Below are positions 1 to 36,148 of a stretch of 36,148 nucleotides of DNA, piece by piece (the first letter of the stretch is position 1; each line of letters starts with the position of its first letter). The position numbers were made by a program, and so were the translations under genes. This DNA is from Pseudolabrys sp. (GTDB taxonomy: Bacteria; Pseudomonadota; Alphaproteobacteria; Rhizobiales; Xanthobacteraceae). The notes beneath the pieces are model-generated. The model worked only from the letters and a program-made list of their open reading frames with translations. It was not told the DNA's origin and did not search any database. The stretch spans positions 1 to 36,148 of the forward strand of contig JADGGK010000029.1 of NCBI GenBank assembly GCA_019689975.1, read 5' to 3'.

Positions 1-17
1 GCCGCCTTTGCTAACAG

Positions 18-33
18 ACCGCCGCTCGGCGGT
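18..33. terminator. GC-rich hairpin upstream of tRNA-Lys
   Basis: ACCGCCG and CGGCGGT form a perfect 7-bp stem with a 2-nt spacer, ending 17 nt before the tRNA. No clear T-tract follows, so it could be the end of an upstream transcript or a leader or processing hairpin. It is called from the inverted repeat alone. Confidence 0.25.
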
Positions 34-50
34 TCGGCCGCGGCTTTCCC

Positions 51-126
<76 letters not shown>

Positions 127-885
127 AAATCTTTAAATAATCAAAATACTTGCCTGACCGTCAGCAAAGCGATCAGGCGCCAATTGCGCGGCCGAGTAAG
201 CCACGAGTCAACAAAATCCATGGCGGGGAGTGGCGTCGCGCGGCGCCTGCGGAGGCTTCCGCGCGGTGATTGTCCGTCGAAGACCGGCCGTCGAGACGCC
301 GTGGTCCGCGCACCCGTCCCGGCATCATGCGGCGCATTTCGGTCCATCAATGTTTCGCTCGCCGGGGGATGGCGTGCCCTAGGATTTGTCACTTCCGGGC
401 GACGGCGGAGCCGCGCTCGATCTCACCATCGAAGCGGCCCAAATCGTTTTCTCCTTGGCGCAAATGGTACGGGCAGATCGTGGTACGGGTAAACCGGGCC
501 TTGCGCATCGATTCTACGACGCGCATCACTCGACCGCTCGGCGCATCACGGCGCATGGCCAGACTTGGTTCGAACCCACGCCAGCGGATCGTGCCCGTTG
601 GCGTGGCGCGACAGCGGCGGCCGCGCCGTGACGACCGGCGGGGGTGGCCATGCTGTCGGGCTGGCACGGCGGGAAGGCTGATGATCGGATCATCGCGCAA
701 GAGCGCGATGTTGCACCGCTATTCTCCGCCTGTCCGTGTCGCGGCCGCGTGGCAATGGCGGATGGGCGCGCTGTCCTCGCCGGAAACGCGGGAACGCGAC
801 TCTCGACGTCCGCTTTCGGAGGGCATATGCCGTATCGTCTTTTGTGGCGGCGTTGCGCGTGACCCGGGACGACATCGCGATCCTG
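127..885. other. Gene-free stretch between tRNA-Lys and the DUF2182 gene
   Basis: About 760 bases with no recognisable gene. It begins with a short AT-rich run (127-150) after the tRNA and then turns GC-rich. Open frames on both strands translate to low-complexity Arg/Pro/Ala-rich sequence that matches no family I know, and none has a convincing ribosome binding site. The only clear structure is the pair of overlapping inverted repeats at 680-710. Confidence 0.5.
680..710. repeat. Overlapping inverted repeats (dyad plus strong hairpin)
   Basis: GATGATC and GATCATC form a dyad around one central base (680-694). It overlaps a second perfect repeat, CATCGCGC and GCGCGATG, with a 4-nt AAGA loop (691-710). 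The two share the bases CATC, so as RNA they would be mutually exclusive. The site lies about 175 bp downstream of the leftward DUF2182 gene. No U-tract follows on either strand, so an ordinary intrinsic terminator is not clearly supported. Confidence 0.35.
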
Positions 886-1710
886 CTAAACCGAGCGTGC
901 TATCAGCCACACGCCGGCAACGATGAACCCAATGCCGGCTATCCGCGAGACGAGCCGCCCGGCCGGGATGATTTTTTCCAGCAGCACAAAGATCATGATC
1001 AGTGCGATCCAAAGCACGTTCATGACGCCCACGACAAATAGCAGGGCCATCAGAACCCAACAGCAGCCCACGCAGTAGGCGCCGTGACGGGCGCCAAGCG
1101 CGAGCGATCCAAAAGGTTCTGCGCGGAAGCCGCCATTGCGTTGAATGAACTGCAGTGGGGACTGGCACTGTTGCAGGCAGGCGTCCTTGATTGGCGTCCA
1201 TTGGTACAATCCGGCCGCAATCAGTATCAGCCCGCCAAGGATGCCACTTGTCACCACCATGTCGGAGTTCAGCCAGCCTGCGCGTTCGATGCTCCACTGG
1301 ACGATCGTCGCGATGAGCGCGAACGCGACCCAAATCAAGAGATAGCCGCCAGCAAACCATGCGCTGGCCGCGACGGGCTGCCGTTGCGCGGCGGCCTGCC
1401 TGCCGACCCGTGCATAGATCAGTATCATCGGGGCAACTGAGGGCGTCATCATGCCGACCATCATCACCGCCCACATGACGAACACGAATGCGAATTCGAT
1501 CCGTTGCCACGGAGCGGCCGCAGGCATCATCATTCCCATTCCCGCGGGAATCGTTCGATATCCGGTCATGTCCATGCCGCCCATTTGCATGTCGGCGGCA
1601 AGCCACAGCACGTAGGCCCAGGCGAGCACGACCAGCACAAGAAGACAGGCCAGGACGACGACACGATCGCGTCGCAGCACGGCAGTCAGCGCCGCGTCAT
1701 TCATGACCAT
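886..1710 (-). CDS. DUF2182 family integral membrane protein (predicted metal-binding)
   Basis: A 274-residue polytopic membrane protein that matches the DUF2182 family as I know it. The N-terminal membrane segment (about 18-38) is followed by a methionine-rich stretch (41-62, containing MQMGGMDM and MGMMM). Next comes the family hallmark MWAVMMVGMMTPS (79-91). Cysteines occur at 178 and 182 (CLQQC) and in HGAYCVGCCW (209-218). Several further hydrophobic segments follow. The Met and Cys content suggests metal (perhaps copper) handling, but no biochemical role is established. The ATG directly abuts the TGA stop of the DUF1326 gene, so the two are co-transcribed and probably translationally coupled. 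A second in-frame ATG two codons in is an alternative start. Confidence 0.85.
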   Translation of the reverse strand: MVMNDAALTAVLRRDRVVVLACLLVLVVLAWAYVLWLAADMQMGGMDMTGYRTIPAGMGMMMPAAAPWQRIEFAFVFVMWAVMMVGMMTPSVAPMILIYARVGRQAAAQRQPVAASAWFAGGYLLIWVAFALIATIVQWSIERAGWLNSDMVVTSGILGGLILIAAGLYQWTPIKDACLQQCQSPLQFIQRNGGFRAEPFGSLALGARHGAYCVGCCWVLMALLFVVGVMNVLWIALIMIFVLLEKIIPAGRLVSRIAGIGFIVAGVWLIARSV

Positions 1711-2346
1711 TCAGCGGACGATGCCATCCTGACAGAGATGGATTTCCGCGAATTGCGCGTAGGAATCGGCCAGTTCAAACTGGATCGGCCGTGACACCTT
1801 AGTCCAGCCGCGTCCAATCTCGGCGAGCGTGTACTCGAAGCCATCGACCATATCGATACGCACGCGGTGTTCGGCCTTCGTCACCGGGTTGAGGATCGGC
1901 TCACCACGGCCTTCGGTGACGCCCTTAACCGCAACCCGGCCGCGCCGCGCGGGAACATTCGCCTCGAACTCGATCGGCGCAAAGATCGGCGGGTGCAGCT
2001 TTTCGAGCGTCGACGCAAAGACATTGAAAATCGTCGCGCCCGGCTTGGTGTCCTGCCCGCTGAGTATTCGAAGGAGTGCGGTGCGCTGCTCCTCGGTGGC
2101 GTTTTCGTCGATGACCACGGCCGCTTCGCCTTTGCCTTCGTGGATCGCGCCGGGCCATCGGAAGATCGCGACGAACTTCAAACCATCAAGTTTGGTTGAG
2201 CCGTGATGACCTTTATCGATCTGCATGCCCGCCACGGCCTTGCAGTTGCCATGGGTCGGCAGGCCGTTGAACTGGCAAGGACAGCCATAAGAGCAATTGC
2301 AATTCACGAACTCGCGGCCATGAATCGTCCAGTTCGTATCGGCCAT
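1711..2346 (-). CDS. DUF1326 domain-containing protein
   Basis: A 211-residue soluble protein of the DUF1326 family. Its N terminus carries the typical cysteine cluster CNCSYGCPCQF (C16, C18, C22, C24), with another Cys at 35. The rest is an alpha/beta domain with no recognised catalytic motif. DUF1326 genes are often found beside DUF2182 genes, as here, and the pair probably acts together on a metal or thiol substrate at the membrane. That role is inference. The start at 2346 was chosen because GGGAGG lies a few bases upstream. A longer frame reaching 2394 lacks a comparable site. This is the first gene of a two-gene leftward operon. Confidence 0.85.
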   Translation of the reverse strand: MADTNWTIHGREFVNCNCSYGCPCQFNGLPTHGNCKAVAGMQIDKGHHGSTKLDGLKFVAIFRWPGAIHEGKGEAAVVIDENATEEQRTALLRILSGQDTKPGATIFNVFASTLEKLHPPIFAPIEFEANVPARRGRVAVKGVTEGRGEPILNPVTKAEHRVRIDMVDGFEYTLAEIGRGWTKVSRPIQFELADSYAQFAEIHLCQDGIVR

Positions 2347-2708
2347 GTCAGCCTCCCGGCGATCCGTTGCTTCGGGGCATTCCACCTCACACATTATGTG
2401 AAAAAGTCGGTTCCGTCACCACGTCAGGCGTGTTGGAGCGGTTCATGGACTGATTGAATCGGACGGGATTTCCCGGCAGGGTAGATTGCGATTCAAGATG
2501 CTGGCCGCCTCCCCAGCCGGCATCTGTGTGGGCTCAGACAGATTTGAGACGGGTTGAGCAAGGAAAGGGGTTCTCCGAAGCTCGGGTTGCTCAAGACTCG
2601 AACCAAAAAGAACCCCGATGCAGGTGTTCGGCCTGCCTGGCCACATCACCAGAACCGGCAAGCTTGCGTGCGGGCGGGATCGAGGTTATTTCGGCATTTC
2701 CGCGCCGA
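2347..2708. other. Intergenic stretch with interlocking inverted repeats, possible structured RNA
   Basis: No supported protein gene. Repeats seen: GATGCTGG/CCGGCATC (2497-2504 and 2517-2524, one G-U pair as RNA); TTGAGCAA/TTGCTCAA (2554-2561 and 2587-2594); GGGGTTCT/AGAACCCC (2567-2574 and 2609-2616); GCAGG/CCTGC around 2620-2636. The third repeat begins inside the loop of the second and ends outside it, which is the topology of an H-type pseudoknot. The stretch also holds the leftward DUF1326 promoter region. It does not match tmRNA, RNase P, SRP or 6S RNA signatures that I know. Confidence 0.35.
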
Positions 2709-2784
2709 GCTCCCTTCGTCTAGCGGCCCAGGACGTCGCCCTCTCACGGCGAAAACAGGGGTTCGAGTCCCCTAGGGAGCGCCA
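2709..2784 (+). tRNA. tRNA-Glu (CTC anticodon)
   Basis: A full cloverleaf. The acceptor arms GCTCCCT and AGGGAGC pair perfectly. The anticodon stem TCGCC/GGCGA encloses the loop CTCTCAC with anticodon CTC, which reads the Glu codon GAG. The T arm is AGGGG-TTCGAGT-CCCCT. The discriminator base is G, and CCA is encoded at 2782-2784. The body closely resembles bacterial tRNA-Glu. Confidence 0.96.
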
Positions 2785-3294
2785 GGGATTTCAAGCACTT
2801 GGCGCGGCCATTGCCGTCTTGCCGATCGCGTTCCTGCGTCTGGCCGGAAGGGGGTGCGCCGCGGTCGAGATCGGCACAGGAGCGCGCAAGGTCAAACAAA
2901 CTGCCGTCCGCCGCGCGCGGGGGCGCGCCGCCCGAGGCCGGCTCCTGCGCGTGCCGTTGCCCCGCGAAAGCGGCGTCGATCCCGGCACCCGGTCTCGACC
3001 CGCTGCGCAGGGGAGCCGCGATAGGCCGTCGCTCCGATTTCGGCCTCGATGCGATCCGCTCGTGCGGTGTCTTACCGGCGCCGGTCTCGACCGCCGCGGA
3101 GCGTGCATGCGGCTGCGCCGTCGCCGCGTCATCCGCCACATCGCCCCGTTCCCGCGTATGAAACAAACAGCGGACAACTCGCGTGCGGCCGCGGCCCGAC
3201 ATCGCATGCGATCTCGGCAATGGTGGACGGATTGCGAGCTGATCGAACCGGATGCTAGCATCGCTTCGCCAACCATTCGAGGAGGAAACGGCCA
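2785..3294. other. Gene-free stretch upstream of the TRAP operon
   Basis: About 510 GC-rich bases. Open frames on both strands are Arg/Ala/Pro-rich and match no family, so they look like chance frames in GC-rich DNA. The last 100 bases should hold the TRAP operon promoter. They contain a 12-bp perfect palindrome at 3201-3212 and the strong ribosome binding site GAGGAGGAAAC just before 3295. No other structure stands out. Confidence 0.5.
3201..3212. promoter_or_regulatory. Palindrome ATCGCATGCGAT, candidate operator
   Basis: A perfect 12-bp palindrome about 85 bp upstream of the TRAP binding-protein start, a plausible operator position. The protein that would bind it is unknown. AraC regulators usually prefer direct repeats, so the AraC protein at 7786 is not an obvious partner. 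Confidence 0.3.
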
Positions 3295-4305
3295 ATGATC
3301 GATCGGCGTACGATGCTGAAGGCGATTGCGGTCGGCGCAGGCCAGACCATCGCGATGCCTTATCTCGCGCGCGAGGGCTTCGCGCAGACGCCGACCCACA
3401 CCTTGAAGCTGACGATGGCCGATACCCGGGTCCATCCCCTCTACCAGGTGCTCGTCCGCTTCGCCGAGAACGTCAAGAAGAAGACCAAAGGCGCGGTCGA
3501 AGTTCAGGTCTACGGCACTGGCGAACTGGGCAGCCAGCTCAACATCCTTACCGGCCTGCAGACCGGCATCATCGACCTGTGCGCGCATACGTCCGGATTC
3601 ATCGATACGTTGTTTCCGCAGTTTCAGGTGATGGACCTGCCGTTCCTGTTCCCCGATCTCGCCAGCGCCGAGAAGGTGCTGGACGGGCCGATCGGACGGC
3701 AGCTTGCCGATCTGATGCCCGCGAAAGGAATTTACGCTTTGTGCTACGGACACTGGGGCTGGCGCGTGACCTCGACGATCGACCGCAAACTGCCCGAGCC
3801 GAAAGACATGCAGGGGCTCAAAATCCGCGTGCAGCCCGGTCCGATCTTCGCTGCCATGTACCGCGCGCTCGGCGCCAACCCCATCGCGATCGACTTCAGC
3901 GAGATCTATCTGGCGCTGTCGCAGCGCACGATCGAGGCGATCGAAACGCCCATCATTTCGCTGCCGGCCGCCAAGCATTATGAGGTGGTCAAGATCGTCA
4001 ACCTGACCAACCATGTTTACAACGCCGGCGTCCTGATGGTCAGCAAGCGGAAATTCGACTCGCTGCCCAAGAACCTGCAGGAGGACCTGCGCGAGGCGGC
4101 ATCCGAACTCACCCCCGATTGGCGCAAGACTATGGTGGAAAAGACGGCGGAGATCAGCGAATTCCTCAAACAGAAGGGCCTCAGCATTCTGGAGGTGGAT
4201 CGCGCCGCCTACAAAAATCGGACGCGCAGCGTCTACGACGACTTCCGCGGCGTCATCGGCGCCGATCTGTTCGACTCCGTCGTCAGGCAGGTGGAGAAGA
4301 CCTGA
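3295..4305 (+). CDS. TRAP transporter substrate-binding protein, DctP family
   Basis: A 336-residue periplasmic solute receptor for a TRAP importer. The N terminus has a twin-arginine-like signal (DRRTMLK at 3-9, a short hydrophobic run, probable cleavage near GFA-QT at 30). The mature part shows the DctP fold: LKLTMADTRVHPLYQ, GELGSQLNILTGLQTG and MDLPFLF. It also carries the substrate-carboxylate region GLKIRVQPGPIFAAMYRALGAN, where R178 is the expected ligand-binding Arg. The start has a strong GAGGAGG site. It is followed after 22 bp by the fused membrane component. The ligand is probably an organic acid, but its identity cannot be read. Supply of the downstream lactonase-like hydrolase is a reasonable inference. 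Confidence 0.93.
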   Translation: MIDRRTMLKAIAVGAGQTIAMPYLAREGFAQTPTHTLKLTMADTRVHPLYQVLVRFAENVKKKTKGAVEVQVYGTGELGSQLNILTGLQTGIIDLCAHTSGFIDTLFPQFQVMDLPFLFPDLASAEKVLDGPIGRQLADLMPAKGIYALCYGHWGWRVTSTIDRKLPEPKDMQGLKIRVQPGPIFAAMYRALGANPIAIDFSEIYLALSQRTIEAIETPIISLPAAKHYEVVKIVNLTNHVYNAGVLMVSKRKFDSLPKNLQEDLREAASELTPDWRKTMVEKTAEISEFLKQKGLSILEVDRAAYKNRTRSVYDDFRGVIGADLFDSVVRQVEKT

Positions 4306-4327
4306 TCGACCCGACCGGACCCGGCTC

Positions 4328-6244
4328 GTGACGGCGGCGGAAGAGGCCCAAATCGGCCGCGCGACCCGCACCCTCGGGCGCGGTGTGATCTGGCGCCGCC
4401 GCGCGCTCGCGACGGCGCTGCGACGAATTCTCGATCTGCTTGACCTCGCGGGTCGCGCTGTCGTCGTCGCCGCGCTTATCGGCGAACTTTTCGTCGTTCT
4501 CACCGATATTTCGATCCGTTACCTGTCCTCCGAGTCGCTGTTGTGGTCGGAGGAGGCCTCCAAGCTCTGCCTGACGACCTTGGCCTTTGTCGGCGGCGCT
4601 CTCGCCTATCGCGCGCGTCACCACACCGCGATCGAATTCGTGACGCGTTTCTTTACGCCCGTCGCACGCGACGCCGTGGCGGCCGCCGTCGACGGCTTCA
4701 TCCTCTGCGCCGCCCTCCTGACGCTCTGGGTTTCTTTCGATCTGTTCGAGGTGGCGCTCACCGCCTACACGCCGATCCTGCAGATCAGCAACGCGTGGAT
4801 CGTGCTTCCCTTCAACATCGGACTTGGCTTGATTGCGCTTTTCGCCGCCGAGCGCCTTCTGTTCGAACATCCGACACGGCAAACCTGCATGGTGACGCCG
4901 CTCGTCGCCGCGATCGTCGCGGCCGTCGCCGCATGGCCCGGCCCGCGGCCCGATCTCGCGGTCGGGCTTGCGCTCATGCTTCCCCTGTTTTTTGCGGCCG
5001 TCCTGCTCGGCCTGCCGGTCAGCTTTTCGATGCTGCTCGGCTCTCTCCTGTTTCTCCACATGACCGGCGCCGCGCCGCTGATCGCCGCGGCGCAGAACAC
5101 CGTTGACGGCACGAGCCATTTCATCCTGCTCACCCTGCCCTTCTTCATCTGGGCCGGACTGATCATGGAGAAAGGCGGCATCAGCCTGCGCCTTGTCCGT
5201 TTCGCGATGGCGCTTGTCGGCCATCTGCGCGGCGGGCTTCTGCAGGTCGTGGTTGTGACGATCTATTTGGTCTCGGGCATTTCCGGATCGAAGGCCGCGG
5301 ATGTCGTTGCGGTCGGGTCGGTGCTCCGGCGCGAGCTCAGGCGGCAGGGCTACCGCGCCGAAGAAGGCGCCGCCGTGCTCTCCGCCGCAGGCGCCATGTC
5401 CGAGACCATTCCGCCCAGCATCGCCATGCTGGTGCTCGGCTCGGTGACGCCGATCTCGATCGGAACTTTGTTCATCGCCGGCCTGCTGCCGGCGGCGGTC
5501 ATCGCCCTGTTCCTGATGGTGGCGATCTATTTCCTCGCGTGGCGACGGGGAACGCCGCGTGCCCCGCGCGCCGACCTCGCCGAGGTGCTGAAGGCGAGCG
5601 GAGGCGCGGTGCTGCCATTGATCATGCCGGTCATCATGATCGTCGGCATCAAGTTCGGTTACGCGACGCCGACCGAGGTGTCGGCCGTGGCCGTGTTCTA
5701 CGGTCTCGTCCTCTCGATCCTGATCTACCGGAGCATCGGCTTGGCCAATTTCTTCGCCGGCGCGGTCGATTGCGGCCTGCTCGCCGGCATGGTGCTATTC
5801 ATCATCGCCTGTGCGGGCTCATTCGCCTGGACGCTGACGGTCGCGAATCTGCCGGCGTTGCTCATTCACCTCCTTCACGCGGTCGGCGACAGCCCGACCC
5901 TGTTTCTGATCGGCTCGATGATCCTGCTGATCGCCGTCGGCTCGCTGCTCGAGGGCCTTCCGGTGCTCATCATTCTCGGGCCGCTCCTTTTGCCGATCGC
6001 CGCACAGCTCGGCATCGACGGCATCCACTACGCGATGGTGATGCTGCTGGCGATGGGCATCGGCATTTTCATTCCGCCGATCGGCATCTGCTTCTACATC
6101 TCTTGTGCCGTTGCCGAGGCCAATGTCGAGGCAACGGCGAAGACCATGCTGCCCTACCTCGCGGTGTTGATCGCGGGCGTGCTGGCGGTCGCCTTCGTGC
6201 CCTGGTTCACCCACGCGGTCCCGCAGCTGTTCGAGGGACGCTGA
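4328..6244 (+). CDS. TRAP transporter fused permease, DctQ-DctM
   Basis: A 638-residue inner-membrane protein combining both TRAP membrane subunits. Residues 1 to about 190 are DctQ-like, with a four-helix pattern and DISIRYLSSESLLWSEEA plus FVGGALAYRARHHTAIE. Residues from about 200 to the end are DctM-like, with LGLPVSFSMLLGSLLF, GISGSKAADVVAVGSVLRRE, SETIPPSIAMLVLGS and FIPPIGICFYISC. The protein should use an ion gradient to move substrate delivered by the DctP protein immediately upstream. The start is a GTG with only a weak ribosome binding site. No better in-frame start is near, and coupling to the upstream gene is likely. Fused QM proteins are known and not unusual. Confidence 0.9.
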   Translation: MTAAEEAQIGRATRTLGRGVIWRRRALATALRRILDLLDLAGRAVVVAALIGELFVVLTDISIRYLSSESLLWSEEASKLCLTTLAFVGGALAYRARHHTAIEFVTRFFTPVARDAVAAAVDGFILCAALLTLWVSFDLFEVALTAYTPILQISNAWIVLPFNIGLGLIALFAAERLLFEHPTRQTCMVTPLVAAIVAAVAAWPGPRPDLAVGLALMLPLFFAAVLLGLPVSFSMLLGSLLFLHMTGAAPLIAAAQNTVDGTSHFILLTLPFFIWAGLIMEKGGISLRLVRFAMALVGHLRGGLLQVVVVTIYLVSGISGSKAADVVAVGSVLRRELRRQGYRAEEGAAVLSAAGAMSETIPPSIAMLVLGSVTPISIGTLFIAGLLPAAVIALFLMVAIYFLAWRRGTPRAPRADLAEVLKASGGAVLPLIMPVIMIVGIKFGYATPTEVSAVAVFYGLVLSILIYRSIGLANFFAGAVDCGLLAGMVLFIIACAGSFAWTLTVANLPALLIHLLHAVGDSPTLFLIGSMILLIAVGSLLEGLPVLIILGPLLLPIAAQLGIDGIHYAMVMLLAMGIGIFIPPIGICFYISCAVAEANVEATAKTMLPYLAVLIAGVLAVAFVPWFTHAVPQLFEGR

Positions 6245-6320
6245 CCGCGGAAGCCCGTTTGGACCGACGTCTCGCCCGCACGCATCGATGCTTTCCCGCC
6301 GATAAAGGATGCCTACCGCC

Positions 6321-7187
6321 ATGACGCAGCCGCCGCTCTGCCCCGCACCCGACATGAACCTGCGCGCGCCCGCATTCGAGATGCCGGTCGGCGCGACCGA
6401 CACTCATTTTCACCTGTTCGGCGCGCAGGACCGATATCCGCTCGTCGCCTCGCGCGACTACACGCCGCCCTTGGTCACGCCCCTTATGGCCCGCGCCCTG
6501 TTCGCAAAGCTGAACGTCCACCGCGCCGTGGTCATTCAGCCGAGCGTCTACGGTCACGACAACCGTGCGCAGCTCGAGGGTGCGCGCGAAATCGGCATCC
6601 CCGTTCGCGCCGTCGTCGTTCTCGACAAGCGGGTCAGCGACGAGGAAATCCGGCGGCTGCACGAGGCCGGCGCGCGCGGCCTGCGTTACGTCCTTGCCCA
6701 TCCCGGCGGATTGCCGCTTTCCGACCTCGAATGGTGGGCCGATCGCCTGCGCGAGCACGGCTGGCACATTCAGTTTCTGGCGAAGGGCGCCCAGCTGGTC
6801 GAACTCGAATCGCGCATCGAGAAGCTCGGCTGTCCGGCGGTCATCGACCACATGGGCATGTTCCGGCCCGAGGATGGCGTGGAGCAACCGGCATTTCGCG
6901 CCGTGCTGCGGCTGGTCGGCAAAGGCCACTGGGTCAAGCTGTCCGGCGCGTACCGACTGTCGATGCAACCGCCGCCGTTTCCGGATCTCCTGCCTTATGT
7001 CGAGGCGTTCGTGAAGGAAAATCCCGAACGCCTTTTGTGGGCGAGCGACTGGCCGCATGTCTTCGTCAAGACGACGATGCCGAATACGACCGATCTTCTC
7101 GATGCCTTGGGCGAATGGGTACCCGACGCGAGGCTGCGCAACCGCATTCTTGTCGACAACCCGGCGCGACTGTACCAGTTCGCGTAG
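6321..7187 (+). CDS. Amidohydrolase family protein, 2-pyrone-4,6-dicarboxylate lactonase-like
   Basis: A 288-residue TIM-barrel hydrolase of amidohydrolase family 2. Metal or substrate motifs visible are DTHFH (27-31) at the end of strand 1, the strand-6 region VIDHMGMF, and the catalytic-Asp motif WASDWPH near the C terminus. This set matches 2-pyrone-4,6-dicarboxylate hydrolase (LigI) and related lactonases such as 4-sulfomuconolactonase. The reaction is probably hydrolysis of a lactone or a cyclic or amide carboxylate taken up by the TRAP system just upstream. The start at 6321 (AAAGG about 11 nt upstream) was preferred over the ATG at 6309, which overlaps that site. The exact substrate is unknown. 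Confidence 0.85.
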   Translation: MTQPPLCPAPDMNLRAPAFEMPVGATDTHFHLFGAQDRYPLVASRDYTPPLVTPLMARALFAKLNVHRAVVIQPSVYGHDNRAQLEGAREIGIPVRAVVVLDKRVSDEEIRRLHEAGARGLRYVLAHPGGLPLSDLEWWADRLREHGWHIQFLAKGAQLVELESRIEKLGCPAVIDHMGMFRPEDGVEQPAFRAVLRLVGKGHWVKLSGAYRLSMQPPPFPDLLPYVEAFVKENPERLLWASDWPHVFVKTTMPNTTDLLDALGEWVPDARLRNRILVDNPARLYQFA

Positions 7188-7785
7188 ACCCCACCGCGCG
7201 AGCCCGGATGGCTGCGGTCGATTGTCGTGGCGGTGAGGCGTCGCCGGTCTCGATCGCCACATCGCTCCCAGGTTCGGCCTGTTGCCCGGCGGCATCAAGC
7301 CTAAACCATTGTCGTCGAATTGCCCGGTCCGGGTGCGAGCCTCCGGCGCGCGCCCAATTCCGATGGAATGCGCGTCCCGGGAACCGGCTTGGTTCCAAAC
7401 CCATTTCCCGACCGGGCGATGGACTTCACCCATTGTCGCGCGACCTAACCGCATAGGGGTCGAGGCGTGCAAGCCCATCGGCGTCGTCACCTGCAACCGC
7501 TCGGGCCGCGCTCGCCCGTCGCATGAGCGTCCTGCGCCGTCGCCGATCTTCGGCGTGCGGGCGCACCTCCGTAGCGATCGCGGCGCAGCGCCGTCCTCCT
7601 TCCGGTGCCGCGCGAGGCCGGAATTTACCCGGCGGGAGCCGCTTGACTTGAAATCGGCTCCGAAAGCGACCTGAAGCAAACGCGTCGTCATCACCCGACC
7701 GGGGGCAAAGCCAAGACCACCGGCGAGCACGCCGCGGTTGTACCGCTTGTCGCCGCGACTGACCTTCATGTAACTTGAAAGCGCG
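7188..7785. other. Gene-free stretch upstream of the AraC gene
   Basis: About 600 GC-rich bases between the hydrolase and the AraC regulator. A long leftward open frame runs through it and across the hydrolase, but its sequence is Arg-rich, matches nothing and is antisense to a real gene, so I reject it. No convincing promoter hexamers, repeats or terminator were found. Confidence 0.5.
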
Positions 7786-8625
7786 ATGTCAAAGCCGCTG
7801 AGCATCCTGCAAGGCCGCTTCGGGCGGGTCGCCCTGCTCGAAATGGATCGCTCGCTGGTCACTCACGCCCATCGCGATTGCCACGTCCTGCTCAAGTTCA
7901 GTGGTGCCGACACCGCCTTCGATGTGCGAGGTCGAACCTGTCGCCTGACCGATGCGACGGCGGTCTTGGTGAATGCTTGGGAGCCGCACGCCTACACCCA
8001 CGGCGACCATGCACCGCAAACAGTGATCCTTGCCCTCTATATCGACCCGACCTGGCTCGGCATGATCGATCCGCGCCTGCTCTGTTCCGGTCATTCCCAG
8101 TTCTTTCCGCGTCCCTGCGTCTACGTCACCCGCGAAATTTGCGAGAGTACCCTTTTGCTCGGCAGTCGGATGCTGCTCGGCGATATCGTGTCGACGCAGG
8201 AGGCGGAAATCGCCGTCTTCAACCTCATGATCCGGGTCATCGACGCCTTCTCCGACCGCAAGGTGCTCTGCCGCGAGAAGCCTCCGCTCGTCGTCTCAGA
8301 CCACCGCATCCGCCGTGTGCTGCGCTACATGCGCAAGACGCTGGGCGAGCCGTTCGACACCCGCACGCTGGCCAAAATCGCCGGCCTGTCGCGACCGCAT
8401 TTTTTTGCGCAATTCAAGCGCAATACGGGCCTCACACCGTCCCTGTTCCTCAACACGATACGGATGGAGGCGGCCACCCGCATCCTGATCGAGTCCGAGG
8501 AGCCGCTGTCCGGCGTCGCGCTCGGGCTCGGCTTCGATGCGCATTCCAATTTCACCCGCTTTTTCCGCCAACATCAGGGTGTAACGCCGTCCGAATATCG
8601 AAGGGCCACCCAGGTCTTCGCTTAA
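7786..8625 (+). CDS. AraC family transcriptional regulator
   Basis: A 279-residue regulator. The N-terminal half is a cupin-like sensing domain (VNAWEPHAYTHGD is typical). The C-terminal 100 residues are the AraC DNA-binding domain with two helix-turn-helix units: DTRTLAKIAGLSRPHFFAQFKRNTG first, then GVALGLGFDAHSNFTRFFRQHQGVTPSEYRR. It lies downstream of the TRAP and hydrolase genes and upstream of the molybdoenzyme operon, all on the same strand, so it could control either. Sequence alone does not decide. Effector ligands of this class are often small carboxylates or aldehydes, which would fit both neighbours. Confidence 0.93.
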   Translation: MSKPLSILQGRFGRVALLEMDRSLVTHAHRDCHVLLKFSGADTAFDVRGRTCRLTDATAVLVNAWEPHAYTHGDHAPQTVILALYIDPTWLGMIDPRLLCSGHSQFFPRPCVYVTREICESTLLLGSRMLLGDIVSTQEAEIAVFNLMIRVIDAFSDRKVLCREKPPLVVSDHRIRRVLRYMRKTLGEPFDTRTLAKIAGLSRPHFFAQFKRNTGLTPSLFLNTIRMEAATRILIESEEPLSGVALGLGFDAHSNFTRFFRQHQGVTPSEYRRATQVFA

Positions 8626-8775
8626 GTTCCGCCCGCTTGCGGTTACGCGAGGCGAAAATCAGACCGGCTGATAAGCAGCCATAACCGCCGACAAGCGCCC
8701 GTCGCCGCCCGCTCGGTATTCTTCGCCTGCAAGAATGCGCCGCGCCGCTCAGAGCGCGGGGCGGGAGGATTCCAG

Positions 8776-9219
8776 GTGCTCCAGGCGGGCCCGGTTTCGG
8801 GTCAGGAGGGGACATTCGCGGACGCGGCTGTCGGCCGCGTCAAAGACGCGGCGTGGTTGCACCTCGGGGGCCGTCTCATCGACGATGTCGCGCTCAAGTC
8901 TGGCGCGCCGCGCGCCGCCTTCGCGCGCGCGGCATATGCCCGTGCCGCTTCCGTTTCCGCGCCTACCGCGAAGACGCCGGCACTTTCCGACATCGACCTC
9001 GTCGCCACCGGCGGGACTCTTCGGCGGGGGTTGATGCCCCTGACCTTTGCGGGCAATGCGCCAAGGCGGCACCGGTGTCTCGCGGACGGCAGCGTTCGCT
9101 TTGCCGGCGCGGCCACCGCCGCGCGTGTGTGCCGCGAGCCGCCACGGCGCCGGCTATGTCGCCGCGCTTGCATCCGGATGTCGACAGCGCACGGGCAGCG
9201 CCCGCTCGTTTCGCTATAG
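8776..9219 (+). pseudogene. Decayed N-terminal fragment of a xanthine dehydrogenase/CoxL-type Mo-binding subunit
   Basis: The frame reads VGRVKDAAWLHLGGRLIDD, then ALKSGAPRAAFARAAYARA, and further on GLMPLTFAGNAP followed by LADGSVRFAGAATAARV. These segments match, in order and spacing, the N-terminal hammerhead domain of xanthine dehydrogenase-family large subunits: RVEDxxLLTGRGRFxDD, then LPGxxHAAFxRSPxAHARI, then xxLADGxVRFVGEPVAAVV. Many conserved positions are changed to Ala or Arg. The match ends near residue 115, and the frame then closes in unrelated sequence. No cofactor-binding domain follows. It lies just before an intact gene of the same family and is best read as a relic of a duplicate or replaced homologue. 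Confidence 0.55.
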
Positions 9220-9281
9220 GGAAAAGTGATTTCGTTCATGCTCAATTATTATTTGTGATGATATGCAGACGCGCCCTATAG
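9214..9281. promoter_or_regulatory. Putative operon promoter region with inverted repeat CTATAGGG / CCCTATAG
   Basis: CTATAGGG at 9214-9221 and its exact inverse CCCTATAG at 9274-9281 bracket an AT-rich stretch, which is rare in this GC-rich window. It lies 70-140 bp before the first gene of the 14-gene operon. That position and base bias suggest a promoter with paired operator half-sites. No clear -35/-10 pair can be assigned. Confidence 0.35.
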
Positions 9282-9352
9282 ATGATGGCTTCGGATCGCT
9301 TCGGAAGCGGACAGCGTGACGGGTAACGCGTATCTGTGACGGACGGTGCAAC

Positions 9353-12334
9353 GTGAAGAGCGCTTCGGTCGTATCAGCCCCGGCCGCGTCACGGCGCTGG
9401 GTGGGCGCCGCCGTCCCACGCAAGGAGGACGAAGCGCTGCTCACCGGGCGGGCGCGTTTCATCGACGACCTCGCTCCGCTACCAGGTCTGACCTTCGCCG
9501 CCATCCTGCGCTCCCCGCATGCGCATGCGCGCATTCTCGGCATTGACGTTCGGCGCGCGCTCGCGCTCCCCGGCGTGCGCGGCGTCGTCACCGGACGCGA
9601 GATTGCCGAGGTGATCGGACCGATTGCGAGCGTCGTAAGGGCGCCGTTCGCCTATTATCCGATTGCGCTTGATCGCGTGCGTTATGTCGGGGAGCCGGTG
9701 GCGGTCGTGGTGGCGGACAGCCGCTACATCGCCGAGGACGCCTGCGAGCTGATTGACGTCGGTTACGAGCCATTGCCGGCGGTCGCCGATCTCGCCAGCG
9801 CCCGCGCGCCGGGCGCCCCTTTGCTGCACGACAATACCACGTCCAACGTCATAAGCCGCCGGACGTTCCGCTACGGCGATCCGGAATCCGCCTTCGCCGC
9901 CGCCGATCGCATATTCGAGTTCTCCTATTCCTATCCGCGCTACGCTTCGACGCCGATGGAGACCTTCGGCGTCATCGCGCATTTCGAGCGCGCGCCCGAT
10001 CGTTATACCGTCTGGTCCAATTTTCAGGGTCCCTTTGTGATCCAGCCGCTGATGGCCGGTGCGCTGCGCGTACCCGGCCATCGCCTACGCTTGATCACGC
10101 CGCCGGCAAGCGGAGGCAGCTTCGGTATCAAGCAGGCCGTGCTCTCCTACATCGTGCTGCTCGCCGCGGTGAGCCGCAAGGTCGGTTTGCCGGTGAAATG
10201 GATCGAGGATCGCGCTGAACATCTGAGTGCCGCCTCGGCGGCCAGCGATCGCCTCGGATCGGTTGCCGCCGCTTTCCGCAACGACGGCAAGTTGCTGGCG
10301 CTCAAGTTCCACAACGTCGCCAACATGGGCGCCTACATACGACCGCCGGAGCCCGCTTCGCTCTACCGCATGCATGCGGCCTCGAATGGCAGTTATGCGG
10401 TCGAGAACATCGCCGTCGAGAACGAACTCGTTGTCACCAATACGACGCCGGTGGGCCTCAACCGCGGTTACGGCGGACCGCAATTCTATTTCGCGCTCGA
10501 ACGGGTGATGGAGATTGCCGCGCGCGGCCTCGGCATCGATCCGGCCGAACTTCGCCGACGGAATTTCATTCCGGCCGATCGTTTCCCGTATCGGGCGCCG
10601 GCCGGCGCGGTGTTCGACTCGGGCGATTATCCGCGGGCACTCGACGAATTGCTCCGCATCGCCGACTATGAAGGCCTGCAACGGCGGCGCGAGCAGGCAC
10701 GCCGTGACGGCAGATTATTCGGCATCGGCTTTGCCGCGGGAGTCGAGCCTTCCGGTTCCAACATGGCCTATGTTTCGCTCGCGCAAACCGCGGAAGAGCG
10801 CAGCCGCGGCGAACGCAAGTCGGGCGCCAATGCCAGCGCCGTTCTGCAGGTCGATCCGAGCGGACAAGTGACGCTCAGGATTTGTAGCACGCCGAATGGG
10901 CAAGGCCATGCGACCGTGGCCGCGCAGATCGTAGCTGATGCTCTCGGTCTCGACCCCGCCGACATCGACGTCGTCACCGATATCGATACGCTCACCAGCG
11001 CCTGGTCGATCGCCTCGGGCAATTACTCCAATCGTTTCGCCGCGATAGTGGTCGACGCGGTGGCGAAGTCGGCGCGCCAGGTTGCGGATAAGATCAGGCT
11101 TATGGCTGCGGAAGCGCTCGATGCGACCCCCGAAGAAATCGATCTGAGTGACGGTTACGCGCGGGTGCGCGGCTCCAACAGGGCCCTGCCTTTCCGCAAG
11201 GTGGCGGCGCGAGCGCACTGGGATCCGGCCGGATTGCCGCCCGGTACGGCGCCCGGCATCGTCGAAACCGCTGTGGTGTCGCCTCCGTTACTCGGTTCTC
11301 CCGATGTGAAGGACCGCGTGGCCTCGGCGACGACCTTCGGCTTCGTCGTGGATCTTGCGGCGGTCGAAATCGACCGGGCGACGGGGATTTTGCATATCGA
11401 GAAATACGCCTCCGTTCACGACGTTGGCACTCAACTCAACCCGAAGATCGTGGAGGGGCAGGTTCACGGCGGCTTCGCGCACGGCCTCGGCGCCGCGCTG
11501 TTCGAGGAACTGGCCTACGATGAACAAGGCAATTTCCTGTCCGGGACTTTCGCCGATTATTTGTGCCCGACCGCGATGGAAGTCCCTCCGCTCGATGTGG
11601 GACACATCGAGACGGTTTCGCCGGCCAATGCCCTCGGAGCCAAGGGCATGGGCGACGGCAGCTCCATGCTCACGCCGGCAGCCATCGCCAACGCGGTCGC
11701 CGACGCGCTCGGCCGCGATGACGTCACGCTGCCGCTGACGTTGCAGCGGGTCTGGGCGCTGGCTAACGGTCGCGAATACGAGCGCGCGGCGCCGGGCCGG
11801 CGGGCCACACCGCGCCGCACACGGGTTTCGGGCGGCGCGCTGAACGGCGGCGGCGAGATCGTGCTGTCGGCACCGATCGCCGAAGTATGGCGAAGGCTGC
11901 TCGATCCGAACGAGTTGAGCGCCATCGTTCCCGGTTGCCGAACTCTCCGGCAAGAGGGCAATGACCGCTATGTCGCGGAAGTAACAATCGGGGTCGCCGG
12001 CATCCGCGGCACCTATGGCGTTACGATCGATTTGCGCGACAGGCGGGAAGGCCAATCGGTACGGTTCGTCGGAAAGGCCACGGGCGCGCTCGGCTTCGGC
12101 ACGGGATCGGGGCTTGTCACGCTGCAAGCGGAGCCCGACGGGCGTACCCGCCTGCACTACGAGTATGAAGCCGAGGTGGGCGGCAAGGTGGCCGCGGTCG
12201 GTCAACGCATGCTCGGCAGCGTGGTGCGCTTTCTGCTCGCGCAGTTTTTTGATGCGCTGGAACATCGCATCCACGGACGCCGACGCGCCTGGTGGCATAG
12301 CCTGCGCGCCTGGCGAACTCTGTTGCGCGGATGA
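9353..12334 (+). CDS. Xanthine dehydrogenase-family Mo-binding large subunit fused to a CoxG-like SRPBCC domain (HmfA-like)
   Basis: A 993-residue protein; typical large subunits are about 770-800. Residues about 15-130 form the hammerhead domain (EDEALLTGRARFIDDL, SPHAHARI, RYVGEPVAVVVADSR). Residues about 150-810 bind the molybdenum cofactor, with GGSFGIKQ, GLNRGYGGPQ (R371) and GQGHATVAAQ. The catalytic motif normally written GxGE reads GAKGMGDGSS, so Asp768 replaces the expected Glu. Residues about 830-975 form an SRPBCC domain like CoxG (GGGEIVLSAPIAEVWRRLLDP). The role is probably ring hydroxylation using water, working with the next two gene products. Gene order suggests a furoyl-CoA dehydrogenase-like substrate. 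The GTG start has a weak GGACGG site. It is the first gene of the operon. Confidence 0.88.
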   Translation: MKSASVVSAPAASRRWVGAAVPRKEDEALLTGRARFIDDLAPLPGLTFAAILRSPHAHARILGIDVRRALALPGVRGVVTGREIAEVIGPIASVVRAPFAYYPIALDRVRYVGEPVAVVVADSRYIAEDACELIDVGYEPLPAVADLASARAPGAPLLHDNTTSNVISRRTFRYGDPESAFAAADRIFEFSYSYPRYASTPMETFGVIAHFERAPDRYTVWSNFQGPFVIQPLMAGALRVPGHRLRLITPPASGGSFGIKQAVLSYIVLLAAVSRKVGLPVKWIEDRAEHLSAASAASDRLGSVAAAFRNDGKLLALKFHNVANMGAYIRPPEPASLYRMHAASNGSYAVENIAVENELVVTNTTPVGLNRGYGGPQFYFALERVMEIAARGLGIDPAELRRRNFIPADRFPYRAPAGAVFDSGDYPRALDELLRIADYEGLQRRREQARRDGRLFGIGFAAGVEPSGSNMAYVSLAQTAEERSRGERKSGANASAVLQVDPSGQVTLRICSTPNGQGHATVAAQIVADALGLDPADIDVVTDIDTLTSAWSIASGNYSNRFAAIVVDAVAKSARQVADKIRLMAAEALDATPEEIDLSDGYARVRGSNRALPFRKVAARAHWDPAGLPPGTAPGIVETAVVSPPLLGSPDVKDRVASATTFGFVVDLAAVEIDRATGILHIEKYASVHDVGTQLNPKIVEGQVHGGFAHGLGAALFEELAYDEQGNFLSGTFADYLCPTAMEVPPLDVGHIETVSPANALGAKGMGDGSSMLTPAAIANAVADALGRDDVTLPLTLQRVWALANGREYERAAPGRRATPRRTRVSGGALNGGGEIVLSAPIAEVWRRLLDPNELSAIVPGCRTLRQEGNDRYVAEVTIGVAGIRGTYGVTIDLRDRREGQSVRFVGKATGALGFGTGSGLVTLQAEPDGRTRLHYEYEAEVGGKVAAVGQRMLGSVVRFLLAQFFDALEHRIHGRRRAWWHSLRAWRTLLRG

Positions 12335-12352
12335 GCGGATGAAGCGGGTGTC

Positions 12353-13231
12353 ATGAAGCCGGTCGCGTTCGATTATCATCGTCCGGAAACGGTGGCGGAA
12401 GCCGTCGCGCTGCTCGCTGACTTGCGCGATGACGCCATGCCGCTCGCCGGCGGCATGACGCTCGGCCCCATGCTTAACCTTCGCTTGGTGCGTCCGCGGG
12501 CATTGATCGACATTTCGCGCTTGGCAGGCTTGCGACACATTGTGCAGGACGGCGACAAGGTGGTCACGGGCGCAGCCGTGATCCAGAATGACGCGCTGCG
12601 TTCCGATGTCATCAGGCGTCAGGTCCCGCTGCTGGCGCTCGCCCTGCCGTGGGTTGGCCATTTTCAGACGCGCAATCGCGGCACGCTGGGCGGTTCGGTC
12701 GCCCACGCCGATCCGAGCGCCGAAATTCCCCTCTGCCTAACGGTATGCGGCGGGACCGTAGTACTCAGATCGCGACGACGCGAACGGCGCGTGCCGGCAC
12801 GCCGATTCTTCGTGGACGCGCTGACCACGCTGCGCGAGCCGGACGAAATCATCGTCGCCTTGGAATGGCCGCGCGCGCCGGCGCAGTCCGGATGGGGTTT
12901 TGCCGAGATTGCGCAGCGGCACGGCGATTTCGCGATCGCGGCCGCGGCCTGCCGCGCGACGCTTGATGACGAAGGCCGGGTGAAAGATCTCGTGCTGGGC
13001 ATTGCCGGCGTGGAAAGCCGTCCCGTTCTGATCGATACGGAGAATTTCCGCGGTGGCAGATCGACCGAGGTCGGGAAGCATCTATCCGACCATTCCGTTG
13101 CCGGCGTCACGCCGATGGAAGATCACGTCGCGAATGCCGAGTACCGCATTGCTTTGACAAAGGTTCTGGTCGAACGGGTGTTCCGCGACGCCTGCGCGGA
13201 CGCGGAACGGCGAAGGAACAAACTGCAATGA
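12353..13231 (+). CDS. FAD-binding (CoxM-type) subunit of the Mo hydroxylase (HmfB-like)
   Basis: A 292-residue medium subunit. The FAD-binding motifs of the CoxM/XdhB family are clear: LAGGMTLGPMLNLRLVRP (about 32-49), and RNRGTLGGSVAHADPSAEIPL, which binds FAD diphosphate and isoalloxazine. The C-terminal CO-dehydrogenase flavoprotein domain follows (WGFAEIAQRHGDFAIAAAA). The subunit receives electrons from the 2Fe-2S subunit and passes them to an acceptor. It starts 18 bp after the large subunit, and its stop overlaps the next gene's ATG in ATGA, so the three subunits are translationally coupled. The order large-FAD-FeS differs from the coxMSL order of CO dehydrogenase and matches hmfABC. 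Confidence 0.93.
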   Translation: MKPVAFDYHRPETVAEAVALLADLRDDAMPLAGGMTLGPMLNLRLVRPRALIDISRLAGLRHIVQDGDKVVTGAAVIQNDALRSDVIRRQVPLLALALPWVGHFQTRNRGTLGGSVAHADPSAEIPLCLTVCGGTVVLRSRRRERRVPARRFFVDALTTLREPDEIIVALEWPRAPAQSGWGFAEIAQRHGDFAIAAAACRATLDDEGRVKDLVLGIAGVESRPVLIDTENFRGGRSTEVGKHLSDHSVAGVTPMEDHVANAEYRIALTKVLVERVFRDACADAERRRNKLQ

Positions 13232-13731
13232 GCGTGCAAACCTGTCTTGCGGGGCAGAAAGCGACGATCGAACTCACGCTCAATGGTCAACGCCGTTCGG
13301 GCAAGGCCGAACCGCGTCTGCTGCTGTGCGATTTTTTACGCCACGAATTGCAAGCCTTCGGTGTGCATGTCGGTTGCGAGCACGGCATCTGCGGCGCCTG
13401 CACGGTACTGGTCGACGGTCGCGCGGTGCGCAGTTGCACGCAATACGCGGTGCAGGCGGACGGTCGCGACATTGTCACCGTCGAAGGCCTGGCCGAGGCC
13501 GGCACGATGAACGCCTTGCAGCGGGCTTTCGCCAAGCACCACGCGCTGCAATGTGGCTATTGCACGCCGGGCATCTTGTGCTCGGCCACGCATTTCTTGC
13601 GTGAAACGCCCGCTCCGACCGAACGGGAGGTGAGGGATATGTTGTCCGGCCATATCTGCCGTTGCACCGGCTATGCATCGATCGTGGCGGCAATTCTTGA
13701 AGCCGCCGATGCCGTCAGCAGGGGGGCATAG
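13228..13731 (+). CDS. 2Fe-2S (CoxS-type) subunit of the Mo hydroxylase (HmfC-like)
   Basis: A 167-residue small subunit with both expected iron-sulfur clusters. The N-terminal plant-type ferredoxin cluster uses C50, C55, C58 and C70 (CEHGICGAC, then an 11-residue gap before Cys). The C-terminal four-helix cluster uses C109 and C112 (QCGYCTPG) and C144 and C146 (CRCTGY). It carries electrons from the molybdenum site to the FAD subunit. The ATG overlaps the stop of the FAD subunit gene by 4 bases. All eight ligands are intact, so the complex is probably functional. Confidence 0.95.
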   Translation: MSVQTCLAGQKATIELTLNGQRRSGKAEPRLLLCDFLRHELQAFGVHVGCEHGICGACTVLVDGRAVRSCTQYAVQADGRDIVTVEGLAEAGTMNALQRAFAKHHALQCGYCTPGILCSATHFLRETPAPTEREVRDMLSGHICRCTGYASIVAAILEAADAVSRGA

Positions 13732-13733
13732 CA

Positions 13734-15299
13734 ATGGATCTAGGGAGCGTGTTCGCGGTTTCGGTTTTGCGCTGTCCGAACAACGAGGCCTTCGTTGAAG
13801 GCAGTCGCCGCATGACCTACGCGGGCTGGTACCGCGAGATCAAGGCGGTGGCCGGCGGTTTGCGGGAAATGGGGTTGCGCGCCGGCGACCATTTCGTGGT
13901 GGTGATGCGCAATCGCTACGAAATGGCGACGCTTTATTGGGCGTGCCATATGCTGGGAATCATATTTACGCCGGTGAGCTGGCGCGCATCGGCGGACGAG
14001 ATCCGCTACTGCCTGGAGGACGCAAACGCGGCGGCGATCGCGTTTGACGGCGCCGCCGGCGCCGCCGCACCTGACGCGGCCGTCGCCGCCGGCATCGATC
14101 CGCGTCGTACCATCGTGGTGGCCGACGGCAAGGGTGACGGGCGTCCGTTCACCGATTTGCTCGGCGCGCGGCCCGTGGACGGCCCCGCGCGCGTCGACGA
14201 GTTCTCCATCTGCCTGATGCTCTACACTTCGGGCACCACCGGCCGCCCAAAGGGCGTGCCGCGCAGCCATCGTGCCGAATTGGCCGCCTCGATCTCCCAT
14301 ATCGCGCATAACCAATACCGCCACGGGGACTCCTGTCTCGGTGTCATGCCGCTCTTTCACACCATGGGCGTGCGCATCCTGCTGGGATCCGCGTTGCTCA
14401 GCGGTCGCTTGGTGTGCCTGCCGACTTACGAGCCGGAGGAGGTGTTGCGCCTGGTCTCGGCGGAAAAAATCACGACCCTCTTCCTCGTGCCCACGATGTT
14501 CCATGACATTCTGCGACATCCGAAGTTCTCGTCTTATGATCTGCGCTCGTTGTCGCGCGTCGGATACGCGGGCATGACCATGGCGCCGGCGCTCGTCGAG
14601 CAATGTCTTGATGCGCTCGCGCCCGACTTGTTCGTGAACTATTACGGCTCAAGCGAAATCTATACGTTCACCTATTGCGATCATCTCGATCGCAAGCCGG
14701 CCTGTGCCGGACGCGCCGGGCTCAATCAGATCATTCGCGTGGTGTCGCCGTCGCGTAACGACGACATCGAGGTCGATCTGCCTCCGAACACGCCGGGCGA
14801 AATCGTTGCCAGCATGGACAGCCCCGAAGCCTTTCGCGGCTACTGGAAGCGACCGGACGCGGACGCGAAGGCCATCCAGGGGCGATGGTATCGTACCGGC
14901 GATCTCGGCAAGTTCGACGACGATGGTGAGCTTTATGTCGTCGGCCGCGTCGACGACATGATCATTAGCGGCGGCGAGAATATTTATCCCGAGGAAGTCG
15001 AGGACGTACTCATCCGCAGCGGCTTGGTCGTAGGCTGTGCGGTGGTCGGCATGCCGGACGAGCGCCTGGGCGCGAAAGTCGTGGCTTTCGTGGAGCCGGC
15101 CAATTCCGCCGTGACGCCCGCCAAGTTGGACGACGCATGTCTGAAGAGCGGACTCGCGCGTTTCAAACGCCCGCGCGAGTACGTCATGGTCAGATCCATC
15201 CCTCGCTCGGCATCCGGCAAGCTGCTGCGCCGCAAGCTGCGAATGGGTGAATACGAAGCGCTCGACACAAGCAAGATCACAGTAGAGGAGGCCTCATGA
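13734..15299 (+). CDS. AMP-forming acyl-CoA synthetase (HmfD-like)
   Basis: A 521-residue ANL-superfamily ligase of usual length. The ATP-binding loop is YTSGTTGRPKG (164-174). The A5 motif is YYGSSEIYTF. The hinge and adenylate motifs are YRTGDLGKFDDDGELYVVGR, followed by DDMIISGGENIYPEEVE. K496 in RSASGKLLRR is the expected catalytic Lys of adenylation. It should activate a carboxylic acid to its CoA thioester with ATP. Its place between the Mo hydroxylase and an enoyl-CoA hydratase-family gene is that of 2-furoyl-CoA synthetase in the furoate cluster. AGGGGGG precedes the ATG, two bases after the previous stop. Acid specificity is not determined by sequence. Confidence 0.92.
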   Translation: MDLGSVFAVSVLRCPNNEAFVEGSRRMTYAGWYREIKAVAGGLREMGLRAGDHFVVVMRNRYEMATLYWACHMLGIIFTPVSWRASADEIRYCLEDANAAAIAFDGAAGAAAPDAAVAAGIDPRRTIVVADGKGDGRPFTDLLGARPVDGPARVDEFSICLMLYTSGTTGRPKGVPRSHRAELAASISHIAHNQYRHGDSCLGVMPLFHTMGVRILLGSALLSGRLVCLPTYEPEEVLRLVSAEKITTLFLVPTMFHDILRHPKFSSYDLRSLSRVGYAGMTMAPALVEQCLDALAPDLFVNYYGSSEIYTFTYCDHLDRKPACAGRAGLNQIIRVVSPSRNDDIEVDLPPNTPGEIVASMDSPEAFRGYWKRPDADAKAIQGRWYRTGDLGKFDDDGELYVVGRVDDMIISGGENIYPEEVEDVLIRSGLVVGCAVVGMPDERLGAKVVAFVEPANSAVTPAKLDDACLKSGLARFKRPREYVMVRSIPRSASGKLLRRKLRMGEYEALDTSKITVEEAS

Positions 15300-16108
15300 C
15301 TAAAGATTATGCCGCGCTGCGTGCCGCGATCCTCAAGGATCTCGACGGGCTCGCTTATGAGGTCGACGCGACGCGCAAGATCGGCTTCCTCTGGCTCGAC
15401 CGGCCGCCGCTCAACATCGTCTCCTATCGCGGGCGCAGCCAGATCAACGCGATCATGGAGGCTTTCGGCATGGACCCCGACGTGCGGGTGGTCGTGATCC
15501 GCGGACGCAATGGCGTGTTCACTTCGGGCGGTGACGTCAAGGCTTTTCCCCAAATCGAACGCGACGGCATGTCCCATCTCGCTTGGAATATCGCCGCGCC
15601 GGAGCGTTGCCCAAAGCCGGTGATTGCCGTGCTCGAGAAATACGCCATGGGCGTGGGTCTCGAGCTGGCGATGGCGTGCGACATCCGTATCGCCACCAAG
15701 GATACTCTGCTCGCCTTGCCCGAGGTCACGCTTGGCCAGATTCCCGGAAGCGGCGGCAGCCAGCGCATCGCGCGCATTGCGGGTCTCACCCGCGCGGTCG
15801 ACATGATGATGCTCGGCCGCCGCATTCCCGCGCCGGAAGCTTTCGCATGGGGACTCCTCACCCGCGTTGCGCAGGACACCGCCGACCTCGAACGGACGCT
15901 CGACGAGATCGTCAAGACGCTTACCTCGATGTCCGGGCTGGCGCTCAAGACGATCAAACGCGTGCTCAACACGGCCTACGACACGAGCCTGAGCGTCGGC
16001 CTGGAGGTCGAAGGTCACGCTTACGAGAAGCTGCGCGAAAGCCCGGACTACAAGGAAGGCATTGCGGCTTTTGCGGAGAAACGCAAACCGAATTTTACCG
16101 GCATCTAG
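15296..16108 (+). CDS. Enoyl-CoA hydratase/isomerase family protein (HmfE-like)
   Basis: A 270-residue crotonase-fold enzyme. The oxyanion-hole segments are VFTSGGDVKAF (about 74-84) and KYAMGVGLELAMACD. Both catalytic glutamates of classical hydratases are present, E123 (GLELAMACD) and E143 (LPEVTLGQIPGSGGSQR). It therefore probably adds water to an unsaturated or lactone-like CoA ester rather than only isomerising. In furoate degradation the equivalent gene is assigned to hydrolysis or ring opening leading to 2-oxoglutarate. The ATG overlaps the ligase stop (ATGA) and has a GAGGAGG site, so the two are coupled. Confidence 0.92.
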   Translation: MTKDYAALRAAILKDLDGLAYEVDATRKIGFLWLDRPPLNIVSYRGRSQINAIMEAFGMDPDVRVVVIRGRNGVFTSGGDVKAFPQIERDGMSHLAWNIAAPERCPKPVIAVLEKYAMGVGLELAMACDIRIATKDTLLALPEVTLGQIPGSGGSQRIARIAGLTRAVDMMMLGRRIPAPEAFAWGLLTRVAQDTADLERTLDEIVKTLTSMSGLALKTIKRVLNTAYDTSLSVGLEVEGHAYEKLRESPDYKEGIAAFAEKRKPNFTGI

Positions 16109-16136
16109 TCGGCAGCTTTCACAACGGGAGGTAAGG

Positions 16137-17318
16137 ATGAGTCGATCAAAACCAATGACACGATGGATGACGACGGCGCTTGCATTTGCGTTCGCCGGTC
16201 TTGCCCATGCGGCCGATCCGATCAAGGTCGGCGTGGTGACGCCGCTCTCCGGCAGCTACGCGCCGATCGGCAAGCAGGTGCGTCTGGGCGCCGAACTCGC
16301 GGTAAAGGAAATCAACGCGGCGGGAGGCGTGAATGGCCGGCCGTTCGAGCTTCTGTTCGAGGACGAAGAGGCCAATCCGTCGGTCGCCGTCCGCAAGGCC
16401 GAAAAGCTTCTGCAACAGGACAAGGTGGATCTTCTGACGGGAACGGTCAACAGCGGCGCGACGCTTGCGGTCGGCCAGATTGCGGAACGCAATGATCGTA
16501 TCTTGGTGACGACGGTATCGTACGCACCGTCAATCACGGGTGCGCAATGCAGCCCGAACGTCTTCCGCGTGAACGCCAATGCGTTCATGCAATCGAGCGC
16601 GTTGACCAGTTGGCTGATCAAGAACGTGCCGGGGAAGCGTTACTTCTTCATCGGGCCCGATTATGAAATGGGCCGGAGCACGATTGCGGCGTTCCAGGCC
16701 GACATCAAGCGACTCGGCGGCACTGACACCGGCAGCAGCTTCCCGCCGCTCGGCGCAAAGGACTTCACGCCCTATATCGGGCAAATTCGAGCCGCACGTC
16801 CCGACGTCATCATGACCGCGACCGCGGGCAACGATACCGTCCGCCTGCTCACTCAGCTCAAGGAGTATGGGATTCTGGCGTCCCATCCCCACCTTGCCGG
16901 TGCCGCCGGAGCAGTGACGCAAGAGAATATCGGCGCCATGGCCGGGGCGGCGGAGGGTTTCCTGAGCGCGGCGGGCTACGCGATCGATATCGACACGCCT
17001 GCGAACAAGAAATTCGTGGCCGCCTTCAAGAAGGAATTCCAGACCGAGCCCGACCTGTTCGGCGCGGATACTTACGGTTTGTTCTATCTGTTCAAGCAGG
17101 CGATCGAGAAAGCCGGCGGCACCGATACCGCCAAGCTGCGCGCAGCAATGGAAGACGCCAGCTGGGAAACTCCGCAGGGCATGAAGACGATGCGCAAGGG
17201 CGACCACCAGGCCATCGTCGACATGGTCGTGGTGCAGGTGAAGGGCGACGGATTCCGCACGGTCGGCAGGGTGCCGGGCAATGAGGCAGTGGGCCCGGAC
17301 AACTGCGATCGTTTCTAG
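16137..17318 (+). CDS. ABC transporter substrate-binding protein, Liv/HAAT type (system 1)
   Basis: A 393-residue periplasmic binding protein of the branched-chain amino acid/aromatic acid class. A Sec signal peptide ends at about residue 25 (AHA-AD). The mature start IKVGVVTPLSGSYAPIGKQ is the family signature, followed by GAELAVKEINAAGGVNG and a two-lobed periplasmic fold. The start at 16137 has GGGAGGTAAGG immediately upstream. A longer frame beginning at 16062 overlaps the previous gene and would bury the signal peptide. It is the receptor for the four transport genes that follow. Members of this family bind amino acids, amides, or aromatic and dicarboxylic acids. Placement inside the operon suggests the pathway substrate. 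Confidence 0.94.
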   Translation: MSRSKPMTRWMTTALAFAFAGLAHAADPIKVGVVTPLSGSYAPIGKQVRLGAELAVKEINAAGGVNGRPFELLFEDEEANPSVAVRKAEKLLQQDKVDLLTGTVNSGATLAVGQIAERNDRILVTTVSYAPSITGAQCSPNVFRVNANAFMQSSALTSWLIKNVPGKRYFFIGPDYEMGRSTIAAFQADIKRLGGTDTGSSFPPLGAKDFTPYIGQIRAARPDVIMTATAGNDTVRLLTQLKEYGILASHPHLAGAAGAVTQENIGAMAGAAEGFLSAAGYAIDIDTPANKKFVAAFKKEFQTEPDLFGADTYGLFYLFKQAIEKAGGTDTAKLRAAMEDASWETPQGMKTMRKGDHQAIVDMVVVQVKGDGFRTVGRVPGNEAVGPDNCDRF

Positions 17319-17345
17319 GCAGGAAGCGGTGACGCGAGCGGTCCG

Positions 17346-18239
17346 ATGCAAGATCTGTTGAGTTATCTTCACCTCGTGGTCCTGCCGCAGATGGTCGATG
17401 CCCTGATCGTCGGGGCGGCGCTCGCGCTGGTAGCGCTCGGGCTCACCATGATCTTCGGACTGCTCGACGTCATCAACCTCGCGCACGGCGACCTTTACAT
17501 GCTCGGCGGCTATGCCGCCTTCACGTTGATCGGGTGGGGCGCCGGCTATTGGGGCGCATTGGTGCTCGTACCCGTGCTCGTGGCCATCGTCGGCTGGGGA
17601 TTGGAGGAACTCGGTATCCGGCCATTGTTGCCGCGATCGGATCGTGCCGTCGTGACGCTGCTGTTGACGTTCGGTGCCAGTCTCATGCTGCGCGACTTTG
17701 CGCAAGTCGTATGGGGAACCGACACGCATGCAATCCAGGCGCCCTTTTCGGGTGTCATAAGCGTCGCGCAAGTCTTCGTGCCGGCCTATCGTTTGTTTGT
17801 TTTCGGCGCGGCGCTGGCGGCGATCTTTCTCACATGGTGGCTGATCTACCGCACACGCATCGGCGCGGTGTTGCGGGCGACCGCTGCCGATCCGGTCATG
17901 GTCGCCTCGTTCGGCATCCCCGTGCGCTGGGTCTACGGCTCCGCATTCATGTACGGCTGCGGTCTGGCCGGTCTGGCCGGCGTGCTTCTCGGACCGATCT
18001 ACGCCGTGTTTCCAACAATGGGACATGACTTTCTGGTGATGGCGTTCGCCGTCGTCATTGTCGGCGGCATGGGCAGCATCGTCGGTGCGGTCGTGGCGGC
18101 ACTTGCGCTCGCGCAAATCCAGGGACTCGCAAGTCTCTGGATTCCCCCGGTATGGGCTGAAACCTTGGTCTACGGGGTCATGCTGCTCGTCCTCATCGTT
18201 CGCCCGGCCGGGCTGTTCCGCCGATTCGGGGAGGCGTGA
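17346..18239 (+). CDS. ABC transporter permease, LivH type (system 1)
   Basis: A 297-residue inner-membrane permease with about eight hydrophobic segments. The LivH hallmark DVINLAHGDLYMLGGYA lies near residues 41-57, and the conserved C-terminal AFAVVIVGGMGSIVGAVV marks the ATPase-coupling region. It pairs with the LivM-type protein encoded next, forming a heterodimeric channel. Its stop overlaps the next gene's start by one base (TGATG). No strong ribosome binding site lies directly before the ATG, 27 bp after the binding-protein gene. Confidence 0.93.
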   Translation: MQDLLSYLHLVVLPQMVDALIVGAALALVALGLTMIFGLLDVINLAHGDLYMLGGYAAFTLIGWGAGYWGALVLVPVLVAIVGWGLEELGIRPLLPRSDRAVVTLLLTFGASLMLRDFAQVVWGTDTHAIQAPFSGVISVAQVFVPAYRLFVFGAALAAIFLTWWLIYRTRIGAVLRATAADPVMVASFGIPVRWVYGSAFMYGCGLAGLAGVLLGPIYAVFPTMGHDFLVMAFAVVIVGGMGSIVGAVVAALALAQIQGLASLWIPPVWAETLVYGVMLLVLIVRPAGLFRRFGEA

Positions 18240-19297
18240 TGCTGCGGACGGAGACCTCGCGGTTCAGAGGCGCGTCCTGGTCGTGGCGCAACGCCTGGCC
18301 GAAGGTGGGCGAACGCCTGATGCGGGCACTGGCATCGCCTGATCCTCGCCCCTTGCGCGGCTTCGGCCTTCTCATGCTGATCGCTGCCGCGGTTTTTCCC
18401 TGTATCAGCGGTTCGTTCTACATGCGGCTCGGCATCGAGTCGTTGCTGCTCGGCACGGTCGCGCTGAGTGTCGACGTGCTCTTGGGTTGCGCGGGGCTCC
18501 TTTCACTCGGCCAGGCCGCGTATTTCGGTCTCGCGGCTTACATCTCGGCGCTAATGTATCTGCACGTGACCCGGTCGTTCTGGCTGGTCATGTTGGCGGT
18601 GATCGGCGCCGTCGCGGTTTTCTCCCTTGCACTGGGAGCCGTCGCCATTCGGGCGCGCGGGGTCTATTTCGCACTGATTACTTTCAGCGCCGCGGAAATC
18701 CTATCCAAGATCGCACACAACACGCGCGAAATCGGCGGCTCGGACGGCCTCATCGGGATTCCCATCCCGAGCATCGCGTTGGCCCCGGGCCTCGATATCG
18801 ATCTGCACAACAACACGGCCTTTTATTATGTCGTGCTCGCGGCGTTGACACTCATTTATCTCGGCACGCGACGTATCCTCGATACCGGGTTCGGGAGCGT
18901 ATTGCGCGCGGTGCGCGACAATGCCGATCGCGTATCGTTCCTCGGTTACAACCCGTTTTGGTACAAGCTCTTCGCCTATGTGATGGCGGCGCAAATTGCC
19001 GCTTTTGGCGGCATGATTTACCCGTTATTGCGCGGCTTCGTGGCGCCCCACCTTCTGGGGTTCGAGGTGTCGACCAAGGCCGTCGTGGTCTCGCTGATGG
19101 GCGGCATCGGTACGCTGCTCGGCCCGCTCGTCGGCAGCATCATCGTCACTTTCTTGGAATCCGTGATCGGAAGCTACACCGAGCGCCACCTTTTCGTGCT
19201 CGGCGGGATATTCGTCGTCTTCGTATTGTTTCTGCCGGACGGCTTGTTCGGCTTGGCGCGGAGACTTGCGGCCAAGCGGGCGGAGCATCGCTCATGA
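18239..19297 (+). CDS. ABC transporter permease, LivM type (system 1)
   Basis: A 352-residue inner-membrane permease. A basic cytosolic N-terminal extension of about 40 residues precedes the membrane segments. The family motif LLGCAGLLSLGQAAYFGLAAY and the C-terminal VVSLMGGIGTLLGPLVGS are present. I chose the ATG at 18239, which overlaps the LivH stop as TGATG and follows GGGGAGG. An in-frame GTG one codon earlier is nearly as likely. Its own stop overlaps the LivG-type ATG in ATGA. It forms the channel with the LivH-type protein. Confidence 0.92.
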   Translation: MLRTETSRFRGASWSWRNAWPKVGERLMRALASPDPRPLRGFGLLMLIAAAVFPCISGSFYMRLGIESLLLGTVALSVDVLLGCAGLLSLGQAAYFGLAAYISALMYLHVTRSFWLVMLAVIGAVAVFSLALGAVAIRARGVYFALITFSAAEILSKIAHNTREIGGSDGLIGIPIPSIALAPGLDIDLHNNTAFYYVVLAALTLIYLGTRRILDTGFGSVLRAVRDNADRVSFLGYNPFWYKLFAYVMAAQIAAFGGMIYPLLRGFVAPHLLGFEVSTKAVVVSLMGGIGTLLGPLVGSIIVTFLESVIGSYTERHLFVLGGIFVVFVLFLPDGLFGLARRLAAKRAEHRS

Positions 19298-20037
19298 TCA
19301 AAGTCACGGCATTGACCAAGGCCTTCGGAGGCTTGCGGGCCGTCAACGGTCTCAGCTTCGAAGCGGCGCCCGGGCGTATCACGTCGATCATCGGACCCAA
19401 CGGCGCCGGCAAGAGCACGGTGTTCAACCTGATCATGGGGCGCCTGCGCCCCGATTCGGGCACGATCGAGCTTGAAGGCCGCGACGTCACCGGCCGGCCG
19501 CCTTACGCGCTTGCCCGCATGGGGTTGGCCCGCTCGTTTCAGATCACGAATCTGTTTTTCGGCCTCACCGTTTTCGAGAACGTCCGTCTGGCATGCCAGT
19601 CGCGCGAACCGCGCCATTACTTTTTACGACCGGTCGGCCGCATGCCGAATGCGACGACGCGCGCGGAGGCGATTCTCGCCGATTTCGGATTGCGCGATCG
19701 TGCGAACGAGCTCGTGCGTAATCTCTCGCATGGAGATCAGCGGCGCGTGGAGATTGCGGTCTGCATGGCGCTCGAGCCGCGCGTACTTATGCTGGATGAG
19801 CCGACGCAGGGCATGTCGCCTGCGGAGACCACGGAATTCGACGGGCTGATCAAGAGCCTTGCCGGGCGTTTGACCGTCCTTCTGATCGAACACGACGTCG
19901 ATCTGGTCATGAGCCTTTCGGATCACGTCATAGTCATGCATCAGGGCGAAAAGCTATTCGAGGGCAGTCCCGAGGCAGTACGCGCGAGCGCGCGCGTGCG
20001 CGACGCCTATCTGGGGGTCGATCATGGCACTGCTTGA
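19294..20037 (+). CDS. ABC transporter ATP-binding protein, LivG type (system 1)
   Basis: A 247-residue ATPase. Walker A is GPNGAGKST (34-42), the signature is LSHGDQRRVEIA (from 144), and Walker B is VLMLDEP (164-170) followed by TQGMSP. The switch His is in LLIEHDVDLVM. The LSHGDQR form of the signature is normal for LivG. The start is the ATG overlapping the LivM stop. The open frame extends far upstream, but that part is a shadow of LivM. It works with the LivF-type ATPase, whose gene overlaps its end by 14 bases. Confidence 0.94.
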   Translation: MIKVTALTKAFGGLRAVNGLSFEAAPGRITSIIGPNGAGKSTVFNLIMGRLRPDSGTIELEGRDVTGRPPYALARMGLARSFQITNLFFGLTVFENVRLACQSREPRHYFLRPVGRMPNATTRAEAILADFGLRDRANELVRNLSHGDQRRVEIAVCMALEPRVLMLDEPTQGMSPAETTEFDGLIKSLAGRLTVLLIEHDVDLVMSLSDHVIVMHQGEKLFEGSPEAVRASARVRDAYLGVDHGTA

Positions 20038-20734
20038 GGTCGAGGCGCTGCACGCACGCTACGATTACGCGCCCGTTCTTCAAGACGTTTCCTTCACCGT
20101 CGACGTCGGCGAGATCGTCGGCCTGTTCGGGCGCAACGGCGCCGGAAAAACCACCACCTTGCGCGCGATCATGGGGTGGCTGCGGCCGGCATCCGGCCGG
20201 ATCGTCTTTGCCGGCGCCGACATTTCCCTGGAAGCGCCCGACCGCATCTTCCGCCGCGGCATCGCTTTTATCCCGGAAGACAGGCGGATATTTGCGACCC
20301 TCACGGTCGAGGAGAACCTCTTGCTTGGCCTCACGGCGCACCGGTGCACACGCCTCGAAGAGGAGCGCCGTCTGGATCGGATCTTTCGACTTTTCCCGCG
20401 CCTGCGTGAACGTCGTCGCCAGATGGGGCGCACGCTTTCGGGAGGCGAGCAGCAGATGCTGGCAATTGGCCGGGCGCTCGTCGGCTCACCTCGTCTGCTG
20501 CTGGTGGACGAACCGTCGGAAGGACTTGCGCCCGTCGTGGTCACGGAGATCTTCGATGCAATTGTCCGCATGCGCGAGGAAGGCATTGCGCTCCTCCTTG
20601 TCGAGCAGAACGTCCGCCGGGCCTCCGCCGTGTGCAAATCCTGTTACGTGATGGAAAAGGGGCGCATCATCAAACATGGAACGCCAGGCGAGGTCCTGGC
20701 CGACGAGGCCATCCGGCAGCGGCTTTCAGTATAA
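20024..20734 (+). CDS. ABC transporter ATP-binding protein, LivF type (system 1)
   Basis: A 236-residue ATPase. Walker A is GRNGAGKTT (36-44), the Q-loop region is AFIPEDRRIFATLTVEENL, the signature is LSGGEQQ (138-144), and Walker B is LLLVDEP (158-164) followed by SEGLAP, typical of LivF. It completes the importer encoded from 16137. The ATG lies inside the LivG gene (14-bp overlap), which implies coupled translation. The five transport genes sit between the CoA-pathway genes and the decarboxylase genes, so import and breakdown are expressed together. Confidence 0.94.
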   Translation: MALLEVEALHARYDYAPVLQDVSFTVDVGEIVGLFGRNGAGKTTTLRAIMGWLRPASGRIVFAGADISLEAPDRIFRRGIAFIPEDRRIFATLTVEENLLLGLTAHRCTRLEEERRLDRIFRLFPRLRERRRQMGRTLSGGEQQMLAIGRALVGSPRLLLVDEPSEGLAPVVVTEIFDAIVRMREEGIALLLVEQNVRRASAVCKSCYVMEKGRIIKHGTPGEVLADEAIRQRLSV

Positions 20735-20747
20735 GAGGATGGATGAA

Positions 20748-21338
20748 ATGACGACGCCTACCGTCGATGAAATTGACAGTGACAAGGGAAAGATCGGCCG
20801 GGCGCCCGTGGGGCTGAACTGGCCGCAGCAAGTTTTCCAGAAGCTGCGCGAGGCCGAGATCCGCCAGGTCGTCTACGTCCCCGACGCCGGACATGCGCGC
20901 CTGATAGAACTCTGCCACGCCGCCTCCGATATGAAGACAACCGTGCTCACAACGGAGGAGGAAGGCGTCGGTATCCTTGCTGGAGCCTGGCTTGGCGGCG
21001 AGCGTGGCGTTCTGCTGATGCAAAGCAGCGGCGTCGGTAATTGCATCAACGCGCTTTCGCTCGCGCGGGTTTGTCGGTTCCCGCTGGTCATGATCGTTAC
21101 GATGCGCGGCCAATGGGGGGAGATCAATCCCTGGCAGGTGCCCATGGGGCAGATTACGGGTGACAATTTACGGCTTGCCGGGGCAGTCGTGTACGAGGTG
21201 TGGGAGCAGGAGTCGGCGGCGAGCGCGGTTGAGGCCGCCATGCGCATTGCGTTCAACGGCGGGTTTACCGCGGCGGTTTTGCTCTCGCAACGCATGCTCG
21301 GGACGAAGCTGTTCAAGGACTCAAGCCATGGACGATAA
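20748..21338 (+). CDS. ThDP-dependent decarboxylase, N-terminal (PYR) subunit, sulfopyruvate decarboxylase alpha-like
   Basis: A 196-residue protein with only the pyrimidine-binding domain of ThDP enzymes. The motif TTEEEGVGILAGAWLGG (68-84) supplies the Glu (about E71) that activates ThDP. The following LLMQSSGVGNCINAL closely resembles ComD, the alpha subunit of sulfopyruvate decarboxylase, and phosphonopyruvate decarboxylases. The partner domain is encoded by the next gene, whose start overlaps by 11 bases. AAGAGG lies 9 nt before the chosen ATG; an in-frame ATG at 20739 lies too close to it. The likely reaction is non-oxidative decarboxylation of a 2-oxo acid to an aldehyde. Sulfopyruvate itself is not implied by the context. 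Confidence 0.85.
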   Translation: MTTPTVDEIDSDKGKIGRAPVGLNWPQQVFQKLREAEIRQVVYVPDAGHARLIELCHAASDMKTTVLTTEEEGVGILAGAWLGGERGVLLMQSSGVGNCINALSLARVCRFPLVMIVTMRGQWGEINPWQVPMGQITGDNLRLAGAVVYEVWEQESAASAVEAAMRIAFNGGFTAAVLLSQRMLGTKLFKDSSHGR

Positions 21339-21924
21339 TGAAGACAAACTTCGCCGTCGCCAAACGGTCGCGCGCATCCTGGCCGATCGCGGCGATGCGC
21401 TGGTTGTCACGGGCCTCGGCTCGCCGACCTATGATTGCGCGGCTGCCGGCGACCATCCGCTCAACTTCTATCTTTGGGGTGCAATGGGCAGTGCCGTGAC
21501 GGTGGGGCTCGGCCTTGCACTTGCGCAGCCGCGACGCCGTGTCCTGGTCCTTACCGGAGACGGCGAATTGCTGATGGGACTCGGGGCCCTCGCCACCGTG
21601 GCAGCGCGAAAGCCGGATAATCTTGCCATCGTGGTGATCGACAACGAACACTACGGAGAGACCGGCATGCAACGCACCCATACCCATGCCGGCGTCGACC
21701 TGGCCGGCATCGCGCGCGCCTGCGGCTTTCGCGAGGCGACGACGGTGCGCCGCGCTAACGAACTGAACGATACCGCTCGTTTGCTGTACAAGGCGCAGGG
21801 GCCGGTGCTGGTCGACATAAAAGTCTCGGCGACGCGAGATCCGCTCGTGCTGCCACCTTGGGACGGGCCATTTCTCAAGACGCGCTTTCGTCAAGCCCTG
21901 CTTGGCGCGAAGACCGCAGCGTAG
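21328..21924 (+). CDS. ThDP-dependent decarboxylase, C-terminal (PP) subunit, sulfopyruvate decarboxylase beta-like
   Basis: A 198-residue protein with the diphosphate-binding domain of ThDP enzymes. The ThDP/Mg motif begins GDGELLMGLGAL (77 onward) and ends at the Asn in VVIDNEHYGETG (N106). The upstream LWGAMGSAVTVGLGLALAQP is also typical. It matches the ComE type (beta subunit). With the preceding gene it makes a split enzyme lacking the middle domain found in single-chain 2-oxo acid decarboxylases. AAGGA lies about 8 nt upstream of the ATG, inside the previous gene. The next gene is an aldehyde dehydrogenase, which fits disposal of an aldehyde product. Confidence 0.85.
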   Translation: MDDNEDKLRRRQTVARILADRGDALVVTGLGSPTYDCAAAGDHPLNFYLWGAMGSAVTVGLGLALAQPRRRVLVLTGDGELLMGLGALATVAARKPDNLAIVVIDNEHYGETGMQRTHTHAGVDLAGIARACGFREATTVRRANELNDTARLLYKAQGPVLVDIKVSATRDPLVLPPWDGPFLKTRFRQALLGAKTAA

Positions 21925-21944
21925 CAACGCGCAGAGGTGTTGAC

Positions 21945-23450
21945 ATGGCGAACTTGGCCACGACGTCAAATCTTCCCACTTATAAAATGTTCATTGGCGG
22001 AGAATGGGTCGAGGCGAAATCCGGTGAATGGTTCGAGAGCTACGATCCCTATGTCGGCCGCCCGTGGGCGCTCGTCGCCCGCGGCGGGCGCGCCGACGTC
22101 GATCAGGCCGTGGCGGCGGCCGATGCCGCGTTCCGCTCGGGCGATTGGCCGAAGCTCAAGCCCACCCAGCGGGGCGCATTGTTGCGCCGCCTTGGCGACC
22201 TGATCGCGCGGGACGCCGAGCGACTTGCGGCGATCGAGGTGCGCGACAACGGCAAGCTCATCGCCGAGATGGGCGCGCAGCTTCGTTATTTGCCTCAATG
22301 GTACTACTACTACGGCGGTCTTGCCGACAAAATCGAAGGCGCGGTCATTCCTATCGACAAGGCGGAGACGTTCAATTTTACGCGCTATGAGCCGATCGGC
22401 GTGGTGGCCGCGATCACGCCGTGGAATTCGCCGTTGCTGCTGGCATCTTGGAAAATCGCGCCGGCGCTCGCGGCCGGCTGCACGCTCGTGCTCAAGCCGT
22501 CCGAGCATACCTCGGTCTCGGCACTCGAATTCTGCAAGCTGATCGAAGAGGCGGGTTTCCCGAAAGGCGTGTTCAACGTGGTCACGGGTTTCGGAGCGGA
22601 AGTCGGCGAGCCGCTGGTGGCCCATCCCAAGGTCGCCAAGATTGCTTTCACCGGCGGCGAGGCAGGCGGGCAGAAAGTCTACGAAACGGCGGCGCGCGGC
22701 CTCAAGGCGGTGACGCTCGAATTGGGCGGCAAATCGCCCAACATCGTGTTCGAAGACGCCGCGATGGACGACGCCGTCAAGGGCGTGATCTCCGGCATTT
22801 TCGCGGCAACAGGGCAGACCTGCATCGCCGGCTCGCGCTTGCTCGTGCAACGCACCATCGAAGACGCGTTCACCGAGAAGCTGTTGGCGCTTGCCGCGAC
22901 CGCGCGCATGGGCAATCCGATGGATCCCGATACGCAGGTCGGGCCGGTGACGACCCGCGAGCAGTATCAGAAGATCCTGAGCTATATCGATATCGCGCGG
23001 CGGGAGGGCGCGACGCTCAAACTCGGCGGTGGCCCGGCGAAGCGACCGGAATGCGGCGACGGATGGTTCGTCGAGCCGACCATCTTCTCCAAGGTGAACA
23101 ATCAAATGCGCATCGCCCGCGAAGAAGTGTTCGGCCCGGTCCTTTCAATCATTCCGTTCGAAGACGACGAAGAGGCGATCGCGATCGCCAACGACAGCCC
23201 CTACGGCCTCGCGGCGGGTGTCTGGACTACCAGCATCAAGCGGGCTATTCGCATGAGCGAGCGGCTGGAAGCCGGGTCGGTGTGGGTCAACACCTATCGT
23301 GCGGTGAGCTTCATGTCGCCGTTTGGAGGCTACAAGCGCTCGGGACTCGGACGTGAAAACGGGCAAGAGGCGATCTGGAGCTATCTGCAAACAAAGAGCG
23401 TCTGGATTTCAACCGCCGACTCCGTCGCCAACCCCTTTGTTTTGCGGTGA
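21945..23450 (+). CDS. Aldehyde dehydrogenase family protein, NAD(P)+-dependent
   Basis: A 501-residue enzyme of normal length. The catalytic Cys is C293 in ATGQTCIAGSR, the general-base Glu is E259 in TLELGGKSPNIVF, and the oxyanion Asn is N161 in TPWNSPL. Cofactor-binding KPSE and TGG regions are present. It oxidises an aldehyde to an acid. The obvious candidate is the aldehyde made by the decarboxylase encoded just before, but an aldehyde form of the imported substrate is also possible. The start at 21945 has AGAGGTG upstream and gives the usual ALDH N terminus (YKMFIGGEWVEA). The open frame before it has no support. Confidence 0.94.
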   Translation: MANLATTSNLPTYKMFIGGEWVEAKSGEWFESYDPYVGRPWALVARGGRADVDQAVAAADAAFRSGDWPKLKPTQRGALLRRLGDLIARDAERLAAIEVRDNGKLIAEMGAQLRYLPQWYYYYGGLADKIEGAVIPIDKAETFNFTRYEPIGVVAAITPWNSPLLLASWKIAPALAAGCTLVLKPSEHTSVSALEFCKLIEEAGFPKGVFNVVTGFGAEVGEPLVAHPKVAKIAFTGGEAGGQKVYETAARGLKAVTLELGGKSPNIVFEDAAMDDAVKGVISGIFAATGQTCIAGSRLLVQRTIEDAFTEKLLALAATARMGNPMDPDTQVGPVTTREQYQKILSYIDIARREGATLKLGGGPAKRPECGDGWFVEPTIFSKVNNQMRIAREEVFGPVLSIIPFEDDEEAIAIANDSPYGLAAGVWTTSIKRAIRMSERLEAGSVWVNTYRAVSFMSPFGGYKRSGLGRENGQEAIWSYLQTKSVWISTADSVANPFVLR

Positions 23451-23457
23451 TGACGTC

Positions 23458-24630
23458 ATGTTGGCGACCGGTGGACACCAACAGGATCCGTTCGAGGATA
23501 TCCGCACGGCGGTGCGCGAATTGTGCAGTCGTTTTCCCGGCGAGTACTGGCGTGCGCTGGACCGCGATCGCGCCTATCCGACCGAATTCGTCAAGGCTCT
23601 GACGGACGCGGGCTATCTCGCGGCACTCATTCCCGAGGAATATGGCGGCAGCGGTTTGCCGCTCAGCGCGGCGGCGGCGATCCTCGAGGAAATCCATGCC
23701 ACGGGTTGCAACGGGGCGGCCTGCCACGCCCAGATGTACACGATGGGCACGCTGCTGCGTCACGGCAGCCCGGAACAGAAAAAGCGCTATCTGCCCGACA
23801 TCGCGCGCGGCGCGTTGCGCTTGCAGGCCTTTGGTGTCACCGAACCGACGTCCGGTACCGACACGCTCAGCCTGCGCACGATGGCGGTGCGCGAGGGCGA
23901 TCATTTCGTGGTCAACGGCCAGAAAATATGGACGTCGCGGATCGAGCATTCGGATCTGATGCTGCTACTGGCGCGTACGACACGGCGCGAAGATGTCGTC
24001 AGGCGCAGCGACGGTCTTTCGGTCTTTATCGTCGACCTGCGCGAAGCAAAGGGCCATGGGCTAACCATCCGGCCGATCCGGACCATGATGAACCACGCGA
24101 CCACCGAAGTCTTCTTCGACAACCTCAAGGTCCCGGCCGAGAATCTTATCGGCGAGGAAGGCAAAGGTTTCCGCTACATCCTGTCGGGCATGAATGCCGA
24201 GCGGATCCTGATCGCGTCGGAGTGCATCGGCGACGCGAAGTGGTTTATCCGCAAAGCGAGCGACTATGCCCGCCAGCGCGTGCTGTTTGGCAGGCCGATC
24301 GGACAGAATCAAGGCGTGCAATTTCCGATCGCGCGCGCCTATGCGCAAATGCGTGCGGCGGAATTGATGGTGAGCAAGGCGGCGGCTCTCTACGATGCCG
24401 GACGGGATTGCGGTGCGGAAGCCAACATGGCCAAGCTGCTGGCGGCGGACGCCTCGTGGGCGGCCGCGGATATGTGCATTCAGATTCATGGAGGATTCGG
24501 TTTCGCCGAGGAGTTCGATATCGAACGCAAATTCCGCGAAACGCGGCTTTACCAGGTGGCGCCGATCTCCACCAACCTGATTCTGTCCTATCTTGCCGAG
24601 CACGTGCTCGGTCTGCCGCGTTCCTACTGA
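23458..24630 (+). CDS. Acyl-CoA dehydrogenase family protein
   Basis: A 390-residue flavoenzyme with the full ACAD fold: IPEEYGGSGLPLSAAAAILEEI, FGVTEPTSGTDT, VNGQKIWTS, R-QRVLFGRPIGQNQ and QIHGGFGFAEEF. At the C terminus, where medium-chain enzymes have the catalytic Glu in YEGT, this protein reads RLYQVAPISTN, so that Glu is absent (Pro369). E248 in NAERILIAS sits where isovaleryl-CoA dehydrogenase and long-chain ACAD carry their base, so it is probably active with the base on helix G. The start at 23458 follows the ALDH stop by 7 bp. This last gene of the operon ends 10 bp from the convergent SDR gene. The substrate is unknown. Confidence 0.92.
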   Translation: MLATGGHQQDPFEDIRTAVRELCSRFPGEYWRALDRDRAYPTEFVKALTDAGYLAALIPEEYGGSGLPLSAAAAILEEIHATGCNGAACHAQMYTMGTLLRHGSPEQKKRYLPDIARGALRLQAFGVTEPTSGTDTLSLRTMAVREGDHFVVNGQKIWTSRIEHSDLMLLLARTTRREDVVRRSDGLSVFIVDLREAKGHGLTIRPIRTMMNHATTEVFFDNLKVPAENLIGEEGKGFRYILSGMNAERILIASECIGDAKWFIRKASDYARQRVLFGRPIGQNQGVQFPIARAYAQMRAAELMVSKAAALYDAGRDCGAEANMAKLLAADASWAAADMCIQIHGGFGFAEEFDIERKFRETRLYQVAPISTNLILSYLAEHVLGLPRSY

Positions 24631-24640
24631 GCGGCGGCCG

Positions 24641-25450
24641 TCAAAGCTGCACCGCGTAGCCGCCGTCCACCGGAATTGCCGCGCCGGAGATGAAATCCGA
24701 GGCGCGGCTTGCGAGGAAGACGGCGATGCCGGCGAAATCGCTCGGGTCGCCCCAGCGACCGGCGGGAGTGCGGGCGAGCACCTTGGATTCGAGATCGGGG
24801 ACAGCGGCTTTGGCGCGGCGCGCAAATGCCGTCTCGATGAAACCGGGAAGGATGGCATTAACCTGGATGTTATCCTTGCCCCAGGCGACGGCGAGCCCCC
24901 GCGTGAGCTGCAAAATGCCGCCTTTGCTCGCGGTGTAGGGAACGTTGAAGCTGCCGCCGAACCACGAGGTCATTGAGCCGATATTGATGATCTTGCCGCG
25001 GCCCCGCCGTTTGAGTTCCGGATATACCGCTCGCGCGCCGAGAAAGGCGCCGGTGAGATTGGTGTCGATAATCATCTGCCATTCCGACAGCGATACCGCT
25101 TCGGGCGCCTTGGCGAGCGAGATGCCGGCATTATTGACGAGGATGTCGATACGGCCGAACCGCTCGACGGTCTCGGCCACGATGCGGCTCCAATCGCTCT
25201 CTTGCCCGACGTCGGCGTTGATGGCGTGGGCGCGGACGTCGAACAGGCGCAACCGTTCGAGAGCCTGCGTGGTGTCGCCCCGCTCAACGATGACGATGTC
25301 GGCACGCGCGCAGGCGAGGCCTTCGGCAATGCCGAGGCCGATGCCGCCTCCGCCACCGGTGACGATGGCAAGACAGCCGGACAGATCGAACAAATTTGTC
25401 AGACTCGGCCTCGCAGCCCGATCCATGGATGCATGAAGATTATCGGCCAT
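24641..25450 (-). CDS. SDR family NAD(P)-dependent oxidoreductase
   Basis: A 269-residue classical short-chain dehydrogenase/reductase. The cofactor loop is TGGGGGIG (31-38), followed by NNAG (106-109). The catalytic triad is S159 (IGSMTS), Y172 and K176 (YTASK). The C-terminal PGFIETAF and SGAAIPVDGGYAVQL are typical. It oxidises or reduces an alcohol/ketone pair. It is the third gene of a leftward unit after the binding protein and the GldA-like gene, whose 3' end it overlaps by 11 bases. Possible starts are 25450, 25465 (TTG) and 25426. None has a strong ribosome site, and 25450 is chosen for coupling. Confidence 0.92.
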   Translation of the reverse strand: MADNLHASMDRAARPSLTNLFDLSGCLAIVTGGGGGIGLGIAEGLACARADIVIVERGDTTQALERLRLFDVRAHAINADVGQESDWSRIVAETVERFGRIDILVNNAGISLAKAPEAVSLSEWQMIIDTNLTGAFLGARAVYPELKRRGRGKIINIGSMTSWFGGSFNVPYTASKGGILQLTRGLAVAWGKDNIQVNAILPGFIETAFARRAKAAVPDLESKVLARTPAGRWGDPSDFAGIAVFLASRASDFISGAAIPVDGGYAVQL

Positions 25451-26555
25451 GGCCGATCGCGCCAACTTCGCGCGCGCTGCGGGCTTCTACCTCGCGGATC
25501 GCATGTCGCACGCGATCGACCGTGATTTCCTTTGCCTGCGAGGCGATGTAAGGACTGGCGGCAGTGGCGGCGGCGATGGTTTCGATCTCCTCCTCACTCG
25601 GATCGCTCAAGCCGAGATCGGCGAGCCGCAACGGCAGTCCGACCTCGCGCAGGAAAGTGCGCAATTCCCCGATTTCCGTATCCGGTCTCTGCTCGAACGT
25701 AACCTGTACCAGGGTTCCGTAGGCGGCTTGCTCGCCGTGCAGCGCGTCCTTCGCTCCCCGCACCAGAAGCAGGCCGCGCACCACCGAATGAGCGATCCAA
25801 AGTCCGCCGTTCTCGAATGCGAGACTGCTGAGCAAGAGCGACGCCTCGACGACGCATTCGAGATCCTCGGTCACGAGTTTCGCTTCGGCCGCTCGCATTG
25901 CGGCAGGGCCGTGGCTGCGCAACAGCTCGTAGCAATCGTCGGCGATCAGCCGCGCCGAACGCAGCGGCGGCGTGCCGTGTTTCGTGAGGCCGCCGCCGCG
26001 CCAACAACCTTCCGCCTCGAATTTTTTGGCCACGGCGTCGCCCATGCCGGCCCGCAAGTAACGTTTGGGCGCATTCGCGATGATCTCGGTATCGACCAAC
26101 ACATAGGCCGGATTACGCTCGAGTTGCTCGACCACCACCGGCCGATGCTGCTCGTCGTAAATTCCGATGCCGCGCGCGGCAGGCGCATCGGTCGAGGCGA
26201 TCGTCGGCACGCTGACGAAGGGCAATTGCAGGCGACGCGCCACGCCCTTGCCCGCATCGAGCGCACGCCCGCCGCCCACGCCCACCACGACCTCGGGCTG
26301 TTGCTCGCGCGCCCATGCGGTCAGTGCTTCGATCGTCGCCAGCGTGTTTTCCCCGCTGAAGGGGTGGATCCGCGCGATCACGCCGGCATCGCAAAAACTA
26401 TGATCGAGCCGTTCGCGTATCAACGGAATGACATCGCGGTCGCAGACGACCACGGCCTTTTTTCCGAGGGTGGCTGTTTTGGCACCGACGAGGTCGACAA
26501 CACCGCGGCCCTGCACATATTGACCTGGTGCCATGAAGATTCGGGGCGCTGCCAT
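25440..26555 (-). CDS. Iron-containing alcohol dehydrogenase family, glycerol dehydrogenase (GldA)-like
   Basis: A 371-residue enzyme of the GldA branch. PRIFMAPGQYVQGRG opens the protein. The nucleotide-binding motif is GVGGGRALDAGKGVA (92-106), followed by VPTIASTDAPAA, characteristic of glycerol dehydrogenases. The metal ligands correspond to D173 (AGMGDAVAKK), H256 (IAHSVVRG) and H273 (LHGEQAAYGT). It should interconvert a vicinal diol or hydroxy compound and its ketone with NAD(H). Glycerol is not implied, given the catabolic neighbours. The start at 26555 gives the family N terminus, but the ribosome site is weak. In-frame starts at 26594 and 26660 would add residues without family support. 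Confidence 0.88.
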   Translation of the reverse strand: MAAPRIFMAPGQYVQGRGVVDLVGAKTATLGKKAVVVCDRDVIPLIRERLDHSFCDAGVIARIHPFSGENTLATIEALTAWAREQQPEVVVGVGGGRALDAGKGVARRLQLPFVSVPTIASTDAPAARGIGIYDEQHRPVVVEQLERNPAYVLVDTEIIANAPKRYLRAGMGDAVAKKFEAEGCWRGGGLTKHGTPPLRSARLIADDCYELLRSHGPAAMRAAEAKLVTEDLECVVEASLLLSSLAFENGGLWIAHSVVRGLLLVRGAKDALHGEQAAYGTLVQVTFEQRPDTEIGELRTFLREVGLPLRLADLGLSDPSEEEIETIAAATAASPYIASQAKEITVDRVRHAIREVEARSAREVGAIGHGR

Positions 26556-26717
26556 TTTTTTATCGTGATGTCGGATCGGAACCGGTATTGCCATCGGGCG
26601 AGAAATTGATGCGGGCGCCGACCTCGAGCGTTGTTCGATCCTCCCCGGCCATTCAAGCACGGGATGGCCTCGGAGCTGGCCGTGGGGTTGCGCCCCGAGG
26701 CATCGCTTGCGGCTCGG

Positions 26718-27902
26718 CTACGACCCTTTCCGCGCCGGGAAGGTGTCGACGACCACGTTCGCCTTGTGGCCGTTTATTTTCTCAACTTTGCGAATGTAGA
26801 CGTTCATCGTGATGTCGCGTGTATCGGCTTCTATCTTTACCGGTCCACGCGGGCTTTCGAAAGTAAAGCCGCGCACTGCGTCTACCGCCGCCGTTCCATC
26901 GAACGGCTTGCCTTGCTGCGACTCGATCATCTTGTAGATCACGCGTAAACCATCGTAAGCAGGAGGCACGAACAATCCGATTGGCGTGTTGGCGCCGAAT
27001 TTCTTCTGGAAGACACTCTTGAACTTCAAGTTCTCAGCGTTGGTCAGGCTGGACGCATAATGATGAGCTGAATAGAAACCGAGCACCGAATCGTCAAACA
27101 GATGCAAATCGGGATCGTCAGTCTCAGCTTGGCCGATCACCATGACTTTGTCGTTCCCGAGAATGCCGCGCGCGGCCAGTGCCTTGAGCGCGCTGACGGC
27201 CGGCGCTCCCGTGACCAGGAAGGCGACCACGGCGTCGGGTTTAGCGTTAGCAATGCGCTCGGCATAGGGCGCAAAGTCGACGGTATTGAGGGGAATATGG
27301 TCGATGCCGACGATTTCGCGGCCTGCGGCGAGAATAACCTGCTTAGCTGCTTCCTCGGTGGCGATGCCCGGCGCATAGTCGGCGACCGCGATATAGAAGC
27401 GCTTCTTGCCGTTTTTGAGCGCAAATTCTGCCTGCGGCGCTGCGACCTGGGTTATCGTGTCGCCGACGCGTACGAAATAAGGTGACTGCTTGACGATGCT
27501 CGGAGTCGCGCCGTTGAAGATGACGCCCGGTGTTTTGGTTTCTGTCAACACGGAGGCCGCCGCAAAGGATTCGGGCGAAAGGAAAAAGCCGCCGATCACG
27601 GCGACCTTGTCTTTGACAATCAATTCCTCCGCCAGTCGCTTGGCGGTCGCTGGGTTCGACCCGCCCACGTCGCGGTAGACCAACTCGACCTCACGACCTC
27701 CGACGCGCGTTCCGTACAGCGCGAGAAAACATTCGATGCCCTGCCGGTATTCTTGGCCGGCGGTCGCGAACGGTCCAGAAAATTGACCGATAATTCCGAC
27801 CTTGATCTTTTCCTGCGCTAAGGCCGCGCTATGTGCCACCATAAGGGACGCCGCAAGTCCTAAGCAGGCTAGCGAGGCGCGAATGACTCTAGCAATCTGC
27901 AA
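26718..27902 (-). CDS. ABC transporter substrate-binding protein, Liv/HAAT type (system 2)
   Basis: A 394-residue periplasmic binding protein. The mature N terminus EKIKVGIIGQFSGPFATAGQEYRQG is typical of Liv-type receptors. A clear Sec signal peptide runs to about residue 29 (ALA-QE). The start is a TTG at 27902: GGAGGA lies 6 nt before it, and it gives a well-formed signal peptide. The first upstream in-frame ATG (27947) would translate the ribosome site itself. It is transcribed away from the permease and ATPase genes that begin at 28627, with a long shared control region between. It is the likely receptor for that second importer. Confidence 0.92.
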   Translation of the reverse strand: MQIARVIRASLACLGLAASLMVAHSAALAQEKIKVGIIGQFSGPFATAGQEYRQGIECFLALYGTRVGGREVELVYRDVGGSNPATAKRLAEELIVKDKVAVIGGFFLSPESFAAASVLTETKTPGVIFNGATPSIVKQSPYFVRVGDTITQVAAPQAEFALKNGKKRFYIAVADYAPGIATEEAAKQVILAAGREIVGIDHIPLNTVDFAPYAERIANAKPDAVVAFLVTGAPAVSALKALAARGILGNDKVMVIGQAETDDPDLHLFDDSVLGFYSAHHYASSLTNAENLKFKSVFQKKFGANTPIGLFVPPAYDGLRVIYKMIESQQGKPFDGTAAVDAVRGFTFESPRGPVKIEADTRDITMNVYIRKVEKINGHKANVVVDTFPARKGS

Positions 27903-28060
27903 TTCTGTTCCTCCGCCTTTTTTTAGGCGCGCGAGATGCGTTCGCACGACAATGGATCCGCGGTCCCGGAAGGGGCCGCCGACGAGTTCGGCATTCGACG
28001 AAAATCGGACGCCACCACGTTTCGGTTAAGAACACTTGGGCACGGACTGCCATAGGTCAA

Positions 28061-28088
28061 ATTGTTTATCATTATTGTTACGATCATT
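28061..28088. promoter_or_regulatory. Tandem direct repeat ATTGTT-n-ATCATT, candidate operator
   Basis: ATTGTTTATCATT (28061-28073) is followed at once by ATTGTTACGATCATT (28074-28088). Both copies are ATTGTT then ATCATT, with a 1-nt or 3-nt spacer. It lies about 160 bp upstream of the TTG start of the binding-protein gene, in one of the most AT-rich spots of the window. It looks like a pair of regulator binding sites. Confidence 0.4.
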
Positions 28089-28239
28089 GACAGTGATTCC
28101 GGCATGCCCAGCGCGCTGGATTTGGCGCGTGAATTGCAATCGTTGCGACCCAAGCATGGACCATTGGCGCTCGTAGCCGCGTCCCGGCGCGGGCTCGTCG
28201 ATGCCCGGGAGTGTCCAACCGCGCCATGCCCGCATTAGA

Positions 28240-28256
28240 AATCATAAATTATGATT
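28240..28256. promoter_or_regulatory. Palindrome AATCATAAATTATGATT, candidate operator
   Basis: AATCATAA and TTATGATT are exact inverses around one central base. The ATCAT core is shared with the tandem repeat 150 bp away, so one regulator may bind both. No candidate regulator gene is directly adjacent; the nearest is the LysR gene at 35042. Confidence 0.45.
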
Positions 28257-28626
28257 GTGAAGATAGGAATACGCAATTTGACATGATGGTGTGCAGTAGC
28301 CAAGCATGTGGGTGAGACGTCCGTCCGCAAGTGCAAAACACCATGACAATTACGCCGGCTCATCGTGGCATGCCACGCGCTCCGCGAATGCCTATCCGAT
28401 GCGCATGCTACGGAATTGCGCGCGGCCGATCGCTGCCTCGGACGCCGTTTCCGCTTTAGATGACCGGACTCGCTGCGCAACCGACAAATTCCGCCGCGGT
28501 CGGGCATTGGCTCGTCCGGGCGCCGGCGGCCTTGCGACGCGGCCGGCGCCACGTCCCATTGGTTTTGACCGGGCGTCGATGGTGGCAGGCAAGCACCGAA
28601 TGCCATTTTTTTGCGGGCATCATCTG

Positions 28627-29508
28627 ATGGATGCGTTGTTGTCGAGCCTTTCGTTTGTCACGCTCTACGGCCTTTCGTACGGCGTCGTCTTGTTCACCAT
28701 TTCCATCGGTCTGGTCGTAACCATGGGATTGATGCGCGTGATCAACATGGCGCACGGAGCTTTTGCCGCGCTTGGTGGCTATGTCGCCGTCAGTCTAATG
28801 AATGCGTACTCGGTTCCGTTCGCGATCGCGGTGCCGGTAGCGGTGATCGCGGTTGCGCTGTTCGGCGTCGTGATAGAGCGTCTGTTCTATGCGCACATCT
28901 ACACCGCGAGCGAGCTCGACCAAGTATTGTTGACCGTCGGGCTCGCCTATGTGGCGGTTGCCGGTCTCAATCTCGCCTTCGGGCCGAACGTATTTCCCGG
29001 CCAACTGCCGCGCCTGCTCACTGCCAATGTCGATATCGGCATCCGCACCTTCCAGGTCTATCGCTTGTTTCTGATCGCTGTCGGTCTCTTGCTCGTGCTC
29101 GTGCTTTGGTATGTGTTCGATCGCACCAGTTTCGGTGCACGGTTGCGCGCAGCGGTTGACAACAGGACCATGGCGCAGGCCATAGGCATTGACGTGCCGA
29201 AGCTATTTTCGCTCGTTTTTTCGGTCGGCTGTGGATTGGCCGCGCTCGGCGGCGCGATCGGCTATGCGATCTTACCGCTCGAGCCGCTCTACCCGTTCAA
29301 ATATCTCGTGCTCGTGCTTATTGTGGTGTCGCTTACAGGATTCGGTAACATCAAGCCGTCCGTGTGGGTTGCCATCTTCGTCGGCGTAATCGATACGGCC
29401 TGTCGCCTCCTGTTTCCGAGTGCTGGCGCCTTCATCATTTACGCGATCCTTATCGGCCTCATCATTCATAAACATGCCGGTTTTCTCAGCCGCAGGAGTT
29501 CGTCGTGA
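28627..29508 (+). CDS. ABC transporter permease, LivH type (system 2)
   Basis: A 293-residue inner-membrane permease. LMRVINMAHGAFAALGGYVAV (about 35-55) is the LivH hallmark, and the conserved region LVLIVVSLTGFGNIKPSVWVAIFVG lies near the end. The start at 28627 gives the usual short N terminus before the first membrane helix. The same frame is open back to 28306, but that part has no family match. The ribosome site is weak. It pairs with the LivM-type protein, whose GTG overlaps its stop. Confidence 0.91.
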   Translation: MDALLSSLSFVTLYGLSYGVVLFTISIGLVVTMGLMRVINMAHGAFAALGGYVAVSLMNAYSVPFAIAVPVAVIAVALFGVVIERLFYAHIYTASELDQVLLTVGLAYVAVAGLNLAFGPNVFPGQLPRLLTANVDIGIRTFQVYRLFLIAVGLLLVLVLWYVFDRTSFGARLRAAVDNRTMAQAIGIDVPKLFSLVFSVGCGLAALGGAIGYAILPLEPLYPFKYLVLVLIVVSLTGFGNIKPSVWVAIFVGVIDTACRLLFPSAGAFIIYAILIGLIIHKHAGFLSRRSSS

Positions 29509-30491
29509 CGGCGCGCTCGGAATTACTCGAACGCCACTCCTATAACCCCATCGAAGCGCTCTATTGGCTGCTGCTGATTGGTACGTTTTTCGCCTTTCCG
29601 AACTATCTTTCGATCGCGACCACCGTAGTGATCATGGCGCTATTTGCGCTCTCGTTGGACCTTGTGTTGGGATTCGCTGGCATCGTCACATTGGGTCACG
29701 CCGCCTATTTCGGCATCGGCGCGTATACTGCGGCGCTGCTCGCCTCCGGAGGCTGGCGCGAACCAATTATTGACGCCGTGCTTGCCGGCCTCGCCTCGGC
29801 TGGGCTTGCCCTCATGATCGGGCCGGCGCTTTTGCTGCTTGATGGCCTGCCGCTGATCATGGTGACCATGGCCGTAAGCGCGATCCTGTTTGAAGCCGCC
29901 AACAAGGCCAGCTGGCTCACAGGCGGCGACGACGGTCTGCGCGATTTCAGTTTTTTGCCTGTTTTCGGCTTGTTTCCCTGGTCGGTTTACGGGCAGACCT
30001 CGTATCTCTACGCACTGGGATGGCTCGCCCTGCTGTTCGTACTGGTTCGCCGGGTGGTGAGTTCGCCCTTCGGCGTGGCGCTGCAAGGCATCCGCGAGAA
30101 CCGAGCCCGCATGAGGCTGATCGGTTCGCCGGTGATCGGCCACTTGGTGCGGGCCTACACGCTTTCAGCCTTCATGGCGGGAATAGCCGGCGCGGTTCAT
30201 GCCCAAACCAATAAGTTCGTCAGCCTTGAGGTGCTCGGCATCGATACGTCGGTCGACGTGGTGGTCATGCTCGTGCTGGGCGGCATCGGACGTCTCTATG
30301 GCGCGCTGATCGGCGCACCCATCTACATCCTGGTCAAACATTTCGCTGCCGAGTGGAATCCGTACCATTGGATGTTCATCATCGGCGCGCTGTTAATCGT
30401 CGCGGTTCGCTTCGGGTATGGTGGCCTTCTCGGCATCCTCGGACGGATTGAAGCCTGGTTCGCGCGGGCAAGAGGGACCCGAAAGCCGTGA
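29505..30491 (+). CDS. ABC transporter permease, LivM type (system 2)
   Basis: A 328-residue inner-membrane permease. LVLGFAGIVTLGHAAYFGIGAYTAALLAS and VVVMLVLGGIGRLYGALIGAP are the LivM family motifs. The GTG start overlaps the LivH stop (GTGA). The stop in turn overlaps the GTG of the LivG-type gene in the same way. It has a shorter N terminus than its counterpart in system 1, without the basic extension. Confidence 0.92.
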   Translation: MTARSELLERHSYNPIEALYWLLLIGTFFAFPNYLSIATTVVIMALFALSLDLVLGFAGIVTLGHAAYFGIGAYTAALLASGGWREPIIDAVLAGLASAGLALMIGPALLLLDGLPLIMVTMAVSAILFEAANKASWLTGGDDGLRDFSFLPVFGLFPWSVYGQTSYLYALGWLALLFVLVRRVVSSPFGVALQGIRENRARMRLIGSPVIGHLVRAYTLSAFMAGIAGAVHAQTNKFVSLEVLGIDTSVDVVVMLVLGGIGRLYGALIGAPIYILVKHFAAEWNPYHWMFIIGALLIVAVRFGYGGLLGILGRIEAWFARARGTRKP

Positions 30492-31267
30492 CGGCCGCGC
30501 TCGAAACTTTCGATCTCTGTAAGACCTTCGGCGCGCTCAAGGTCGTCGACCGCGTCAGCCTACGCCTCCCGCAGGGCGCGCGCCACGCTCTGATTGGCCC
30601 AAACGGGGCCGGCAAGACCACGCTCGTGCAATTGCTTTCCGGCGTGCTGCGTGCCGATTCCGGGCGGATTTTGCTCGCCGGCGCCGACATTACCACCAGC
30701 AGCCAGCAGCGTCGCGTGAAACAGGGGTTGGTGCGCACGTTCCAGGTGACCAATCTGTTTCGCGGGCTGAGCGTGCTCGAAAACGTGTTTCTCGCGGTGA
30801 GCGAACGGCAGGGGGCAAGCCGCCAAATGTTCGCCGCAGCCGGTCGCCGGCGCGATTTGATCGAGCGGGCGGAAGCGATCATCGAGCAACTCGGCCTTGC
30901 CGGTGACCGCCATCGCCGGATTTCCGAGATTGCCTACGGACAGCAGCGGCTCGTCGAGATCGCGGTCGCACTTAGCCTCGATCCCAAGGTCCTGCTGCTC
31001 GACGAGCCGGCAGCAGGCATCCCGAGTAGGGAGACGTCGCTCCTACTCGACGCAGTCGAGCGCCTGCCGCCAGACATCGCGATTTTGATGATCGAACACG
31101 ACATGCACGTTGTCCGCCGCTTCGCGCGCGAGGTAAGCGTGCTCGTCGGCGGCCGCATCCTGATGACCGGCCTCCCGCACGAGGTGATGTCCTCGCAAGA
31201 GGTGCATTCTGTCTATCTCGGTCAAGCGGGGCAAAAACGCTTTACCGCGGGCGTGCCCCATGTTTGA
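30488..31267 (+). CDS. ABC transporter ATP-binding protein, LivG type (system 2)
   Basis: A 259-residue ATPase. Walker A is GPNGAGKTT (37-45), the signature is the LivG-like form IAYGQQRLVEIA (148-159), and Walker B is VLLLDEP (168-174). The switch His is in MIEHDMHVV. The GTG start overlaps the upstream stop, and its 3' end overlaps the LivF-type gene by 8 bases. It powers import together with the LivF-type protein. Confidence 0.93.
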   Translation: MTAALETFDLCKTFGALKVVDRVSLRLPQGARHALIGPNGAGKTTLVQLLSGVLRADSGRILLAGADITTSSQQRRVKQGLVRTFQVTNLFRGLSVLENVFLAVSERQGASRQMFAAAGRRRDLIERAEAIIEQLGLAGDRHRRISEIAYGQQRLVEIAVALSLDPKVLLLDEPAAGIPSRETSLLLDAVERLPPDIAILMIEHDMHVVRRFAREVSVLVGGRILMTGLPHEVMSSQEVHSVYLGQAGQKRFTAGVPHV

Positions 31268-32006
31268 GATTGAGAGATTGACCGGCGGTTGGGGTCAGAC
31301 CACGATCGTCGAGGGTCTGGATTTATCGCTCGCGCCCGGCGAGACCGTCGCCATCGTGGGCCGTAATGGCGTCGGCAAAAGCACGCTACTTGAGCTTATC
31401 GTTGGGCGTGCCCAGCGTCACACCGGTTGCATCCGTTTGGGCGGCCGCGAGCTTTCCAACCTTCCCATCCACGCACGCGCGCTCGCCGGTCTCGGCTATG
31501 TGCCGCAGGAGCGCGAAGTGTTCGCGAGTCTCACCGTACGGGAGCACCTAGCGGTCGCGTCGCGGCCCGGCCGGTGGAGCGAAGGGGCTATCATCGACCT
31601 GTTTCCACCGCTGGGCCGCCGGCTCAGCAATCTCGGTTCACAGCTCTCCGGTGGTGAGCAGCAGATGCTTGCTATTGCGCGCGCGCTCATCGGGAATCCT
31701 AAAGTTCTGCTGATGGATGAGCCGTCCGAAGGCCTTGCGCCGGTGGTGGTCGAGCAGCTTGTGCACGGCATGCGCTCGGTCGTGAACGACGGCGAGCTTT
31801 CCGTGCTGCTGGTCGAGCAACGCGTTGATATCGCGCTCGAACTCGCCAGCCGTTGCTTGGTGATGGATCGCGGACGCTTCGTCTATCAGGGCACCAGCGA
31901 CCAGCTGCGGCAGGACAGCGATCGACTTGCCCATCTTATTGGGCTCGATCAGGAAAACCGATTTACGGCAACAAACCCGCACATTCAATCAGGAGTAAAG
32001 CGATGA
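31260..32006 (+). CDS. ABC transporter ATP-binding protein, LivF type (system 2)
   Basis: A 248-residue ATPase. Walker A is GRNGVGKST (34-42), followed by GYVPQEREVFASLTVREHL, the signature LSGGEQQMLAIAR and Walker B VLLMDEP then SEGLAP. Its stop overlaps the ATG of the amidohydrolase gene (ATGA), tying the importer directly to a catabolic enzyme in one operon. Confidence 0.93.
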   Translation: MFEIERLTGGWGQTTIVEGLDLSLAPGETVAIVGRNGVGKSTLLELIVGRAQRHTGCIRLGGRELSNLPIHARALAGLGYVPQEREVFASLTVREHLAVASRPGRWSEGAIIDLFPPLGRRLSNLGSQLSGGEQQMLAIARALIGNPKVLLMDEPSEGLAPVVVEQLVHGMRSVVNDGELSVLLVEQRVDIALELASRCLVMDRGRFVYQGTSDQLRQDSDRLAHLIGLDQENRFTATNPHIQSGVKR

Positions 32007-33130
32007 AAGTGATCGAACCCTATACCGCTGTTTGCTTGCAGACTACGCCGCCGGTAGTGCTCAACAACGCCGAGCTGCGCGAGGCGATCCGCTACGTGAC
32101 CGGGATGTTTCCGTGGTGCACGCGCACCGGTGCGGAGCCTTCCCTCGGCGTGCGCGGTGAGGAGCACCGCTTCGCGCCGGTCAAGCTGATCGCGACGCCG
32201 GAATTTGGCATCTTTACCTTCCCGGGGCCGAAGGAGAAAGCAACCGACTACATCCTGAGTAACGGTCTTGCGGTCAAAATTCCTGGTCCTGAGACCGACA
32301 TGATCGCGGCCAAAGCAAAGGAGCTCGACGTCTTTGTGGCCGCCATGCTCTACGAATACGATCCAGAATGGCCGGACCGCTATTTCAACACCATGTTCTT
32401 GATCAATCCCAAGGGGGAGATCGTCGTCAAACATCGTAAGATGTATATTCCCTTGTTCATGTCGGTCGACGTGAGCCCGCACGATTTCTACGACCAGTAC
32501 ATTGAGCGCTACGGCGATTCACTCGACACCTTTTATCCGGTGGGGCGCACCGAGATTGGCAATATCGGCTTCTGCATCTGCACCGAGGGATGGTTCCCCG
32601 AGAATTTCCGTGCGCTAGCACTAAATGGCGCGGAAATCGTCCTGCACCCTAACTTCAACGAGCCATTCTACTCGCCGCCGATGAATACCTGGGAAGTTCT
32701 CAATCGCGCGGCGGCGATCAACAACATGATCTATGTGATCGGCTGCGCGGTCGGCGACGCGAAATCGGCACGCCCGGACGTGGCCAGCCTGAAATATCCG
32801 TTTCGCCCGCAACTGTTTTGTCCGGGCGACGCGATGATCGTGGACTATGAGGGCGCCATCATTGCGCGCAGCCCCTATCCAGGCGAGACGGCCTGCTGGG
32901 GTACCATTCGCATCAATGAGCTGCGCAAGCGACGCACCGATCCCTGGAACTACATTGCCATGCTGCGCACGGAGCCGTTGCACAAACATGTCTACAGCAA
33001 GCCGCTCTATCCGAAAAATCTCTTTCCCAAGGAGCAGTGGAAAGAGGTTTCGGAGGTGATCAAGCGCGCCCCGCTCGATACTATACGGCGGTTGCAGAAA
33101 GAAGGCGTGTTCGAGACGCCGGATCAGTAG
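32003..33130 (+). CDS. Nitrilase-superfamily carbon-nitrogen hydrolase
   Basis: A 375-residue enzyme with the Glu-Lys-Cys triad of the nitrilase superfamily: E67 (ATPEFGIF), K146 (KHRKMYIP) and C193 (CICTEGWFPENFR). The CTEGxFPE arrangement resembles aliphatic amidase and formamidase branches more than true nitrilases. The reaction is probably hydrolysis of an amide, carbamoyl or nitrile bond, with release of ammonia. The start at 32003 follows AGGAGTAAAG and overlaps the LivF stop. The C-terminal extension (about 310-375) is longer than in small amidases. The coupled importer probably delivers the substrate. Confidence 0.88.
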   Translation: MKVIEPYTAVCLQTTPPVVLNNAELREAIRYVTGMFPWCTRTGAEPSLGVRGEEHRFAPVKLIATPEFGIFTFPGPKEKATDYILSNGLAVKIPGPETDMIAAKAKELDVFVAAMLYEYDPEWPDRYFNTMFLINPKGEIVVKHRKMYIPLFMSVDVSPHDFYDQYIERYGDSLDTFYPVGRTEIGNIGFCICTEGWFPENFRALALNGAEIVLHPNFNEPFYSPPMNTWEVLNRAAAINNMIYVIGCAVGDAKSARPDVASLKYPFRPQLFCPGDAMIVDYEGAIIARSPYPGETACWGTIRINELRKRRTDPWNYIAMLRTEPLHKHVYSKPLYPKNLFPKEQWKEVSEVIKRAPLDTIRRLQKEGVFETPDQ

Positions 33131-33244
33131 GCGGCTTGGGTTTATCGAACGCGGTGCGGTGATCGCCGGCTCGCCGTGCGGCGGATCGGCGACGCAAAGG
33201 CTCGGCATTGCGTCAAACGAGGATGAAGACCCGAAAGGCAAAGC

Positions 33245-33748
33245 ATGAACAAAAGCGATTGGGTAGGACGCTTTTATGAAGATTTCAACGTCGGCGACGT
33301 CTACCGCAGCCGCATCGGGCGAACCATTTCGGAGGCCGATAATACCTGGTTCACGCTACTCACCAACAATACCAATCAGATTCATTTCAACGCCGAATAC
33401 GCCAAGCGGAGCGACTTCGGTCGGCTCTTGGTCAACAGCACGTTCACGCTCGCGGTCGTGGTGGGCCTCGGCGTTGCGGACGTCAGCGAGAATGGTTTTG
33501 CTCTCGGCTGGGAGAAGATCGATTTGCCGAACCCCGTCTTTGTTGGTGATACGCTCTATTGCGTGCAGGAGATCGTCGACAAGCGCGAATCCCGTACCAA
33601 GCCGAAATGGGGTCTAGTCAAGGTCAAAACCCTCGGTCTCAAACAGGACGGTTCGGTCGTGATCGAATTTGTTCGTACCGTTATGGTTTGGAAACGTGCC
33701 TTTGCGCCCCTGCGCAACGCAGTTTCCGAAGCCAAAATCGATGGCTGA
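33245..33748 (+). CDS. MaoC family dehydratase
   Basis: A 167-residue hot-dog-fold protein of the MaoC type. It should hydrate or dehydrate a CoA ester. The active-site segment reads LLTNNTNQIHFNAEYA. H47 matches the catalytic His, but the usual Asp (as in GDFNPIH) is Asn42. Asn here occurs in some MaoC subfamilies, so activity is not excluded. AAAGG precedes the ATG. It lies 114 bp after the amidohydrolase gene and 9 bp before the CaiB gene. MaoC beside CaiB recalls the mesaconyl (2-methylfumaryl)-CoA hydratase and isomerase pair, a possible but unproven parallel. Confidence 0.9.
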   Translation: MNKSDWVGRFYEDFNVGDVYRSRIGRTISEADNTWFTLLTNNTNQIHFNAEYAKRSDFGRLLVNSTFTLAVVVGLGVADVSENGFALGWEKIDLPNPVFVGDTLYCVQEIVDKRESRTKPKWGLVKVKTLGLKQDGSVVIEFVRTVMVWKRAFAPLRNAVSEAKIDG

Positions 33749-33757
33749 AGGTCATCG

Positions 33758-34876
33758 ATGAAGCCGTTGCAAGGAATACTCGTTCTAACGCTCGAGCAGG
33801 CGGTTGCCGCGCCTTATGTCAGCTCGCGCCTCGCCGATGCCGGGGCACGCGTGATCAAGATCGAGCGGCCGGAGGGCGATTTCGCGCGCCATTACGACCA
33901 TGTGGTGCACGGCGAAAGCGCCTATTTCGTTTGGCTTAATCGCGGCAAGGAGTCTTTGATCGCTGATATCAAGAATCCGGACGATGTCGCCTTGCTGCAT
34001 CGCATTCTGCGCAAGGCCGACGTGTTCATCCAGAATTTGGCACCGGGCGCCGTCGCCCGCCTCGGGCTGGACGGTACAACCTTACGCGCCCGCTATCCGC
34101 GACTGATCACCTGCGACATCAGCGGTTACGGCGAGGACAACGCCTATCGCGACGCCAAGGCCTACGACATGATCGTCCAGGCGGAGGTTGGACTCGCCTC
34201 GATTACCGGTAGCCCGGAGGCGCCCGGCCGAGTGGGCGTCTCGGTCGCCGATATTGCCGCCGGCATGTCGGCCGAAACGGCGATCCTGCGGGCGCTCATT
34301 GCGCGTGAACGAACCGGCAAAGGCATGGGTGTTTCTGTCTCGCTGTTCAGCGCTCTGGCCGACTGGATGGCGGTCCCGTTGCTGCATCACGATTACGCTG
34401 GCAAGGCGCCGAGCCGGGTCGGCCTCATGCATCCGAGCATCGCGCCCTATGCGGCCTTCCCGTGCAAGGACGGCGAGATCGTCATCGCCGTGCAGAACGA
34501 ACGCGAATGGAAGAGATTTTGCGCCGACGTACTCGGGCAGGAGGACCTCGCCACCGACCCGCGCTTCGACAGCAACGTGGCTCGCGTTGCGAACCGGTCA
34601 GCGCTCGATGCCGTCATCGCCGGCGTTCTGCGCGGCCTGGACTATGCGGTCGCGGCCAGGCTGTTGGAACGCGCCGGAATTGCTTACGGACGCGTCAACA
34701 GCGTGGCAGCGTTCTCCCAACATCCAGCCTTGCGCCGCATGACGGTCGATACGCCGAGCGGACCGGTATCGCTACCGGCCTATCCGGCGTGCTCGAGCGA
34801 AGGCGAGGCCGCTCCCGGGCCGGTGCCGGCGCTCGGCGCTCATAATTGCAGTATCCGCGAGGAGTTTGCGGAGTAG
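33758..34876 (+). CDS. CaiB/BaiF CoA-transferase family protein (class III)
   Basis: A 372-residue class III CoA-transferase. The N terminus LVLTLEQAVAAPYVSSRLADAGARVIKIERPEGD is characteristic. NRGKESLIADIK and the catalytic Asp in AYDMIVQAEVG (D137) follow. The C-terminal part contains PSIAPYAAFPCKDGEIVIAVQNEREWKRFC, also typical. It transfers CoA between carboxylic acids, or within one molecule in isomerase members. It lies 9 bp after the MaoC gene with GAAGGT before the ATG, and is the last gene of this rightward operon. The substrate is unknown. Confidence 0.93.
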   Translation: MKPLQGILVLTLEQAVAAPYVSSRLADAGARVIKIERPEGDFARHYDHVVHGESAYFVWLNRGKESLIADIKNPDDVALLHRILRKADVFIQNLAPGAVARLGLDGTTLRARYPRLITCDISGYGEDNAYRDAKAYDMIVQAEVGLASITGSPEAPGRVGVSVADIAAGMSAETAILRALIARERTGKGMGVSVSLFSALADWMAVPLLHHDYAGKAPSRVGLMHPSIAPYAAFPCKDGEIVIAVQNEREWKRFCADVLGQEDLATDPRFDSNVARVANRSALDAVIAGVLRGLDYAVAARLLERAGIAYGRVNSVAAFSQHPALRRMTVDTPSGPVSLPAYPACSSEGEAAPGPVPALGAHNCSIREEFAE

Positions 34877-35041
34877 GCGCGGGAAGGTCGGTTTCTGCGT
34901 CTGTTGACCGGCCGCTCCTCGGCGCCGCTCCAGCGGGGGTCCATGAGAAATGCATCGAAAATCTTGCATCATTGTCTATCTCTCCCCTTTCCTCGGCTGC
35001 GGAACCGATAACCCAAACATCCAAACAAACCGGTTCGCCCT

Positions 35042-36001
35042 TTAACCGCGGGCAGCAGGAGCCGAGATGTCCGCAATCAAATGCGGGTCGCGCCCCTTCG
35101 GGAAGCTGCGGGTGACCTGCTTGAGCTTGTTTTCGAGAATGTCGATGAATTTCTGCGCAGCGAGCGAGACCGGTTGTCGCGGCAGATGCACGATCACCAG
35201 TTCTCGTCGCATGCCGGGCGGCGGAAAACGGCGCGCCCTCAAGGCGCCTTCCTTGATGTCACGATGCACGGCCGAGATCGGAAGCACGGTGACCCACTCG
35301 CCGGTTCGGACGAGTTGCAGCGTCGGGACGAGCGAGTCGAGCTCCAGCTTCGGCGTGAGAATGACCGATTTTGATTCCAGATAGCGGTCGATGAGGACGC
35401 GCATGCCATGGCGCCGCGCCGGAAGGACGAAATTCAGCCGGCTGAGTTGTGACAACTGCAGCCTGCGCATGTTGCACAGCCGGTAGCTGGGGGCAAAGAC
35501 CAGCACCAGTTCTTCACTCATCAACGGTTGCAGCTTGAGGCTTGAGCTTTTTCCCGGATTGTTGACAACCGCAAAATCAAGCGTTCCGGTCTGCACGCCA
35601 TCGATCAATAACCCGCTGTAGCCTTCCACGACGCGCAACGCGACATTCGGATAGGCACTGCCGTATTCGCGCACGACCTCGGCGAGCGTCGTGTCGGTGA
35701 CGGAGGGGATCAGGCCGACGGTGACGTCGCCGGCGACCTCGCCGCAAAACGCCAGCATATGTTGGCGCAATGCGTTCATGTTGCCGAGTAGCGGCACGCA
35801 CAGCTCGTAGAGTCTCTTTCCGCTTGCCGTCGGCGTGACGCCCCGATTGGTGCGTTCGAACAATTTGGTACGGAATTCCCGCTCGAGCTTGAGGATTTGT
35901 GCGCTTAAAGCGGGCTGCACCACGTTGAGGCGGCGTGCCGCTCGCGTCATGTTGCCTTGCTCGAATAGGCCGATGAAGTATTGCAACTGCTTGAAATCCA
36001 T
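35042..36001 (-). CDS. LysR family transcriptional regulator
   Basis: A 319-residue LTTR. The N-terminal winged helix-turn-helix is clear: LQYFIGLFEQGNMTRAARRLNVVQPALSAQILKLE (6-40), then LFERTNRGVTPTASG. The rest is the two-lobed effector domain (VTVGLIPSVTDTTLAEVV, LDFAVVNNP, ELVLVFAPSYRL). It converges on the amidohydrolase-MaoC-CaiB operon with 165 bp between, so its own promoter lies toward the right edge. It may control genes beyond the window or the system-2 operons, and this cannot be decided here. A strong inverted repeat sits just upstream of its start. Confidence 0.94.
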   Translation of the reverse strand: MDFKQLQYFIGLFEQGNMTRAARRLNVVQPALSAQILKLEREFRTKLFERTNRGVTPTASGKRLYELCVPLLGNMNALRQHMLAFCGEVAGDVTVGLIPSVTDTTLAEVVREYGSAYPNVALRVVEGYSGLLIDGVQTGTLDFAVVNNPGKSSSLKLQPLMSEELVLVFAPSYRLCNMRRLQLSQLSRLNFVLPARRHGMRVLIDRYLESKSVILTPKLELDSLVPTLQLVRTGEWVTVLPISAVHRDIKEGALRARRFPPPGMRRELVIVHLPRQPVSLAAQKFIDILENKLKQVTRSFPKGRDPHLIADISAPAARG

Positions 36002-36016
36002 AGGCAGGCCTCGAAT

Positions 36017-36032
36017 CGGTCGTGAACGACCG
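36017..36032. promoter_or_regulatory. Inverted repeat CGGTCGT-GA-ACGACCG upstream of the LysR gene
   Basis: A perfect 7-bp inverted repeat with a 2-nt spacer, 15-31 bp upstream of the LysR start codon. The place fits an autoregulatory operator or a 5' hairpin. It lacks the T-N11-A spacing typical of LysR boxes, so binding by LysR itself is uncertain. Confidence 0.35.
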
Positions 36033-36148
36033 TAGCATCGCCGGCCTTGATCTAGGAGCCTGTCCGTGTAACGGCTGCGACAGGCATTGCGGCGAGGGGC
36101 GAGTTTGATCGGCGAAACCGAGGCATGGGATCACCCTGTTGCCCTTGC

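Follow-up and report, generated by a model that had tools for sequence, protein, structure and literature searches.

Which compound is degraded by the five-gene operon of Pseudolabrys sp. contig JADGGK010000029.1, and is it the known 2-furoate pathway or a relative of it? A preliminary description of the 36,148-nucleotide stretch analysed here (hereafter the window) recognised five adjacent genes for a Mo-binding, an FAD and a 2Fe-2S subunit, an acyl-CoA ligase and an enoyl-CoA hydratase-family enzyme. Open reading frames and Pfam domains confirm these assignments. The five frames lie side by side on the + strand over 9353-16108, joined by 4-base overlaps or gaps of at most 18 bases, and the Pfam domains of all five products exceed curated cut-offs. 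That description did not mention that the large subunit carries a CoxG-like domain at its C-terminus. The genes considered here, with their relatives in other loci (L numbers), are:

7786..8625, + strand: AraC-family regulator (HTH_18), 42-50% identical to the AraC proteins upstream of hmfA in L012-L015
9353..12334, + strand: HmfA-like Mo-binding subunit with C-terminal CoxG fusion, 993 aa (Ald_Xan_dh_C, MoCoBD_1, MoCoBD_2, COXG); Asp768 at the catalytic Glu position; assigned from Pfam, trees and motif
12353..13231, + strand: HmfB-like FAD subunit, 292 aa (FAD_binding_5, CO_deh_flav_C), 39-51% identical to nine hmf-type clusters
13228..13731, + strand: HmfC-like 2Fe-2S subunit, 167 aa (Fer2, Fer2_2), 53-64% identical to nine hmf-type clusters
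13734..15299, + strand: HmfD-like acyl-CoA ligase, 521 aa (AMP-binding, AMP-binding_C); assigned from tree and pocket positions
15296..16108, + strand: HmfE-like crotonase, 270 aa (ECH_1); assigned from tree; E123 and E143 retained
16137..17318, + strand: ABC importer substrate-binding protein (Peripla_BP_6), 55-60% identical to L012, L013 and L015
17346-18239 and 18236-19297, + strand: two ABC importer permeases (BPD_transp_2)
about 19294-20037, + strand: ABC importer ATPase 1 (tblastn match)
about 20024-20734, + strand: ABC importer ATPase 2 (ABC_tran)
20739..21338, + strand: TPP-dependent 2-oxoacid decarboxylase, alpha subunit, sulfopyruvate-decarboxylase-like
21328..21924, + strand: TPP-dependent 2-oxoacid decarboxylase, beta subunit
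21945..23450, + strand: aldehyde dehydrogenase (Aldedh)

We think it likely that these genes include a working hmf-type catabolic operon of a separate clade, dedicated to 2-furoate or a close five-ring relative. The sequences show the enzyme classes, the gene order, the relation to hmf, the separate clade, a Glu-to-Asp replacement and purifying selection; from these we infer all of the reactions, 2-furoate or a close relative as the substrate, and what the decarboxylase and the aldehyde dehydrogenase do.

Gene content and order

The window shares five enzymes and their order with hmfABCDE, as the preliminary description had claimed for Cupriavidus basilensis (here strain HMF14); the same holds for Pseudomonas pseudoalcaligenes CECT 5344, and the likeness extends to the AraC gene and the ABC importer. 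The roles of the hmf proteins are given in two papers (PMC6678421; PMC12064950), the first of which also places an AraC-type regulator, as in the window, in the hmf clusters of P. putida Fu1 and CECT 5344. A branched-chain-type ABC importer downstream and an AraC gene upstream are the arrangement of hmf-type clusters in Alphaproteobacteria, with the importer genes ordered as in the window: the complete AraC-hmfABCDE-ABC importer order is common to three annotated loci (L012, L013, and L015) and was also found by tblastn in L074, L075, L076, L082, and L084. Since the five-gene order recurs in further replicons (annotated loci and tblastn) and dN/dS (NG86) against L053 and L054 is only 0.06-0.21 for the five genes, the operon goes beyond chance, and the five genes are under purifying selection. 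The same order of Mo, FAD, 2Fe-2S, ligase and crotonase genes occurs in the Geobacillus kaustophilus pHTA426 cluster (L011), with the closest identities to the window among ten plasmid loci (54% for E and 51% for A); unlike the window, this cluster has a separate CoxG gene and XdhC and MobA-like neighbours, and keeps the catalytic Glu.

The window departs from the hmfABCDE furoate pathway in its separate clade, in an Asp for the catalytic Glu and in changed ligase positions, as well as in the downstream decarboxylase and aldehyde dehydrogenase genes, which the described pathway does not include; UbiD, UbiX, and GMC genes were not seen among the scanned window genes.

A separate clade of hmf genes

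The trees that the preliminary description had proposed, built for HmfA, HmfD, and HmfE, uphold the relation to hmf and each place the window in a clade of its own. This clade of the window and its relatives, which we call hmf-II, stands apart from hmf-I, the Cupriavidus and Paraburkholderia clusters with UbiD/UbiX genes, and none of the three window proteins joins the clade formed by hmf clusters that also carry hmfF-like and hmfH-like genes. In trees and comparisons, C. basilensis HMF14, whose proteins PMC6678421 names as GenBank ADE20399-ADE20403, was represented by plasmid clusters of Cupriavidus and Paraburkholderia. Window proteins are 41-64% identical to the Cupriavidus and Paraburkholderia clusters carrying UbiD/UbiX; for C. 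necator NH9 the values are 49, 44, 64, 46, and 47% for A to E, below the 64/59/77/61/80% between the two hmf clusters of furan users compared in PMC6678421. HmfA is closer to the HmfA of hmf clusters than to the nine other Mo hydroxylases in its tree, hand-picked from 30 loci, and does not group with nicotinate or CO dehydrogenase clades, the placement that had been named beforehand as speaking against an hmf-type reading. Some of the genome searches scored only the two best candidates per genome, and one search the three best. Tyr373 was considered as a marker of hmf-II and dropped because one hmf-II row (L186) has Phe and two outgroups (L011 and L017) have Tyr. The clade would represent an alphaproteobacterial lineage that degrades furan-type acids; the open-access literature searched yielded no paper on it, nor one that divides the hmf genes into several clades.

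An aspartate at the catalytic glutamate position

The large subunit and its FAD and 2Fe-2S partners have the domains of the xanthine oxidase family (MoCoBD_1, MoCoBD_2, and Ald_Xan_dh_C in the former). The catalytic Glu of the KGxGE motif, whose position was mapped on PDB chains, is absent from the window HmfA, which has Asp768 instead. All 12 hmf-II HmfA rows have Asp at this position and all 60 remaining rows have Glu, in an alignment that contains two identical pairs and excludes L012, where hmfA is annotated in two pieces and has no residue at this column; on the HmfA tree the replacement is a single change. A wider survey of the same position gave 39 Glu, 5 Asp (all hmf-II), one Leu, and one His among 46 matches, the last two being, by eye, register shifts of the GEPP motif; 15 loci gave no residue, and some loci are present twice in this survey as in the alignment. 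Both Glu residues of the crotonase are kept in all 41 HmfE rows. The clade-wide Asp in place of the catalytic Glu appears to be new here: no paper on an Asp-type Mo hydroxylase was found in the open-access literature searched. If it is active, such an enzyme would be a natural experiment on how Mo hydroxylases use their base, at a position where all 60 other aligned rows have Glu.

Proposed pathway and candidate substrates

In the pathway that we propose, the ABC importer would take up a small five-ring heteroaromatic acid, to which the HmfD-like ligase would attach CoA as a thioester. Using Asp768 as its base in place of Glu, the HmfABC-like Mo hydroxylase would then introduce a water-derived oxygen at the ring carbon next to the heteroatom. 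Tautomerisation and opening of this hydroxylated ring would follow, and the HmfE-like crotonase would hydrate or hydrolyse the ring-opened product, towards 2-oxoglutarate. The preliminary description had put forward its exact ring as conjecture; we likewise infer both the ring and action on furoate. Its furoate-type pathway holds in part: gene order, the AraC regulator, the importer, and the position of HmfA nearest to hmf favour it, but HmfA, HmfD, and HmfE lie outside the clade carrying the other hmf genes, and the catalytic base and ligase pocket are altered in the separate clade of the window. Gene order alone is therefore insufficient to name such clusters ‘furoate’.

The operon may simply be a divergent 2-furoate pathway, with the substrate and products of C. 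basilensis HmfABCDE and the Asp tolerated, a reading that we hold to be quite plausible, if short of probable. It agrees with the gene order and regulator type of hmf clusters and with the importer, since binding proteins are more similar between the two clades (mean identity 60%) than HmfA or HmfD (48%). One hmf-II locus (L185), with HmfA and HmfD of hmf-II type, has a binding protein with a mean identity of 67% to eight hmf-I binding proteins and of 58% to that of the window; this nearness to hmf-I would speak against a new substrate, although the binding-protein tree does not settle the placement of L185. Against a plain 2-furoate pathway stand the clade-wide Glu-to-Asp change and four replacements located at or next to the acyl pocket of the HmfD-II ligase (Tyr to Phe at 208, 250, and 256, and Ala to Met at 281).

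These same changes could instead be adaptations to a different five-ring acid, for example a substituted furoate or the 2-carboxylate of thiophene or pyrrole, and the TPP-dependent 2-oxoacid decarboxylase, which adjoins 9 of 20 hmf-II loci and none of 26 hmf-I loci, also fits this more tentative explanation. The importer evidence given above argues against it; no sulfide- or ammonia-handling gene was recognised next to the operon, and no named substrate is indicated. In the open-access literature searched, we found no Mo-hydroxylase genes or operon for the breakdown of thiophene-2-carboxylate or pyrrole-2-carboxylate, for which this operon offers candidate genes. In our opinion, it is rather unlikely that hmf-II is a separate catabolic system whose hydroxylases use an Asp base to hydroxylate not 2-furoyl-CoA but a different heteroaryl-CoA (thiophene-2-carboxyl-CoA is one possibility), fed by a mandelate-like side route in which the 2-oxoacid decarboxylase works together with the aldehyde dehydrogenase.

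The decarboxylase and aldehyde dehydrogenase

Within the proposed hmf-type pathway, these two enzymes would most likely form a side branch supplying acid to the ligase. The decarboxylase (20739-21924) scores below the NCBIfam cut-offs for sulfopyruvate decarboxylase (119.8 of 147.95 bits for TIGR03845 and 148.9 of 221.5 bits for TIGR03846) and is related to this enzyme rather than a true member. The best NCBIfam matches of the aldehyde dehydrogenase, betaine-aldehyde dehydrogenase and HpaE, are also below cut-off. The pair looks optional because several hmf-II loci or genomes are without its members: the decarboxylase is absent from the stretch examined in L062, L063, L066, L067, L068, and L071, and, among four matching genomes, no aldehyde dehydrogenase reached E <= 1e-130 in G126, G184, and G243, and the match in G397 is only 49%. 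All four genomes have an unlinked beta-subunit match (56-60%). Elsewhere, the genomic contexts of the decarboxylase vary, as judged in part from crude gene calls, without pointing to a function, and the beta-subunit tree has no resolution. The two enzymes might also act after ring opening, taking a 2-oxoacid through a semialdehyde to a diacid, as the relation of the decarboxylase to enzymes of small anionic 2-oxoacids could suggest; given that the pair looks optional, we regard this role as doubtful.

Other assignments considered

It is highly improbable that the Mo hydroxylase of the window is a CO dehydrogenase or of some other named kind, the ligase and crotonase being adjacent by chance: aerobic CO dehydrogenase (CoxL, CoxM, CoxS, and CoxG) has the three-subunit fold and domain set and the CoxG-like domain in common with the window, and a CO dehydrogenase large chain is the closest sequence in the PDB, but the window reads NRGYGGPQ in place of the Cys loop of CoxL, the ligase and crotonase are conserved alongside, and the large subunit scores far below the NCBIfam cut-offs of these families (459 of 991 bits for CO dehydrogenase and 411 of 995 for 4-hydroxybenzoyl-CoA reductase, TIGR03194).

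An amidohydrolase (6309-7187), which scores 191.8 of 500 bits against the model for 4-sulfomuconolactone hydrolase, was considered as the missing lactone hydrolase, which remains an idea, no match having been reported in the other loci surveyed by tblastn. FAD-dependent (DAO) genes close to L062 and an Ldh_2 gene that precedes hmfA in L063 had hinted at a supply of pyrrole-2-carboxylate from hydroxyproline; this idea was set aside, the NCBIfam models scoring far below cut-off.

A separate clade of hmf-type operons

The preliminary description had read five adjacent genes as an hmfABCDE-like furan-type pathway, and its gene set was right: five open reading frames, all on the plus strand, occupy 9353-16108, and their Pfam domains agree with a Mo-binding, an FAD and a 2Fe-2S subunit (HmfA, HmfB and HmfC), an acyl-CoA ligase (HmfD) and a crotonase (HmfE). 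The large subunit carries a COXG domain at its C terminus (residues 834-973). The operon and its neighbours are arranged as follows:

7786-8625, AraC gene, upstream of the hmf genes
9353-16108, plus strand, hmfABCDE-like genes
16137-20734, ABC importer, downstream of the hmf genes
downstream of the ABC importer, a two-subunit TPP enzyme, then an aldehyde dehydrogenase

Membership of this operon in the hmf pathway class is well supported, and it likely works like hmf. Its placement among the described furoate systems did not hold: in the HmfA, HmfD and HmfE trees the window's proteins fall in a separate clade (hmf-II), outside that of the Cupriavidus and Paraburkholderia clusters (hmf-I) used as a stand-in for the described furoate/HMF system in place of the sequences of C. 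basilensis HMF14. The HmfD, HmfE and HmfA trees (46, 41 and 35 rows) split their rows identically into hmf-II (18, 16 and 10 rows; support 100/99, 100/99 and 100/100) and hmf-I (24, 24 and 23 rows; support 100/99, 99/98 and 100/100). The sister relation of the two clades comes, for HmfD and HmfA, from a midpoint root with Geobacillus and Halorussus rows, and has 88% SH-aLRT in an HmfA tree with Mo-hydroxylase outgroups; the HmfE tree has no outgroup.

At E <= 1e-100, 25 of 120 relatives had an HmfD match, and at E <= 1e-140, 21 of 385 genomes from the class did, with the window's own genome counted in both sets; none of these genomes had two matches over the limits, a result with little power either way. 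Within the window's genus, 13 other genomes have a match at 47-50% identity, and the five put in trees (G007, G010, G015, G032 and G033) belong to hmf-I. A ligase scan of named genomes yielded 13 loci at 50-77% identity, 12 of them titled as Alphaproteobacteria or a subgroup and the other as Flavobacteriales, with MAG in 12 of the 13 titles.

Among plasmids, the ligase matched 55 records by tblastn, every one below 60% identity. We examined the clusters at 10 of 40 listed places, two of the ten records being unannotated there. Alphaproteobacterial plasmid clusters have the same order as the window (AraC-hmfABCDE-ABC importer), and all three annotated Cupriavidus/Paraburkholderia clusters combine hmfABCDE-like genes with UbiD and UbiX, two of them also with a GMC gene. 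Against nine of the ten clusters, identities of the window proteins were 48-51% (A), 39-51% (B), 53-64% (C), 46-50% (D) and 45-54% (E), ranges that exclude the Halorussus cluster (32-46%); the two pieces of a split Bosea HmfA give 50 and 45%, and the separate CoxG of Geobacillus gives 35%. Because these values are lower than those given between HMF14 and Pseudomonas pseudoalcaligenes CECT 5344 in the available text of PMC6678421 (64, 59, 77, 61 and 80%, A to E), the window stands further out than that pair.

Active-site residues and substrate

All ten hmf-II rows of the first HmfA alignment carry KGMGD or KGLGD at the KGxGE motif; of the 25 other rows, 24 have Glu there and one (L012, with hmfA in two pieces) shows a gap. 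Wider sampling, over 397 genomes of the order and 398 of the phylum, gave Asp in 12/12 hmf-II rows and Glu in 60/60 others, and the switch needs one change on an HmfA tree built without the motif stretch. In phmmer comparisons, Asp768 falls on a residue that is Glu both in CoxL chains and in quinoline 2-oxidoreductase, a position that we take to be that of E1266 in aldehyde oxidase 3 of mouse. E1266 forms a hydrogen bond to the Mo-OH and is described, in the available text, as essential for starting the base-catalysed reaction (PMC3864932). Decay is unlikely, since the sequences of its five genes indicate purifying selection (dN/dS 0.06-0.21). A further HmfA-like branch (L097, L102, L103, L174, L175 and L176), whose proteins have about 980 aa and carry the motif KGIAEGNQY, is possibly another hydroxylase type; the three neighbourhoods examined (L101, L102 and L103) contained no adjacent hmfE-like gene and no close hmfD.

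Nine ligase positions differ between the clades while being at least 90% conserved in each. At four of them hmf-II has F208, F250, F256 and M281, and hmf-I has Tyr at the first three and Ala at the fourth. With numbering counted by hand, F250 and M281 align with F249 and A282 of 4-chlorobenzoate-CoA ligase, and F208 directly precedes the His aligned with H207; the region of F208, F250 and M281 presumably lines the acyl pocket. Both crotonase Glu residues of HmfE are present in 41/41 rows.

At L185, a locus with hmf-II enzymes, the adjacent substrate-binding protein of the ABC importer has a mean identity of 67% to eight hmf-I binding proteins versus 58% to the window's, and its position in the binding-protein tree is ambiguous. 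Mean identity between the clades is 60% for binding proteins versus 48% for HmfA or HmfD. These comparisons favour 2-furoate or something close as substrate, against a new one; we give them and the ligase pocket changes about equal weight.

Genes accompanying hmf-II

Genes for a TPP-dependent two-subunit 2-oxoacid decarboxylase occur at 9 of 20 hmf-II loci (the window, L053, L054, L056, L059, L060, L061, L065 and L185), several of the other 11 being short or ending within the operon (L055, L057, L064 and L186), and no decarboxylase subunit was found at the 26 hmf-I loci searched (24 plus two shorter ones). An aldehyde dehydrogenase with an identity of 65% or more is present at 7 of the 20; less similar ones lie near hmf-I L013 and L076 (33%) and hmf-II L067 (42%). 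The link between decarboxylase and hmf-II is suggestive only, because homologues of the beta subunit turn up in 19 of the 24 genomes searched, including hmf-I genomes, and the branching of the beta-subunit tree is unresolved.

The genes are laid out as hmfABCDE-ABC importer-decarboxylase (window, L053 and L054), as decarboxylase-aldehyde dehydrogenase-hmfABCDE-AraC (L185), or as hmfDE, then two pairs of decarboxylase genes and an aldehyde dehydrogenase, without adjacent hmfABC (L056, L059, L060, L061 and L065). Some record names of this last layout look marine, and the best HmfA match in three genomes of that kind of clade (G328, G418 and G495) is 46%. At L056, L058, L059, L061 and L065, where hmf-II-type hmfDE also stands without adjacent hmfABC, an FMN-reductase gene lies just upstream and three DUF1989 genes are adjacent (domains read in L056). 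FAD-dependent (DAO) oxidoreductase genes lie near the hmf-II operons L062 and L063, the latter also having an Ldh_2 dehydrogenase gene immediately before hmfA. A TauD-family dioxygenase gene follows the decarboxylase in L054 (12762-13667); one 35% identical to it, in L149 (3363-4319), adjoins a 62% aldehyde dehydrogenase.

Elsewhere in the window, TRAP transporter genes (SBP, fused QM) and then an Amidohydro_2 gene occupy 3295-7187; the sole NCBIfam match of the latter, below cut-off, is the 4-sulfomuconolactone hydrolase model, and its product is a possible lactone hydrolase. The region 26718-36001 looks like another catabolic unit; it contains the window's second branched-chain-type ABC importer, a LysR gene and genes for a carbon-nitrogen hydrolase, a class III CoA transferase and a MaoC-like hydratase. 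Two paired minus-strand genes at 886-2394 encode a protein of PF09948, a family named PpoB2, copper chaperone, and a DUF1326 protein.
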